Source: an uncultured Planktomarina sp.
GTDB taxonomy: Bacteria; Pseudomonadota; Alphaproteobacteria; Rhodobacterales; Rhodobacteraceae
Direction: 5' to 3'
Length of the DNA stretch: 64,000 nt
Assembly (NCBI GenBank): GCA_905182455.1
Contig: CAJJBJ010000009.1
Span: 1-64,000 of the forward strand
Part shown: in pieces, positions 1-64,000 of the stretch
How positions within the stretch are numbered: the first letter of the stretch is position 1
Layout: the number at the start of each line of letters is the position of its first letter
The notes under the pieces: generated by a model
Told to the model about the DNA's origin: nothing
The model's database searches: none
Seen by the model: only the letters and a program-made list of their open reading frames with translations
Position numbers and translations under genes: made by a program

Positions 1-463
1 CGTGAGGCACAGAGCCGTTGGCATGATCATGGTCATCTGCTCCCAAATAGGCACATCTGGTTGCACAAATTGGCTGAAGGCTGCCAAATATCCCGCCACT
101 GATTTCGCATTTATGCTGGCAATGGCCAAAGCCCGAGCCATAGATTGATCCCACAGCTGGATTCAACTTCGGCGGGGTTGCAGCTATCATCCAGCCACGT
201 ACCCCGAGAAAGATTAAGAATGCCGCGCCAATAAATTTTACCATAGTAAATGCTGTAGGTGAGGCCACCAACAGCGCAGATATGCCATAGGCTGACAGCA
301 GCAAAAATGCAGTGGCTTGGGTTAGAATCGCCAGCACGCCCCAAAGACCCCGGCGCAGGCCAAAGCTCATGCCATTGCACATGCAGTTGACCGCATTTGG
401 CCCGGGCGTGACAACAAACACTGCCCAGAAGCTCGCGAATATGATCCAGCCCTGTAATGACAT
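1..463 (-). CDS. LysE/RhtB-family amino-acid exporter, partial, frameshifted
   Basis: Inner-membrane export protein of the LysE/RhtB type, cut off by the window edge. Reading from the ATG at 463, the protein opens with a hydrophobic helix containing the family motif TPGPNAVNC and continues through two more hydrophobic segments. Around position 140-165 the frame breaks. The rest continues in another frame as a recognisable LysE segment (SINAKSVAGYLAAFSQF) to the edge. One base is therefore missing or extra, either a sequence error or a lesion. The start codon overlaps the stop of the upstream XRE-cupin regulator (TAATG), so the two are co-translated and the regulator probably controls this exporter. 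The substrate is unknown. Confidence 0.75.
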   Translation of the reverse strand, partial: MSLQGWIIFASFWAVFVVTPGPNAVNCMCNGMSFGLRRGLWGVLAILTQATAFLLLSAYGISALLVASPTAFTMVKFIGAAFLIFLGVRGWMIAATPPKLNPAVGSIYGSGFGHCQHKCEISGGIFGSLQPICATRCAYLGADDHDHANGSVPH

Positions 464-1032
464 TAATACACCGGTGGGGCGATGACCCAGATCACCTTAC
501 AGGGTTCGTCGGCAGGGTTTTCCCAGCGAAACTGCTCGCCCTTTATGCGAAAACTGTCGCCCGGGAACAGAGAAAACTCAGCGTCTCCAATCCAAAGTTT
601 TAGTTGACCAGACAAAATATAGCCAACCTCTTGTGTCGGGCGCGACACAGCGGGAAACAGCTTTGCTCCCGGTTCGAAGGTGGAGTGCAGCATTTCAAAA
701 TCGTCAGTCAAATCTGGTGACAGCAACTCTTCTACCAGCCCCGCCTCACGGCTGCCAATGGGTCGTCGGCTGTCTTTGCGCACCACAAATCCCGCTTCAT
801 CCACCGGTGCAGGGCCCGCACCAAACAACGAAGATACGGAGATATCAAGCGCTTTGGCCAGATATCGCAGATCATTGACTCCCGGCTCTGACTTGTCTCG
901 CTCAACTTGGCTCAACCATCCGACGGATCGGCCAAGGATATCGGACAGGTCCACAAGTGTCAGACCCCGCGCTTTGCGCAAGGCCCGTATATCGGCACCA
1001 AGGGTGGCTGTGTCTGATCTCGTTTGATACAT
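463..1032 (-). CDS. XRE-family regulator with C-terminal cupin domain
   Basis: DNA-binding regulator of 189 residues. Residues ~11-70 form a lambda-repressor-type helix-turn-helix (LRKARGLTLVDLSDILGRSV, then WLSQVER). Residues ~105-185 form a small cupin ending in GDSFRIKGEQFRWENPADEP, the layout of the HipB/PuuR-like regulators that sense a small ligand through the cupin. It is translationally coupled to the LysE-type exporter downstream, which suggests local control of amino-acid or amine export. The ligand and operator cannot be read from the sequence. Confidence 0.85.
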   Translation of the reverse strand: MYQTRSDTATLGADIRALRKARGLTLVDLSDILGRSVGWLSQVERDKSEPGVNDLRYLAKALDISVSSLFGAGPAPVDEAGFVVRKDSRRPIGSREAGLVEELLSPDLTDDFEMLHSTFEPGAKLFPAVSRPTQEVGYILSGQLKLWIGDAEFSLFPGDSFRIKGEQFRWENPADEPCKVIWVIAPPVY

Positions 1033-1104
1033 GATGTGAAATTATTCTTCGTTTTTTCACAATTGCACGAGTTAGTGAAAAAAATCAAGAAAATTTCACA
1101 AGCT

Positions 1105-1560
1105 TTAACGCGCAAAAACCGACGCAAGAATTTCGGCCAGAGAATCGGCATCGAGCACGGTAAATGCATCAAATTGATCGCTGTCGATATCCAACACCGC
1201 CAGCAATGTACCGGCACGATCCCAGACCGGCAAAACCAGCTCCGAACGGGTGGAACTGGCACAGGCGATATGGTCCGCAAAGGCCTTCACATCCGGAACC
1301 AATTGCGTCTCCCCGAGCCGCGCCGCCGCCCCACAAACACCGCGTGTGAATGGGATTTGCAAACAACCATGCCCGCCTTGATAGGGTCCGATCTTAAGCA
1401 TTTCCGGCGATGTCACCCGGTAAAACCCGGTCCAGTCAAAACGGTCATCACTGTGATGCAGTTCACATACAACCGTGGCCATCAGCGCGATCACGTCGTC
1501 TTCGCCCTCGGTCAAGCTGGCTATGGTTTTGATAAGGGAGGTGTAATCAACTTGAGACAT
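1105..1560 (-). CDS. msrC: Free methionine-(R)-sulfoxide reductase (GAF domain)
   Basis: Cytosolic single-GAF enzyme that reduces free L-methionine-(R)-sulfoxide. The 151-residue protein carries the fRMsr signature: GPYQG, then C66, GVCG (C76) and HIACASSTRSE (C100). These are the three cysteines used for catalysis and resolution in this family. The ATG at 1560 is preferred. A GTG at 1575 that overlaps the thiolase stop (GTGA) would add five residues and cannot be excluded. It lies directly downstream of the thiolase and is probably co-transcribed with it. Confidence 0.88.
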   Translation of the reverse strand: MSQVDYTSLIKTIASLTEGEDDVIALMATVVCELHHSDDRFDWTGFYRVTSPEMLKIGPYQGGHGCLQIPFTRGVCGAAARLGETQLVPDVKAFADHIACASSTRSELVLPVWDRAGTLLAVLDIDSDQFDAFTVLDADSLAEILASVFAR

Positions 1561-1571
1561 TGGTAGATCTC

Positions 1572-2750
1572 TCACAAACGCTCAATCGCAATGGCCGTAC
1601 CTTCGCCACCACCAATGCAAATCGCAGCCACTCCACGTTTAAGATCATGCCGCTCTAAAGCGTTCAGCAACGTCACAATAATTCTCGCACCAGAAGCACC
1701 TATTGGATGTCCCAAAGCACAGGCGCCGCCGTAGATATTCACAACATCAGGGCTCAGCGCCATCTTGTGCATAAAGGCCATTGGGACCACTGCGAAGGCT
1801 TCATTCACCTCCCAGAGATCAACATCCGAAACGCTCCAGCCCAGTTGATCCAAAAGCTTGCGCGCGGCAGGTACCGGCGCAGTTGTAAACCAACCGGGCG
1901 CTTGCGCATGGCTCGCATGACCCATGATCCGCGCCCTTGGTGCAAGGCCTCGCACATCGGCGGAGGTTTGGTTGGCCAAAACAAGGGCTGCAGCACCGTC
2001 TGAAATCGAAGAAGAATTGGCCGCGGTAACCGTTCCGCCTTCACGAAACGCGGGTTTCAGATGTGGAATCTTTTCAGGGCGCGCATTGCCAGGTTGTTCA
2101 TCCACACCAATCTGCACCGTGCCCTTGCGCGTGGTCAAAGACACCGGCGCAATTTCAGCGGCAAAAGCACCGCTGGCTTCGGGCCGCCACCGCGCGCTCC
2201 AAAGATCGCAGCGCATAGGCGTCTTGTGCCTCGCGGGTGAATTGGAAGTGCTTAGCGCAATCTTCGGCGAATGTGCCCATAAGCCGACCCTGATCATAGG
2301 CATCTTCGAGACCATCCAGAAACATGCTGTCTTGAACCTGCCCATGACCCAACCGCGCGCCGCCGCGCATTTTCGGCAGGAGGTATGGCGCTTGCGTCAT
2401 GCTTTCCATGCCACCTACAACTATGACTTGATCGCGGCCCATAGTTAGCTGGTCATAGCCCATCATTGTGGTTTTCATGCCAGAACCACACATTTTGTTG
2501 ACCGTGGTGGCTGGTACGCCCTCCCCGAGGCCAGCTGCGAACCCTGCTTGCCGCGCCGGTGCTTGACCTTGGCCTGCGGTAAAACACAGCCCATCAAAAG
2601 CTCATCGACCTGCTCAGGAGAAACTTGTGCCGCCTCAAGTGCAGCTGCAATCGCCACGCCCCCCAACTGGCTGGCTGGCGCATCTGCGAAGGCACCCTGT
2701 AATCCACCCATGGGCGTCCGAGCGGTTCCAAGAATATAAACTGTTTCCAT
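1572..2750 (-). CDS. Acetyl-CoA acetyltransferase (thiolase), two frameshifts
   Basis: Thiolase-superfamily enzyme of ~392 residues, joining or splitting acetyl-CoA and acetoacetyl-CoA (or 3-ketoacyl-CoA). The N-terminus METVYILGTARTPMGG is followed by the nucleophile region NKMCGSGMKT, then GGACALGHPIGASGAR (catalytic His) and CIGGGEGTAIAIERL (second catalytic Cys). The reading frame breaks twice, near 2577 and near 2180, each explained by one missing base. All catalytic motifs are intact on either side. Sequence error is more likely than decay, but this cannot be decided here. A second, paralogous thiolase is at 42.4 kb. Confidence 0.85.
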
Positions 2751-2920
2751 CACAAACCCCAATTCAACACTGTTTGATAACTTATGCATTGCTCCGCCCC
2801 CTCGACACAAGGGTGGGCATCATCCGGGCTGTTGTGTCGCAATCTTGTCGGAAGCTCTCGCCACTGCTAGTAAAGTCGCTATGGTTGATCAACAATTGAT
2901 TTATTGAGGCACTTGATCCC

Positions 2921-4498
2921 ATGCGTGACTTCCACCTTCCCGGCCGTTCTGCGGTTTATGCAACCAACGGCATGTGCGCAACGTCGCATCCCTTGGCCGC
3001 CACCGCAGCTCTCGACATCTTAAAATCTGGCGGAAACGCAGTCGATGCGGCCATTGCTGGCGCTGTGTTGCTGGGTATTTGTGAGCCACAGATGACCGGT
3101 TTGGGCGGTGACATGTTTGCACTCATTCAAAAAGACCCAAGCGCCGATGTTGTGGCGCTCAATGGATCAGGGCGCGCGCCACAGGCTGCAAATGCAACAG
3201 CCTTACGGGCCAAAGGGTTGAGCACCATACCGCTGCACAGCGCTGAGGCCATTACAGTTCCCGGCGCAGTGGACGGATTTTGCCGCATGGCAGAGGATTT
3301 CGGGAACCTAAGTTTGGGCGACATATTGGCCCCTGCTATTCACTACGCCCGCACTGGTGTTCCAGTGGCACCAAGGGTCGCCTTTGATTGGGACCTCAGC
3401 GCTGCATTGTTGCAAGGCACCGCTCGGGACAAATTCCTAATTGCGGGCGCAGCCCCAAAAGTTGGCCAACTCTTTGCGTCGCCCTGCCAAGCAGACGCGC
3501 TAGAGTGCATCGCGGCCAAAGGCCGCGATGGCTTTTACGCCGGAGCGGTCGCCAAAGATATGGTCGCCAGCCTTCAAGCCGTTGGTGGCAGCCACAGCAT
3601 GGAAGATTTTGCAGCAACCAAAGCCACCTATGGCACTCCTCTGCGCAAGCAGCTACCAAGGGATAGAGATGCTAGAGCATCCGGCCAATGGCCAAGGCGC
3701 AACGGCGCTGTTGATGCTCAATATGATGAAACATTTTGACATCGCCAATATGGATCCATTTGGTGCAGAGCGCGCCCACATTGAGGCAGAAATCTCGAAA
3801 CTGGCTTATGACGCCCGCAATCGTTTTATTGCTGATGCGATTACACTACGCGCATCGCGCATATGTTGGCCGCCGAAACCGCCACGAATCTGGCAGCTTT
3901 GATTGATCCAAGCCGCTCAATGGCGGACCCTTCCAGTTTGTCCGAGGCCGTTCATAAAGACACCATCTATATCACTGTCGTGGATAAAAATCAGATGGCG
4001 GTTTCGCTGATTTATTCCATCTTCCATGCCTTCGGCTCTGGCATTGCCTCCGAGAAGTACGGCATCTTATTCCAAAACCGAGGTGCGGGCTTTACCCTAG
4101 AGCAGGGCCATCCCAATGAGCTGGCAGGAGGCAAACGCCCGATGCACACAATCATACCCGGCATGCTGGCCGAAAATGGCAGGGTGACAATGCCATTCGG
4201 CGTTATGGGTGGCGCATATCAGCCCAACGGCCACGCTCGCTTGCTGTCAAATATGGTTGATTTCGGCATGGACAATCAAACAGCCATTGATGCGCCAAGA
4301 TGTTTTTCTGACCTAGGCCTGATGAAAGTGGAACGCGGCTACGCATCACAGGTACATCAAACCCTTGCTGACATGGGTCACAAAGTTGAGATTCCAGCTG
4401 GACCAATTGGGGGTGCTCAGGCAATCTTAATTGGTAAAGATGGCGTTCTACAAGGCGCATCCGATCCTCGAAAAGATGGCTGTGCCTTGGGATATTAA
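2921..4498 (+). CDS. ggt: Gamma-glutamyltransferase-family protein, two frameshifts
   Basis: Ntn-hydrolase of the gamma-glutamyltranspeptidase family, ~525 residues. The large-subunit start (GNAVDAAIAGAVLLGICEPQ, MTGLGGDMFALI) and the small-subunit core (ITVVDKN, then NRGAGFTLEQGHPNELAGGK) are clear. The autoprocessing Thr is inferred in KDTIYITVVD. The Thr-Thr-His of E. coli Ggt is replaced by Thr-Ile-Tyr, as in YwrD-like members, so glutathione may not be the main substrate. The frame breaks near 3650 (+1) and near 3855 (-1), restoring the original frame. No obvious signal peptide is seen, so it may be cytoplasmic. Confidence 0.83.
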
Positions 4499-4510
4499 AG
4501 GCTAGAAGCC

Positions 4511-4834
4511 TTAATTGAGCTGAAACTGTAGCGGATAGGCTCCGTTTTCGAATGGGCCAAATATATCTTCAATATCGGGATGATCCACCGGATCGCCCGA
4601 TACATCCGCCATCAAATTTTGCTCAGAGACATAGGCAATGTAATAGCTCTGATCATTTTCAGCCAGCAGATGATAAAATGGCTGATCTTTCACGGGCCGC
4701 GCCTCTTCGGGAATCGCCGCGTACCATTCATCGGTATTAGAAAACTCTGGATCCACATCGAAAATAACGCCCCGAAAGGGGTGTTTTTTATGGCAAACCA
4801 CTTGGCCCAGATAATATTTTGCTTCAGCTTGCAC
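4511..4834 (-). CDS. hspQ: Heat-shock protein HspQ
   Basis: Small protein of 107 residues of the HspQ/YccV family, which binds hemimethylated DNA and acts in E. coli as a specificity enhancer of Lon. The family core is visible: YYLGQVVCHKKHPFRGVIFDVDP, then QPFYHLLAE and AYVSEQNL. In this group it often stands alone. It converges on ggt, with only 12 bases between the stop codons. Confidence 0.88.
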   Translation of the reverse strand: MQAEAKYYLGQVVCHKKHPFRGVIFDVDPEFSNTDEWYAAIPEEARPVKDQPFYHLLAENDQSYYIAYVSEQNLMADVSGDPVDHPDIEDIFGPFENGAYPLQFQLN

Positions 4835-5042
4835 GATGCACCCTTTTCTAGAGGCCTCCTCTTACTTGATTTATGCCTGAAATGTCTATGCGTTCAAGAC
4901 AATTTGATTGAGCCGAGACCCGAGACACCAATTCGCTAAGCTCCCAGTGTGTTTAGACATTCACATCGTTGCAAAATCATTTTGGAATTGGTATGTTTTC
5001 CTTAATAAACTAATAAAAATAATAAAAATAGCGAGAGGCACC

Positions 5043-5633
5043 ATGAGCAGTATCCTTCGCGCCTTGATTTTGGTGACCCTGCTGGCCGGGTGTTCCTTTC
5101 CTGGCGGCAATGTGAATGCACCCAGAAATTTGGACAATGCTTGTTCAATTTTGGATCAAAGACGCAGTTTCCTTCCCGCATTTAAGGCCGCCAAACGCAA
5201 ATATGGCGTTCCGATTTCTGTGCAAATGGCAATTATTTGGCAGGAAAGCAAATTCAAGGCCAAGGCTAAAACCCCACGTAAATATACGCTTTGGGTGATC
5301 CCTACTGGCCGTCAAAGCTCGGCCTATGGCTATTCACAGGCTCTGGATGGCACATGGAAAGAATATAAAGCAAGTGCCGGGCGTTGGGGCGCCAGCCGCA
5401 CCAGCATTCGCGATTCTGCTGACTTTATGGGCTGGTATATGGCACGCAACCGTCGCGAGCTTGGCATCTCCATGTCAGATACGCGCAACCAATATTTAGC
5501 ATATCATGAGGGCCGCTCCGGATACCGTCGCGGGTCTTACAAATCAAAACGCTGGCTGCTGAATGTTGCGAACAAACTAGAAGATCGCGCGATTATGTAT
5601 CACGTTCAATTGCAGCGCTGCGGCAAGACCTAA
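5043..5633 (+). CDS. SLT-domain lipoprotein (lytic transglycosylase-like)
   Basis: Lipoprotein of 196 residues. The N-terminus has a short signal peptide ending in the lipobox LAGC (Cys17). Residues ~45-140 match a soluble-lytic-transglycosylase fold: a Glu in IWQESKF (E68) in the position of the catalytic acid, then AYGYSQALDGTW. It should cleave peptidoglycan glycan strands in the periplasm. The ATG at 5043 follows GAGAGGCACC. The longer upstream reading is rejected because it would hide the signal peptide. The biological partner is unknown. Confidence 0.8.
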   Translation: MSSILRALILVTLLAGCSFPGGNVNAPRNLDNACSILDQRRSFLPAFKAAKRKYGVPISVQMAIIWQESKFKAKAKTPRKYTLWVIPTGRQSSAYGYSQALDGTWKEYKASAGRWGASRTSIRDSADFMGWYMARNRRELGISMSDTRNQYLAYHEGRSGYRRGSYKSKRWLLNVANKLEDRAIMYHVQLQRCGKT

Positions 5634-5635
5634 CA

Positions 5636-5662
5636 ACAAAAGTGGGTTAAATCAGCCCGCTT
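5636..5662. terminator. Hairpin between convergent genes
   Basis: AAAGTGGG and CCCGCTTT form an 8-bp stem (one G-U pair) between the stops of the SLT lipoprotein and lolA. It can act in both directions; there is no long T-run. Confidence 0.5.
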
Positions 5663-6249
5663 TAATTTGCCCGCCTTTGCATTTCTGCTTGTATGTTGAA
5701 TAGGATGCTTGGCATCTTGTGACCTTGCGTCCAATCTCCCAAAACGATCTGAGTTTTACTGCCGGAATTATCATCGACGATCCATTGATGCAGTTGCACA
5801 GGATTATCAGTGAAGACCAATTGTATAAACCCATATTCAGGACGATCAGGATCTTGCAGTGTGATCAAGGTGCGAGGACCATCGCTGGTATGTGCCACCA
5901 CCATATCACGCCGCGCCAAATCAACGTTGCGCTCAAGAACCAAGCTCAAAGGTGTTTGGTTAAGTGGGAAGCGGGTTGGCTCAGAATTCGCCTTGGGATC
6001 AAACACCGCCACCTGCCCGCCACCGACAACAACCAAGGCCAGATTAGGGGGATCATATTCAAACCGAATTCTGCCGGGCCGTTTGATGTACATTCGCCCC
6101 GAGGATTGATTGCCATCGTCACTGTTTTGAATGAACGCAGCCTCAGCGGAGGTCATCGCATTAAAGTAAGAAGACACCGCGTCCAAGCTAAGCTTTTCGG
6201 CTGACGCGGGCGCTGCGATCAGCAACATGATGACAATAAATTTTTTCAT
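5662..6249 (-). CDS. lolA: Outer-membrane lipoprotein carrier LolA
   Basis: Periplasmic chaperone that carries lipoproteins from the LolCDE complex to the outer membrane. The 195-residue protein starts with a signal peptide (MKKFIVIMLLIAAPASA). The LolA fold is shown by SGRMYIKRPGRIRFEYDPP and the following LVVVGGGQVAVFDPK. It lies downstream of ftsK on the same strand, 85 bases apart, an arrangement common in Rhodobacterales. Confidence 0.9.
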   Translation of the reverse strand: MKKFIVIMLLIAAPASAEKLSLDAVSSYFNAMTSAEAAFIQNSDDGNQSSGRMYIKRPGRIRFEYDPPNLALVVVGGGQVAVFDPKANSEPTRFPLNQTPLSLVLERNVDLARRDMVVAHTSDGPRTLITLQDPDRPEYGFIQLVFTDNPVQLHQWIVDDNSGSKTQIVLGDWTQGHKMPSILFNIQAEMQRRAN

Positions 6250-6334
6250 GATTCATCCTACCGCGATATGACACAGCGCCGAAAGCCCGCTCCTGTCACA
6301 ATTACGTCAGGTCGGGGCCTTCGGCAAAACTTTG

Positions 6335-9147
6335 CTAGTTTTGTTCGGGCATCAATATCTCGCGTTTGCCAACATGGTTGGCCGCGCTGACCAATCCATT
6401 GTCTTCCATTTGCTCGACCAAACGCGCCGCCTTGTTATATCCGATCGCCAATTTGCGCTGGATGTAACTGGTGGAGCATTTCCGATCTTTGGCTACGATT
6501 TGTACAGCGGTGTCATAGAGCGCATCTTCCATATCGGTATTGCCGCCCAACCCCAAGATAGCATCAATGTCGCTCTCTTTGTCATCGATGGAGCCCTCAA
6601 CGACACCCGAAAGATAGGTCGGCGGTCCGAAGGTTTTGAGATGGTTGACTACGTCTTCGACTTCTTCATCGGAACAAAACGGCCCATGCACCCGCGTAAT
6701 CTTGCCACCTCCAGCCATGTAAAGCATGTCGCCCATGCCCAAAAGCTGCTCTGCGCCCATTTCACCTAGGATCGTGCGACTATCGACTTTTGACGTCACC
6801 TGAAACGAAATTCGTGTGGGGAAGTTAGCCTTGATGGTACCGGTGATCACATCCACAGAAGGCCGCTGTGTCGCCATGATAATATGAATACCAGAGGCTC
6901 GCGCCATTTGCGCCAAACGCTGGATACAGGCTTCAATTTCCTTGCCCGCCACCATCATCAAGTCGGCCATCTCATCCACGATCACTACGATATATGGCAA
7001 TGTCTCTGGATCAAATTTTTCCGTTTCAAACAGTGGTTCGCCGGTGCCATCATCAAAACCGGTTTGCACGGTACGGCTGAACATTTCACCCTTAGACAAA
7101 GCATCTTTCACCCGGCTGTTGTAACCATCAATATTTCTTACGCCCATTTTTGACATTTTGCGGTAGCGATCTTCCATCTCGCCAACAGTCCATTTCAAGG
7201 CAACCACGGCCTTCTTTGGATCCGTGACAACAGGGCTAAGCAGATGCGGAATGCCGTCATAGACGCTCAATTCCAGCATCTTGGGATCAATCATGATCAT
7301 TCGGCATTCATCAGGCGTCAAACGATAAAGCAGCGATAAAATCATCGTATTGATCGCCACAGATTTACCGGAGCCCGTGGTCCCCGCGATCAGCAAGTGA
7401 GGCATTTTCGCGAGGTTGGCCACGATAGGCTCACCACCAATATCTTTGCCCAAAGCCAAGGGCAGGCGCATATTCGCATCCCCAAATTCACGGGCAGAAA
7501 GAATTTCACGCAAAGCGCACATTTCGCGGTGTTCATTGGGCAGTTCAATCCCAATGACTGAACGGCCAGGAACGGTGCTCACCCGAGCTGAAAGCGCCGA
7601 CATTGAGCGCGCAATATCGTCAGACAGGCCGATCACTCGGCTGGCTTTCAAGCCTGGCGCAGGTTCCAGCTCATACATAGTTACAACAGGACCCGGGCGC
7701 ACACTGACAATCTCGCCCTTGACGCCATAGTCGTCCAAAACGCTTTCCAGCATACGCGCATTGGCTTCCAACGCATCGTCACTCAGCACATGGCGCTCGA
7801 TGGATGATGGGCTCATCAAAAGTCGAAGTGGCGGTTTTTCGTAAGTCTTCTCGGAGCTCGAAGGCTCAAATTCTCAATTTTGGCTGAGCTTCTGCAATCG
7901 CCTGAGCTGACGGTTGGATTGGTCGTTTTAAGGCATGCTGTACAACTTGTTTCGGCTGCGCCGTGAGCGGTGGATCAACCGGATAGGACGGAATTTGAAT
8001 TTCGGAATCTGCAAGATACTCATCGTCCAGAATGTCCGTATCGTCTTCCATAAATGGCGCTTCCGAAACCGGATGCTGCAAAACCATTGGCACAGGCCCC
8101 ATCGGGCGGCCCGGTTTTGTGGTAACAATAGGAGTTTGACCTTGAGCTGTCAAAGCAGCCTGGGGATCGCGGGAGCGAATGGCATCCGCAATCTTGCCGC
8201 GAATGCGGTCCTCAAACGGATCTTCGGACGTGCCTTGAGTGTTTGCTTGCAATTGCGGTTTTGCGTTAAGCTCAGGCGTTCGTTTCAGCATAGCCGGCAC
8301 GCGAGCAAAGAGTGATTTCGACACCCACGGCTCAACGGGCAACGGCAAAGCTGCAGAAGTCGTGGGCATCGCTGGGTTGGCACGAATTACTGACGCGACG
8401 CGGGCAGCTTCGCTGCGCGATACGGGATTGAAGTTTGGTTCACGTTGCAATTGCGCGCGGTTTTCCTGACGGGTTCGTAGCCCCTGCGCCCCACGCGATA
8501 CAGCCGCTTGAAAGCAAAGACAACACAAACATCACAAACCGGCTGCCCGCCAAGCTGATGGCACGAAAACTGGTTTTGATTTCACCGAACACCAGCCCCG
8601 TCACATAGCCCCCCAGGAGCAAGACCAGAGCCCCTAAAATCAACGCAACGATATTGGCACCCAATGCCGCTGATCCGGGCAGGATTTGCAACAGCATGAA
8701 TAAAACTGTGTCACCAAATAGACCGCCCATTGAAAAACTATGAGCCCAGCTGGATATTGGGTTGAGAGTTGCCGCATAAAGAGAGCACAGGGCCCAGAAG
8801 ATTGGAGCATAAATCAACCGCATTAACATGCGGTCGGCCCCCAGATGCGTGATCAAACGCAATCCCCATACCACAAAGGCAATCGGTATACCCCAGCTTC
8901 CAAGTCCCATGATTTTGATCAAAGGTGCCGAAATTGTGGCGCCAATTTGGCCGGCCCAATTTGCGATCTCACGCCCGCCTGAGGCGATCCAGGCAGAATC
9001 TTCTGGCGAATAGCTAGCAAGGGCGAGTGCAAACATAACACCTACCGCTAAAATCACTAAACCAAGAGCCTCAACGCCCCGCCTTTCTAAAAAAGCTTGG
9101 GTCGATGCGTCCAAAAGCGGATCACGTCCGCGGGTTGGATAAGCCAT
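6335..9147 (-). CDS. ftsK: DNA translocase FtsK, two frameshifts
   Basis: Divisome DNA pump of ~937 residues. The first ~200 residues hold four or five membrane helices. A Pro/Gln-rich linker of about 200 residues follows, then the motor domain with [18 protein letters not shown], Walker A ([11 protein letters not shown]), Walker B ([12 protein letters not shown]) and [12 protein letters not shown]. The C-terminal gamma winged helix contains [17 protein letters not shown]. It directs chromosome dimer resolution at the septum. The frame breaks near 8490, at the end of the membrane part, and near 7873, just before the motor. Each needs one base change to restore the family sequence. Because FtsK is normally essential, these are probably sequence errors. 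Confidence 0.9.
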
Positions 9148-9160
9148 TTATACCTCAACA

Positions 9161-10324
9161 TCATTTATACAGACAGTCGCGCATAAGAGTTAACCCGCGC
9201 TGCATTTCTTCTTTTGGAGCCACCAAAGCGACTCGGACGTAGCCAGACCCAGGGTTCTGCTCGTTTGCGACTTGCCCCAGATATGATCCTGGTAGCACCC
9301 GCACCCCTGTTTCGGTCCAAAGTTTCACTGCTGCAGCTTCATCGTCTTCGACTGGCAACCACAAGAAAAACCCGGCTTCTGGCGAATTATAGGACTGAAT
9401 CTCGGCAAAAATGTGGTCCGCCGCCTCAAATTTGCCACAATAGAGTTGCCGGTTGGCAACAACGTGATCTTCATCTGCCCATACCTTAGCAGAAACATGC
9501 TGAATAGGTCCAGCGATAGGACAACCCGCATAAGCGCGCAGCTGTTTGATTCGTGCAATATTTTTACGACCCGAGGCCACAAAGCCAGATCGAAGCCCCG
9601 GCAAGTTTGAACGTTTTGACAAAGAATGGAACGCCACAACCCGCTCAGGATCAGCACCCATCCTTGCTGCAACCTCTAAGGCACCCGGAGGTGGGGCGTT
9701 GCGATAGATCTCACTATAGCATTCATCGGCAAAGATTTTGAAGTCATAGGTCTCAGCTAATGTGATCAAGCGCGCCCAATATTCCGCACTGGCCACAGCG
9801 CCCTGCGGGTTGGACGGAGAGCATAAAAAAAAGGCTGATGTCTCGTTCAGCTCGGCCGGCGTCAGCGCGTCAAGATCTGGCAAAAATCCTGTTTGAGCAT
9901 GCGCTGGAAGGTAAACTGACTGCGCGCCCACAGCCATAGCTGCAACCGTATAAACTTGATAAAATGGGTTTGGGATTAGAACTTTAGACCCGGTAGGACA
10001 AAGTGCAACAACAGCATTAAACAGCCCTTCTCTTGTGCCATTAAGTGCCATAATTTGGGCGTCGGGATCCAAATCGATGCCATAGCGGCGTTGCAGAAAT
10101 CCAGCGATAGACCCGCGCAATTCCGGTGTGCCGTTGTTGTCAGGATAGCTGTTGAATTGTCCTAAAGCGTCGTTCAGAGTTGGACCAACCCACTCGGGAA
10201 ATTTATGCTTAGGCTCCCCAATGGTCATATTGATGACCTCACCGCCCGCCGCATGCCCGTCCAGCAAGGCGCGCAAACGCGGCCAAGTAGCTGTGGGCAA
10301 AGCATCAAATCGGTTGGGCATCAT
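9161..10324 (-). CDS. PLP-dependent class I/II aminotransferase
   Basis: Fold-type I aminotransferase of 387 residues, cytosolic. It shows the N-terminal MTIGEPKHKFP, the cofactor contact NPFYQVY, the Asn/Asp region SPSNPQGAV and IFADECYSEIYR, and the Schiff-base lysine in SLSKRSNLPGLRSGF. This subgroup is often annotated as succinyldiaminopimelate aminotransferase (DapC-like) in Rhodobacterales, but the substrate cannot be fixed from motifs. It sits 13 bases downstream of ftsK's divergent... same-strand start region, so it is upstream of ftsK in the transcription order. Confidence 0.83.
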   Translation of the reverse strand: MMPNRFDALPTATWPRLRALLDGHAAGGEVINMTIGEPKHKFPEWVGPTLNDALGQFNSYPDNNGTPELRGSIAGFLQRRYGIDLDPDAQIMALNGTREGLFNAVVALCPTGSKVLIPNPFYQVYTVAAMAVGAQSVYLPAHAQTGFLPDLDALTPAELNETSAFFLCSPSNPQGAVASAEYWARLITLAETYDFKIFADECYSEIYRNAPPPGALEVAARMGADPERVVAFHSLSKRSNLPGLRSGFVASGRKNIARIKQLRAYAGCPIAGPIQHVSAKVWADEDHVVANRQLYCGKFEAADHIFAEIQSYNSPEAGFFLWLPVEDDEAAAVKLWTETGVRVLPGSYLGQVANEQNPGSGYVRVALVAPKEEMQRGLTLMRDCLYK

Positions 10325-10389
10325 GAATTATATCCTCTTAATTACTGGATTAGGCCAGCCAGCGCGCCACTGCAAATCGAAAAGCAGTA

Positions 10390-11718
10390 TCATGCCAAAG
10401 CATTTTCCGCCGCCGCCCCAAGCCGGAGCAGGTGATGCTCTTGCATCGGTGGGCAAACCAGCATCAATCCACAAGACGGAACTCCTGTCGGCAAGGTCAA
10501 AGCGCAGGCGCCCATCAAGTTCCCAATGCGCGTGTTTCTCAACGCCAAGAGGTTTTCATTAACATAATAGTCGTGATCTTGGTCCAGCCGCTCGACATTA
10601 GGCGGCAAGATCGGCGAACTGGGCATCAGCACTGCATCATAGCCCACCGTCTCCGCGTAATAGGCTTCACGCAGTCGATCTAATTCCAGCCAAGCGGCCA
10701 CATAATCCGCCGCTGAAACCTGCGCACCGCTGCGAAATCGCAAAAGAATTTCAGAAAACATTGCGTCAGGATTGGCCTCGATCTGATCCTTCCAAGTCCC
10801 ATAAGCCTCTGAGGCAAACAACACCCCTGACAGCGCCAAGGCGGCCTGTGCTTCTGGAATTTTCACCCGTTCCACCACAGCCCCCATCCGGCGCAAACGA
10901 TCCACTGCAGTGTTGAAGGCAACCAAAGGTGCCTCGCGGATATCGTCAAAAGCGGATGTGTCACAAATGGCAAACCTGCGGCCTTCCAAAGTGGCATTGG
11001 TGAGATCCACCGGCTTACTGCCCTCCAGAGCGGCCAGCGCAAGGGCTGCATCCTCCACCGATCGGCACAGCGGTCCCACCGTATCAAACCGCGCACAGAG
11101 CGGCAAAACGCCCTGCAATGAAATCCGCCCACTGGTTGTTTTCAACCCCACCAAATCATTCCACGCCGCTGGAATCCGCACCGATCCACCCGTATCTGAG
11201 CCAATTGCCAAGGGAGCTAAACCAAAGGCCACAGAGGCCGCAGCCCCCGAAGATGACCCGCCGGAAACCGCCATATGATCATTCACACAGGGTGGCGTGG
11301 CGGTGCAGGGGTTGTGGCCAAGGCCAGAAAACGCCAGCTCCGACATATGGGTTTTCCCAAGACACACCAAACCTAAAGCTGTGGCCGTGCGCAACACTTC
11401 GCAATCCGCATCCGGCACACGGTCTTTGAGCAAAAGGCTGCCCGCCTCGGTGGCAATTCCAGCGCTGTCAAAAAGATCTTTCCAGGATACAGGCACCCCA
11501 TCGAGAGCCGATTTACGCAGCCCGAGCTTGGCGCGCTCCGCGGAGGCTGCCGCCTCAGTCAAGGCGCGTTCATGGGTTACAACCGTATAAATGCGATCTG
11601 CAAAAGGATGCGCATCAATCGCGTCCAGATAGGTTTTCGCCAAAGCCACAGGATCAATGTCACCCTTACCAATTGCGCGGCCCAAAGCTGCGGCGCTCAT
11701 CGTCAACCATCTTTGCAT
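10390..11718 (-). CDS. Amidase-signature hydrolase
   Basis: Amidase of 442 residues with the Ser-cisSer-Lys triad of the family: Lys in VPVSWKDLFDSAG, cis-Ser in SGGSSSGAAASVA and the nucleophile in GSDTGGSVRIPAAW. It hydrolyses an amide bond in an unknown small substrate; GatA-type activity is unlikely because gatB and gatC are not adjacent. It is on the same strand as the aminotransferase, 65 bases away, and divergent from ubiH. Confidence 0.83.
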   Translation of the reverse strand: MQRWLTMSAAALGRAIGKGDIDPVALAKTYLDAIDAHPFADRIYTVVTHERALTEAAASAERAKLGLRKSALDGVPVSWKDLFDSAGIATEAGSLLLKDRVPDADCEVLRTATALGLVCLGKTHMSELAFSGLGHNPCTATPPCVNDHMAVSGGSSSGAAASVAFGLAPLAIGSDTGGSVRIPAAWNDLVGLKTTSGRISLQGVLPLCARFDTVGPLCRSVEDAALALAALEGSKPVDLTNATLEGRRFAICDTSAFDDIREAPLVAFNTAVDRLRRMGAVVERVKIPEAQAALALSGVLFASEAYGTWKDQIEANPDAMFSEILLRFRSGAQVSAADYVAAWLELDRLREAYYAETVGYDAVLMPSSPILPPNVERLDQDHDYYVNENLLALRNTRIGNLMGACALTLPTGVPSCGLMLVCPPMQEHHLLRLGAAAENALA

Positions 11719-11799
11719 AGGTCATCCTCCTGATTTGCCCCCACGCTAACGATGTCGCACCCCCTCGACAATATCCCTTTGCTGCCCCATGTCTTGATT

Positions 11800-13017
11800 A
11801 TGGTTTATGACGTTATCATTGCGGGCGGCGGGCTCAATGGGATCACCCTGGCCTTGGCGCTGGACAGTGCTGGAATTCGCGCCGCTGTGATTGACAAACA
11901 TGCGCCAGCCGCTGCTCTGAAAAATGGCTTTGACGGCCGATCCTATGCATTAGCCGCAGCGAGCCAAAAAATGCTTGAGGTTCTGGGCCTATGGGACGAG
12001 CTGGCGGATAATGCAGAGCCCATGTTGGAAATCAAAGTCAGTGATGGCTTTGTGGGAGAAACCCCGTCGCCCTTTGTTATGGAGTTTGGACAGGAAGATT
12101 TCAGGCAAGGCCCCATGGGATATATGATTGAAGATCGGCATTTGCGTGCGGCTTTGCACAATGCTCTGAAGCGCTCTTCTGTGGTCACCATGTCGGACTG
12201 CGAAATCTTAACGCAAACCATCCACCCCACACATGCCGCAGTGGCAATGATCTCAGGCACCACCTTGACCGCAGCACTCTTAGTCGGAGCGGATGGACGC
12301 AACTCATCTATAGCCAAGGCCGCCGGATTAACCCGTGCGGGTTGGGATTACGGGCAATCCTCTTTGGTCTGTGCCATAGCACATGATAGGCCGCACAATG
12401 GTATTGCGCACCAATATTTCATGCCATCTGGTCCATTGGCAATCCTGCCCTTAACCCAAAATCGTAGTGGCATTGTCTGGACCGAGAAAACCGAAACGGC
12501 GCAGAACATTCACGCGCTGAATGATGTGGATTATCTGGATGTCTTGCGCCCAAGATTTGGCACGTTTTTGGGCGACATCTCTCTGGCCGGTGACAGATAT
12601 ATCTACCCTCTGTCTCTCTCAACCACCCACAGAATGATCGCATCACGGGTGGCTTTGGTGGGGGATGCGGCCCATGCGGTGCACCCTATCGCAGGCCAAG
12701 GCCTCAATTCAGGGTTCAAAGATGTGGCCGCCTTAGCACAAGTACTATGTGACACAAAACGCAGGGGTCAAGATCTGGGAATTCATACCTCGCTTGAAGA
12801 ATATCAACGCTGGCGCGGCTTCGACAACGCTTTGCTGTGCACCGCCACCAATACTTTCAACCGCCTCTTCTCGAACGACAACCCGGTCATGCGCGGCTTG
12901 AGAGATTTGGGCTTGGGCTTGGTCAATAATACGCCCGCGTTGCGCCAGGCATTTGTAGCCAATGCTGCCGGAGCGGCCGGTGATGTACCAAAACTGTTAC
13001 GTGGAGAGCCGCTTTAA
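11800..13017 (+). CDS. UbiH/UbiF-family ubiquinone-biosynthesis hydroxylase
   Basis: FAD-dependent monooxygenase of ~405 residues that hydroxylates the ring of a ubiquinone precursor. It shows the Rossmann motif IIAGGGLNGITLALAL, the DG motif LLVGADGRNS and the second FAD motif GDAAHAVHPIAGQGLN. The ATG at 11800 places the Rossmann motif right at the N-terminus; an upstream ATG at 11752 would add 16 residues without similarity. Which ring position it attacks cannot be said. Confidence 0.87.
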   Translation: MVYDVIIAGGGLNGITLALALDSAGIRAAVIDKHAPAAALKNGFDGRSYALAAASQKMLEVLGLWDELADNAEPMLEIKVSDGFVGETPSPFVMEFGQEDFRQGPMGYMIEDRHLRAALHNALKRSSVVTMSDCEILTQTIHPTHAAVAMISGTTLTAALLVGADGRNSSIAKAAGLTRAGWDYGQSSLVCAIAHDRPHNGIAHQYFMPSGPLAILPLTQNRSGIVWTEKTETAQNIHALNDVDYLDVLRPRFGTFLGDISLAGDRYIYPLSLSTTHRMIASRVALVGDAAHAVHPIAGQGLNSGFKDVAALAQVLCDTKRRGQDLGIHTSLEEYQRWRGFDNALLCTATNTFNRLFSNDNPVMRGLRDLGLGLVNNTPALRQAFVANAAGAAGDVPKLLRGEPL

Positions 13018-13020
13018 AGC

Positions 13021-13194
13021 TCAATCAATCTCGCGGGCTTCACTGACCAACATAATCGGAATGCCATTGCGAATTGGATAGGCTAAATGCGCCGATTTTG
13101 AGATCAATTCCTGTTGTTTGGCGTCATATTTCAAAGGCGCGCCAGTCTGCGGGCAGATCAAAGCCTCTAGCATTTTTCCATCGATATCACTCAT
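13021..13194 (-). CDS. Trm112-family protein
   Basis: Small protein of 57 residues with the Trm112/YcaR pattern: [20 protein letters not shown] and [16 protein letters not shown]. Only one of the usual zinc-binding cysteine pairs remains (CPQTG), as in many proteobacterial members. In yeast the relatives activate methyltransferases; the bacterial role is less clear. Its ATG overlaps the stop of the Lon-N protein upstream (ATGA), so the pair is translationally coupled. Confidence 0.85.
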
Positions 13195-13832
13195 TGTAGA
13201 AAGTCCTCATCAGCCCCACCGCGCAGGGCGAATTCTATTAATGTTGTCAGAGTTTCGCGACGTGTGCTCAGGCTTGGCGCTTCAAGCAAAGCTTGTTTGT
13301 CTTCCGGCTCAAACGGGCAGAGCATCGACAAAGAATTGATCAACAACTCATCATCTGCCTCCTGCATCGTTTCCCAATCCGTCGAAAGCTGTCGATCATC
13401 AAAATACCGCTTCAGAGCCGCCATAAACACCGAACGTTCAAAGCTGTCATCGCGTTCGGCCTTACCTAAGTCACGCTCAAACCCGTCCCATGTCACGTGA
13501 CAGCGGCGATAGGGGGCAAAGCCCTCAACCTCTTCTTTGATGCGAAATCGGCTCATCCCAGAAAGCGTGACCATGTAGCGGCCATCTTCGGTTTCAGAGA
13601 ATTGGTTTAAACGCCCCACGCAGCCAATGGAATGCAGCTTTGTCTCACCGCCACGCGATTGATAAGGCTGCACCATACCAATGAAACGGCTAGAGGTTTT
13701 CATGCAATCTTCAATCATGCTGAGATAACGTGGTTCGAAAATGTGCAAAGGCAGCTTAGCCCGCGGCAACAAAAGTGCTCCCGGCAAAGGGAACACGGGG
13801 ATCACATCGGGTATATCATATCTGATTTTCAT
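13191..13832 (-). CDS. Lon N-terminal-domain (LON substrate-binding) protein
   Basis: Protein of 213 residues consisting of a stand-alone LON substrate-binding domain, with [20 protein letters not shown] and the next [10 protein letters not shown] near the N-terminus. No ATPase or protease part follows. The family is widespread and its function is not well established. It is coupled to Trm112 by a 4-base overlap and lies downstream of the thioredoxin-TPR gene, a usual Roseobacter order. Confidence 0.85.
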
Positions 13833-13858
13833 GACTCTAAACTAGCTCGGCTGCTGGA

Positions 13859-14782
13859 TCATGCAAATATTAATGACGATAATTTGCGGCGACCATTTAA
13901 AACAACTGGATCATTTGCAGGCAGCGCGTCAAACACGGTGAACAACTGCGCTTTGGCCGCGCCATCATTCCAGTCACGGTCCCTACGAAACAGTTCCAAC
14001 AATTGTTCAACGGCCGCCTCTGCGTCACCGCCAGCGTGCAGCGCCGTTGCTAGCTCAAGCCGCGCCTGATGATTGTCAGCATCAGCATCCACTGCGGCCT
14101 TAAGCTCATCCAACGGGCCCGCGTTTGCAGCTTGCTTGGCCAATTCCAATTGTGCGTGCACGGATTCCAACTCAGGTGCTTGGCTGATCTCTGCCGGTGC
14201 GCCGTTCAAAATCGCCTCAGCTTGCTCCAAATCATTCAAAGCCAAATGGGACTGTACCAAGCCCGCATAGGCCCCCACGTTCGCGGGCTCTTCTTCGAGA
14301 ACAGCCGCAAAGGTTTGCGCCGCATCTTCGGCCGCGCCTTCGGCCAGCATTTCTTGAGCGGCAATCACCGCATCGGCCAAGCCACCGTCTTCCACACCAC
14401 CACCACCCATGGCGGCAACACGGTCGACAAAAGCTTGAATTTCAGAACCCGGCACCGCGCCTTGGAACCCATCAACTGGCTTGCCTTCCCAGAAGGCATA
14501 AACAGTTGGGATGGTTTGAATTTGCAATTGACCCGCAATGCCTTGGTTTTGATCAACGTTCACCTTAACCATCTTCACAGCACCACCGGCGGCGGTGACA
14601 GCTGCTTCCAATGCAGGGCCGAGGGTCTTGCACGGGCCACACCATGGCGCCCAGAAATCGACGATCACAGGCACAGTTTGGGACATCTCAATAACGTCCT
14701 GCATAAAGCTTTGCTCCGTTCCGTCTTTAATCAAATCGTCAGATGCCGGCGCTGCGGCGGGAGCGGTGTTGAGTTCCAACAT
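13859..14782 (-). CDS. Thioredoxin-like protein with TPR tail (CnoX/YbbN-like)
   Basis: Protein of 307 residues. A thioredoxin domain (residues ~20-120) carries FWAPWCGPCK, and a TPR-like alpha-helical tail follows (ALNDLEQAEAILNGAP, HQARLELATALHAGGDAEAA). The architecture is that of YbbN/CnoX, a holdase that protects proteins against oxidation; here the CGPC site is intact, so redox activity is possible. The start is a clear ATG preceded by AAGGAAAT. Confidence 0.87.
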   Translation of the reverse strand: MLELNTAPAAAPASDDLIKDGTEQSFMQDVIEMSQTVPVIVDFWAPWCGPCKTLGPALEAAVTAAGGAVKMVKVNVDQNQGIAGQLQIQTIPTVYAFWEGKPVDGFQGAVPGSEIQAFVDRVAAMGGGGVEDGGLADAVIAAQEMLAEGAAEDAAQTFAAVLEEEPANVGAYAGLVQSHLALNDLEQAEAILNGAPAEISQAPELESVHAQLELAKQAANAGPLDELKAAVDADADNHQARLELATALHAGGDAEAAVEQLLELFRRDRDWNDGAAKAQLFTVFDALPANDPVVLNGRRKLSSLIFA

Positions 14783-14844
14783 GGATAATTTCCTTATATG
14801 TTACGCTCTATATGAGCGCCGCTATCGTTTTTGCCAAGGGGCAG

Positions 14845-15633
14845 TTAGAGATCAAAGCTGGCAAGGACCGGTGCGTGATCAGAGGGCTTTTCCCATCCCC
14901 GCACGGCGCGCAAGACGCGGCTGGAATGCGCAGAAGCGGCAATATCTGAGGTGGCCCAAACGTGGTCTAAGCGGCGGCCCTTATCGGCATCGTCCCAATC
15001 TTTGGCGCGATAAGACCACCAGCTATACAACAAACCTTCAGGAATATCTTGTCGGGTAACATCCACCCAATCGCCAGCAGCCATCACATCATTGAAGTGC
15101 TCAACCTCAATCGGGGTATGGCTCACAATTTTTAAGAGCTTCTTATGGTCCCAAACATCATCTTCACGCGGTGCAATGTTCAAATCACCCACCAAAATAG
15201 CCCGCTGGGGTTTGTCAGCTCTAAAGATGTCACGCAGTTCGGTGAGGTAGTCGAGTTTATGACCAAACTTCTCATTCTTCTCTCGGTCCGGCACATCGCC
15301 ACCGGCGGGCACATAATGATTGTGAATGGTTACCCCATTTGGGAGCGTTGCTGCCACATGCCGCGCATGACCAAGGTTGGCGAGATCCAACCCGCCTGCA
15401 TCCTGCAAAGGCAGCTTGGATAAGATCGCAACGCCATTATACCCCTTTTGCCCACGTGCCACCATATGAGTATAGCCCAACGCGGCGAAGCCTTCCGTAG
15501 GAATAAGATCAACCGGGCTTTTGCATTCTTGCAGGCACAATACATCAGGAGCTTCATCGCGCAGCAATTGCAGAACAATAGGTTCGCGCAGCCGCACTGA
15601 GTTGATGTTCCATGTGGCGAGGGTAAAGGTCAT
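14845..15633 (-). CDS. xthA: Exodeoxyribonuclease III
   Basis: AP endonuclease/3'-exonuclease of 262 residues for base-excision repair. Motifs: ATWNINSVRLR at the start, VLCLQECKS (metal-binding Glu), HYVPAGGDVPD, VGDLNIAPREDDVWD and the C-terminal KPSDHAPVLASFDL with the catalytic His. The ATG at 15633 fits the family N-terminus; the open frame upstream of it has no similarity and overlaps rnhB on the other strand. Confidence 0.92.
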   Translation of the reverse strand: MTFTLATWNINSVRLREPIVLQLLRDEAPDVLCLQECKSPVDLIPTEGFAALGYTHMVARGQKGYNGVAILSKLPLQDAGGLDLANLGHARHVAATLPNGVTIHNHYVPAGGDVPDREKNEKFGHKLDYLTELRDIFRADKPQRAILVGDLNIAPREDDVWDHKKLLKIVSHTPIEVEHFNDVMAAGDWVDVTRQDIPEGLLYSWWSYRAKDWDDADKGRRLDHVWATSDIAASAHSSRVLRAVRGWEKPSDHAPVLASFDL

Positions 15634-15757
15634 GAAGTCGGCTCCGCTAAGTTCTAATCCTGACCACCTATAGAGCATGGTGCGCCGCAACCAACCCGTT
15701 TTGATGAAATCATTTCGATGGTGACACGCCAAGGGCATTAAAGGTATCACTAGAACT

Positions 15758-16393
15758 ATGGCAAATTTACCAACATTTGAGTTTGAACAAGCACTCCATG
15801 CGCAGGGCAGCCGCCATATAGCCGGTGTCGATGAAGTGGGCCGTGGCCCTTTGGCCGGTCCTGTTTTTGCAGCGGCCGTGATCTTGGACCCCAAGCATAT
15901 CCCCGCCGGGTTGAATGACAGCAAAAAACTCTCCGCAAAAAAACGCGATTTGCTGCTTGAGGCCATCATGGAGCATGCCGATGTATCCATTTCCAGCGCG
16001 TCCGAACGCGAGATTGAACAAATCAACATTTTGCGCGCGTCACATTTGGCCATGGTGCGCGCTGTGCAGGGCTTGCGACAGTGCCCGGATCATGTGCTGG
16101 TGGATGGCAATTTGATCCCGCGAGATTTGAACATTCCAGCCACCGCAGTGATCAAAGGAGACTCGCGTTCGGTGTCGATTGCGGCGGCTTCAATTGTGGC
16201 AAAAATCAGGCGTGATTTGGTCATGTGTGATTTAGGGCAACAGTTTCCCGGATATGGGTGGGAAAAAAACGCCGGATATCCGACGACACAGCACCTAAAA
16301 GCACTCCAAGATTTGGGGGTGACTCCTCACCATAGACGTACCTTCAAACCGATACACAATATCTTGTATCAAGCAAAAAAATTAAGCGGCTGA
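15758..16393 (+). CDS. rnhB: Ribonuclease HII
   Basis: Removes RNA from RNA-DNA hybrids and single ribonucleotides from DNA. The 211-residue protein has the metal-binding DEVGRGPLAGP, DSKKLSAKKRD, VDGNLIP and SIAAASIVAKIRRD. A family tail segment FPGYGWEKNAGYPT is also present. It is divergent from xthA and lies upstream of ccrM on the same strand, a neighbourhood common in alphaproteobacteria. Confidence 0.93.
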   Translation: MANLPTFEFEQALHAQGSRHIAGVDEVGRGPLAGPVFAAAVILDPKHIPAGLNDSKKLSAKKRDLLLEAIMEHADVSISSASEREIEQINILRASHLAMVRAVQGLRQCPDHVLVDGNLIPRDLNIPATAVIKGDSRSVSIAAASIVAKIRRDLVMCDLGQQFPGYGWEKNAGYPTTQHLKALQDLGVTPHHRRTFKPIHNILYQAKKLSG

Positions 16394-16414
16394 TTAGAAA
16401 AAGAAATTGACGGC

Positions 16415-17597
<1,183 letters not shown>

Positions 17598-17660
17598 GGC
17601 CTTCTATCAAAAATTAAGTTACCGCCTGTGCTTGCGTCTGTTTGCGAAGCGCCACCTTAT

Positions 17661-17689
17661 GCCCCGCCCTTTGTGGTGGGGCTTTTTTT
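17661..17689 (+). terminator. Rho-independent terminator of ccrM
   Basis: GCCCCGCC and GGTGGGGC (8-bp stem with one G-U pair, 6-base loop) followed by seven T residues, 64 bases after the ccrM stop. Confidence 0.85.
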
Positions 17690-18350
17690 ATTCAACGGGG
17701 TCTTGGGTTTTGTGCCTTATTACAGTGCATCCAATCCGCGATTTCGTGGCAATACATCTTCCGCCAGCGCCGCTCTTTTGGGAAGAACCTAAAAAGCTTT
17801 CATTATATCGCGCCGTCACCGGATCTCGCAGCGTGCCAATATAGCGGTGATGCCCCCTGCAAAAATGTGAATACAGCACCATAGCCAGCAAGATATCGGC
17901 AATCCATCGCTCAACCCGTGGCTTTTGATGTATCATCTCATGGCTGTAATTGATGCCAATCGTGCCGGCGACAACCCCAACACCCACAAACAAACCTGCT
18001 CCCAGATGCCCAGACAAGCTGACATAAAGCAAAACACCAAAGACCGTAACAAACTGAACCGGCGCCCACAGAAGCGTGGTTAATCGGTATGAGTCCCAGC
18101 TCCATTTCGTCAGTCGCTGGTTCCTCATTAGCAACCTTAAGCCCCAACACTGCATCCATGAGAGGGAACAAATACTAGGTCAAAACTAGCAAAAGCAAAA
18201 CACATAAGCCGCCCCACATAGCGCTGAGCCAGACCGCAGGAATGAGCGCATATGACAGCCAAAATGGCAGGACTTTCTGCCAATCATTGAGCTTAAAAGC
18301 AGGGCACAAAACGCTCAAGGACAAATCCTTTAGCAATTCGTTTTCATGCA
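17690..18350 (-). pseudogene. alkB: Alkane 1-monooxygenase (AlkB) relic
   Basis: Decayed membrane di-iron hydroxylase. Recognisable AlkB stretches occur in order: LPFWLSYALIPAVWLSAMWG, YLFPLMDAVLGL, LLWAPVQFVTVFG, GTIGINYSHEMIHQKPRVER, DILLAMVLYSHF and RDPVTARYNESF. The lesions are independent: an in-frame TAG near 18178, a frameshift near 18100, loss of about six residues in the second histidine box (the family EHLLVHHRY is reduced to GHHRY), and loss of the entire C-terminal half including the third histidine box. It cannot be active. The remainder lies between the ccrM terminator and mutY. Confidence 0.85.
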
Positions 18351-18384
18351 ATGTATCGCCTTAGATAAATCGTGCCGACCTCAG

Positions 18385-19431
18385 CTATTGGAGCTCGGCA
18401 GCGATGCTCCAAACCTTGCGCATCACTGTGGGAAGATCCATCGGCCGGAAATCAGATTTTTTGGTAAAATGGCGGTTGCTGCTATCTTGCGGCACAGATG
18501 CCACCATCACACGTAACTGCAAATGAAAATGCGTGAACGTGTGGCGCACCGCCTCTGATGCCTCGACCCAATCGGCATGAAAGGGTGGTGTCAGCTCTGG
18601 GGCCACTTCGGTCCAATCACTGCCGGGCCAGCCCAGCATGCCACCAAGTAAACCGCGATCTGGACGTTGTTCCAATAAGACCGCCCCATCTGTACGGCAG
18701 GCCACAAAAGCGATCCCGAGCCGCGTTGGTTTCTTGGCCTTGGGCAATTTCTTCGGCAGCTCAGCCGCCGTGCCGCGCACCTGCGCCAAACAACAGCCTC
18801 GCCATGGGCAAAGATCACAGCTTGGCGATTTGGGCGTGCACACCGTAGCTCCAAGGTCCATCACGGCCTGTGCATAATCGCCCGAGCGTTTGCGCGGCGT
18901 CAGTCCTTCAGCCAAATAGATCAAGGGCACTTTAGCAGTGGGCAGAGGGATATGCACATCAAACAGCCGCGCCATAACACGCTCAACATTGCCATCCACG
19001 ACAGTCTCAGGTTGATCAAAAGCAATCGATGCCAAGGCCGCACTGGTGTAAGGTCCAATGCCCGGCAGGCTTTGCAACTGGACACGATTGGGTGGAAAAT
19101 GCCCCTCAAATTCAGCCACCACAGCGCGCGCGCATTTCAGCAGATTACGGGCGCGGGCATAATACCCAAGTCCGGCCCAAGCGGCCATCACATCCGCATC
19201 ATCCGCCGCAGCCAAATCAAAAACTGTTGGCCACAATGCAGTGAACTTCAAAAAATAAGCCTTAACGGCCGCGACGGTTGTTTGCTGCAACATAATTTCA
19301 GACAGCCAAATGCGGTAAGGGTCTGGTATTTGACCCAACTTTCGATCCACAGGCGCCACGCGCCACGGTAAAACTCGAGCATTGGCATCATACCAAGCCA
19401 AAAGTGCCTTAGAATTGGGGTGATCACGCAA
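18385..19431 (-). CDS. mutY: A/G-specific adenine glycosylase MutY
   Basis: Removes adenine mispaired with 8-oxoguanine. The 348-residue protein has IMLQQTTVAAVKAYF, the helix-hairpin-helix LPGIGPYTSAALAS followed by VVDGNVERV (catalytic Asp), and the four-cysteine iron-sulfur cluster in CTPKSPSCDLCPWRGCC. The C-terminal NUDIX-like domain ends with the FTHFHLQLRV that contacts 8-oxoG. Full length and intact. Confidence 0.93.
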   Translation of the reverse strand: MRDHPNSKALLAWYDANARVLPWRVAPVDRKLGQIPDPYRIWLSEIMLQQTTVAAVKAYFLKFTALWPTVFDLAAADDADVMAAWAGLGYYARARNLLKCARAVVAEFEGHFPPNRVQLQSLPGIGPYTSAALASIAFDQPETVVDGNVERVMARLFDVHIPLPTAKVPLIYLAEGLTPRKRSGDYAQAVMDLGATVCTPKSPSCDLCPWRGCCLAQVRGTAAELPKKLPKAKKPTRLGIAFVACRTDGAVLLEQRPDRGLLGGMLGWPGSDWTEVAPELTPPFHADWVEASEAVRHTFTHFHLQLRVMVASVPQDSSNRHFTKKSDFRPMDLPTVMRKVWSIAAELQ

Positions 19432-19516
19432 AGGTTGAGGTACTTTCTGTAAAAGAGGTGGCGTTGCGCCGTGCTTAGGGTAAAATAGGGTAAATCAGGA
19501 AGAGTCAGTAAAATCG

Positions 19517-20038
19517 ATGCAAAAAACTGCGGGATCATACGAAAAACGCCGAGCAGGATTTCGGCGCACCTCGATATTAGTCGAGCAAAAGCTGCGCGCC
19601 GCCGGGGAATCGCGTGGATTCGCAATCACGCGCCTGCTGACTCACTGGAGCGAGATTGTGGGCGCACAGGTCGCACAAATTTGTACACCAGTCAAAGTAA
19701 GCTATGCACAGAAGGGGTTTGGTGCCACTTTGGTGATCCTCACAACCGGTGCACAGGCCCAAATGCTTGAAATGCAACTGCCGCAACTGCGTGAAAAGGT
19801 GAACGCCTGCTACGGCTACAACGCAATTTCGCGCATTCGGATCACGCAAACCGCCCCAGTTGGGTTTTCTGATGGTAAAGCACGGTTCAACACAGCTCCC
19901 AAACGCACCTTCCCAGAGCCTTGCCCAGAAACAGCGGCTAAGGCATCGGCAATTGCCTGCGATATAAAAGACGAAGGCCTCAGAGCAGCGCTCGCCGCTT
20001 TCGGTGAAAACATTATAAAACATGAAAAGAGATCTTAA
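19517..20038 (+). CDS. DUF721 (DciA-like) protein
   Basis: Protein of 173 residues; residues ~20-110 match DUF721 (LLTHWSEIVGAQVAQICTP and the next VKVSYAQKGFGATLVILT). DciA-type members load the replicative helicase in bacteria lacking DnaC, but this shorter alphaproteobacterial form has not been shown here to do so. It is divergent from mutY, 85 bases apart, and immediately upstream of a DsbA-like gene. Confidence 0.8.
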   Translation: MQKTAGSYEKRRAGFRRTSILVEQKLRAAGESRGFAITRLLTHWSEIVGAQVAQICTPVKVSYAQKGFGATLVILTTGAQAQMLEMQLPQLREKVNACYGYNAISRIRITQTAPVGFSDGKARFNTAPKRTFPEPCPETAAKASAIACDIKDEGLRAALAAFGENIIKHEKRS

Positions 20039-20039
20039 G

Positions 20040-20699
20040 ATGAAGAAGAATTATGTATTAGGCTTGGTATTTGTGGCAGCTCTCGGCCTTGGCGTCTATT
20101 TTGCCATGACGCCCAAATCCTCTAACCTGATGGGCCCCAGCTTTGGCGCGGCGAATGCAGCAGTGTCCGGCGAAGCTGACACGTCAGCTGTCGTTGATAT
20201 GGTCATGGGAGCTGAAGATGCTCCTATCACAATAATTGAATATGCGAGCTACACCTGCCCTCACTGCCGCTCGTTTCATCAAGGTGCTTTTCAAAACCTG
20301 AAGACCGATTACATCGACACCGGCAAGGTACGCTTTACCTATCGGGAAATTTACTTTGACCGTTATGGGCTTTGGGGCTCGATTATCGCACGCTGTGGCG
20401 GGCAGGATAAATTCTTTGCCATTTCAGATCTTCTATACACCAAGCAAAGCGAATGGACCAAAGGCAGCCCAGCAGAGATTGCCGACAATCTGCGCCGGAT
20501 CGGCATCACAGCAGGCTTGTCACAAGACGCAGTACAGGCCTGTTTCTCTGATGGTCAAAAAGCTCAGAATTTGGTGGCGTGGTATGAGGAAAACCGCGCT
20601 GCTGACGACATCAGCTCAACACCGTCTTTCGTGATCAACGGGATCAAATATGCCAATATGTCCTATGCGGAATTTCAAAAAATTCTAGACGCGCAATAG
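20040..20699 (+). CDS. DsbA-family periplasmic thiol-disulfide oxidoreductase
   Basis: Protein of 219 residues with an N-terminal membrane anchor or signal (YVLGLVFVAALGLGVYFAM) and a thioredoxin fold containing the active site YTCPHCRSFH, then the cis-Pro region SSTPSFVINGIKY. This BdbD/DsbA-like type occurs next to DUF721 in many Rhodobacterales. It probably oxidises cysteines of exported proteins. The ATG at 20040 is chosen; an ATG at 20022, inside the preceding gene, would add six residues. Confidence 0.87.
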   Translation: MKKNYVLGLVFVAALGLGVYFAMTPKSSNLMGPSFGAANAAVSGEADTSAVVDMVMGAEDAPITIIEYASYTCPHCRSFHQGAFQNLKTDYIDTGKVRFTYREIYFDRYGLWGSIIARCGGQDKFFAISDLLYTKQSEWTKGSPAEIADNLRRIGITAGLSQDAVQACFSDGQKAQNLVAWYEENRAADDISSTPSFVINGIKYANMSYAEFQKILDAQ

Positions 20700-20703
20700 G
20701 AAA

Positions 20704-21681
20704 TCACAATCCAAGATCGGCCAATTTTGCGTCGATCTTGGACCAATCGGCAATTGCAAGCCGCACCGGCAAAGCCAAAACATCCAAACGGTATTGCGAG
20801 GGCAATCTTGCGGCATCTTTTTCGGTACACACCAGCTGAGCATTTAAGGACTTCGCTTTGGCGGCCAGTCTTTTCATCAAGGTGGCAGATAGCGGCTCAT
20901 GATCCGAAAGCGCCTCGTGGCCCAAGATATTGGCACCCAATCCGCGCAGAGTGCCAAAGAATTTTTCTGGGTGCGCAATGCCTGCGAACGCAAATACCGC
21001 TAAACCGTCCCAGCGCATGCCAGTGAGCAAAGGTTTAATTTCCCCGGTCACATGCGGCACAGTCACAGGGGCTGCAAAACACTTTTGATCCCAGTCTGCG
21101 CCAATAGACAAACAAAGATCTGCCCGCTTTAAACCGGCGGCCAATGGCTCACGCAGAGGCCCAGCCGGCATGCAAAACCCATTCCCAAACCCAAGGACCG
21201 CATTGACCACGACAATGGAGAGATCTTTATGCACAGAGGGGTCTTGAAAACCATCATCCAGCAAAATCACATCGGGGTTTTGCGCAAGCACCAACTCCAG
21301 CCCTGAGGCCCGTTTGCGAGACACTACTACTGGGCAGAAAGCGGCGATGAGCAAAGGTTCATCCCCCACCTGCCCCGCCCCATGTGTCCGGGGGTCCACC
21401 AGTGTTGGCACCGTCACAGCAGCACCATATCCGCGCGACAAAACCACAACCCGGCGCCCCCGGCCTTGCAAATGCTCTGCCATGGCAATGGTGGTTGGTG
21501 TTTTTCCTGTACCACCGGCATTAATATTGCCGATGCAAATCACCGGGCAGGATGCCCGGGTGGCCTTCTTGGCCCAGCGCTGGCGCAAGGCAGTTATACC
21601 CCCAAAAAACCGACCAAACGGCCAAAGGCCAAATGCCAGTATGCCACGCGGTTGGTGCCAAAATTTTGGAGTGCGAATCAT
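20704..21681 (-). CDS. lpxK: Tetraacyldisaccharide 4'-kinase
   Basis: Phosphorylates the 4' position of the lipid A disaccharide at the inner membrane. The 325-residue protein has the P-loop GNINAGGTGKTPTTIA, VVLSRGYG and DVILLDDGFQDPSVHKD. It is coupled to waaA upstream: its start overlaps the waaA stop by four bases (ATGA). The organism therefore makes a lipid A with a Kdo core. Confidence 0.93.
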   Translation of the reverse strand: MIRTPKFWHQPRGILAFGLWPFGRFFGGITALRQRWAKKATRASCPVICIGNINAGGTGKTPTTIAMAEHLQGRGRRVVVLSRGYGAAVTVPTLVDPRTHGAGQVGDEPLLIAAFCPVVVSRKRASGLELVLAQNPDVILLDDGFQDPSVHKDLSIVVVNAVLGFGNGFCMPAGPLREPLAAGLKRADLCLSIGADWDQKCFAAPVTVPHVTGEIKPLLTGMRWDGLAVFAFAGIAHPEKFFGTLRGLGANILGHEALSDHEPLSATLMKRLAAKAKSLNAQLVCTEKDAARLPSQYRLDVLALPVRLAIADWSKIDAKLADLGL

Positions 21682-22814
21682 TGCTCTAGCTCTCCAAATC
21701 CAAGCGTTTGCAGGGTCAACTCAACCAACCGGTCAGTTACCACCGCGCCCTCAGACACAACTTGCCATCCCTTTGCCGCCATATCAGCGCAGTGGTCAGG
21801 CTCCATCAGAGCGGCAACCCTCTGGCTTAAATCGCTCTCAACCTGCAGGGGCTGCGTAGCCCCCGCTTCACTCAGGCGCGCATAGGCATGCTGGTAGTTT
21901 TCGACTTTAGGACCATGCACGACCGCGCTGCCTAATGCTGCGGCAATTAAAGGATTGGGCACATCACACCCAGAAAAACTGCCCCCCATGTAGGACATCG
22001 AGGCCAGACGGTACCAAAGGCCCGTGTCACTGTCGTCATCGATGAGAAACACCTGCGTGCGTGCATCAGGCTCACCCTCCTCCACCCTTGCGTGGGTTAT
22101 CAGATCAAGTTCATCACACAGCTTCAGAAAATCCACTTCGCAGGCAGGATCAGCCAAATCAAAAATTAAAAGCATCCGATGCGCTTTGCGTTGCGCTTGC
22201 AAGAATGCCAGTAAAACAAGTCGCATTTCTTGCGCAGGCACTTGATGCGCAAACCAAACCGGCCGCCCAGCTAAGATCTCGCCGATACGGTCCCGCTCTG
22301 CCTCGTCACATCTCGGCGCCACAACCCCACTCAACAAGGGGCCGAGAACTTCAATATTGCTCGCAGGTAGCCCAAGGTTGCGTAAATGCCCCGTGGCCTC
22401 GCCCGTTTCAACGAAAGCATAGGACACAGGCCGCAGGGCTTGCCGGGCAATGGTTTTGCGCCAAAGCCAGGTCCGACCACGCAATTTCCGGGTTTTGGCA
22501 TTGATCAGTATAATGGGAATCGAAAATCGATGGCTCAACGCAAACAAAGGGGTACTGATACTGTCATCAGCCCATAAACACAGATCCGGCGACATCTTGT
22601 TGAGAAAATTCACGCCCAATTGAGGCTCGGACTCGTCCAAAATAACGACTTCACTGTCAAAAATCTGATCGGACGCCGGAGCAGACACCAAATAGGATAT
22701 GGAAGGTTCACTCATATGAGCACGCATCAGCACCTCACGCATCGCATCAATTGCAGCCGGTGTGGCTGCATGCGCCCATATCATAGGACCGTCTGCCCGC
22801 GTGAGTATTGTCAT
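21678..22814 (-). CDS. waaA: 3-deoxy-D-manno-octulosonic acid transferase
   Basis: Transfers Kdo from CMP-Kdo to lipid IVA. The 378-residue glycosyltransferase has the N-terminal acceptor-domain segment LCLWADDSISTPLFALSHRF, the central RPVWFAHQVPAQE and the C-terminal family motif SYMGGSFSGCDVPNPLIAAA, then GSAVVHGPKVENY. It is the first gene of a waaA-lpxK pair. Confidence 0.9.
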   Translation of the reverse strand: MTILTRADGPMIWAHAATPAAIDAMREVLMRAHMSEPSISYLVSAPASDQIFDSEVVILDESEPQLGVNFLNKMSPDLCLWADDSISTPLFALSHRFSIPIILINAKTRKLRGRTWLWRKTIARQALRPVSYAFVETGEATGHLRNLGLPASNIEVLGPLLSGVVAPRCDEAERDRIGEILAGRPVWFAHQVPAQEMRLVLLAFLQAQRKAHRMLLIFDLADPACEVDFLKLCDELDLITHARVEEGEPDARTQVFLIDDDSDTGLWYRLASMSYMGGSFSGCDVPNPLIAAALGSAVVHGPKVENYQHAYARLSEAGATQPLQVESDLSQRVAALMEPDHCADMAAKGWQVVSEGAVVTDRLVELTLQTLGFGELEQ

Positions 22815-22900
22815 TCCAGCACCATCTTACCCAAGACACCAAGCGCGATACCTAAGGTTTCCTCATGTTTTGTATCATCAAGGGGTATCTGAACCCAAGC

Positions 22901-23674
22901 TTAGGTCAAGCCTGCTATAAGGCCAAAGTGAATGTCGCTGTTGCTTGCAACAATACCGTTCAATTGCCCAGTGATGGAATTAAACACCGGCTGCACTCCG
23001 GTTTGTTCGGTCGCCAGCCCTCCGGCCTCGGCCACAATCAAACATCCTGCCGCCACATCCCATTCCCATGTGGGACGCAGAGTGAGCATGCCATCAAATT
23101 CGCCATTGGCCACCAAACACAGCCGGTAGGCCAAAGACGAACGAAAACTACGTTGTAAATCTGGAAAACCACCAGGCCAAAACTCTTCCCTAAAATTGGC
23201 TTTGGAGGATAAAATATTCGCCCCCGGAGTTTCCCGCCGCGCGGATACGTTGATTGGCACATCGTTCAAATATGCTCCCCCACCCAGCGTTGCGGTGAAC
23301 ATCAAATCCAACATGGGCATATAGATCGCCGCCACCTCAACCCGCCCCGATTTCGCAATCGCCAAAGAATGCGCCCAATGCGGCGCCCCTTCGATAAAGG
23401 CGCGGGTGCCATCAATTGGGTCAACGATAAACACATTCTCTTGTGAAAGTCGGGTAGCCGAATCTTCAGTTTCCTCAGACAACCAGCCGTAGTCAGGCCG
23501 AGCGGCACGCAGATCATCCGATAGCATGCGATCCACCTCAAGATCTGCTTCAGTGACCGGACCCGCGCTGCCGCCTTTATCCCAAACCTTAGGGCTTTTT
23601 TGGAAGTAGCGCCGGGCGATATCACCAGCTGCGCGCGCCGCCTCGGTTAAGAGTGCAAGATCATTCACCGGCAA
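22901..23674 (-). CDS. cysQ: Inositol-monophosphatase-family phosphatase, CysQ-like
   Basis: Metal-dependent phosphatase of 257 residues, probably hydrolysing 3'-phosphoadenosine 5'-phosphate, a by-product of sulfate assimilation. Motifs: GPVTEADLEVDR, WLSEETEDS, the metal-binding DPIDGTRAFIEG and the C-terminal WEWDVAAGCLIVAEAGG. An inositol monophosphatase role is possible. It overlaps the 3' end of pmbA by 14 bases, so the two are probably co-transcribed. Confidence 0.83.
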   Translation of the reverse strand: MPVNDLALLTEAARAAGDIARRYFQKSPKVWDKGGSAGPVTEADLEVDRMLSDDLRAARPDYGWLSEETEDSATRLSQENVFIVDPIDGTRAFIEGAPHWAHSLAIAKSGRVEVAAIYMPMLDLMFTATLGGGAYLNDVPINVSARRETPGANILSSKANFREEFWPGGFPDLQRSFRSSLAYRLCLVANGEFDGMLTLRPTWEWDVAAGCLIVAEAGGLATEQTGVQPVFNSITGQLNGIVASNSDIHFGLIAGLT

Positions 23675-25007
23675 TCGCCATTCCTGGAATCAGCATAGAT
23701 GGGATGACGCGAGACAGATGCGCCCGACCATCATTGGCAGGTACAATTCGCATGAGCATATCGCGCAAATTACCAGCAATCGTGCATTCATTCACCGGGT
23801 AGGCAATCTCGCCATTTTCCACCCAATACCCAGAAGCGCCACGAGAATAGTCCCCAGTTGTGGAATTGATGGAAGAGCCAATCAAAGAGGTCAACAAAAG
23901 CCCCGTGCCCATATCACGAATCAAATCTTCGCGGCTTTGGGTGCCGGGCGTCAACTCAACATTACCAACGCCGGGTGACGGGGGTCCAGAGGGGCCTCGC
24001 ATAGCGGATCCCGTGCTGGACAGCCCCAACTGGGCAGCTGTGGCAAGATCCAAAGTCCATTGCTGCAAGACCCCATCTTCCACAATGTGACGCATAACCA
24101 CCGGCAGACCCTCGCCGTCAAACGGACGTGAACCGCCAGTGCGGACCCGATGCGGATTTTCAATCAAAGATATGCCATCGGGCAAAACGGATCCCTGCAT
24201 CGCGTCATGCAGCCATGTGGCACCGCGCGCGACCGCAGCGCCATTGGTGGCAGACAGTAAATGCCCAATCAACCCGCTTGAAATACGCTCATCATAAAGA
24301 ACCGGGAACACCCCTGTGGGCGGCTTGCGCGCGCCCTGGCGCGCAACTGCCCGGGTGCCTGCGCTGTGCCCAACCTCGCCAGCGCCTCGTAAGTCCGCAC
24401 GGAAAATACGCGAGTCGCCATCGTAGTCGCGTTCCATATGTGCACCAGTTCCCGAGATTGCGACACATGAAAACCCATGATCAGTCCGCACATAGCCACC
24501 GCTAAACCCATTTGACATACACAGGTGAATGCGGCGTGATCCAAATCCTGCGCCCGCAGATTGGCACTGCATGACCCCATCCACATCGAGCGCACTTGCT
24601 TCGGCCTCAAGTGCCGTTTGTTGCAATTCTGCGGCAGTTGGTTCTTCCGCAGGATCAGCAAGCTGCAAAGCCTCCACGTCCCAATCCGAGGCCAACTCCA
24701 CCGCTGTGGCTTGGCGAATGAAAGCGTCATCTGGCGCATGGCGCGCCATTTCGACGGCACGTTCGGCCATCTGTTGGATGGTGTCGGGGCTGGTATCTGA
24801 CGCAGAGACACAGGCCTGCCGTGCCCCAACAAAGACCCGCAGGCCAATATCCACCCCTTCGGAGCGCTCTGCTTGCTCAAGCTTTCCCGCGCGCACTTCG
24901 ATCGAATGAGAAATGCCATCTACCGCCATTGCGTCACAGGCATCTGCTCCGGCGCGTTTGGCAGCATCCAGCAACTGTTGGCCAAGGTCTGTTAAAGATC
25001 GTGTCAT
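23661..25007 (-). CDS. pmbA: TldD/PmbA-family metalloprotease
   Basis: Protein of 448 residues of the PmbA (TldE) type. The N-terminal domain has IEVRAGKLEQAERSEGVDIG and LRVFVGARQ; the C-terminal part has GASGYWVENGEIAYPVNE and the following CTIAGNLRDM. In E. coli, TldD and PmbA form a heterodimeric protease in which the metal site is on TldD; a tldD partner is not in this window. Roles include peptide maturation and CcdA degradation. Confidence 0.9.
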   Translation of the reverse strand: MTRSLTDLGQQLLDAAKRAGADACDAMAVDGISHSIEVRAGKLEQAERSEGVDIGLRVFVGARQACVSASDTSPDTIQQMAERAVEMARHAPDDAFIRQATAVELASDWDVEALQLADPAEEPTAAELQQTALEAEASALDVDGVMQCQSAGAGFGSRRIHLCMSNGFSGGYVRTDHGFSCVAISGTGAHMERDYDGDSRIFRADLRGAGEVGHSAGTRAVARQGARKPPTGVFPVLYDERISSGLIGHLLSATNGAAVARGATWLHDAMQGSVLPDGISLIENPHRVRTGGSRPFDGEGLPVVMRHIVEDGVLQQWTLDLATAAQLGLSSTGSAMRGPSGPPSPGVGNVELTPGTQSREDLIRDMGTGLLLTSLIGSSINSTTGDYSRGASGYWVENGEIAYPVNECTIAGNLRDMLMRIVPANDGRAHLSRVIPSMLIPGMAIAGE

Positions 25008-25210
25008 GGGTTATTCCTCTTCTCACACCTAGCTAACCAGCAATGCCCGGCCCTACAAGGCAGAGCGGTTTCAAGACTTGTTCTCGGCAAAGATTGTTCG
25101 TGACGATTGGCAGAGTTTGTCAATCTTTACTTGAAACGCTCGCTCAACTGCTTATCAGAGCCTCAAACACCGCAGCCAAAACCTGCGCACCAAACAGTGA
25201 GGGAAATGAA

Positions 25211-26221
25211 ATGACAAGAATTGGTCTTTTAGGCGCAGGCCGCATCGGACAAGTCCACGCACGCGCCGTGTCGTCCGTGCCAAATGCGCAATTGGTGGCC
25301 ATAGCCGACCCTATGGCTGCCGCCGCCAAAGCTGTCCGCGACACCTATGGCTGCGAGATTCGCACCATCGATCAAATTTTGGTGTCTGACGATATCGACG
25401 CGGTAATCATCTGCACACCAACCGACACCCATGCAGATCTGATCGAACAATTTGCCCGTGCCCGCAAAGCAATCTTTTGCGAAAAGCCGGTAGATCTTGA
25501 CCTTGCGCGGGTACAAGCCTGTCTTGCAGTCGTTGAGGAAACTCAGGCAACTTTGATGGTTGGCTTTCAGCGCCGCTATGATCCTGACTTCCAAGCCCTT
25601 CGTGCGGCCATCGACGCGGGCCAAATTGGCGATGTGGAAATGGTCACGCTGATCAGCCGCGATCCGGGCGCGCCGCCTTATGACTACATTGAACGCTCAG
25701 GCGGAATTTTCCGCGATATGATGATTCATGATTTTGACGTGGCCCGGTGGATGCTTGGCGAAGAAGTTGAGACCGTGCAGGCCGCAGCTTCTGTGCTCAC
25801 CGATCCTGAAATTGGCAACCGTGGTGATTTTGACAGCGCCAACGCGATCCTGCGTACAGCCAGTGGCAAGCAATGCACCATCACCAACTCACGTCGCGCG
25901 ACATTTGGCTATGATCAACGCATTGAAGTGCACGGCTCTGGGGGCTCTGTGACCGCAGACAATCATCATCAATCGAGGATCACTTTGGCCAATGGCGCAG
26001 GCTATACCCGCCCACCTTTGCTCGATTTTTTCATGAACCGCTATATCGCGGCCTATGCCGCAGAGATTGGGCATTTTGTGGAGTGCGTGACTACAGGCAG
26101 TCAGCCACGCACCAGCGGCTATGATGGGCTGATGTCTATCGCGCTTGCCGAAGCCGCATTAGAATCTGTGCGCACTGGTGCCGCCGTACGTCCCGCCGAC
26201 ATTTTGGCAGGTCGTAAATAA
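25211..26221 (+). CDS. Gfo/Idh/MocA oxidoreductase, inositol 2-dehydrogenase-like
   Basis: NAD(P)-dependent dehydrogenase of 336 residues. The Rossmann motif is IGLLGAGRIGQVHARAV, the conserved lysine is in FCEKPVD, and the catalytic region is RDMMIHDFDVARWMLGE. This subgroup is often named IolG (myo-inositol to 2-keto-myo-inositol). No other iol gene is near, so the substrate remains open. The ATG at 25211 follows GAGGGAAATGAA. Confidence 0.82.
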   Translation: MTRIGLLGAGRIGQVHARAVSSVPNAQLVAIADPMAAAAKAVRDTYGCEIRTIDQILVSDDIDAVIICTPTDTHADLIEQFARARKAIFCEKPVDLDLARVQACLAVVEETQATLMVGFQRRYDPDFQALRAAIDAGQIGDVEMVTLISRDPGAPPYDYIERSGGIFRDMMIHDFDVARWMLGEEVETVQAAASVLTDPEIGNRGDFDSANAILRTASGKQCTITNSRRATFGYDQRIEVHGSGGSVTADNHHQSRITLANGAGYTRPPLLDFFMNRYIAAYAAEIGHFVECVTTGSQPRTSGYDGLMSIALAEAALESVRTGAAVRPADILAGRK

Positions 26222-26498
26222 GCAGACTGACACTCGGCAACATAAATAAGGTGACAGAATATGGCGTTATGTGCCACGTAGACCTCCGGGTCGCCTAGGA
26301 CGAAGACGACCCAGGCGCAAAGCAACACCAGCATTGGTTGGCCTATGCACCTCAGATGCAAGATTATCTGAACCGCGAGATCAATCCGATAGTGGCCTCA
26401 AGTTACGGGGTGGCGGGTAATCCCTAAGGCATCACCACATTCAAATGGACAGTCCGCGCAAAGATGCCTAGCCTCTATTTAGAAACGCGGAGTTGCCC
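26222..26498 (+). other. Intergenic with possible gene relic
   Basis: A reading frame from GTG 26251 to TAA 26428 is open except for one TAG (after ~15 codons). Its latter part (HWLAYAPQMQDYLNREINPI) has protein-like composition but matches no family I recognise. It may be the remnant of a small gene or chance. Confidence 0.25.
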
Positions 26499-26780
26499 AT
26501 GCCTTTACCCCTTGCCCCCATCGCAGGATTTGCAATCAGATATGGTGCCGTTGCCTTGGCGACCTATGCAGCAACACGCGCCATTGCCCATCTACCAAGA
26601 TCACAATCGTCGGAAGATGCTTTGGATCGAGTGAACGAAGGGCTTGAGCTGCGTCGTGATCGCGAACAAGTAAACGCCTCGGGCCGCTGGCGGCGGACCA
26701 TAAGACTTAGCAAAACTGGGCCGGGCGTTGAGATTGACGCGACAGCTCTCACAAGAATTCAGCTTCGGAAGGTGACTTAA
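26499..26780 (+). CDS. Conserved small protein of unknown function
   Basis: Protein of 93 residues that I do not recognise. Residues 1-30 are hydrophobic (APIAGFAIRYGAVALATYAA), suggesting one membrane segment. The rest is Arg-rich and soluble, with paired charged residues (EGLELRRDREQ). It ends one base before the ATG of the GST gene, so the two are probably one transcription and translation unit. A TTG at 26493 is an alternative start. Confidence 0.65.
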   Translation: MPLPLAPIAGFAIRYGAVALATYAATRAIAHLPRSQSSEDALDRVNEGLELRRDREQVNASGRWRRTIRLSKTGPGVEIDATALTRIQLRKVT

Positions 26781-26781
26781 T

Positions 26782-27387
26782 ATGCAATTGATCATGGCGG
26801 AGGCCTCTCCCTTTGCGCGGAAGGTACGCGTGCTCTTACGCGAAACAGGCCAGCTAAAAGATGTGCAGGAGGTCCATGTGGCCACTTCACCCATGAACAC
26901 TGACGCCAAGGTTAAAGCGGCCAATCCCACCGGGCGTATCCCGTCGCTAATTCGCCCTGACGGCCCCGCGCTTTACGACAGCCGCGTCATCACACGCTAT
27001 CTAGACGCACGCGTTAATGCAGGCCTTTACCCAGAGGCGGAGCTTTGGGACGTGCTGACGCTGGAAGCTACTGGCGATTCGATGATGGATAGTGCCGTCA
27101 GCATTTCCTATGAAAGCCGCTTGCGACCTGAACATATGGTCAGCACCGATTGGATGGATGTCCAATGGACGAAAGTCATGGGCGGCTGCGATGCGCTACA
27201 AAGCGATTGGATGCCTCAGCTGAACGGCCCAATGACCATGGCCCACATATCTACGGCCTGCGCCTTAGGCTATCTCGACCTGCGCCATGATGCACGCAAC
27301 TGGCGGCAAGGTCACGACGCTTTGGCCACATGGTTCGCCACCTTCGCAAAGCGCGACAGCATGGTGGACACGCATTTCGACGGATAA
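26782..27387 (+). CDS. Glutathione S-transferase family protein
   Basis: Protein of 201 residues. The N-terminal thioredoxin-like domain shows EASPFARKVRVLLRETGQ, the cis-Pro region NPTGRIPSLI and the glutathione-contact LYDSRVITRYLDA. An all-helical C-terminal domain follows. It should conjugate or reduce with glutathione; the substrate is unknown. Coupled to the small membrane protein upstream. Confidence 0.87.
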   Translation: MQLIMAEASPFARKVRVLLRETGQLKDVQEVHVATSPMNTDAKVKAANPTGRIPSLIRPDGPALYDSRVITRYLDARVNAGLYPEAELWDVLTLEATGDSMMDSAVSISYESRLRPEHMVSTDWMDVQWTKVMGGCDALQSDWMPQLNGPMTMAHISTACALGYLDLRHDARNWRQGHDALATWFATFAKRDSMVDTHFDG

Positions 27388-27585
27388 TGTCTCCGCAGCA
27401 GCCCTTATCGCCCAGCATTTAGAAATGTCATTTAAATGCGGCAAATTTACCCCTTGTAGGCTGCGCCCGAATGTCCGCTGGACGTGGCCCGATCACTGGG
27501 CTAGGAACCGCATCGAGTGACCCTACATTAGTGGGGTTCGAGTCTTTGGGCCAGTTATGGTCATAAATTAACTTGGAGGAACCTC

Positions 27586-28158
27586 GTGGCGCATACAGAT
27601 GAACACGAAGGCACCCGTAGAGATTTTCTCTACTACGCGACTGCAGGTGCAGGCGCAGTAGCGACGGGCGCAGCGGTTTGGCCTTTGGTCAACCAGATGA
27701 ACCCCTCGGCGGACGTATTGGCCTTAGCCTCGATCCGTGTGGATGTCGCTGACGTTGAACCCGGCACGCAAATCACCGTTCTATGGCAAGGTAAGCCTGT
27801 TTTCATCCGCCGTCGCACCGACAGCGAGATCCAAGCAGCCCGTGCTGTAAACATAGATGAGTTGATTGACGGCAATGACCGCAACGATAACAAACCTGAT
27901 CTGCCCGCTACTGACGAGAATCGCACGCTGGACGAAAACGGCGAATGGTTGGTCATGCTGGGAGTTTGCACCCACTTGGGCTGTGTGCCTTTGGGTGATG
28001 GCGCCGGTGAATTCGGTGGTTGGTTCTGCCCATGCCACGGGTCGCACTATGATACAGCAGGCCGCATCCGCAAAGGTCCGGCTCCAAAAAATCTATTAGT
28101 TCCAGTAGCCCGTTTCGACGGTGAGACTGAACTGGTCATCGGTAAGGAGAACGCATAA
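27586..28158 (+). CDS. petA: Ubiquinol-cytochrome c reductase, Rieske iron-sulfur subunit
   Basis: Rieske protein of the cytochrome bc1 complex, 190 residues. The N-terminus has a twin-arginine motif ([10 protein letters not shown]) followed by one membrane helix that serves as signal and anchor. The 2Fe-2S cluster ligands are in CTHLGC (128-133) and CPCHGS (148-153). The start is GTG at 27586, preceded by a strong ribosome site (TTGGAGGAACC). First gene of petABC; its stop overlaps the petB start. Confidence 0.96.
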
Positions 28159-29495
28159 TGGGCGGCATTCCACACGATCATTACGAACCAAAGTCGAAAT
28201 CGGCAAAAGCGTTTCATGCGCGCTTGCCGATAGTTGGTCTATTATATGACACATTGATGTTTCCAACTCCAAAAAATCTAAACTGGATGTGGATTTGGGG
28301 TATCGTTTTGACATTTTGTCTTGCGATGCAAATCGTTACTGGCGTTGTGCTGGTGATGCATTACACGCCACATGTTGATCTGGCTTTTGCCTCGATCGAA
28401 CACATCATGCGTGATGTAAACGGCGGCCATATGATTCGCTATTTCCACATGAATGGCGCGTCTTTGTTCTTTATTGCTGTTTATGCGCATATTTTTCGTG
28501 GCCTATATTATGGCAGCTACAAAGCTCCACGTGAGGTCACGTGGATCATAGGCATGCTGATCTACCTCCTTATGATGGCAACCGGTTTCTTGGGCTACGT
28601 TTTGCCTTGGGGTCAAATGTCATTCCACGGTACAGCTGTAATCACCGGTCTGTTTGGCGCTATCCCCTTCATTGGGGAATCGCTTCAAACTTGGCTGCTG
28701 GGCGCAAGCGCAGTGGGTCAACCTGCTTTGAACCGCTTTTTCAGCCTGCACTATCTCCTTCCATTCCTGATCGCAGGTTTAGTAATCGTGCACATCTGGG
28801 CGTTCCACACCACTGGTAACAATAACCCAACCGGTGTCGAAGTGCGCCGGGGTTCAAAGGCAGAAGCGGAAAAAGACACACTGCCATTCTGGCCATATTT
28901 TGTGGTGAAAGATTTGTTTGCTTTGGCGCTGATCCTCACTGTGTTCATGGCGATTGTTGGCTTTATGCCAAACTATCTGGGCCACCCCGATAACTATATT
29001 GAGGCCAACGCATTAGTGACACCTGCGCATATTGTGCCAGAATGGTACTACCTACCATTCTACGCAATCCTGCGCGCCTTCACATCTGAGGTTTGGGTTG
29101 TTCAAATCGCAAGCTTTGTCACCGGTGGTATTGTCGATGCTAAGTTCTTTGGTGTCTTGGCTATGTTTGGTGCCATTGCGGTTATGGCTTTGGCGCCTTG
29201 GTTAGACACATCCACCGTTCGTTCAGGCCGTTACCGCCCAATGTTCAAATGGTGGTTCGGCATCTTAGTTGCTGACTTCATCTTCCTGATGTGGTTGGGC
29301 GCACGCCCTGCAGCAGAGCCCTATGCAACTTTCTCCCTGATTGGCGCAACCTACTGGTTTGCCTACTTCCTCGTTATCTTGCCTTTGTTGGGCGTGCTCG
29401 AAAAACCATCGACACCCCCCACAACAATCGAAGATCACTTTAATGCCAAATACGGCAAATCGGGCGCAGCTGATGCTGCCAACCCGGCAGAGTGA
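28158..29495 (+). CDS. petB: Cytochrome b of the bc1 complex
   Basis: Membrane subunit of 445 residues holding haems bL and bH and the quinone sites. About eight membrane helices are visible. Conserved elements include [30 protein letters not shown] and the Qo-site [14 protein letters not shown]. It passes electrons between ubiquinol, the Rieske protein and cytochrome c1. The family C-terminal extension typical of Rhodobacterales (EDHFNAKYG) is present. Confidence 0.97.
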
Positions 29496-29509
29496 GAAGG
29501 GAACTAGAT

Positions 29510-30310
29510 ATGTTCAAGAAACTCACATTAGGTGTCACACTGGCTTTGGCCCTTGGCGCTGGCGGGGCACAAGCCGCCGGCAGCGAAGGTCATGTCGATG
29601 ATCACGCCTTCTCGTTTGAAGGCCCATTCGGCTCCTACGATCAAGAGCAACTGCGTCGCGGTCTGAAGGTTTACACGGAAGTCTGCTCCGCATGCCACGG
29701 CATGAAGTTTGTTGCCATCCGCTCTTTGGGCGATGAGGGCGGTCCCCTTTTGAGCAAAGCTGAGGTGCGTGCCTATGCATCCGAATTTGTTGAAGTCTGG
29801 GATCAGTCACTGAATGATGGTGAAGGTGATTATCGCGAGGCACTGCCCGCCGATCACTTCCCAAAAGGTGGCAATGCAAACGCTCCTGACTTATCATTGA
29901 TGGCGAAAGCTCGTGCGGGCTTTCACGGCCCAGCCGGTACAGGTATTAACCAACTGCTGAAAGGCATGGGCGGTGCTGAGTATATTTATTCTTTAATTAC
30001 AGGCTATACTGGTGAGGAAAAAACATCGGCGGGTGTGACCCTATATGAAAACACTGCTTATCCTGGTGGTTGGATCTCAATGGCCCCCCCTCTTTACGGT
30101 GAAGACGTTGAATTTGTAGATGGACACAAGAATGATCTCGAGCATCTTTCTGAGGACATTTCCGCGTTTCTAATGTGGACGGCAGAGCCAAAACTCAACG
30201 ATCGTAAACGCGCTGGACTGGTTGGCGTTCTGATCTTGGGCTTTTTGACGCTGATGTTGTTTTTGGCTAACAAAGCCCTGTGGCGGCCAATAAAATACAA
30301 AAAAGACTAG
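29510..30310 (+). CDS. petC: Cytochrome c1 of the bc1 complex
   Basis: Periplasmic haem c subunit, 266 residues. A cleavable signal peptide ends at AQA (22). The haem site is CSACH (C59, C62, H63) and the axial Met is probably in WISMAPPLYGEDVEF. A C-terminal membrane anchor (LVGVLILGFLTLMLFLANKA) precedes the last residues. It follows petB by 14 bases; the annotated upstream TTG-type start is rejected in favour of the ATG at 29510. Confidence 0.96.
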   Translation: MFKKLTLGVTLALALGAGGAQAAGSEGHVDDHAFSFEGPFGSYDQEQLRRGLKVYTEVCSACHGMKFVAIRSLGDEGGPLLSKAEVRAYASEFVEVWDQSLNDGEGDYREALPADHFPKGGNANAPDLSLMAKARAGFHGPAGTGINQLLKGMGGAEYIYSLITGYTGEEKTSAGVTLYENTAYPGGWISMAPPLYGEDVEFVDGHKNDLEHLSEDISAFLMWTAEPKLNDRKRAGLVGVLILGFLTLMLFLANKALWRPIKYKKD

Positions 30311-30329
30311 GTCTTTAAAATACCGAGAA

Positions 30330-30357
30330 AACGCGTCTCAGCTGAGGCGCGTTTTTT
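30330..30357 (+). terminator. Terminator of petABC
   Basis: AACGCGTCTC and GAGGCGCGTT form a 10-bp stem (one G-U) around the loop AGCT, followed by six T residues. It overlaps the stop codon region of thiQ on the other strand. Confidence 0.88.
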
Positions 30358-31054
30358 ATGTCCAATGACCAAGATAGGCACGCAAAGCCGGTGGCGGTGC
30401 GTCAAACAACTGCTGGATTGGCTGCGGTGCCATAGCCACGCCATCCGCCACCAGTATCGCTTGATTTGCAAAAGCCAAGGCGTCCTTTGGATCATGGGTG
30501 ACCATCAAAGCGGTAGCGCTTGTGACGTGTAATATCTGGCGCAACACATCAAGCATTTCATCCTTTAAGGCAGGCCCAAGTGCCGAGAACGGTTCGTCCA
30601 GCAACAACAATGGGCGTTGCCGCAACAACATCCGAGCAAGGCCAACCCGACCTTGTTGCCCGCCTGACAAGTCACGCGGATAGGAGGCTGATTTATCTGA
30701 TAATCCGACCTGATCCAAAGCGGCTCGAACCTGCTGCTTTTGCGTCTGCGATAGCCGCATGTCCGGACTGATGCCAATCGCAACATTGTCCATTACATTC
30801 AAGTGCGGAAACAAATTATGATCTTGAAATAATATACTCAGAGGGCGCAACCCCGGATGATCCGGCATCGGCTGGCCCTGCCAAAGAACCTGCCCACCGT
30901 CAGTTGCGATGAATCCGGCAATGCCGTTCAAAAAGGTGGATTTACCACCCCCCGATGGGCCAATCACCGCCACACGTGCGCCCGTTGGAATTAAAAGATC
31001 CGCCCCAAGTGTAAAATCACCCTGTCGAAACTGAACTTTATGGAGAGCCAGCAT
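30356..31054 (-). CDS. thiQ: Thiamine ABC transporter, ATP-binding protein
   Basis: ATPase of 232 residues. Walker A is IGPSGGGKSTFLNG, the signature motif DLSGGQQGRVGLARML, Walker B LLLLDEPFSALG and the switch VTHDP. It powers ThiP in importing thiamine or its phosphates. The start at 31054 overlaps the 3' end of thiP. Last gene of thiB-thiP-thiQ. Confidence 0.92.
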   Translation of the reverse strand: MLALHKVQFRQGDFTLGADLLIPTGARVAVIGPSGGGKSTFLNGIAGFIATDGGQVLWQGQPMPDHPGLRPLSILFQDHNLFPHLNVMDNVAIGISPDMRLSQTQKQQVRAALDQVGLSDKSASYPRDLSGGQQGRVGLARMLLRQRPLLLLDEPFSALGPALKDEMLDVLRQILHVTSATALMVTHDPKDALAFANQAILVADGVAMAPQPIQQLFDAPPPALRAYLGHWT

Positions 31055-32606
31055 ATCCACGTCCCCCCCGGTCAAACATCCAAAACAAAGCTAGGCTTTG
31101 GGCCACCAATACCACAGCCACTGCAGCCGCCTGATCCATACGATAGGCTCCCATAAGCCGATATAGCATCAAGGGCAAAGTTTGCAGGTCAGGATCCGCA
31201 AACAATGCAATCACACCCAGATCCCCCATCGAGAGCGCCGCGGCCAATCCTGCAGCAAAGCCGAGCGGGCGACGCAGACGTGGCAAAAGAATTCGATGCA
31301 ACCAAACCCAACGCGTCAGGTTGAGGCTGCATCGCAAGGTCAAATAGTCTGCATAAGTTTCACGCACTGCTGGCATGAGGACCCTCAAGGCAAAGGGCAA
31401 CGCCATCATCGCATTCACACTTGCCGTGATGGGCAGCGCAAATGTCATCGGATGAGCAAAAGGGAAGATCATCAAAAATATTCCGGTGCCGACAACCAAG
31501 GGGCTGGTGGCCAATCCTAGGATCCCCATGCCCTCAGCCAGATTTCGTGCAACCTGCCCTCGGCGCGCAAAGGCCAGCGACAGACCAAGCGCCATGCTGA
31601 TACAAACAACTGTGGAGGCCAGCGCAATCAGCACAGAGGTAATGCTGGCTGTAAATACTTGGTGCGGCAGGCTTGCTATATGACCAAGGCCACGGATTAA
31701 AATGGCGCCCAATGGCAAAATCAAGAAAGCAGCAGAGATCGTGATCCACATGAAATCAACTCCGCGATGGCCCGATGCATCCAACCGTTGTGGCAATCGC
31801 CCCAGCCCCAATCCATCGGTTTGCGGCAGAGGTACGAGAAACGCCATCACCGCAACCACACCACACAGTGTGAATTGTACCAGAGCCAAACTGGCCGCCT
31901 TGCCCAAATCAAAATCCAACCGAAATGCTTGATAAATCGCCAACTCAATGGTGGTGCCTCTTGGCCCACCGCCGACGGCCAATGCTACTGCAAAGCTAGT
32001 GAGACACAGCAAGAAGACCAACAGAAAGGCCCCGGGAACCACAGATTTTAGCAGGGGCCATTCAATCAATCGAAAGTACGCCCAAGGTGATGCTGCCAAG
32101 CTCTGCACAACTCGAAATCGTTCCGAAGGGACCGCCGACCAGCCTTGTAATAAAAATCGCGTTGCCAGCGGCAAGTTGAAAAACACATGCGCCAAAATAA
32201 CACCGGGCGCTCCGTAAATTGACAGCTTGGCAAAACCGGTCCATGTCAGCACGTCACTAATCCAACCAGCACGGCCAAATACCGCTAACAGGCCCAAAAC
32301 GCCAACGATTACAGGCAAAATAAATGGGGCGCCCAACAAAGTGATCAGCGCTTGGCGACCTAAAAAATTTTGCCGTGCCAAGGCTCGAGCCACCGGAATG
32401 GCAATCGTAACACTCAGCCCCGCAGAGAGGCAAGCTTGCCAAAGGGTAAATCGAATGGCCGACCAGTCCGCCACGCCCAACCGGCCTAACCCCAGCCCTT
32501 GCGTTGCTACGGCGACAGCGGTGCCAATCGAAAATAGAAGTAGGGCGGCCAAAACCGCCCCACCCAGAATTATGCGCAAGATTATTGCGATAATGCGGTC
32601 TGCCAT
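31038..32606 (-). CDS. thiP: Thiamine ABC transporter, permease
   Basis: Fused two-domain permease of 522 residues with about twelve membrane helices. Each half has an EAA-type loop for the ATPase: EWPLLKSVVPGAFLLVFLLC in the first and HRILLPRLRRPLGFAAGLAA in the second. The ATG at 32606 lies within the end of thiB, giving a 25-base overlap. Confidence 0.92.
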   Translation of the reverse strand: MADRIIAIILRIILGGAVLAALLLFSIGTAVAVATQGLGLGRLGVADWSAIRFTLWQACLSAGLSVTIAIPVARALARQNFLGRQALITLLGAPFILPVIVGVLGLLAVFGRAGWISDVLTWTGFAKLSIYGAPGVILAHVFFNLPLATRFLLQGWSAVPSERFRVVQSLAASPWAYFRLIEWPLLKSVVPGAFLLVFLLCLTSFAVALAVGGGPRGTTIELAIYQAFRLDFDLGKAASLALVQFTLCGVVAVMAFLVPLPQTDGLGLGRLPQRLDASGHRGVDFMWITISAAFLILPLGAILIRGLGHIASLPHQVFTASITSVLIALASTVVCISMALGLSLAFARRGQVARNLAEGMGILGLATSPLVVGTGIFLMIFPFAHPMTFALPITASVNAMMALPFALRVLMPAVRETYADYLTLRCSLNLTRWVWLHRILLPRLRRPLGFAAGLAAALSMGDLGVIALFADPDLQTLPLMLYRLMGAYRMDQAAAVAVVLVAQSLALFWMFDRGGRGYAGSP

Positions 32607-33559
32607 TCTGTAAGCGCCACATTGCGCAGAGCCGCAGCTTCCGTTGGCGAGAAGATTAAGGATTGCGCCGCGCTCAATGCATTTGGGAAGCCGTCTGGTA
32701 GGCCTGCAATAGGCGTTACCGCCGGGAACATCCAATTTGTGGTTGGAATGATGCTTTGAAACACGTCAGAAACCATGAATTGCAAGAATTGGTCCGCCAG
32801 CGCACTTTGATCAGTGCTGGCAAGTTTACCCGCAACTTCGATTTGCATGTAGTGACCCTCATCAAAAACTGCATAGCTTTTTGACGCATCACCCTCGGCT
32901 ATCAAGTGATAGGCTGGTGACGTGGTGTAGGACAAAACCATATCGGCTTCTCCCTCTAGGAACATCCCATAGGCCTCCGACCAACCGGCCGTCACTGTAA
33001 CGATATTGTCACTCAAATCAGCCCAAATCTGGGCGGCATCATCACCATAGGCCGCTTTGACCCACATCAGCAGCCCCAATCCGGGTGTGGATGAACGAGG
33101 GTCTTGGATTACAATCTTAAAATCGCTGTCGGCCAAAGCCCGGAAATTTGTTGGCGACTCAATCTCTGCATTTTTCACGAAGGCAAAATACCCCCAATCG
33201 AATGGTGCAAAAAGCGGATCTGTCCATCCCCCGGGGACGTTATAATTAGCAGTCATCAAAATTGGTGCAAATAATCCAGTTTCTGCCGCAGCCGCAGTCA
33301 GATTGGTATCCAAGCCAAGGATAATATCCGCATCCGTGCGACTGCCCTCAAGTTTGAGCCGCGCCAAAAGAGCGGCGCCATCTCCAGCACCAATCATTTG
33401 AAGATCACAGCCACAATTGGCCTCAAATGCTGCCTCAACTGCGGGGCCAGGGCCCCAATCTGAGACAAAACTGTCGTAAGTATAGACTGTTAAAACTGGC
33501 GTATCGGCCATAGCCGTGGTTGCCAAAAACAGTCCTGCGAATAGGGAAGTGGTTCTCAT
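32582..33559 (-). CDS. thiB: Thiamine-binding periplasmic protein
   Basis: Substrate-binding protein of 325 residues with a signal peptide ending at AMA. Family features: VLTVYTYDSFVSDWGPGPAV, ADIILGLDTNLT and SYTTSPAYH. It delivers thiamine to ThiPQ. The ATG at 33559 is preceded by GGAG, which sits in the loop of a small hairpin (GATAT/ATATC); an upstream in-frame ATG at 33571 is less well placed. Confidence 0.93.
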   Translation of the reverse strand: MRTTSLFAGLFLATTAMADTPVLTVYTYDSFVSDWGPGPAVEAAFEANCGCDLQMIGAGDGAALLARLKLEGSRTDADIILGLDTNLTAAAAETGLFAPILMTANYNVPGGWTDPLFAPFDWGYFAFVKNAEIESPTNFRALADSDFKIVIQDPRSSTPGLGLLMWVKAAYGDDAAQIWADLSDNIVTVTAGWSEAYGMFLEGEADMVLSYTTSPAYHLIAEGDASKSYAVFDEGHYMQIEVAGKLASTDQSALADQFLQFMVSDVFQSIIPTTNWMFPAVTPIAGLPDGFPNALSAAQSLIFSPTEAAALRNVALTEWQTALSQ

Positions 33560-33604
33560 GATATTCTCCATATCGCCGGACGGGGTCAGGGATTGGAGTA
33601 TTCC

Positions 33605-33690
33605 AAACCTTCCCTCCGCCGGTGCTAGCCGGTTCAGGTTCTACGGGTTCGCTTGCGCATCTCAGCCCTATTGGGCGCCCCGAGGTGAGT
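33605..33690 (-). ncRNA. TPP riboswitch (THI box)
   Basis: In the leader of thiB on the minus strand. The conserved aptamer blocks appear in order: CTCGGGGCGCCC, GGGCTGAGATG, ACCCGTAGAACCTGA and the CCGGCTAGCACCGGCGGAGG block followed by GAAG. It binds thiamine pyrophosphate and represses the thiBPQ operon. Downstream, GATAT and ATATC can enclose the thiB ribosome site GGAG, which suggests control at translation initiation (inference). Confidence 0.96.
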
Positions 33691-34226
33691 TTTAGTTAAT
33701 CTTAATTATGTTTGAATACAATACTGCAACCACAAGAATAAAGACTAGCGCGGTGGAACACCTGCGCTGGTTAATATCAAAAATCTTTGGTTATCAGACT
33801 TACTTTGCTTCGATGCAGTTTTGATCGCCACATACATATGATTCGCTCAGTCTGCAATCATGGTCCTTTGGTTATAAAACTGACAATTAACCGAGCCCCT
33901 TATCAGCATTAAACTTAGTTGAGCCTGCTGCTTGGATATATCAGGTGCGAACGAGGTGAAAAACTCCCAGTTAATTGATTCAGAAATTGTGGAACTGTCT
34001 GTGCTTTTACCTTCACGGATAAAACTAAATCAAAAAAACGCGAACTCTATATAATCAATAATTCTGCCAAATTGGTGCTGTGGGTCGCAAACCTTGCGCG
34101 CGGTAAATCATAATCTGAAACCTGCACTTTGATTAGGCATAGCTTGTAAGTTTACCCTTAAGCGGCTCAGCTAGCCCTTGCTCCGATGGCGCGGCAACGA
34201 TATTGCAGATGCAAAGGAGCTGTCAT
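33691..34226. other. AT-rich intergenic region
   Basis: About 535 bases between the divergent thi operon and aroC. Only a bulged hairpin at 33747-33768 (AGCGCGGTG, loop GAA, CACCTGCGCT) stands out. I see no coding frame, tRNA or other RNA. The promoters of both flanking operons must lie here. Confidence 0.5.
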
Positions 34227-35330
34227 ATGAGCTTGAATACTTTTGGACATTTGTTTCGAGTTACCACCTGGGGCGAAAGTCATGGGCCTGCCTTAGGGGC
34301 CACCATAGACGGTTGCCCTCCTGGCGTCGAAATTTCTGAAGACATGATCCAGCACTGGCTCGACAAACGCAAACCTGGTCAAAATAAATATACCACACAG
34401 CGTCGCGAAGCTGATCAAGTGAAGATCTTGTCTGGCATATTTGAGGGTAAAACCACAGGGACGCCGGTTCAATTGATGATTGAGAACACCGATCAACGCT
34501 CAAAAGATTATGGCGATATTATGGACAAATTTCGTCCTGGTCATGCGGATATCACCTATTGGCAAAAATACGGCATTCGTGATTATCGCGGCGGGGGCCG
34601 CAGCTCTGCGCGTGAAACAGCGGCCCGCGTTGCCGCTGGCGGTTTAGCGCGACAAGCGATCAAGATGCTTGCGCCCTCTGTGAAAATCAACGGCTTCATG
34701 TGCCAAATGGGCCCTCATAAGATCAACCGCAACAAAATAGATTTCGACCTAATCGAGCAAAATCCATTTTGGACTCCAGATGCGCAGGCCGCAGAAGACT
34801 GGGCCACTTATTTGGATGGGTTGCGGAAATCAGGCAGTTCCGTTGGTGCGGTGATTGAAGTGGTGGCAACGGGCGTGCCCGCTGGGCTTGGCGCCCCAAT
34901 ATATGGCAAATTGGACACAGATTTGGCTGCAGCTATGATGAGCATCAACGCTGTAAAAGGTGTGGAGATTGGCGATGGTATGGCGGCGGCTGAACTCACA
35001 GGCGAGGCCAACGCCGATGAAATCTCCATGGGGCCAGACGGGCCAGAATATAGCTCCAACCATGCGGGCGGCATTTTGGGCGGATTGAGCACTGGGCAGG
35101 ATCTTGTGGTCCGATTTGCCGTTAAGCCAACCTCCTCGATCCTGACCACTCGAAAAACGATCAACAAATCAGGCGAAAATACCGAAATCATCACCAAAGG
35201 CCGCCATGATCCCTGCGTTGGCATAAGGGCCGTTCCAGTTGGTGAGGCCATGATGGCCTGCGTTATATTGGACCACCTGCTATTGCATCGGGGCCAAATT
35301 GGCGAGAACCAGGGTAAAATAGGAGCGTAG
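34227..35330 (+). CDS. aroC: Chorismate synthase
   Basis: Last step of the shikimate pathway, converting 5-enolpyruvylshikimate-3-phosphate to chorismate with reduced FMN. The 367-residue protein has [38 protein letters not shown] and [19 protein letters not shown]. The ATG at 34227 follows AAAGGAGCTGTCAT. Stands alone. Confidence 0.95.
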
Positions 35331-35338
35331 TCGCAGAC

Positions 35339-35758
35339 CTATGGGCGTGCGGTTACTGAAAACTTTATATCGAGCATCCCTGCATTTTTGAACTGCAAGC
35401 TGGCCTCAATTTCGTCCCCTACGGTCCAGCCATCGCTGAGGCCCATAAACATCACATGATACCCACCTGGCGCAAATTCTAGTTCACCCTGCGCAGGAAC
35501 CTCAACCATCATACGGTGCTTCATAGTCATAACGCCTTCCTGCATAAGGGATTGGTGCATCATAACCCGTGGGAAATTAGCTGTAACAGCCATCAAAACA
35601 TCAGCAGGACCATCATTTGTTAGCTTGAAATAGCCCGCGCCACTGCGCCCATTGGTGGGGTAGGAAAACGAGTCAGTTATTGTTAGGTCGCCAAGGCTAT
35701 AGCTTTCAGCCGAAACTGAACCACACATCATGCAAAATGCGGCTATTAGGTGTTTCAT
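35339..35758 (-). CDS. PCu(A)C copper chaperone
   Basis: Periplasmic protein of 139 residues with a signal peptide (end near VSA). It has the copper-binding layout of the family: MMHQSLMQEGVMTMKHRM and, 20 residues later, GGYHVMFMGL. It delivers Cu(I) to the CuA site of cytochrome oxidase in related species. Its partner Sco-like protein is not in the window. Confidence 0.9.
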   Translation of the reverse strand: MKHLIAAFCMMCGSVSAESYSLGDLTITDSFSYPTNGRSGAGYFKLTNDGPADVLMAVTANFPRVMMHQSLMQEGVMTMKHRMMVEVPAQGELEFAPGGYHVMFMGLSDGWTVGDEIEASLQFKNAGMLDIKFSVTARP

Positions 35759-35851
35759 TTCACGCTCCTATTTTTTACTGTTCTCTACTTATATGTCCTT
35801 CAGCACAATCCAAGGGTTTAGAATGTCACAGCTGCATGCTATCGGGATTTC

Positions 35852-38097
35852 ATGGTTAAACTTCCCACTCAGGCGGACATTCTCGAATGGATTCGCGCAC
35901 ACCCAGAAAAATCGTCTAAACGAGATATTGCCAAAGCTTTTGGCATAAAGGGCGCCGCGCGCATTGATCTCAAACAAACGCTCAAGGAATTAGAGGCCGA
36001 AGGCCATATTTCCCACCGCAGGCGGCGATTTAGTGATCCTGACATGTTGCCGCCAGTGTCGGTGCTGCAGATGTTGGGGCCCGATGATCAAGGCGATATG
36101 TTTGCTGTGCCATTGGAATGGGAAGGCACAGGGATCTTACCCAAAATCTTAATGCAGATGCGCCCCGGTGAGCCTGCCTTGGGTCAAGGGGATCGTATCT
36201 TGGCCCGCGTCGCCGCCACAGAGATGAAGACAGCCATCAATACACCGGGCAATTGATCCGGGCAATTGGCACAAATCCTAAACGCGTGCTTGGGATCTTT
36301 CGCACCAACGCCGAGGGTGGCCGTATTGTGGCCATCGATAAGGGTGAAGGCAAAGAATGGATCGTCGGCCCTGAAGCCACCGGCGAGGCAAAAGACGGTG
36401 AGTTGGTAGAGGCTGAGCAATCCGGCCCCAAAGGACGGTTGGGCCTGCCCCGTGCCCGGGTTGTGGCGCGTTTGGGTGATCCATCGGCACCGAAAGCGGT
36501 CTCCTTGATCGCTATTCATCAACATGGGATTCCTGATGCCTTTCCTGACGCAGTTATGGCGCAGGCCGATGCCGCTAAACCGGCGACCAGCAAAAATCGG
36601 GATGATTTGACCGAACTGCCTTTGGTCACCATTGATCCCGCCGATGCGCGTGATCACGATGATGCTTGCTGTGCGATTTTGGATGACGATCCTGCCAACC
36701 TAGGTGGGTTTTTGCTTTGGGTCGCGATTGCCGATGTCGCTCATTACGTCACGCCTGGATCCGCCCTCGATGCAGAGGCCAGACGCCGCGGAAATTCAAC
36801 CTATTTCCCAGATCGAGTCGTGCCAATGCTGCCCGATCGCCTATCAGGCGATCTGTGCTCCTTGCACGAGGGCGTTACCCGGCCTTGTATCGCTGTTGAA
36901 ATGAAGCTCTCTGCCACAGGAGAAAAACTGTCGCATAGATTTTTGCGCGGTATGATGCGCTCCCCAGCTTCCTTATCTTATGAGGAAGCACAGACCGCGA
37001 TTGATGGAAATCCATCCAAGCGAGCGGCTCCTTTGGTTGACTCGGTCCTCACACCTCTATTCGCCGCCTATGACGCGTTGAAAGTTGCCCGCGAGCGGCG
37101 TCAACCTTTGGAATTAGATCTGCCAGAACGCAAAATTATCCTGTCTGATGCGGGTAAGGTGGCATCCATTAATTTTAGCGACCGGCTGGATGCCCACCGT
37201 TTGATCGAAGAATGCATGGTGCTGGCGAACGTGGCCGCTGCCGAAACCCTGATCGCCAAGCAACAACCTCTTTTGTTCCGCGTTCATGAGGAACCCAGCC
37301 CAGAAAAGCTTGAGTCTCTGCGAGAAACAGCCAAATCTGTTGGCCTTGTTCTGGCAAAAGGCCAAGTTTTGGAAACTCGGCACCTCAATCAATTGCTGCA
37401 AGGCGCAGCGGGTAAAGATGAAGCAGAATTAATCAACCTTTCAACATTACGGTCCATGACACAGGCGTACTATAACCCACAAAACATGTCGCACTTTGGA
37501 TTGGCCCTTCAGAACTATGCACATTTCACATCGCCGATTCGGCGTTACGCAGATCTGTTACTGCACCGAGCTTTGGTTTCTGCGCATGGCTGGGGCAAAG
37601 ATGGGCTTTCGCCGCAAGATATTGAGATGCTAGATGAAACCGCCAAGAAAATCAGCGCCACCGAACGGCGCTCAATGGTGGCGGAGCGGGATACAACCGA
37701 TCGGTATCTGGCGAGCTTCATGGCCGAGCGGGTTGGAAATGAATTTTCTGGCCGTATTTCAGGAATCGCACGTTTTGGGATTTTCATTAAGCTGGATGAA
37801 ACCGGGGCCGATGGCCTAGTGCCTATCCGCTCTTTGGGTCGCGAGTATTTTGAGCATGACGCCGAAACTCAAACCCTTCGCGGTACCGAGAGCGGTACCG
37901 TGATCGGGTTGGGTCAGCGCGCGGTTGTAAGGCTTTCCGAAGCCACCCCAGTGACCGGGGGCATTTTACTTGAATTGTTGGAATTGGAAGATTCAAAGTT
38001 GCAAAAGCGCCCAGGAAGGCGCAAAAACGGGTACTCAGGCAATAAACGCGGCTCCCCAAAGGGCAAATCCAGAAAGGTTACCCGAAAGCGGCAATGA
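35852..38097 (+). CDS. rnr: Ribonuclease R, one frameshift
   Basis: Processive 3'-5' exoribonuclease of ~748 residues. The first ~130 residues contain a winged helix (ADILEWIRAHPEKSSKRDIA) and the start of a cold-shock domain. After a one-base break near 36240 (YTGQLIRAIGTNPKRVLGIF continues in the next frame), the catalytic RNB domain shows TIDPADARDHDDA with its four aspartates, IADVAHYV and HFTSPIRRYADLL. An S1 domain (FSGRISGIARFGIFIKLDET) and a basic tail (KRGSPKGKSRKVTRKRQ) end the protein. Confidence 0.9.
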
Positions 38098-39206
38098 CGT
38101 TTGAAAGCTGGAAATTCGACTTTTTAATACGCGCCGCAGATGATGGGGTGCCAGCGTCAATTCTGAATCAAGTTTCTCCTTTTTTGATAGCCGCCACCGG
38201 TGTAGCGCAGGCTGATATGGTCCAGCCCGAAGCACGTAAAACCCTACAGCACTATGTTGAGCGGGCCGTCAGTGAAAAACGGGTGGCACAGGGGCGGATG
38301 TCCCTCGCGCAGCATGATGTGATTTTCGATCAAATTGAATCTGACTATCACGTGAACCGCCATGTCGTTGCGGCAATTTGGGGGATGGAATCCAACTACG
38401 GCAGCATACGAGGCGATGTTCCAGTGATTTCGGCTTTGGCCACATTGGCGGCTCAGGGCCGAAGGACCCCAATGTTTGAATCCCAACTTTTAGCAGCCTT
38501 TGAGATTGTCACCCGTGGCATCAAAACGCCAGAAAAAATGCTGGGAAGTTGGGCCGGGGCTATGGGGCACACGCAGTTTATGCCAAAATCCTATATCGAT
38601 TTTGCCGTCTCTGCCAACAATGGCCACCCCGATATTTGGGCCGAAGATCCAGCAGATGCTTTGGTTTCCACTGCCCATTTTTTGGTGTGTCACGGCTGGA
38701 AGGACGGCCTTCCTTGGGGGACGCCCACAAATGTCACTGAGACTGAAAATCGACACAGTTTGCGCCACCTTCCACCTCAGAGTCTCACCCATTGGAAGTC
38801 CCTTGGTGTTTTACCACAAAGAGCAGGTACTATGGATTATGAGGCGCGATTCATCTTACCCGGCGGCTTTGTTTCATTGGGTTTTGTCGTGTCTGAGAAT
38901 TTTGATGCCTTGCTGCGCTATAACAATGCAGCGGCTTATGCGATTGCCGTTGGCCATTTGGCCGATCGTCTACAAGGCGCACCGGCCCTCACGTTCCCAC
39001 CGGGCGGTGATGCACGCGGCTTAACACAGCTTGAAATGCAATTTGTGCAATCACGACTAACCGAGCTGGGCTTTGAAACCCTCGGGGCAGATGGGTTTTC
39101 CGGGCCTAATACCGAGATGGCCGTAGAGGCTTTTCAGGCCGCACTGGGTTTACCAGTAGATGGGTTTGTGGGACTGGCATTGTTGAGGCGTTTAGAGACG
39201 CTTTAA
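38094..39206 (+). CDS. Lytic murein transglycosylase (MltB-like) with PG-binding domain
   Basis: Protein of 370 residues. The transglycosylase domain (residues ~5-290) has the catalytic Glu in IWGMESNYGSIRGDVPVI and the MltB marker GSWAGAMGHTQFMPKSYIDF. The C-terminal peptidoglycan-binding repeat is at ~310-368 (VQSRLTELGFETLGADGFSG). The start overlaps the rnr stop (ATGA). No signal peptide can be seen, although the substrate is periplasmic; either the true start lies elsewhere, or the signal was lost. Confidence 0.83.
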   Translation: MTFESWKFDFLIRAADDGVPASILNQVSPFLIAATGVAQADMVQPEARKTLQHYVERAVSEKRVAQGRMSLAQHDVIFDQIESDYHVNRHVVAAIWGMESNYGSIRGDVPVISALATLAAQGRRTPMFESQLLAAFEIVTRGIKTPEKMLGSWAGAMGHTQFMPKSYIDFAVSANNGHPDIWAEDPADALVSTAHFLVCHGWKDGLPWGTPTNVTETENRHSLRHLPPQSLTHWKSLGVLPQRAGTMDYEARFILPGGFVSLGFVVSENFDALLRYNNAAAYAIAVGHLADRLQGAPALTFPPGGDARGLTQLEMQFVQSRLTELGFETLGADGFSGPNTEMAVEAFQAALGLPVDGFVGLALLRRLETL

Positions 39207-42200
39207 CCCGAGATGATCTTCAAATTCTGCGAATTTGGATTGCAGATCAGCCCCCACCTGTTGAAGTTGGCTTTTACCGCCCTGCGCAACACCTTTCCCC
39301 ACCGCCACAGCAGCAACAGGACCCTGCCCCATGCCCGGGGTTAAGCGGTGCCGGATCAATGCCACAGGATGGGCGCGCAGTGTCAAACGCATGGATACGT
39401 AATCTTCCACCACCGCCTCACCCTCGGTCATTTGTGGCAAATGCACCTGCGGCTCAACAATGCATTCCCCTTCCAAATTTTGTGAAAAAAGCGGTAAGGG
39501 GCGATCCGCCGTGATGGCCTTAGCCGCCCAAAGCGCCGCGCGACGTGGTAAGCCAAGGCTGTGAAAGGCGTCGGCTTCCGCCAAGGCTTGAATCATTTTT
39601 GGGCTGATGCCCGCCTTACGCCAAACCGCGTCAACATCCGTATAGCCATTGCCACGCGCGGAAGTCAGCCATGCCACCTCATCCTCGGGCATGCTTTTGA
39701 CTTGCCTAAATCCTAATCTTATCGCCAAACCACCGGTCCCATCCGGCTCCATCACATTATCCCAATAACTGGCATTTACGCAGACAGGCCGGACCTGAAC
39801 ACCATGGGCGCGGGCGTCGCGAACAATTTGGGCTGGGGCGTAAAACCCCATGGGTTGGGCATTCAGTAAAGCGCAGGCGAATATCCCCGGATGATGATGC
39901 TTCAACCAGCTCGAGGCATAGACCAACAGGGCAAAACTGGCCGCATGGCTTTCGGGAAAACCATAGGCCCCAAAGCCTTCAATCTGGGCAAAACACCGGG
40001 CCGCAAAGTCCTCCTCATAACCGTTGCCCCGCATGCCATGCAAGAAAAGGGATTTAAATTCGCTGACATTGCCGTACTTTTTGAATGTAGCCAACGAGCG
40101 GCGCAGGCGGTCGGCTTGCTCCGGAGTAAACCCTGCCCCTACGATGGCAATTTGCATAGCCTGCTCTTGAAACAACGGCACTCCCAGTGTTTTTCCTAAG
40201 ACTGCACCCAGCGCATCCGAAGGGAAACTCACCGCCTCCTCCCCATTTCGGCGGCGGATATAGGGATGCACCATATCGCCCTGAATGGGACCGGGCCGAA
40301 TGATCGCCACCTCAATGACAAGATCATAAAAGGTGCGTGGACGCATGCGCGGCAAGAAATTCATCTGCGCACGGCTCTCAACCTGAAACACCCCAACGCT
40401 ATCTGCCCGACACAGCATATCGTAGACGTCAGGATCTTCAGGCGGCAAGGTCGCAAGACTATACGCCACCCCATGATGCACTGTGATGAGATCAAAGGCT
40501 TTGCGAATACAGGTCAGCATGCCCAGAGCCAAAACATCCACCTTCAAAATGCCCAAGCTATCGATATCATCCTTGTCCCAACAGATGACAGTGCGCCCTT
40601 CCATCGTGGCGTTCTCGATTGGTACCAGCTCATCCAACCGTCCATCAGTAACGATAAACCCGCCAACATGCTGCGACAGATGCCGCGGAAAACCGATCGC
40701 CTCATAGATCAAAGCCATGGTTTGGCGCAGGTGAGGATCGCTGGCATCGAGACCAATTTCAGCCATACGGCTGGCCTCCAGACCTTTGGCTGAGAAAAAT
40801 CCCCAGAGCTGAGACGAGAGCGCACCGATTGTATCTTCAGACAGGCCCATGGCGCGACCCACTTCGCGAATGGCCCGCTTGCCCCGGTAATGCACCACCG
40901 TGGCACAAAGGCCAGCGCGATGTCTGCCGTAGCGCGCATAAATATGCTGGATCACCTCTTCGCGGCGCTCATGCTCGAAATCCACATCAATGTCAGGAGG
41001 CTCATTGCGGGCTTCTGAGACAAATCGCTCAAACACCATGGTGCCCACCTCGGGGCTTACAGAGGTGACACCCAAACAATAGCACACCACAGAATTTGCA
41101 GCAGATCCTCGGCCTTGGCACAGAATGCCACGCGACCGGGCGAAGGCCACAATATCATTTACAGTCAAGAAATATGGCTCATAATCCAGCTTGCTGATTA
41201 AAGACAGCTCATGCTCCATCAACCCTTTGACCCTCTCGCTGGCGCCATTGGGGTAGCGCCACTCTAACCCTTCACAAGCCAAGCGCCGCAGCCGATCTGC
41301 AGGCGTCTCGTCTTCGGTCAGCTCTGAGGGATATTCATATCGTAGGCTATCAAGAGAAAAATCAAGATACTCCAACACCCGCGCCGTTTGGGTCAAAGCA
41401 TCGGGATAGGCCTGAAACAAAACGGCGGCCTCAGCGGCAGAGCGGAGACGTTGCTCCGCATTCACCTGTGCCGCACGGCCCAAAGCATCAACCCGCACCC
41501 CAAGACGAATTGCGGTCAGAGCATCGATCAAGCGACGACGTGATCCATGATGCATCACCGGGGCGGCAGAGGCCACCAAAGGCACAGAAAGCGCGTTGCC
41601 AAGAGCGGCAATGTCCTCAAACCGGCGGGCATCTTGACCATCATAGGCAGGGGCCAAAAGCAGCATCACATCTTGGGGAAAGCGGCGCGTCAAACTGCGC
41701 GCCTGTGACAGCCATGAGGTCGCGTCGACCTGCACCTGCTCAGTTGGTGGCGCGTGCAGCACCATCAGTTGATCGTCCCCAAACTCAAGCAAATCCTCAA
41801 GCCCAATGTCGCAGGCCCCTTTCTTCGCTCGCAACCGGCCCCGCGAAATCAGCCGACACAGCCTGCCCCAACCGGACCGGTTGACAGGCAAGAGTGTGGC
41901 CGCAAACCCGTCCCGCAATACGATCTTAGCCGCTGGAAGCAAACTCGGCGTGTTATAAATCTGCGCCGAAGGGCTGGGCTTACACTCAAGTGGGGCGGTG
42001 GTCCAATCAATCCGACACCCCTATCAAAAGTCTGCCGTTCAGCCACCAAACGCGCGATCTCACGCGATCTTGTGTGTGCCCTCACAATCCCTGCAACAGA
42101 ATTCACATCAGCAATCGCTACCGCAGACAGGCCCAAGAGTGCCGCACGGTCCATATATTCCTCAGGGTGCGACCCACCAGTCAGAAAGGTGAAGTTCGAG

Positions 42201-42265
42201 CAGGCCTGCAGTTCCGCCCAAGGGCGCTGCGGCTGTTGTAGGTGAATGACATCGGACAAAGGCAT
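39192..42265 (-). CDS. dnaE2: Error-prone DNA polymerase DnaE2, one frameshift
   Basis: SOS-inducible polymerase III alpha-type subunit of ~1024 residues used in mutagenic lesion bypass. The PHP domain begins with CSNFTFLTGGSHPEEYMDRA and LGLSAVAIADVNSVAG. The polymerase core shows QGRGSAANSVVCYCLGV, PDIDVDFEHERREEV (catalytic aspartates) and HLSQHVGGFIVTDG. A frame break lies near 42000, in the PHP domain. The ATG at 42265 is preferred; a GTG at 42292 is only 11 bases from the LexA box. imuA and imuB, its usual partners, are not next to it. It converges on the transglycosylase gene with a 15-base overlap. Confidence 0.9.
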
Positions 42266-42302
42266 AACGGCAAACCAAGTAAGTGATTCCACCCAGCACT
42301 TT

Positions 42303-42317
42303 GTTCACACTTTGTTC
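42303..42317 (-). promoter_or_regulatory. LexA (SOS) box of dnaE2
   Basis: GTTC-N7-GTTC, the exact alphaproteobacterial LexA consensus, 38 bases upstream of the dnaE2 ATG. It also lies 82 bases upstream of the divergent thiolase. Confidence 0.82.
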
Positions 42318-42398
42318 TAACGTTCAATTCTATTGTCGTTAGGTTTCGCTTTTCCTCGATTGCCAAGCCACATAGACTGCTCCAAAACGGAGGAAATC

Positions 42399-43573
42399 AT
42401 GACAGACATCGTAATTCTAGGCGGCGCCCGCACCGCAATTGGCACATTTGGTGGCAGCTTGGCAGGGGTCGCCCCCATCGATCTTGGCGCCATAGTGGCC
42501 AAAGCAGCCTTAGAGCGCGCTCAGGTTGAAGGCGGTCAAATTGGTCATGTGGCCTTTGGCCATGTCATCAACACCGAGCCGCGCGATATGTACCTATCAC
42601 GAGTTGCAGCGCTTCAGGCTGGAATTTCCGACAGCACGCCAGCGATGAATGTAAACCGCCTGTGCGGCTCAGGCTTGCAAGCCATCGTGTCGGTTGCACA
42701 ATCGCTGATGCTGGCGACGCTGAATTTGGATTGGCCGGTGGCGCAGAAAATATGAGCCGCTCTCCCTATATCATGCAATCGCAGCGGTGGGGCCAAAAGA
42801 TGGGTGACGTCAAAACGCTAGATATGATGCTGGGCGCGCTGCATTGCCCCTTTGGCACAGGCCATATGGGCATTACCGCAGAAAACGTGGCGCAAGAGAA
42901 TGCAGTGACACGGGCAGATCAAGACGCCTTCGCTCTTGAAAGCCAAAACCGAGCGGCGGCAGCCATCGCCGATGGCCACTTTGTGGATCAAATCACGCCA
43001 GTGTCGATCAAGGTCAAGCGCGACATGGTGGATTTCATCACAGACGAACACCCAAAAGCCACAAGCGCTGAGGTTTTGGCCGGGCTGCGCACCGTTTTTC
43101 AAAAAGATGGCACCGTGACGGCAGGCAACGCCTCGGGCATCAATGACGGGGCTGCGGCGATTGTTTTGGCCCGCGCCGATGCGGCCGAACGCGCGGGACT
43201 GACACCTAAGTTTCGTCTGCTCGGCTATGGCCACGCTGGCGTCCGCCCAGAAGTCATGGGGATTGGACCGGTTCCAGCCGTTGAAAATCTAATGGCGAAA
43301 ACAGGTATGTCGATTGGTGATTTCGATGTTGTGGAAAGCAACGAAGCTTTTGCGGCACAGGCCGTTGCCGTGAACCGAGGCCTTGGCCTAGATCCAGCAC
43401 GGGTGAACCCGAATGGCGGTGCCATTGCTTTGGGTCATCCGGTCGGAGCCACGGGCGCAATTATCATGGTGAAGTTAATGGCAGAACTGGAGCGCAGTGG
43501 CGGCAAAAGAGGGCTGGCCACTATGTGCATCGGCGGCGGTCAGGGGATCGCTGTGGCGATTGAACGGATTTAA
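42399..43573 (+). CDS. Acetyl-CoA C-acetyltransferase (PhaA-like), one frameshift
   Basis: Thiolase of ~391 residues that condenses two acetyl-CoA or cleaves beta-ketoacyl-CoA. Motifs: ILGGARTAIGTFGGSLAG, nucleophile NRLCGSGLQAIVS, NGGAIALGHPVGATGA (His) and CIGGGQGIAVAIERI (Cys). The frame breaks near 42712, between SLML and GDAEFGLAGGAENM. The start is an ATG preceded by CGGAGGAAATC. No phaB or phaC is adjacent. It is distinct in sequence from the thiolase at 1.6-2.75 kb. Confidence 0.86.
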
Positions 43574-43583
43574 TCTCCAGATA

Positions 43584-43611
43584 GGCGCCGCCTCCACACA
43601 AGGGCGGCGCC
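43584..43611. terminator. Bidirectional hairpin between thiolase and cytochrome c2
   Basis: GGCGCCGCC and GGCGGCGCC form a 9-bp GC-only stem between the two convergent stops. The T-run is weak. Confidence 0.6.
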
Positions 43612-43619
43612 CAGATTTA

Positions 43620-44064
43620 TTACTCAGCAGACAGGCTGAACAAATACGCATAAACATTGCGCGCATCTTCTTCATCCCGCACTTTATAGCTCATCTTTGC
43701 CCGGGCCTTTTTGTCATCCAAGAAGGTACGCAAAAAGCCTTTGGGGTCTTGAACATACGCCACAAAAGTTTCTTCATTCCAAATCAAACCATTTTCAGCA
43801 CCAGCGGTCACACATGGATTTACCGTAGCGGTAATCCTCAACCATGCCAGCACCCGCCCCTGCGATATTGTAGAGGTTTGGTCCAGATTTTCCGTTACGG
43901 CCCGCAAGCTTTTCGCCGTCATCATTCACAACAAGATGGCAGGCCACGCATTGCTTGCCAAACACGGCTTCACCGGCAACAGCATCGCCAGTCGCCGCAT
44001 GGCCACCGGCCAAAACCGGTGAGGCCAGCATAAGTGATAGGGCTGCAATTAAAGTATGTTTCAT
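43620..44064 (-). CDS. cycA: Cytochrome c2-like soluble cytochrome, one frameshift
   Basis: Periplasmic monohaem cytochrome of ~147 residues. The signal peptide ends near VLA (residue 19). The haem site is CVACH (C39, C42, H43), followed by SGPNLYNIAGAGAGMVEDYR and, after a frame break near 43815, AENGLIWNEETFVAYVQDP and the axial-Met region KARAKMSYKV. It carries electrons from the bc1 complex to oxidases. The missing or extra base is probably an error because both halves are intact. Confidence 0.85.
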
Positions 44065-44151
44065 TCTCAAGTTCCCTCTCGTTCCATTCTCCTGAGTTAG
44101 TCCATCGACAGACTCACTCAAGCCCTCAGCAAAAAAGATAATCGTTTCGTA

Positions 44152-45363
44152 TTAAGCTACGTCACGCGCCAGGGCGCATTGCTTCCACAGCTCAGACAGT
44201 GCGGACACAAGATGATCCACATCCGCATCTGTGTGAAGCGGCGAGGGTGTAAAGCGCAGACGCTCTGTCCCCTTTGGCACCGTTGGATAATTTATGGGCT
44301 GCACGTAAATGCCGAATTTATCCATCAGATAATCCGCCAGCATCTTGGTCTTCACAGCATCCTTGATCATGACAGGCACGATATGGCTGTCATTTTGCAA
44401 ATGTGGAATGCCAGCCCGGTCTAAGCCGGCACGCAGGCGGGCCACTTGGGCGCGCTGTCCCAAACGCTCAGCATCGCTGGTTTTGAGATGCGCAATCGAG
44501 GTGCGGGCCGCAGCCGCCACCGCGGGTGGTAATGCGGTTGTAAAAATGAAACCTGATCCAAAGGAGCGGATAAAATCACAAGTCGCTTCAGAGCCAGTGA
44601 TATAGCCACCGACGCAGCCAAATGCCTTACCCAACGTACCTTCAATGATATCGATCCTATGCGCCAAACCTTCGCGCTCGCTGATACCACCACCACGAGG
44701 GCCGTACATGCCAACCGCATGCACCTCATCAAGATAGGTCAGGGCACCGTGCTTTTCGCAAACATCCAAAATCGCAGCCATTGGCGCAATGTCCCCGTCC
44801 ATGGAATACACGCTCTCAAAAGCCACAAGCTTTGGGCGATCCCCACAGGCGGTTAATTTACGATCCAGATCTTCCACATCATTATGCGCCCAGATCATTT
44901 TTTCGGCTTTTGAATGGCGAATGCCTTCGATCATCGATGCGTGGTTTTCACTGTCAGAGAGGATCACAACATCTGGAATTTTTGCGCCCAAAGTGGTGAG
45001 TGTGGTCCAGTTGGACACATATCCCGAGGTGAACAAAAGTGCCGCTTCTTTGCCGTGCAAATCGGCCAATTCCTGCTCGAGCAACAAATGGTCATGATTG
45101 GTGCCACTGATATTACGCGTGCCACCCGCGCCAGTGCCACTACGACCCACGGCCTCTTGCATCGCCGCAATCACAGCTGGATGCTGTCCCATGCCCAAAT
45201 AATCATTGGAACACCAAACCGTCACATCGCGGGTTCCACCCTCAAAGTGATTGGTGGCACGAGGAAACTTCCCAGTACGACGTTCCAGATCGGCAAAATA
45301 CCGATAGTTGCCATCTTGTTTCAGCTGGTCGAGCTGATCTTTGAAAAAACTGTCAAACGACAT
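44152..45363 (-). CDS. hemA: 5-aminolevulinate synthase
   Basis: First enzyme of haem biosynthesis by the C4 (Shemin) route, condensing glycine with succinyl-CoA using PLP. The 403-residue protein has [55 protein letters not shown] and the PLP lysine in [14 protein letters not shown]. The ATG at 45363 gives the family start [15 protein letters not shown]; a longer frame upstream is not supported. Confidence 0.95.
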
Positions 45364-45645
45364 CGCACATTTCTTTCTCTTGCCTCGGTGAAGCTCACCT
45401 TGCCTGAAACACTTTTCAAGAGTGACAGGCCTTGATCTTTGATATTTCAATGAACTATATAAAGCACGTGGCGAAAATATCCGCAGCGGTTCAACCAATT
45501 TTCATGCTAATTGCCGCGACATTTCCGCCCTCCCTGGGTCTAAGGTGGAGAATTTGTCCAATATAGGCCCCAAACAGCGATATGCATTGCTTTTGCTTAA
45601 ACCCATTTATCCCTATAGACCCTGCGTAACTTGAGGGCAGAAACA

Positions 45646-46170
45646 ATGGAAATTTTGATTCCCGCATGGGTGGATGGCACGTTGCGACCGGTTGAAAAGC
45701 TGCAAACCCATTTGCGCGGGCTGCGCCATAAGGCGGTGTCTGTCTTTGTGATGCGGGACGATGAGACGCTTTTGCAACGTCGCGCCTTGGAAAAATACCA
45801 CACGCCCGGCCTTTGGGCCAATGCCTGCTGCACGCATCCGGAATGGGGCGAGGCTGGGCTAGACTGCGCAATTCGCAGGCTGGATGAAGAGCTAGGGATC
45901 TCTGGTCAAGTCCCTGTCTATCGCGACACGGTGGAATATCGCGCCGATGTAGGTGGCGATATGGTTGAGCATGAAGTCGTTGAAATTTTTATGGTCCAAG
46001 CCAATGACATTATCGTCATCGCCAATCCAGAAGAGGTCATGGATCATCGCTGGGTTAGCTTGCAAAATTTGACCAGAGAAATCGCAGAGAAACCACAGGA
46101 CTTCACCCCTTGGCTTAAAATCTACCTAGATCAGCATGCCACAAAAATATTTGGCGATCACACCGGATAG
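45646..46170 (+). CDS. idi: Isopentenyl-diphosphate delta-isomerase, type I
   Basis: Interconverts IPP and DMAPP. The 174-residue NUDIX-fold protein has the metal and catalytic Cys site in LWANACCTHPEWGE and the Glu motif in EVVEIFMVQA. It lies 4.3 kb from the proteorhodopsin-carotenoid island and may help supply its isoprene precursors. It is divergent from hemA, with 282 bases between, and its 3' end overlaps yaaA by 13 bases on the other strand. Confidence 0.93.
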   Translation: MEILIPAWVDGTLRPVEKLQTHLRGLRHKAVSVFVMRDDETLLQRRALEKYHTPGLWANACCTHPEWGEAGLDCAIRRLDEELGISGQVPVYRDTVEYRADVGGDMVEHEVVEIFMVQANDIIVIANPEEVMDHRWVSLQNLTREIAEKPQDFTPWLKIYLDQHATKIFGDHTG

Positions 46171-46932
46171 TCACGCAAAAAAACCGGGGCCTCAGGTGTG
46201 GATTGCTTAGGTTGATATACATATCCACCCACATCAAAATCCGCGATCTGTGCCGCGTCCGACAGCCGGTTTTGCACCACGAAGCGGGCCATCGCCCCAC
46301 GAGCTTTTTTTGCATAAAAACTGACAATCTTAGCCTTGCCATCTTTCAGTTCTAAAAATTGCGGCGTGACGACCTTTAGATTGAGGGCTTTTGCAGTCCA
46401 CTGCGCCAAAATACTCTTGGCTCGCACAGTTGATCAAAGCTTTTGATCTGGTCACCTCAGCCTGAGCATTCAAAGCTTTAGAGATCTCTTGGCCCCAATA
46501 GGCATAAAGCGATCCGCCCCGCTCGGTCTTCAAACGGCTGCCCATTTCAAGCCGGTAAGCTTGGATTTGATCCAATGGCCGCAGCACACCATAAAGCCCT
46601 GACAAAATGCGCAGATGATCCTGAGCCCAGCGCATATCATCATCACTTAAACTCGCGGCCTCGAGCCCTTGGTAGGTGTCGCCTGCAAATGCCAAAGCCG
46701 CAGGCCGCAGCGCTTCGGCATCCGGCTGGGCCGCGTAATCGCGAAACCGGTCACGGTTGAGGCTCGCCAAGGCCTTGCTGATCGACATAAGTTTTTGCAA
46801 ATCCTCAACTGAAAGTGCGCGTGCCGTTTCGACAAGTCTCAACGCCTCCTGCGCAAAATCCGGTTGCGTGAGGTTCCGGCGCTCTACCACCGACCAATCC
46901 AGCTTTTTCGCCGGTGAAATACATACCAACAT
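46158..46932 (-). CDS. yaaA: YaaA-family peroxide-stress protein (UPF0246), one frameshift
   Basis: Protein of ~257 residues. In E. coli YaaA lowers free iron under peroxide stress. Family features: N-terminus MLVCISPAKKLDW, AFAGDTYQGLEA, LSGLYGVLRPLDQIQAYRLE and, after a frame break near 46400, the C-terminal VSFYAKKARGAMARF. Sequence on both sides of the break is intact. Confidence 0.86.
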
Positions 46933-46967
46933 GCTTCGCTCTCCTACTGCCTGTAACTTAGCGCAGC

Positions 46968-49013
46968 CTACGCAGACTGCAAGATTTCTAAGAATGCGGC
47001 GCCAAAACGTTCTGTGCGCGCTGGATTCATGCCGGTGATTTGCCCAAGCTGTTCCAAACTTTTTGGGCGTATTTTTGAAATGTTGCGCAAGGTCGCAGTG
47101 GAGCAGGACAAAGGCTTTTCGGCCTCGAATGCACCCCGTTCTAGCTCTTTCTGGCGCGCGACAAGCTGATCAAATACGTCACCCTCAGGCCGCCCCGCCA
47201 TTTTACGGCGTGCTGGATGCACCGGAGTTTCAACTCCAGTGATCACTGATAAAAACGCCTGCCCATAGCTTTCCAACTTTTTCGCACCCACACCGCCAAC
47301 CGAGGCCATCTCATCAAGATGGGCCGGGCGGCGTTCGGCCATTTCGATTAAGGTTTTGTCGTTAAAAATTATATATGCTGGTACTTTTTGCTGTTCAGCC
47401 AAAGCCCGCCGCTTGGCCTTCAACGCAGATAACAAGGGGGCGTCTTCCTCAGAAACTAGGGATTTTACCACAGGTCTGCCCTCATTCCCAGCCGCATTGA
47501 TGCTGTCTTTGCGCAACTGAATTTCAGCCTCGCCCTTCAACAAGGGTCGGGCATTCTCGGTGAATCGCAGCCCACCATGACGTTCTGGATCTGGACGAAT
47601 TAAATCATAGCCCATCATTTGCCGGAAAATTGCTTGCCACTGCGCCTTGCTGATCGCCCTACCCACACCAAAGGTTGGCAGCTCATTATGGGCGCGTTGG
47701 CGCACTTTTTCAGTGTCATTGCCACGCAGAACATCAATCAAATGACCAGTGCCAAACCATTCACCCGTGCGCAAAATGGCAGAGAGCGCCATGCGGACCG
47801 GTTGGGTTCCGTCAAATAATTCCGGTGGAGAGTCGCACAGATCACAGTTGTCACAGGTGGCACCGCTTTCGCCGAAATACTTCAGCAAGGTTACCCTACG
47901 ACAGGTCAGCGCTTCAGCCAATCCCAACAGAGCATTCAAACGGGCATGGTCCGCCATCTTACGATCCGCCGGCGCCACACCCTCATCAATCTGCGAGCGT
48001 CGCAGGCGAATATCATCCGCACCAAACAACGTTAGAGTTTCAGCCGGTGCACCATCACGGCCACCGCGACCAATTTCCTGATAATAGGATTCAATCGATT
48101 TGGGCAAATCCGCATGGGCCACCCAGCGGATATCAGGCTTATCAACCCCCATGCCAAAGGCCACAGTTGCTACAACGATCAACCCATCTTCGCGTTGAAA
48201 GCGAGTTTCCACGATGCGGCGGTCTTCGGCATCCATACCACCATGGTAATGACAGGCAGAATGCCCAGCCTCACGCAGAGCCTGCGCCAATGTTTCAGTT
48301 TTGGCGCGCGTGCCACAATACACAATGCCGGATTGTCCGTGCCGTGCGCCTGCAAATTTGAGAATTTGCTTGCGAGGTTGATCCTTGGCCGCAAAGGCCA
48401 AATGCAGATTGGGCCGGTCAAACCCATGCAGAAAGCTGGCCGGCGCAACGCCGTCAAATAATTTGTTGATGATTTCAGCTTGGGTTTCTTCATCCGCCGT
48501 GGCGGTAAAGGCAGCCAAGGGTACGCCCAGCGCTTGGCGCAGCTCGCCAATGCGCAGATAATCAGGGCGAAAATCATGACCCCATTGAGAAACACAATGC
48601 GCCTCATCGACCGCGATCATGCTCACACCAATTCGGCGCAACATCCCCATCGATGAACCCGCAGCCAATCGCTCCGGCGCAATATAAAGCAGCTTCAGCG
48701 TGCCTTGCTCCAAAGCCTCCCAAACCGCATCAGTTTCTTCAGGTGTGTTGCCAGAGGTTAAAGCCCCCGCACTGACGCCCACCGCTTGCAAAGCGCGCAC
48801 CTGATCGCGCATCAAGGCGATCAATGGGGAGATGACCACAGTCACCCCCTCGCGCATTAATGCTGGAAGTTGAAAACAAAGTGATTTGCCGCCGCCTGTT
48901 GGCATGATGGCCAAAACGTTTTGCCCTTCGGTCACAGCGCGAACAATATCTTCCTGTCCGGGGCGAAAAGCGTCGAATCCAAAGACATCCCTCAAAAGGG
49001 CGGTATAGGGCAT
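46968..49013 (-). CDS. recQ: ATP-dependent DNA helicase RecQ
   Basis: 3'-5' helicase of 681 residues for recombination and fork repair. Walker A is MPTGGGKSLCFQLPAL, Walker B VDEAHCVSQWGHDFRPDYL and motif VI QEIGRGGRDG. The zinc-binding region is CRRVTLLKYFGESGATCDNC, and two HRDC domains are suggested at the C-terminus (MASVGGVGAKKLESYGQAFL and the last 60 residues). Confidence 0.94.
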   Translation of the reverse strand: MPYTALLRDVFGFDAFRPGQEDIVRAVTEGQNVLAIMPTGGGKSLCFQLPALMREGVTVVISPLIALMRDQVRALQAVGVSAGALTSGNTPEETDAVWEALEQGTLKLLYIAPERLAAGSSMGMLRRIGVSMIAVDEAHCVSQWGHDFRPDYLRIGELRQALGVPLAAFTATADEETQAEIINKLFDGVAPASFLHGFDRPNLHLAFAAKDQPRKQILKFAGARHGQSGIVYCGTRAKTETLAQALREAGHSACHYHGGMDAEDRRIVETRFQREDGLIVVATVAFGMGVDKPDIRWVAHADLPKSIESYYQEIGRGGRDGAPAETLTLFGADDIRLRRSQIDEGVAPADRKMADHARLNALLGLAEALTCRRVTLLKYFGESGATCDNCDLCDSPPELFDGTQPVRMALSAILRTGEWFGTGHLIDVLRGNDTEKVRQRAHNELPTFGVGRAISKAQWQAIFRQMMGYDLIRPDPERHGGLRFTENARPLLKGEAEIQLRKDSINAAGNEGRPVVKSLVSEEDAPLLSALKAKRRALAEQQKVPAYIIFNDKTLIEMAERRPAHLDEMASVGGVGAKKLESYGQAFLSVITGVETPVHPARRKMAGRPEGDVFDQLVARQKELERGAFEAEKPLSCSTATLRNISKIRPKSLEQLGQITGMNPARTERFGAAFLEILQSA

Positions 49014-49031
49014 GCGGGTTCCGATAGGTTA

Positions 49032-49306
49032 TTAGCCGTAGTAGGCCAGCGTGTATTGCAGGGCTGCCACGATGAGCAAGGCGACCAGCGGCGCAAGATC
49101 AAGCCCGCCCATATTTGGGATAAACTGCCGAATACGCGAGTAAATCGGATCCAAAATACGGTTCAAACCCTGCCAAATCTGGCTTACAATAGGTTGATGA
49201 AGTTCAAAACATTAAAGGAGATCAACCAGCTCATGATGAAATGGGCCACAATAAAGAACCAAATCACGTTTAGGATCATATAGGGTATCGCGAAAATAGG
49301 AGCCAT
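49032..49306 (-). CDS. YggT-family membrane protein, one frameshift
   Basis: Small inner-membrane protein of ~91 residues. Two hydrophobic segments flank the family motif GLNRILDPIYSRIRQFIPNM and GGLDLAPLVALLIV. The frame breaks near 49187, between NFINLL and IVSQIWQGLNR. YggT proteins are implicated in osmotic tolerance or cell division in other bacteria; the role here is not known. It stands just upstream of recQ on the same strand. Confidence 0.82.
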
Positions 49307-49444
49307 GGGAAACCTCGATGTCATTTGTTTGCATTTACCTAAGCGGTTCGGCCGCTATCGGCAAGAGACATCCCCCGAATTGCCGCCCTAGCCCTTGACC
49401 TTCGCGCCCTTAAAGGCGACTTAAAGTGAACTTAGAGGCTTTTC

Positions 49445-50023
49445 ATGTATCCTTTCATCCGTTTGGCGTGGCAATTTTTGCTGCACCGCAACGCCACATC
49501 TCTCTCAGTTGGTGAAACCCATCACAGCCAGCACTATTGTCTGCCGTGGGACTTGGACCTTTGGCTCGAGCTCAACAATGGCCGCACCTTGTCAATTTAC
49601 GATATGGGCCGCCTGCCGATGGCCAAACGATCAGGCTTGCTTGCCGCGTTGAGGCGCCGCGGTTGGGGATTGACCATAGCAGGCAGTTCGGTGCGCTATC
49701 GCAAACGCATCCGGGTGTTTGACAAAATTGAAATGCGCAGCCGGGCCATATGCGCTGATCACCGGTTCATTTATTTGGAACAAAGCATGTGGGTGCGTGG
49801 CACCTGCGCGGGTCATGCGCTCTATCGCACAGCCGTCACCAATGCCGATGGTATTGTATCAACTGATCACATTTTGGCCGAATTGGGCCCCGAGACAACA
49901 CTGCCCGAAATTCCCAATTGGGTAGAGGCTTGGATCACCGCCGAAGATTTGCGGCCATGGCCCCCAATGCAGTCAAATGCCCTTCTCAAAACAAGGAAAA
50001 CCCAAGCTACTGTTCATTTTTAG
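49445..50023 (+). CDS. Hotdog-fold thioesterase family protein
   Basis: Protein of 192 residues resembling acyl-CoA thioesterases of the 4HBT/'Them6-like' type: LWLELNNGRTLSIYDMGRLP, GLTIAGSSVRYRKRIRVFDK and FIYLEQSMWVRG. The catalytic residue and substrate are not certain. It was probably the gene upstream of the MFS transporter before the phototrophy island separated them. Confidence 0.8.
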   Translation: MYPFIRLAWQFLLHRNATSLSVGETHHSQHYCLPWDLDLWLELNNGRTLSIYDMGRLPMAKRSGLLAALRRRGWGLTIAGSSVRYRKRIRVFDKIEMRSRAICADHRFIYLEQSMWVRGTCAGHALYRTAVTNADGIVSTDHILAELGPETTLPEIPNWVEAWITAEDLRPWPPMQSNALLKTRKTQATVHF

Positions 50024-50110
50024 GACACTTAATCTCATTGTTGAGATGGCCGCATGAAGCTTACCTAGTTTTTGAGTGGATCACTTAAAAACACAGGTGA
50101 GAAGATCAAA

Positions 50111-50248
50111 ATGTTAGGCTCAATGGCAGTGGAACCAAGTCTTAAAAAACGCGTCCGCGGCTGGATGATGTTCGATTCGGCCACCCAACCCTTTTATCAG
50201 GAGCAGGTTGAAGGTTCGAATCCTGTCTGGGTCACCACCATAACTTGA
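50111..50248 (+). pseudogene. Truncated copy of MFS transporter 5' end
   Basis: The first 29 codons (50111-50197) repeat the start of the intact transporter at 58354-58440: 77 of 87 bases match, and 65 of 69 match from the seventh codon on (shared run AAAAAACGCGTCCGCGG). The bases just before the start (TCACTT, A-run) are also similar, so the repeat begins near 50080. Similarity ends at the same base, CTTTTAT, after which the left copy runs into a tRNA-like sequence and a stop. One change turns the conserved Trp (FDWATQP) into Ser. This is the left-edge scar of the phototrophy island. Confidence 0.88.
50204..50240 (+). other. tRNA 3'-end-like sequence at the island edge
   Basis: A T-loop TTCGAAT (50215-50221) is followed by a possible T-stem and acceptor 3' strand (CCTGTCTGGGTCA) and a CCACCA end. 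The 5' T-stem strand (GAAGG) pairs only partly, and there is no upstream half of a tRNA. It may be a degenerate attachment site; no integrase is present. Confidence 0.45.
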
Positions 50249-50477
50249 ATATCAAGATAGCTATGGAATACTTGATCTAATCTCGTTTTTCAGGGGCACT
50301 CCGAAGTCTCTAAAGGCCCCAGACCCTTAATTTTTATAATATAATCAGAGTTTATCAAAAGTCTGGGATTGACTTTTTCCAGGTCGCCGTTTGAGAGATC
50401 GCAATGCACACGCATAATTAGAATTGGTGAGTGAATAGAAAAAGAAAATTCTCAAATTCATCTCAACTCAATATTAG
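50249..50477. other. Non-coding stretch at island left edge
   Basis: About 230 AT-rich bases between the scar and the end of blh. Short inverted repeats are present (GGGGCC.../...GCCCC around 50294-50327; CCAGAC/GTCTGG at ~50325 and 50362). No clear terminator for the crt operon and no gene were found. Confidence 0.4.
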
Positions 50478-51353
50478 CTATACTTTAAAAGGCTGTTGGA
50501 TACGACGGAACATACCGTCAACTAAAATCATGTGGGGTACTGTAAGAGCTGCTAGTCCAATGAAAACTACTCTCAGTATAGCCTCATCAATTGTTTCTGC
50601 TGCAGATACTAACCAAAGTGAGAGGCCACCAGCGATCCAGCTTGCCAGGGTGAAAACCAAGGCCAACGTCAGCACCTTAGTCCGACCACGCCCATCTTCA
50701 CTAATTGCATGCCAAACCCTGGCTAGATGGCGTGGCGTGTGAACCCCACAAAAGTATAGCGAAAATCCAACCAGTGGTGGTAATAGTCCAAACGCAATTG
50801 CTAAAACAGCAAGCTCAGCAAACCTTACCCGTAGTTTCGGCCGCAAGTAAGCTAGAATAAAATAAGAGGTCAAAACTCCCACCATTACATATCCACAGAC
50901 TACAATTATCAGCTGCAAGAATACGCTCTTTTCGCCGATGAGCTTGTCAAAAATTAGCTCAACTTCACTCCAATTTAGCAAGCTGATCAATATCACGACT
51001 GTTCCACCGTGGGCAATGATTTGGATCCCCCGCTGCACCAGACTGCCTGGTTGGCTGTCACCTAAGCCAAAATGTAATATGCTTATGCCTAAAAAAATTA
51101 TAAGCGACAGTTCCGGAAACTCTAACCAAAAAAGAACCACTAGGGCTGCTATAGAAAGGTAGCTGACCATAAACACGAGCATGGACTTTAAGTCCTTGCC
51201 ATAACCGAGTGCCAGTGCGACAGCGCCGTCAAAAGCCCCATGAGGCAAACCTATAATAACAATTGCAGCCAAAGCGATAAGCGACAGCAGGTCAAACCCC
51301 AAGACACTGGCGACTGCTCCCACCGAATTGGTTATATCAAAATCATTAGTCAC
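50478..51353 (-). CDS. blh: Beta-carotene 15,15'-dioxygenase (Blh/Brp)
   Basis: Membrane enzyme of 291 residues that cleaves beta-carotene into two retinals, the chromophore of the rhodopsin. About eight membrane helices carry the conserved histidines: GLPHGAFDG (H38), ILHFGLGDSQ, HGG and GVHTPRHLARVWH. Last gene of the crt operon; its start overlaps the crtY stop by four bases. Confidence 0.93.
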   Translation of the reverse strand: MTNDFDITNSVGAVASVLGFDLLSLIALAAIVIIGLPHGAFDGAVALALGYGKDLKSMLVFMVSYLSIAALVVLFWLEFPELSLIIFLGISILHFGLGDSQPGSLVQRGIQIIAHGGTVVILISLLNWSEVELIFDKLIGEKSVFLQLIIVVCGYVMVGVLTSYFILAYLRPKLRVRFAELAVLAIAFGLLPPLVGFSLYFCGVHTPRHLARVWHAISEDGRGRTKVLTLALVFTLASWIAGGLSLWLVSAAETIDEAILRVVFIGLAALTVPHMILVDGMFRRIQQPFKV

Positions 51354-52456
51354 GGCTCGCCCTCATCCGGCCTTAGAAGAGCTCTAATAAATGGTAACGA
51401 CGGCATAGCCGCAACCACTTTAGCGCGCAGTGAAATATTGGCCTCACCACTTAAAAAGCGTGCGAATTCGTCCCCGGTCAAGCTGCCAGCAAGGGCTGTG
51501 AAAATTTTTGGGGCATAACGTGGCTGATATCGCAGGACAGATAAGAAGATCTTATCCATCCAAAGGTCTATTGGTTTATGTGGCGTTGCAAATTGCAACA
51601 TATGACCGTCAGACACATGCTTAAGAGCTGTATCAATCTGTTTTTGAATGAAGCTGAATGCGTATCCGCTGGATGGCCTGATAGCACCACCATTGGCGCC
51701 AATTCCCTGAAAATCTGGGTCATGACGCTTCATGACACCAAGAGGGATTGCGCCTTGCTCACGGCGCAAAAGGTTAAAACGTGAAACGCCGGCATGTTTT
51801 TTCAACCAACTTGAAATCGCTGTTTCATAAAATTCATTAGTTTCCAGAGTGGGTGAAAACAGCGTTGATTCGACCAATGCCTCCCGATCTGAGAAAGGCA
51901 GGCAATAAATAAAATGCATTCCACGAGACTGATCGCAGCGAAAATCCATCAAAATAGCTGTACTGTCGTCAAAACTGCCTGGTTCGGCACAAATTTCCCA
52001 ACCAATAAAATGTTGCAACATCATATTTGGCTCTCGCCGTGGTGGACGGCTGTCGAAAACCTGCTTTGGTGAAAGCGTGGCAAGCTGGGTCATATCCTCA
52101 TGGAAAAAAACGTCATTTTCTTGTGCTCGAGCATTACAATGCTCAAGCCAGCTTCTACGTGTTATAGCGTGGTAAGGATAAGCATCGGCATGCATAATCA
52201 CTTCAGTGTCAGCGTTTCTGACTGCCCATTTGTGCCATGTCTTGCGGGCGAGGGGCACTGCGTCTTGCAGCCAATCCATTTCCCAAAATCCCCAGATATG
52301 ATCTTGATCCGACTTGTGTACCTCAGGCGCAATTACATGTAGCTGTTTACCTGACAATAGATTGATATTGGCAGCCAGCGACAGCGCGGCACAACCACCG
52401 CCCAAAACAGCAATCTTAGTTGGCTGCTTTATTATATCATTTGGTTCACCCGACAT
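51350..52456 (-). CDS. crtY: Lycopene beta-cyclase
   Basis: FAD/NAD(P)-binding enzyme of 368 residues that cyclises both ends of lycopene to beta-carotene. The N-terminal dinucleotide motif is IAVLGGGCAALSLAANINLL. Other CrtY features are HIWGFWEMDWLQDAV, FIYCLPFSDREALVESTLFS and the REQGAIPLG region. The ATG at 52456 overlaps the end of crtB by 11 bases. Confidence 0.93.
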   Translation of the reverse strand: MSGEPNDIIKQPTKIAVLGGGCAALSLAANINLLSGKQLHVIAPEVHKSDQDHIWGFWEMDWLQDAVPLARKTWHKWAVRNADTEVIMHADAYPYHAITRRSWLEHCNARAQENDVFFHEDMTQLATLSPKQVFDSRPPRREPNMMLQHFIGWEICAEPGSFDDSTAILMDFRCDQSRGMHFIYCLPFSDREALVESTLFSPTLETNEFYETAISSWLKKHAGVSRFNLLRREQGAIPLGVMKRHDPDFQGIGANGGAIRPSSGYAFSFIQKQIDTALKHVSDGHMLQFATPHKPIDLWMDKIFLSVLRYQPRYAPKIFTALAGSLTGDEFARFLSGEANISLRAKVVAAMPSLPFIRALLRPDEGEP

Positions 52457-53360
52457 AAGGGAGACCAATCAAAGGGGCATGCAGCATGGCAGCGTGCTGT
52501 GGCGCAGCATACCAACGGTCAGACAAGCGGCGAACAGCCTTCACGGAGCAAGCAAATTTTACCGTTTGGCTTGTAACTTCCCGGCCTGCATACCAACGGC
52601 ACCCCTTCGCAGATACTTGCAGTCCAATTTGGCGGTAAACTTGCCCAGCCACAGAAATTGCCAAATGTGCTCGCGCTGGGAGATAGACTAAGCCCGCCGT
52701 TCCACTTTCATAGTAGGTCTCAGCGAGTTGAAGTAACTGTGACACGGCCTCTGAAACCATCGCTCGCTCAGGAGATTCAACTGAGGCACCAGCCGCCAAT
52801 ATTTGAACTGGTGACATGTTATTGACCCAATTACCCGGCAGATATCGCCGCCCCATTAGTGCATCCTCATGTACATCACGGGCAATATTAGTCAGTTGCA
52901 TTGCAATGCCAAGATCAATCGCATGTGCAAGCGCTAACCTATCGTTGCAGCCCAAAATATTGCACATCATTAGACCAACGGTTCCAGCCACCCGGTAAGC
53001 GTAGCGCAGCAACGCGGCTTCGTCCGCCAAAGCCACCTCGTTTTGATCTTGAAGCAGGCCATCTATGAGCGCGACCAAAACCTCGGCAGAAATATTGTTT
53101 TGGTTTATAAAGGCTCCCAGGTTGGCAAGTATCGGGTCTTTGTCATACATTTGGTCAAGCAAACCAACGCGGATGTTAACCAACCGGTCCGGTCCATCCG
53201 CAATGTCACCATCGGCCATATCGTCTAAAATACGACAAAAACTGTATAGTTGAGCTGCGTCTTTACCAATCCTCACGCCTAGAAAGCGAGATGCCCAATG
53301 AAAGCTTTTTCCATTCTGGGCCAAGGAGAGTTCTGGACTTAGATTCTCACTAGAACTCAT
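52446..53360 (-). CDS. crtB: Phytoene synthase
   Basis: Condenses two geranylgeranyl-PP to phytoene. The 304-residue protein has the first Asp-rich motif DDMAD (in FCRILDDMADGD), the second in NIARDVHEDALMGRRYLPGN, and AAGTVGL-like YRVAGTVGLMM. The ATG at 53360 has a good ribosome site (GGGAGGT, 8-base spacing); an upstream in-frame ATG at 53384 overlaps crtI and is less likely. Confidence 0.94.
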   Translation of the reverse strand: MSSSENLSPELSLAQNGKSFHWASRFLGVRIGKDAAQLYSFCRILDDMADGDIADGPDRLVNIRVGLLDQMYDKDPILANLGAFINQNNISAEVLVALIDGLLQDQNEVALADEAALLRYAYRVAGTVGLMMCNILGCNDRLALAHAIDLGIAMQLTNIARDVHEDALMGRRYLPGNWVNNMSPVQILAAGASVESPERAMVSEAVSQLLQLAETYYESGTAGLVYLPARAHLAISVAGQVYRQIGLQVSAKGCRWYAGREVTSQTVKFACSVKAVRRLSDRWYAAPQHAAMLHAPLIGLPYVG

Positions 53361-53380
53361 ACAGTCGCACCTCCCACATA

Positions 53381-54913
53381 TCACTTACTTTCTTGAATTT
53401 CTTCATCAATCAAGGCTTCAACGACTTTAGCCGAACACAGAACCCCAGGCATTCCCGCCCCCGGGTGCGCGCCCGCAGCAGCAAAATACAAGTTTGGAAT
53501 ATGAGGGTCACGGTTGTGATACCTAAACCATGCAGATTGTGTGAAGAGTGGTGCGATCGAAAAGCCAGCCCCATGCATTGAGCGATAGTTTGTCTTGAAA
53601 TCTTCAGGTGTCATCCAAAAATCATCGCTGATGATATTTTCGAGATCAGGCATGATTGTGTTAGACAGGGCAGCCACTATGCGGTCGCGTAATTGAGGGC
53701 CCTTTTCATCCCAATCAATTTTTCCACGCAGATTTGGTACAGGACAAAGCACATAAAAGCTATCACATCCCGCAGGCGCAAAACTATCATCTGTCGCTGT
53801 TGGGCGGTGTACATAAAGCGAAAAATCGTCCGCTAGTATTTTTTTGTCAAAAATATCCGCAAGTAGTTCTTTATATCGAGGGCCCATCCAGATTGTATGG
53901 TGTGCAATTTTGGGATATTGTCGCTTGGTACCAAAAAACAACACGAAAAGCCCCATCGAATATTGTGTCATTCGATCGGAAGCCAACCGCTTGCGGCGGT
54001 TACCGTCCGCAGGCAACATTTGAGCATAGACCGTTGGTGGATCACCATTGCAAATGACCCGATCTGCCAAAAATACTCGGCCACTTTCTGAAATTGCGCC
54101 GGTCGCACGGCCCTTTTCAAGGGTGATCTCAGCTATATCAATGCCAAGTTCCACCTGAACGCCAGCCTTTAATAACAAAGTGTGGAGCGCTGAAACAAGA
54201 CGTCCCGTACCCCCCATACAAAAATATACACCCCACCGGCGCTCAAGATAATGAATGAGAGCATAGATGGAGGTCGTCGTAAAAGGATTGCCGCCCACAA
54301 GTAGTGGATGGATTGAAAACGCCTGCCGCAAAAGTGGGTGTTTCAGGTGCCGATTCACAATACCTGCTACCGAATAATAACTTTTCAAGCGAAGTAAGCT
54401 GGGGATTTGGGCCAGCATAGTTCTTACTCTATGGAAGGGCCTATCAGCCAACTTTTCAAACCCGACATCAAAAATGGCTTTAGAAGTTTTCAACAGCTTC
54501 GCGTAGCCTTCAACGTCAGCTGGTTCAAATTTCCGTATTTCATCATTAGTATCTTCAATTGAGCGGCGGTAATCAAACTGTCGCCCACCGTGGAAATAAA
54601 ACCTATACCATGGATCAAGTGACCGAAACTCAACATGGTCACTGCGCCTCTCTCCAAAAAGCTCAAATAGTTCATCAAATAAAAACGGAGCTGTGATTAC
54701 AGTCGGTCCAGCATCATGACGAAATCCCCCACGCTCAAAAACCTGCGCGCGCCCACCGATTGCCTGCAAACGGTCAACCAATGTGACTTCGAAACCCTTG
54801 GCACGCATTCGCAGGGCTACTGCAATCCCACCAAAGCCTGCTCCGATAACCAGAACCCTTCCCGGCATAGACTGATCAGCCTTGCCAGGGTCACAACTTT
54901 TTTGTTTTTTCAT
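53381..54913 (-). CDS. crtI: Phytoene desaturase (lycopene-forming)
   Basis: FAD-dependent desaturase of 510 residues. The dinucleotide motif is VLVIGAGFGGIAVALRM. Typical CrtI segments follow: GGRAQVFERGGFRHDAGPT, GGNPFTTTSIYALIHYLER, YFCMGGTGRLVSAL and, at the C-terminus, NLYFAAAGAHPGAGMPGVL. It converts phytoene to lycopene in several steps. Eleven bases after crtE. Confidence 0.94.
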   Translation of the reverse strand: MKKQKSCDPGKADQSMPGRVLVIGAGFGGIAVALRMRAKGFEVTLVDRLQAIGGRAQVFERGGFRHDAGPTVITAPFLFDELFELFGERRSDHVEFRSLDPWYRFYFHGGRQFDYRRSIEDTNDEIRKFEPADVEGYAKLLKTSKAIFDVGFEKLADRPFHRVRTMLAQIPSLLRLKSYYSVAGIVNRHLKHPLLRQAFSIHPLLVGGNPFTTTSIYALIHYLERRWGVYFCMGGTGRLVSALHTLLLKAGVQVELGIDIAEITLEKGRATGAISESGRVFLADRVICNGDPPTVYAQMLPADGNRRKRLASDRMTQYSMGLFVLFFGTKRQYPKIAHHTIWMGPRYKELLADIFDKKILADDFSLYVHRPTATDDSFAPAGCDSFYVLCPVPNLRGKIDWDEKGPQLRDRIVAALSNTIMPDLENIISDDFWMTPEDFKTNYRSMHGAGFSIAPLFTQSAWFRYHNRDPHIPNLYFAAAGAHPGAGMPGVLCSAKVVEALIDEEIQESK

Positions 54914-54924
54914 AATCACTCTAT

Positions 54925-55965
54925 TTAGGAGGGGGGGGTCAACGAATCTGTTGGCGCAACCGACTCTAGACAAACTTGTTTTAAAAGAGCTTGAACTGGA
55001 GATACGGCCTCACTCAAACCTGACGGAAGATCCTTCCCTGCCCTTGTAGCTTTATTGAAAGCTCGGTGCATCTGTTGAATGCTCTGCGTCATGGCGCCCG
55101 AATTCAGGATATCTTGTTTCCAAAAACCTAAGTCGGCTTTTGCACCTGAAGCGCTCCAATAATCAAACGCTGCTCCTTGATCAGCAGACAAATTTTGACG
55201 ATAAAGTACTATAACTGCATTTGGAGCGCGCCGGGCTAGGTCTGAGCCACAATCTGCAGCACCATCTAACGCACGAAAATTTAATATGTCATTGGCCATT
55301 TGATAGGCTGCACCAAGATTTCGAAAGTAAGACTTAAGCGCGGTGGCAGCACTTGCGTGAAGTGCCATTGCGGCCACACCCTCCATTGGGGCAGTCAACA
55401 GTGGAGCAGTTTTATCCGATGCGATTTCCATATAGGAATCCCAGGAGAAGACCCCACAATTCGAAAACTCTGCTGCCTCACCCCTTGTTGTAGTCGCCAT
55501 GTGTTGCGCTAGAATTTTTACTAACAGTGGAGTCTGTGACCTTTGTCCTGCTTCAGCCGCAAGTTCAAATGCTAGAGAAATCAACCAATCCCCAAGCGTC
55601 AGTGCTACGTTGCGCCCATACTTAAACCAAACCGAGGGCCGTCCTCGACGGAATTGGTCACCATCACAAATGTCATCGTGTATAAGAGAGGCATTGTGGA
55701 GTATTTCAACAGCTACGGCCCAATGTAGAGCAGCCGCCTGATCAATTTTTAGTACTTTTGCTGCGCTGAGCGCCATTTTAGCTCGCAGCATCTTTCCTGA
55801 GACATCAAAGTGATGATGGGCCGCTTCTGATAATGGAGTATTAGGTTTTGGCAATCTTTCTATAATAAATCTGCGAAGTATCTCTGTGGAATGAATTTTA
55901 GTTTCAATAGGGTCATTACCCTCGATCACTGCATTAGTCTCACCAATATCCTGAGGTTTTCCCAT
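54925..55965 (-). CDS. crtE: Polyprenyl (geranylgeranyl) diphosphate synthase
   Basis: Head-to-tail prenyltransferase of 346 residues, expected to make geranylgeranyl-PP. The first Asp-rich motif is good: LIHDDICDGDQFRRGRPSVW. The second is unusual: AYQMANDILNFRALDG has N-D-x-x-N where D-D-x-x-D is expected, and the usual basic segment after it is changed too. It is the first gene of crtEIBY-blh. Confidence 0.87.
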   Translation of the reverse strand: MGKPQDIGETNAVIEGNDPIETKIHSTEILRRFIIERLPKPNTPLSEAAHHHFDVSGKMLRAKMALSAAKVLKIDQAAALHWAVAVEILHNASLIHDDICDGDQFRRGRPSVWFKYGRNVALTLGDWLISLAFELAAEAGQRSQTPLLVKILAQHMATTTRGEAAEFSNCGVFSWDSYMEIASDKTAPLLTAPMEGVAAMALHASAATALKSYFRNLGAAYQMANDILNFRALDGAADCGSDLARRAPNAVIVLYRQNLSADQGAAFDYWSASGAKADLGFWKQDILNSGAMTQSIQQMHRAFNKATRAGKDLPSGLSEAVSPVQALLKQVCLESVAPTDSLTPPS

Positions 55966-56005
55966 TACTCGTACATCCTCGAATAAAGATATATCATTTT
56001 AATAC

Positions 56006-56034
56006 AAAAACGAGGTGGCCGATTGGCCACCTCG
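56006..56034 (-). terminator. Terminator downstream of proteorhodopsin
   Basis: CGAGGTGGCC and GGCCACCTCG form a perfect 10-bp stem with a 4-base loop, followed on the minus strand by TTTTT. It lies between the rhodopsin stop (56046) and crtE (55965), so crt expression needs read-through or its own promoter. Confidence 0.9.
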
Positions 56035-56045
56035 TTACGACCTGT

Positions 56046-56828
56046 TTAGGACGTTTTTTCAGATTCTGTAACGGCAACGTTCCAGATGATTACGCCAAAC
56101 GCAATCTTGTTAACCACATCCGCGAGGTTGTAGATAATGTTCAAAGCGTTTGATGCTTCTTCTGGGCCCGCACCTGTGAAGTAACCCATGAAATAGCCAA
56201 TTGGGTAAATTGCCCAACCGATGGTCACGATCCAACGCATTGTTACGAAAGCAGATTGCACCGATGGAGGAGCTTTTTCAGCTGCAACTTTCCCTGCTTC
56301 ACCAAAGAAGATTTCATATAGGATGTAGGCCCAGCCGACCATACCGACGATAAATCCCAACATTGCATTTATGTAACCAGCTTCGCCCATGTAGCCGCCG
56401 ACCAACATTACCATCGTACCGATCATCAAGCGCCAGAAAATTCCGCCAGAAACATTTGTGATTGCACGCAAGATAAGATAAAATTCTACCATCAAGAGTG
56501 GAACCGTGATCAGCCAGTCAATGTAACGGTAAACCAGTGGAGTTTCTCCGGTCGCCACCCAAACGTCGCGCATGTAGAAATAGTGAACTGCAGCGACCAA
56601 TGTTACCAAGCCTGAAACTGTGAGCGATGTTTTCCACTTACCTGAAACACGTTGAGTTTCCATGAAGAAGAATGCTGTTGCAGCAACCAAAGCCATCGAT
56701 ATTAACCAGAACGAAATACCGACAAAATCATCTGCCGCTAGATTGGCACTTGCCGAGGCTAAGGACGGTGCAGCGATTAATCCCACTGTAGCCATCATAA
56801 TTTTTATTTTACTATAGATGTTTCTCAT
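56046..56828 (-). CDS. Green-absorbing proteorhodopsin
   Basis: Light-driven proton pump of 260 residues with a cleavable signal peptide (end near ASA) and seven membrane helices. Key residues by this numbering, with GPR numbering in brackets: H82 (75), proton acceptor D104 (97) in RYIDWLITVP, tuning residue L112 (105), proton donor E115 (108) in LLMVEFYLIL, and the retinal lysine K241 (231) in YNLADVVNKIAFG. Leu at the tuning site predicts green absorption. The ribosome site is GGGAGAGAAGAA. No DUF or kinase partner is attached. Confidence 0.97.
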   Translation of the reverse strand: MRNIYSKIKIMMATVGLIAAPSLASASANLAADDFVGISFWLISMALVAATAFFFMETQRVSGKWKTSLTVSGLVTLVAAVHYFYMRDVWVATGETPLVYRYIDWLITVPLLMVEFYLILRAITNVSGGIFWRLMIGTMVMLVGGYMGEAGYINAMLGFIVGMVGWAYILYEIFFGEAGKVAAEKAPPSVQSAFVTMRWIVTIGWAIYPIGYFMGYFTGAGPEEASNALNIIYNLADVVNKIAFGVIIWNVAVTESEKTS

Positions 56829-56862
56829 TTCTTCTCTCCCTAAAGTCAGCCCTCTGTAGACC

Positions 56863-56878
56863 GTACACTATGGTGTAC
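56863..56878. promoter_or_regulatory. Inverted repeat upstream of proteorhodopsin
   Basis: GTACAC-N4-GTGTAC, perfect 6-bp arms, 34-50 bases upstream of the proteorhodopsin start. It could be an operator or a leader hairpin. No regulator is known for it. Confidence 0.4.
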
Positions 56879-57395
56879 CGAACAGGCAAAATTTCAACGC
56901 CATATTCTACAAATATACTTGTTAAGTGCTGTAACCAAATGATTAAGACAAAAATTACGTAACGTTACTAACAAAACTCAGTGGATACCGGCACTTTCGT
57001 CGGCCCGTTCCCAAACATATTTCCGCATAAAAAAGAAATTAGGAAGTTTTAACCACATAAAAAACCACATTCAGACCGTAAATCGTGGGCCGTGACATCT
57101 ACCCCTGCAAGAGCAATGAAATGAAGCTAATTCAGCCAGTGTATGATTCTGGAAAGCTCCACAGTCGATGCATAGTTGGTAATGTTGTATAACCAGACAA
57201 TTAACGCAGCCCCAATCTTTTAAAGCAGAGATAACTTTCACTTAGCCTTTTTGTTTATGGGCTTTGAGAATGACTTAGAATTTTGCTGATGGCTAGTCAT
57301 GTCTATGACAATAGATATTTTTACGTAAGAGAGATGCAAGGGCATTAAGCAGGCCAATGGTAGTAGACCTAGGTTCAATACATAAATATGAAAAA
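56879..57395. other. AT-rich non-coding region upstream of proteorhodopsin
   Basis: About 520 bases without a convincing reading frame. It should contain the rhodopsin promoter; a palindromic TACGTAACGTTA lies near 56959. Nothing else recognised. Confidence 0.45.
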
Positions 57396-57426
57396 GACCA
57401 ATCCCTTTTTCTCAAAGGGATTGGTC
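57396..57426 (-). terminator. Strong hairpin with T-run
   Basis: GACCAATCCCTTT and AAAGGGATTGGTC form a perfect 13-bp stem with a 5-base loop. On the minus strand it is followed by TTTTTC, so it ends a minus-strand transcript coming from 57.4-57.6 kb. The only candidate gene there is the small ORF at 57468-57578. Confidence 0.8.
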
Positions 57427-57467
57427 AAGTAGGGAAATTGGTATGCTAGCAAGCATTACCGAATTTT

Positions 57468-57578
57468 TTAAATAATACGGATGCGCTCGAGTTCAAGACA
57501 GTGCCCGCAATTAGGGTTACAGCTAGTCGAAACCTTGGGAAAAGCCTCAGTGAAGTCGTTCAAACTGACAGACGCCAC
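57468..57578 (-). CDS. Possible small cysteine-rich peptide gene
   Basis: A 36-codon frame from GTG at 57578 to TAA at 57468, 42 bases before the strong terminator. The peptide has the hydrophilic segment SLNDFTEAFPKVST and a compact C-N-P-N-C-G-H-C cluster near its C-terminus, suggestive of a metal-binding or modified peptide. No good ribosome site is seen and no family is recognised. A chance frame of this length is quite possible. Confidence 0.3.
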   Translation of the reverse strand: MASVSLNDFTEAFPKVSTSCNPNCGHCLELERIRII

Positions 57579-57765
57579 AAGTTTGGGCTATTTGACAAAG
57601 TGTATTTTATTGGCACATCCTGACTGAACCGATAAATATTAGTAACAGTAATACACTATTAAATAACTGAAAATTGTTTTAATAATAAGAAATATATTAA
57701 TGATATTGCAACTAGATAATGACGGGTTAAACGAAAAAGATTTAGACAGGTAATTACAAAAATTT

Positions 57766-57870
57766 AGCCAATCCGACGCTGGAGGCCAAAATTGTATCAC
57801 TGTGATTGAAGTAGGGGCTACGGCCTGCGATGTGGCCAGTAGTTTCAACATCATCAGCGTAAGGCCAAAC
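57766..57870 (+). pseudogene. IS66-like orfA relic
   Basis: Three frames together recover the helix-turn-helix pattern of IS66-type OrfA proteins: IRRW in one, TLEAKIVSL in the next and EVGATACDVASSFNI in the third. The element is decayed (at least two frame breaks) and its ends and larger transposase are missing. It hints that insertion-sequence activity accompanied the island. Confidence 0.45.
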
Positions 57871-58046
57871 GCAACAATAGGTATCAAATCGTCTGAAAAG
57901 GCAGCTCAAATATTGTTTTTGGGGGTTGTCCATGCTGGACCTAATAGTTATCTAGATGCTAGATGGGTACAGCAATGCTCGACATACTAGCCGTATATTG
58001 CATTGAACAACTTGATGACAGAACATTTTGCAAAAGGACTTCAGTA

Positions 58047-58175
58047 ATGGCGCTTCTGGAAATTGGAGTTGGTGTTTTTATGTCTGCTATTATGCTCGCA
58101 GTTCTTTTCTTAATTGTAAAATTGATAAGGGACACTAGGGCAACTATGAAAAAACAAAATGACCAAAAAGATTAA
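58047..58175 (+). CDS. Small single-helix membrane protein
   Basis: A 42-residue protein: MALLEIGVG, one hydrophobic helix (FMSAIMLAVLFLIVKLI) and a basic tail (RATMKKQNDQ). AAAGGACTTCAGTA before the ATG is a credible ribosome site. No family recognised. It faces away from proteorhodopsin and toward the transporter. Confidence 0.5.
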   Translation: MALLEIGVGVFMSAIMLAVLFLIVKLIRDTRATMKKQNDQKD

Positions 58176-58353
58176 TTGTAGACCAAAACAGCAGTCACAA
58201 CCGCGCACCTAACAGAGCGATAATTTGATGGGTAAAACTAATGAAAACATGCATCCAATTACAGGCCTAACCTAACTTTTTGCGCTCAACGGTCGACGCA
58301 GCTGCGATACTAGAGATTAAGCATTGTCACTTCAAAAAATGCGGAGATCTAGA

Positions 58354-59739
58354 GTGTTGGACGCAATCACAGTGGAGCCAAGTCTCAAAAAACGCGTCCG
58401 CGGTTGGATGATGTTCGATTGGGCCACCCAACCCTTTTATACGCTAGGTCTTACCTTCATTTTCGGCCCTTATTTCGCAAGTGTATCGGCTGAGTATTTT
58501 TTCAACACCGGCCTTGATCAAGCCAGCGCCAATGCCAGCGCGCAAACCATTTGGTCTTGGGGACAAGCGGTGGCAGGTCTATTTGTTGCTGTCATTGGGA
58601 TTTTGGCAGGCTCCTACGCTGATAGCACCGGACGCCGAATGCCGTGGCTTTGGGCCGCCTCAATCGTCTTTGTGATTTGCTCATGGAGGCTTTGGTACAT
58701 GGTGCCAGATGGTTCTGCCATGTGGTCTTCGCTCATTCTATTCTCCGTGGCTTTCGTGGCAGTGGAATTGGCTTTGGTGTTCACAAACGCAGTCCTGCCC
58801 AGCCTTGGAGATCGCCGCGAAGTCGGTGAAATTTCAGGCAATGGCGTGGCTTTGGGTTATGCAGGTGGGATTTTAAGCCTGTTCATCATGCTGTTTTTCT
58901 TCTTCGATGAGGGTGGTAAAACCTTCGCGATCGGCCTTGAGCCAGGGTTTGGACTGCTTGATCCAGAAGCCCGCGAAGGCACCCGCGCAGTGGGGCCACT
59001 GATCGCAGTTTGGTTTATGATCTTTATGGTACCTTACTTCATGTGGGTCCGGGAAGGGAAAACTCCAAACACACAGGGCGGGTTTCGCCAATCTATGGCC
59101 GAATTAAAATTATCGCTTCAAGGTATGGTCAAACGCCCAAGCCTATTTGCCTTCATGGGCGCTCAAATGCTTTACCGGGATGCACTAAATGGACTTTATG
59201 CCTTTGGTGGCATCTATGCGGTATTGGTGCTCGGCTGGGGGCAAACACAGCTTGGTATTTTCGGCATAATAAGTGGCATCTCAGCTGCACTGGTCACTTG
59301 GATCTCGGGGAAATATGACCGCAAGCTTGGGCCACTTCCTGTCATCTACTTCCACATTTTTGTGCTCATCATTGTGTCCCTCTGCATCATAGGCATGTCG
59401 CGCAGCAGCTTTTACGGGTTGGGCTTGGCCGAAGGCTCAACCCTGCCCGATGTGCTGTTTTACGTCTGCGGCGCGGCCATCGGTGGATCTGGTGGGGGGA
59501 TCTATTCAGCCAGTCGTTCGATGATGGTACGCCACACGAATCCAGCCCGTCCAACCGAGGCCTTTGGCCTCTTTGCCCTTGCCGGCAAAGCTACCGCATT
59601 TCTGGCACCACTGCTTATTGGGATATTTACCTATTGGCTGAATGATGCTCGTTTAGGCTTTGCACCAGTTGTGGGGCTGTTCATTCTGGGCATGCTGCTG
59701 CTACGTTGGGTACATCCAGAAGGAGATCAAGCTGAGTGA
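58354..59739 (+). CDS. MFS transporter, UMF1 (Atg22-like) family
   Basis: Membrane carrier of 461 residues with about eleven or twelve helices. The family mark is the N-terminal WMMFDWATQPFYTLGLTFIF and the loop GSYADSTGRRMPWLW. The substrate is not known. The start is set at GTG 58354 by comparison with the duplicated fragment at 50111, which begins with ATG; GGAG lies 8 bases upstream. The gene marks the right edge of the phototrophy island and is coupled (GTGA) to mepA. Confidence 0.87.
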   Translation: MLDAITVEPSLKKRVRGWMMFDWATQPFYTLGLTFIFGPYFASVSAEYFFNTGLDQASANASAQTIWSWGQAVAGLFVAVIGILAGSYADSTGRRMPWLWAASIVFVICSWRLWYMVPDGSAMWSSLILFSVAFVAVELALVFTNAVLPSLGDRREVGEISGNGVALGYAGGILSLFIMLFFFFDEGGKTFAIGLEPGFGLLDPEAREGTRAVGPLIAVWFMIFMVPYFMWVREGKTPNTQGGFRQSMAELKLSLQGMVKRPSLFAFMGAQMLYRDALNGLYAFGGIYAVLVLGWGQTQLGIFGIISGISAALVTWISGKYDRKLGPLPVIYFHIFVLIIVSLCIIGMSRSSFYGLGLAEGSTLPDVLFYVCGAAIGGSGGGIYSASRSMMVRHTNPARPTEAFGLFALAGKATAFLAPLLIGIFTYWLNDARLGFAPVVGLFILGMLLLRWVHPEGDQAE

Positions 59740-60657
59740 GACGCCTCCTCTATACCGGTACCTTAGCTCTCGCCCTTTTGATGGGCAGCTTGCCCAATGG
59801 GCTAATCGCACAAACGCGAGCGGATAAGCCGCAGTCCCGTGCAAGCCTTGTGGCGCAAACCCCAGCGAAGGAACTTTTTGGCGCGGCCCAATTTGCCTCG
59901 CAGCAACGACCACAATCTTTTGGCGGATATGCTAAGGGCTGTTTGGCTGGAGGCGCTGCATTGCCAGAAACTGGCCTCACATGGCAGGCCATGCGTCTGT
60001 CGCGCAACAGAAATTGGGGCCAGCCCATCACCAGTTGACTACCTGCAAGATCTCTCTCGCAAAGTGGCACAAAACACCGCTTGGTCTGGGCTATATATCG
60101 GCGACATATCGCAGCCGCGTGGTGGACCCATGTTATCAGGCCATGCCAGCCATCAAATTGGCCTTGATGCCGACATTTGGCTCCTGCCCAAAACGGATAA
60201 AGTCCTGACACGGGCTGAACGGGAAAAAGTTTCCTCAATCTCTATGCGCCGCGCGTCAGGGGCCTATACCAATGACCGTTGGACCAGAGATCATGAAAAA
60301 GTGCTGAAGCTTGCGGCCTCCGATTCCCGTGTCGCACGCATTTTTCTATTTCCGGGCGCGAAGGTCGCAATGTGCAAATCCGCGACGGGCGACAGATCTT
60401 GGCTGCGTAAAATTCGGCCTTGGTACGGGCATCACTATCACTTTCACGTACGCTTAAAATGCCCCAAAGGCCAAAGCGCTTGCGTTGATCAAGCGCCGCC
60501 ACCTTCAGGGGACGGGTGCAAGGAAGCCGTCAATTGGGTGAAACAAATCTTAAACCCGCCGCCACCCAATCCAAACGCCAAGCCTCGCAAACCAAAACCG
60601 CCGATCACCCTTGCGCGGTTGCCACAGCAATGTACCGAGGTCTTATCCGCCCTGTAA
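59736..60657 (+). CDS. mepA: Penicillin-insensitive murein endopeptidase, one frameshift
   Basis: Periplasmic LAS-type metallopeptidase of ~306 residues cutting D-Ala-mDAP cross-links. It begins with a signal peptide (TGTLALALLMGSLPNGLIAQ). After a break near 60030 (LSRNRNWGQP, then PVDYLQDLSRKVAQN in another frame) come the zinc ligands GGPMLSGHASHQIGLDADIW and WYGHHYHFHVRLKCP. GTG start overlapping the MFS stop. Confidence 0.88.
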
Positions 60658-60744
60658 TGCCTGCGGCGGGTTCAACCCTTGCACAGCATTGAATTTTCCT
60701 TGCAAGATTAGCCGTAGCTTCGTATGTGGGCGCGTCAAACCTGA

Positions 60745-60777
60745 CCAAGTCGCCGCTACCTTGGCTAAAAAACGGAA
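60745..60777 (+). ncRNA. Candidate preQ1-I riboswitch
   Basis: Immediately upstream of yhhQ: stem CCAAG (60745-60749) and CTTGG (60760-60764), a loop beginning TCGCCG, then the A-rich CTAAAAAACGGAA. CCG in the loop can pair with CGG in the tail, making the H-type pseudoknot of this class, as in the Thermoanaerobacter preQ1 element. The tail overlaps the probable ribosome site (GGAA), so translation control is likely. It would act on a queuosine-precursor importer. Confidence 0.72.
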
Positions 60778-60784
60778 CTGAAAA

Positions 60785-61429
60785 ATGAAAAATATCTACC
60801 TCCCTGGCATTCTTGCCATGGCCACCGTAGTGGTGGCCTCTAACATCCTTGTGCAATTTCTTCTCGGAGATTGGCTGACATGGGGAGCATTTACCTATCC
60901 TATCGCCTTTTTGATCACCGACATTATGAACCGTGTTTATGGCGTTGCAGCCGCCCGCCGCGTTGTCTTTGCGGGTTTTGTTGTGGGCATCCTATGCTCA
61001 TTGTTTGGCACGCAGGTCATGATGCAAGGCGATGGCTACACCTTCCCAGCCGTCACATTGCGCGTGGCCATTGGCTCAGGCTCTGCATTTCTTGTGGCCC
61101 AATTACTCGACGTGCAAATTTTTGATCGCATGCGCAATGGTGCATGGTGGCGCGCACCACTTGCTTCAACCCTCATCGGCAGTGCGCTTGATACGTTTTT
61201 ATTCTTTAGCATCGCCTTTTCTGCCATGTTTAACGGCTTGGAAGCCGCCAATATCCCCGACTGGGCACAAAGCGCTGTGCCTCTGCTTGGCTCTGGTCCA
61301 GAATTACCACTTTGGGCCTCGCTCGCAGTGGCTGACTGGATGGTAAAGCTAGTATTAGCCTTGATCGCATTGGCACCATTCCGGATGCTGGTACTATATC
61401 TTGTGAGGCACTCTGCAAAAAATCATTGA
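60785..61429 (+). CDS. yhhQ: Queuosine-precursor transporter (YhhQ/VUT family)
   Basis: Inner-membrane protein of 214 residues with about six helices. It shows the VUT-family ITDIMNRVYGVAAARRVVF and LDTFLFFSIAF. YhhQ of E. coli takes up preQ0 and preQ1 for making queuosine in tRNA. The candidate preQ1 riboswitch in front supports this role. Confidence 0.87.
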   Translation: MKNIYLPGILAMATVVVASNILVQFLLGDWLTWGAFTYPIAFLITDIMNRVYGVAAARRVVFAGFVVGILCSLFGTQVMMQGDGYTFPAVTLRVAIGSGSAFLVAQLLDVQIFDRMRNGAWWRAPLASTLIGSALDTFLFFSIAFSAMFNGLEAANIPDWAQSAVPLLGSGPELPLWASLAVADWMVKLVLALIALAPFRMLVLYLVRHSAKNH

Positions 61430-61475
61430 CTTTGTGTTTTCCTCTGACAAGCTGTGGCTAACTTTAACCAGCTGA

Positions 61476-61546
61476 AAGGAGGTGATCCAGTGTCAAGAAA
61501 GGTATTGGAGAATGGAGTCGTAACAGGTTTGGGGGCTACTCTCTGA
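61476..61546 (+). CDS. Mini-ORF with maximal Shine-Dalgarno leader
   Basis: AAAGGAGGTGATCCAG (61475-61490) matches 16 bases of the reverse complement of the 16S rRNA 3' end. A GTG at 61490 opens an 18-codon frame (VSRKVLENGVVTGLGATL) that stops at 61546. A terminator follows at 61619. It may be a leader peptide, a small RNA that binds ribosomes, or the remnant of a short gene. I do not recognise a family. Confidence 0.45.
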
Positions 61547-61617
61547 GGCAACCCTTGGTGGCATACCACCAAACTTGGGCGCATCTGTCCTTAACGACCC
61601 GCCCTCCGCAAAGCTTT

Positions 61618-61653
61618 CGAAGGGCCGTCCTATCTGGGCGGCCCTTTTTCTTT
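61618..61653 (+). terminator. Terminator upstream of arfB
   Basis: AAGGGCCG and CGGCCCTT form an 8-bp stem around TCCTATCTGGG, followed by TTTTTC. It ends the transcript that carries the mini-ORF, just before arfB. Confidence 0.82.
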
Positions 61654-61669
61654 GTGACATAGTGCACCT

Positions 61670-62092
61670 ATGTTGCAAATTAATGATGAGATACTGATTC
61701 ACGACTGGGAGCTGACTGAAAGCTTTACCCGCTCGCAAGGGCCGGGAGGGCAAAACGTCAATAAGGTTTCCACTGCGGTCGAGCTGCGATTTGAAGCAGC
61801 CCGAAGCCCGAGCCTGCCGGGATATGTGAAAACACGGCTCAAAAAACTGGCCGGCCGAAGGTGGACCCTTGAGGGCGCTTTAATTTTGCGTGTGGAAGAG
61901 ACCCGCTCGCAAGCCCGAAATCGTGAAATTGCCCGAGATCGACTCAAGGAGTTAATCCTGCAAGCAGCAGTTCGCCCAAAACGACGCATCGCAACCCGCC
62001 CAACCCTTGGGTCGCAAAAGCGTAGGTTGGCGAGTAAAGTTCAACGTGGCACGGTGAAATCCCTGAGGGGAAAGGTAAAAGATGAAGAATAA
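61670..62092 (+). CDS. arfB: Alternative ribosome-rescue factor ArfB
   Basis: Codon-independent peptidyl-tRNA hydrolase of 140 residues that frees stalled ribosomes. The catalytic motif is SQGPGGQNVNKVSTAVELRF. The basic tail that enters the empty mRNA channel is clear (RRLASKVQRGTVKSLRGKVK). It overlaps the start of the aminotransferase gene. Confidence 0.92.
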   Translation: MLQINDEILIHDWELTESFTRSQGPGGQNVNKVSTAVELRFEAARSPSLPGYVKTRLKKLAGRRWTLEGALILRVEETRSQARNREIARDRLKELILQAAVRPKRRIATRPTLGSQKRRLASKVQRGTVKSLRGKVKDEE

Positions 62093-63347
62093 TCTCATGG
62101 CACGGCGCGAGGCGGTTTTGGGACCCAACGTCCCAACGTTTTTTGAGAATCCGGTGCATTTGGTCAAGGGCGAAGGCGTCTGGGTATGGGATGCCGATGG
62201 CCACAAATATCTTGATTGCTATAACAACGTCCCGCATGTGGGGCACTGTCACCCTTATGTGGTGGCCGCTATTGCAGCGCAAGCAGCAATTTTAAACACC
62301 CATACCAGATATCTACATGACGGCATTATTGACTATGCCGAGCGCCTGACAGCAAAATTTCAACCTCAATTAAATCAGGTGATCATGGTCTGTAGCGGAT
62401 CTGAAGCCAATGACATAGCGCTCAGAATGGCGCAGGCTATGACCGGAAAAACCGGTATCATTTCGACAGACAACACCTATCACGGCAACACAATGGCGGT
62501 CTCGCAGCTCTCATCCCGCAAGCCGCCAATCGGGGGCTATGCCGCGAACATTCGCCATGTCACAGCCCCAGACACATTGCGGCCCGTAGGTGGTAGTACG
62601 GCAGGTCAAGCGGAGGCCTTTGCGCGCGAAATTCAAATTGCAATTGATGACTTGGAGGCCTCTGGCCATGGGTTTTCAGGCTTTTTGTTTTGCCCAACCT
62701 TCGCCAATGAGGGCCTGCCAAATTTACCGCAAGACTTTATGCAACCTGCAGCCAAAGTGATTCACGCCGCCGGTGGCATTTTGATCGCTGACGAGGTTCA
62801 GCCCGGCTTTGGACGCAGTGGTGACACTTGGTGGGGTCATGATTGGTTGGGCTTGTCCCCTGATGTGGTGACTTTGGGCAAGCCAATGGCAAACGGGCAT
62901 CCCGTGGCCGCTGTTGTAGCGCGCGCAGAAGTCATGGCCGCGTTTCGAAACGCGTTCGGCTACTTTAATACATTTGGCGGAAATCCGGTCAGTTGCGCTG
63001 CAGCTGCTGCCACTTTGGATGTGATCGAGAATGAGAATCTTGTGGCAAATGCTAAGACTATTGGCGCGGAGTTTTTGCAAAACCTGCAGGGCCTGGATCA
63101 TACCAGCATAGCCAATACCCGTGGACGCGGACTATTCATTGCTCTGGAGTTGGAAACCGACGGCGTTGCTGATGAGGCACTGGCAGCACATGTGGTGGAA
63201 TATGCCCGCAACAATGGCATGCTGATGGGCCGCACTGGACGCAATCGCAATGTGTTGAAATTGCGCCCACCAATGCCATTCAGCGCTGAAAATGCCACCT
63301 TGGCTACAGAAATTTTAAACCGCGCCTTTCAGAATGCCAAAACATGA
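62082..63347 (+). CDS. Class-III PLP-dependent aminotransferase/phospholyase
   Basis: Fold-type I enzyme of 421 residues. Features: YLDCYNNVPHVGHCHPYVVA, VCSGSEANDIALRMA, ADEVQPGFGRSGD and the PLP lysine in VTLGKPMANGHPVAAVV. It is coupled (ATGA) to a kinase downstream. Related pairs include the vertebrate hydroxylysine kinase and 5-phosphohydroxylysine phospho-lyase, so a phospholyase role is possible alongside transamination. An ATG at 62097 is an alternative start. Confidence 0.85.
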   Translation: MKNNLMARREAVLGPNVPTFFENPVHLVKGEGVWVWDADGHKYLDCYNNVPHVGHCHPYVVAAIAAQAAILNTHTRYLHDGIIDYAERLTAKFQPQLNQVIMVCSGSEANDIALRMAQAMTGKTGIISTDNTYHGNTMAVSQLSSRKPPIGGYAANIRHVTAPDTLRPVGGSTAGQAEAFAREIQIAIDDLEASGHGFSGFLFCPTFANEGLPNLPQDFMQPAAKVIHAAGGILIADEVQPGFGRSGDTWWGHDWLGLSPDVVTLGKPMANGHPVAAVVARAEVMAAFRNAFGYFNTFGGNPVSCAAAAATLDVIENENLVANAKTIGAEFLQNLQGLDHTSIANTRGRGLFIALELETDGVADEALAAHVVEYARNNGMLMGRTGRNRNVLKLRPPMPFSAENATLATEILNRAFQNAKT

Positions 63348-64000
63348 ACGCTCCAACCGAGATTGCTGCCAAGTGGGGGGCACAAGGCCCGGTTGAACTG
63401 ATCACAGAGCGTGAAAATGCAGTTTACCGGATCATGCGCGACGGCGCACCAGCAGCCCTGCGTCTGCATCGGGCCGGGTATCAGAACGAGGCCTCGATCC
63501 TGTCTGAGTTAAGCTGGACCACCCGGCTTGCCGATGCAGGCTTTGCTTGCCCCAAACCCATTGCCCAGCAAGACGGAGCATTCACGGCACAGCTGGCGGA
63601 TGGCAGATTTGCGTCAGTCATTTCATGGGTAGAAGGCGCGCCAATTGGGGGGGCTGATATGCCATTTGTCGGCACAGTCACAGCCCATTGCGATCTGTAT
63701 CACAAACTTGGCCACCTTCTAGCACAGCTGCACGATACAAGTGACGCCATCAACACCGAGGACATCATTCGCCCTGCTTGGGATCTGCCGGGCCTACTCG
63801 GAAAATCACCATTTTGGGGCATGTTTTGGGAGAATCCATCACTGTCGTCTGGCGAAAAAAAACTGATGATCTATGCCCGAGATGCAGCCCATGCGCATTT
63901 AAAGGCGATGAAAGATGCTGATTTTGGCTTGATCCATGCGGATGCCCTACAAGAGAACGTGTTCACGCAAGGCTCAGATCTCACATTGATTGACTTTGAT
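63344..64000 (+). CDS. APH-family small-molecule kinase, partial
   Basis: Runs off the window after ~219 residues. The phosphotransferase motif is LIHADALQENVF, and the metal-binding motif LTLIDFD ends the visible part. The N-terminus (ENAVYRIMRDGAPAALRLHR) resembles homoserine-kinase-type and hydroxylysine-kinase-like proteins. Together with the aminotransferase it probably degrades an amino alcohol or hydroxy amino acid. The start overlaps the previous stop. Confidence 0.83.
   Translation, partial: MNAPTEIAAKWGAQGPVELITERENAVYRIMRDGAPAALRLHRAGYQNEASILSELSWTTRLADAGFACPKPIAQQDGAFTAQLADGRFASVISWVEGAPIGGADMPFVGTVTAHCDLYHKLGHLLAQLHDTSDAINTEDIIRPAWDLPGLLGKSPFWGMFWENPSLSSGEKKLMIYARDAAHAHLKAMKDADFGLIHADALQENVFTQGSDLTLIDFD

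Follow-up and report, generated by a model that had tools for sequence, protein, structure and literature searches.

A proteorhodopsin operon between two starts of a UMF1 transporter gene in a Planktomarina-type bacterium: possible integration of a circular foreign molecule

For the RCA cluster a single type of proteorhodopsin operon and a single proteorhodopsin clade have been described (PMC10675870, as far as covered here). The main text of that study, within the same coverage, contains no analysis of the operon's site, and its supplement is said to show mobile elements near the proteorhodopsin gene. The operon analyzed here differs from this picture, as it falls outside six other operons of the genus and sits at a UMF1 transporter gene. 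It is part of a stretch of 64,000 nucleotides, which we call the window.

Insertions with a comparable layout are known from Escherichia coli. For a linearised plasmid with homology at one end, the part of PMC3240628 covered here gives a PCR sign of duplication in 56 of 60 selected clones and a duplicated homologous stretch of 109–950 bp in 14 sequenced clones. The authors interpret this as a single crossover with a circle that lacks part of the homologous stretch. There as in the window an incomplete and a complete copy flank the foreign DNA. However, the former is a laboratory plasmid system and the window shows the end product alone. Tyrosine-integrase islands associated with tRNA genes are also similar, since the 3′ half of a tRNA gene lies at one border and, in three relatives, integrase-type genes are found next to this tRNA. 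In contrast to such islands, the insert in the window lacks an integrase and a second attachment repeat, and it is not flanked by an intact target tRNA. The element SXT integrates at the 5′ end of prfC and rebuilds the gene. At UMF1, too, a host gene appears to have been interrupted close to its start and restored with a start brought in by the foreign DNA, but the window's insert carries no mobility genes.

The operon and its resident neighbours

The host is a marine bacterium of the Planktomarina type with a small genome, which is incomplete and comes in 11 contigs. The phototrophy operon PR-crtE-crtI-crtB-crtY-blh occupies 6.35 kb of the minus strand (50478–56828), bracketed by a truncated UMF1 gene start on the left and an intact one on the right. 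A sequence-only reading had recognized the proteorhodopsin and crtEIBY-blh, all on the minus strand, and Pfam confirms the families of all six open genes. The complete set of five accompanying genes comprises blh (beta-carotene 15,15′-dioxygenase, 50478–51353, BCD 4.7e-54), crtY (lycopene cyclase, 51350–52468, Lycopene_cycl 3.7e-40), crtB (phytoene synthase, 52446–53384, SQS_PSY 4.5e-49), crtI (phytoene desaturase, 53381–54973, Amino_oxidase 7.6e-32) and crtE (GGPP synthase, 54925–55965, polyprenyl_synt 1.5e-42). The proteorhodopsin (56046–56828, Bac_rhodopsin 2.3e-47) aligns with the green proteorhodopsin 8cqc (E = 2.2e-88) and keeps RYIDWLITVPLLMVE and the retinal lysine, which we take to be the proton-pump residues and the retinal attachment residue, respectively. 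By its sequence the rhodopsin is thus predicted to be a green-tuned proton pump. The operon should work as usual, with retinal made by CrtEIBY and Blh and light-driven proton pumping by the rhodopsin. Eight plasmid records match the proteorhodopsin, all with less than 60% identity.

The cluster is indeed AT-richer than its surroundings. The GC content is 45.3% for positions 50198–58353 and 53.1% and 53.2% in the flanks, and GC3 is 37–48% versus 52–59% in nine neighbouring genes. The operons of six relatives, at their own places, have however a similar GC content of 41.6–45.6%, and the UMF1 loci of those hosts have 42.6–51.0%. AT-richness is largely a trait of the operon family and therefore does not date the insertion.

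To the left of the insert lies a 4HBT_2 thioesterase gene (49445–50023, plus strand, Pfam 3.7e-14) and to the right, beyond UMF1, mepA (59839–60657, plus strand, Peptidase_M74 9.4e-77). As predicted by the sequence-only reading, thioesterase, UMF1 and mepA are contiguous and free of the insert in relatives, namely in 17 of 19 from the genus (in one of these, G017, the thioesterase is broken). In the remaining two a contig break cuts the site or no UMF1 match is found. This supports the claims that the cluster was inserted where a resident UMF1 gene starts and that thioesterase and mepA, which adjoin UMF1 in the same 17 genomes, are the original neighbours. Of the 17 relatives in which the site is assembled none has the operon at UMF1; a proteorhodopsin is present elsewhere in seven of the 19. 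A UMF1 search of 60 other genomes likewise gave no free-standing start fragment resembling the left copy. The short start pieces among the listed matches are explained by the end of a contig in G013, a run of Ns in G005 and, in G028, a gene that is split where it stands. Neither the cluster at this place in all relatives nor the left fragment in a genome lacking the island was seen. The G013 assembly breaks in the same UMF1 stretch, possibly a second sign of a recurring landing site (see below). A recombination tract shared with G017 (36.5–45 kb) was set aside as part of the insertion event because about 5 kb separate its end from the insert.

The two borders of the insert

The left UMF1 copy (50111–50197, plus strand) is a frame of 29 codons followed by unrelated DNA; its codon 23 has changed from Trp to Ser. 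The right copy opens with GTG at 58354 a frame of 461 codons for an intact UMF1-type MFS transporter (58354–59739, plus strand, ATG22 4e-28, MFS_1 1.8e-12). When remeasured, 77 of 87 bases are identical between 50111–50197 and 58354–58440. A repeat finder reports 50112–50197 and 58355–58440 at 90%, and a search of the host's own genome with the UMF1 start (E ≤ 0.001) returns these two places only, the second with E = 7.8e-27. On reinspection the similarity stops on both sides at CTTTTAT, the next base being C (left) or A (right). The sequence-only reading had thus described correctly a truncated, diverged left copy, an intact right copy and a common end point.

Within codons 7–29 the copies differ by three synonymous changes and one nonsynonymous change (P = 0.023 under neutral decay). 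Taking all nine differing codons after the start, four are synonymous (P = 0.084); both tests were devised after the data had been seen. The 80 bp upstream of both starts look related, although they have diverged much more than the coding sequence. Among 184 control upstream regions, partly drawn from the relatives' own UMF1 loci, none scores as well against the left and one against the right upstream region, and 11 do as well as the left upstream region compared with G005. With strict alignment 186 and 473 of 1000 shuffles (two scorings) are as good for a longer stretch and 84 and 150 for a shorter one. Permissive scoring gives 0 and 0 of 1000 for the longer and 6 and 1 for the shorter stretch, and start-anchored scoring gives p = 0.001. 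We regard this as moderate evidence for upstream homology, also because positions 58232–58289 resemble other intergenic DNA and the controls stem in part from UMF1 loci of relatives. That the left upstream region is resident in character is weakly supported. Since divergence upstream greatly exceeds that of the coding sequence, the two copies may have evolved apart in different lineages and been joined only later. The right UMF1 gene groups with those of G005 and G018 (support 96/91).

One base past the left UMF1 copy begins a feature overlooked in the sequence-only reading, the 3′ half of a tRNA-Arg(CCT) gene with CCA (50199–50240, plus strand). The tRNA part (50199–50237) runs from the end of the anticodon loop up to the CCA and matches intact genes of relatives at up to 36 of 39 positions. 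Its T-arm, GCAGG/CCTGC, is of the type found in G011, G014 and G008, unlike the GGTGG/CCACC of G005, G017 and G018. An Rfam search of 49.0–59.5 kb yields a single chance-level snoRNA match and does not see the tRNA half, and ARAGORN finds no complete tRNA in the window. Sequence searches of the host's own assembly give no second copy of the fragment, and with up to three mismatches the window contains one copy, not a repeat at both ends of the insert.

The tRNA half is followed by a segment of 72 bp (segment D, 50238–50309, plus strand), which is found in one of the 19 relatives, G008, just downstream of its tRNA-Arg(CCT). Together the 111 bp (50199–50309) are identical to G008 L090:17728–17618 at 105 positions (95%), whereas the RecQ proteins of the two genomes are 86% identical. 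The alignment thus relates the tRNA half and segment D to a different species of the genus. The G008 copy adjoins a tyrosine-integrase gene, whose product has a Phage_integrase Pfam match. Integrase-type genes for products of 541–548 amino acids lie divergently just upstream of tRNA-Arg(CCT) in G008, G011 and G004; the G008 product is 42% identical to the other two. We rejected the idea that segment D is ordinary DNA between tRNA-Arg and hemY, because the hemY-type gene (a label that is a reading of the translation) is broken and short only in G008, where segment D joins; the other 11 of the 12 genomes in which it is listed have one open frame of 483–540 codons. Positions 50199–50480 have no match in a phage set; in a plasmid set two Tritonibacter records match, in the tRNA part only. 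Viral contigs do not match segment D, blh or the UMF1 start, as exact or back-translated patterns. The source of the adjacent noncoding stretch (50310–50477) was not found among the 19 relatives (E ≤ 0.01), the other 393 of 394 family genomes (E ≤ 0.001) or the phage and plasmid sets, nor by translated search of 243 loci below E = 0.05.

On the right-hand side of the operon lies an AT-rich stretch (56829–58323, 39% GC) with two pieces like genus DNA elsewhere. Positions 58021–58159 are 83% identical to G017:C1:28797–28934, and positions 58232–58289 are 74–81% identical to intergenic bits in G017, G004 and G009. The former piece holds a small membrane ORF (58047–58175, plus strand), the sole translated match of this stretch to the 243 loci below E = 0.5. 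Seven short ORFs of the stretch match no Pfam family at the curated cut-off. Neither they nor the six operon genes match an integrase or a transposase family, and the noncoding parts of the insert have no translated similarity to integrase loci. None of nine inverted-repeat pairs lies at the two borders as terminal repeats.

Origin of the operon and mode of insertion

The operon tree puts the operon of the window as sister to the other six of the genus (100/100), and its crtI is 82–87% identical to theirs. A single clade of this operon with those of G000, G005, G017 and G018, the nearest relatives by core genes, is rejected (p-AU = 8.6e-5); this host clade is weakly supported (60/6) and was picked for the test after the identities had been seen. 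In the six genomes the operon tree broadly parallels the hosts, with the operons in different places. We call the operon a xenolog because it lies outside the six others and because grouping with the operons of its nearest core-gene relatives is rejected; its tree conflicts with a host tree in which the relevant clade is weak. Both its tree and the scars at the borders of the insert speak for lateral transfer. The same tree would also result from a deep paralogue that survived in the window's lineage alone. An old operon site was sought in the host's own genome with two neighbours of the G005 operon. As only an ABC1-type relative of 27% identity and no relative of the amine-oxidase-type neighbour were found, loss of an earlier operon is unproved.

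We suggest, with a probability of about one half, that the segment from 50.2 to 58.35 kb was acquired laterally by single-crossover integration of a circularised foreign molecule. This molecule would have run from a broken tRNA-Arg(CCT) gene across the operon to a related UMF1 start of 29 codons. Once circular, it could have entered the chromosome through one crossover within the UMF1 sequence common to both. This would leave on the left the resident upstream region with a truncated UMF1 start and on the right a UMF1 gene rebuilt with the incoming upstream region. The latter is favoured because the DNA upstream of the right copy resembles other places in the genus. The left border has the matching form, a UMF1 stub joined to the resident thioesterase and fused to the tRNA half and segment D, and the hallmark of a single crossover is seen, namely a homologous stretch duplicated around foreign DNA with one copy incomplete. 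No donor with the layout tRNA-Arg, operon, UMF1 was found, as UMF1 occurs in none of 88 proteorhodopsin loci (80 of them the best 80 of 587) within the flanks examined. The junction sequence fits end-joining and integrase action alike.

The sequence-only reading had the insertion itself duplicate about 90–110 bp of one resident gene start, with later decay of the left copy. The copies are closer to each other than to the compared relatives and share VEPSLKKRVRG, and several changes, among them that of the conserved Trp at codon 23, seem derived on the left, which is in favour of this reading. Duplication followed by decay is however not established and in our view rather doubtful, given the synonymous bias in codons 7–29 (weaker over all nine codons), the strongly diverged upstream regions and the lack of transposase and integrase families in the scanned insert. 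Moreover, 90 bp is long for a target-site duplication. We also think it unlikely that the operon came with a tyrosine-integrase element associated with tRNA-Arg(CCT), for which the UMF1 start would have been a secondary attachment site, with the gene restored on integration as prfC is by SXT. The junction at the end of the anticodon loop and the integrase-type genes upstream of this tRNA in three relatives would fit, but the tRNA half is present at one end only, and the UMF1 sequence CTTTTAT shares four of seven bases with the loop sequence CTCCTAA. The insert lacks an integrase, and the sole relative of the G008 integrase in the host genome (E ≤ 1e-5) is 25% identical and lies on another contig, C7.

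Homology-facilitated illegitimate recombination with a linear donor, that is, homologous exchange on the right and illegitimate joining at codon 29 on the left, would likewise produce one homologous and one nonhomologous border, as in the covered parts of PMC3240628 and PMC5361080. The usual product in the former is however a deletion of recipient DNA with 3–10 bp of microhomology, and the window has an overlap and no clear microhomology; this course of events is quite improbable. Least of all do we expect a metagenome assembly artefact. The genome is incomplete and the window shares the 95% identical piece with G008, but the longest exact words, 19 bases between the two UMF1 starts and 39 with G008, are shorter than an overlap of 55 bases (taken from one relative's assembly and perhaps not that of the window), and the contig is collinear with G017 on either side of the insert. 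A bolder conjecture, to which we give little credence, is that a phototrophy cassette of this genus repeatedly lands at the UMF1 start. Such a cassette would have a hybrid end, the tRNA-Arg(CCT) 3′ half beside a UMF1 start, and would excise and reintegrate with an integrase acting in trans; each time the transporter gene would be rebuilt under a new promoter, and complete operons would be exchanged between species.

Integration of a circle by a single crossover would be an event ordinary in kind and informative in detail. Gain or exchange of proteorhodopsin in abundant ocean bacteria is usually inferred from trees alone, and in the window both borders and the insert-free site can be read. A distinct version of the operon appears to have come in here, accompanied by scar DNA akin to that of a second species of the genus. 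The locus thus offers concrete junctions for metagenome searches and adds detail to the single-clade, single-type picture drawn in the covered part of PMC10675870.

The phototrophy operon and its host

We conclude that the proteorhodopsin operon of this Planktomarina genome (2.12 Mb, 11 contigs, 95.8% complete) is real, has been acquired laterally and has borders that can still be read. The operon PR-crtE-crtI-crtB-crtY-blh (50478-56828, minus strand; PR, proteorhodopsin) lies on a contig of 120 kb, whose initial 64 kb make up the window, and it has the full gene set with all frames open. Aligned to a solved green proteorhodopsin, the rhodopsin conserves the pump residues and carries leucine at the green-tuning position.

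The window RecQ is 94-96% identical to that of the relatives G005, G017 and G018. The Blh, CrtY, CrtB and CrtE proteins are only 54-65% identical to the versions of these three genomes, which share 70-94% among themselves. The window operon thus differs from the one that its host would lead one to expect. In a tree of the six joined proteins (17 rows, 2025 columns) it branches outside the other six genus operons (support 100/100), and placing it with G005, G017 and G018, a group picked after the identities had been seen, is rejected (p-AU 8.6e-5). The other six fall into G005, G017 and G018 on one side and G007, G014 and G016 on the other. The core tree unites G007, G014, G016 and G009 in a single clade (100/100) and pairs G005 and G018 (100/100). 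G017 and the window genome are poorly placed there; G000, G005, G017 and G018 group with a support of 60/6, and the P. temperata-like group is near. The operons thus broadly parallel their hosts, that of the window excepted. The retention of a deep paralogue in the window lineage alone may also give rise to this tree position. Further to the left, identity to G017 is 91-97% over most of 36501-45000 (89% in one 500-base tile), above the 70-89% of the other matching tiles; this stretch resembles the product of homologous recombination between the lineages of G017 and the window.

Proteorhodopsin is found at other places in 7 of the 19 genus relatives, and these sites differ from each other. It adjoins ABC1-type and photolyase-type genes in G005, G018, G016 and G014 and type II secretion-type genes in G017; photolyase-type and ABC1-kinase-type genes adjoin four of the other genus operons (loci L066, L067, L068 and L072; all names read from translations). 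For the ABC1-type gene, the window genome itself offers no closer relative than one of 27% identity. The G007 operon is cut off on one side by the contig end. The proteorhodopsin of G008 (L070:9659-10431) is broken, and no crt genes accompany it in the 19.9 kb fetched; tRNA-Arg(TCT) and tRNA-Leu(GAG) lie at a distance of 2-3 kb. This is apparently a phototrophy operon in loss. Within flanks of up to 10 kb, UMF1 was near proteorhodopsin in none of 88 loci, 80 of them the best 80 of 587 and two being contigs counted twice.

The insertion site and its borders

As the sequence-only reading had it, the operon lies between two copies of the 5′ end of a UMF1-type MFS gene (50111-50197 and 58354-58440; 77 of 87 bases alike). 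Its expectation that the thioesterase (49445..50023, plus strand), UMF1 and mepA (59839..60657, plus strand) are original neighbours is borne out by 17 of the 19 relatives, where the three are contiguous and free of the insert. One of the 17, G017, has a broken thioesterase that keeps its position. Of the other two relatives, G013 has a contig end within the UMF1 start, and a search of G003 with UMF1 gave no match. In four loci from other genera, mepA always follows UMF1 and the thioesterase precedes it in two. Two G013 contigs (L057, L058) share an overlap of exactly 55 bases within the UMF1 start, so that the assembly of G013 branches in the stretch where the window has its junction. G001 and G016 have a second full-length UMF1 copy (L046:11926-13296 and L062:1297-2664), 77-78% identical to that of the window.

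The left border is a scar which the sequence-only reading overlooked. A single base separates the truncated UMF1 copy from the 3′ half of a tRNA-Arg(CCT) gene, which reaches from the anticodon-loop end to CCA and leads directly into a 72 bp segment D (50238..50309). Together (50199-50309) they match G008 at 105 of 111 bases. Segment D is present in G008 alone among the 19 relatives, and outside its own genome it was not found in 394 family genomes, a set with two members of this genus and without G008. In G008 the intact tRNA-Arg(CCT) has a 541-aa tyrosine-integrase gene on the side opposite D. Segment D is fused to a hemY-type gene (L090:16223-17690) that is frame-broken and cut short at this joint; the 11 other genomes listed each keep this gene as a single open frame of 483-540 codons. 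Divergent integrase-type genes (541-548 aa) lie just upstream of this tRNA in G011, G004 and G008 (L095, L096, L090), which suggests that it is an integration hotspot. The T-arm of the fragment is of the type of G008, G011 and G014 and differs from that of G005, G017 and G018; thus the origin of the left-border DNA is probably outside the immediate clade. In G005 this tRNA lies at a position that would fall about 7 kb left of the start of the window contig, and searching the assembly by sequence gave no further copy of it.

On the right, about 1.5 kb (39% GC) separate the rhodopsin from the intact UMF1 (58354-59739, plus strand). This stretch contains a small membrane-protein ORF, whose DNA is 83% alike to one elsewhere in G017, as well as a piece of 58 bases that resembles intergenic DNA of three relatives at 74-81%; translated comparison with 243 loci gave the small ORF and nothing else below E 0.5. 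Given this likeness to genus DNA elsewhere, the intact copy seems to have a new upstream region, and the truncated copy is still joined to the resident thioesterase.

Origin of the two UMF1 starts

The sequence-only reading proposed that insertion duplicated about 110 bases, after which the left copy decayed. The second part fits derived-looking changes in the left copy, including a lost Trp, which suggest that it is now unconstrained. The duplication itself fits less well. Recent duplication and neutral decay would leave upstream and coding parts equally diverged, unless the coding part alone was copied. The coding parts are 89% alike, whereas the 80 bases upstream look related only as far as those of different species groups (control upstreams scoring as well: 0 of 184 against the left, 1 of 184 against the right copy), a relation not visible under stricter scoring. 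Past the start codon nine codons differ, four synonymously (P 0.084 for neutral change), and within codons 7-29 three of the four differences are synonymous (P 0.023, a test made after the data were seen). We lean tentatively towards two lineages rather than one duplication.

We suggest that a circular molecule carrying the tRNA half, segment D, the operon, the 1.5 kb and a UMF1 start could have crossed over once within the resident UMF1 start. This would yield exactly the observed layout. According to PMC3240628, 56 of 60 selected clones obtained with a linearised plasmid whose homology lay at one end showed a PCR sign of duplication, with duplications of 109-950 bp in the 14 clones sequenced, which its authors read as a single crossover with a circle. 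Homology-facilitated illegitimate recombination is a possible alternative, and so is integrase action at a secondary site. The latter is favoured by the position of the junction at the anticodon loop of tRNA-Arg(CCT) and by the integrases that adjoin the same tRNA in relatives; against it stands that no integrase was found in the insert.

Among the papers listed on proteorhodopsin in Planktomarina and Roseobacter and on its links with islands, tRNA, HGT and integrase, none has a title or abstract opening that describes the tRNA/UMF1 junction. PMC10675870 describes a single operon type and a single PR clade for the RCA cluster, mobile elements close to the PR gene and a GC content unlike that of the host; the window operon would fit this clade as the outermost branch in the set analysed. 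The type of event is already known; what is new here is the xenologous operon and the composite tRNA/UMF1 border.
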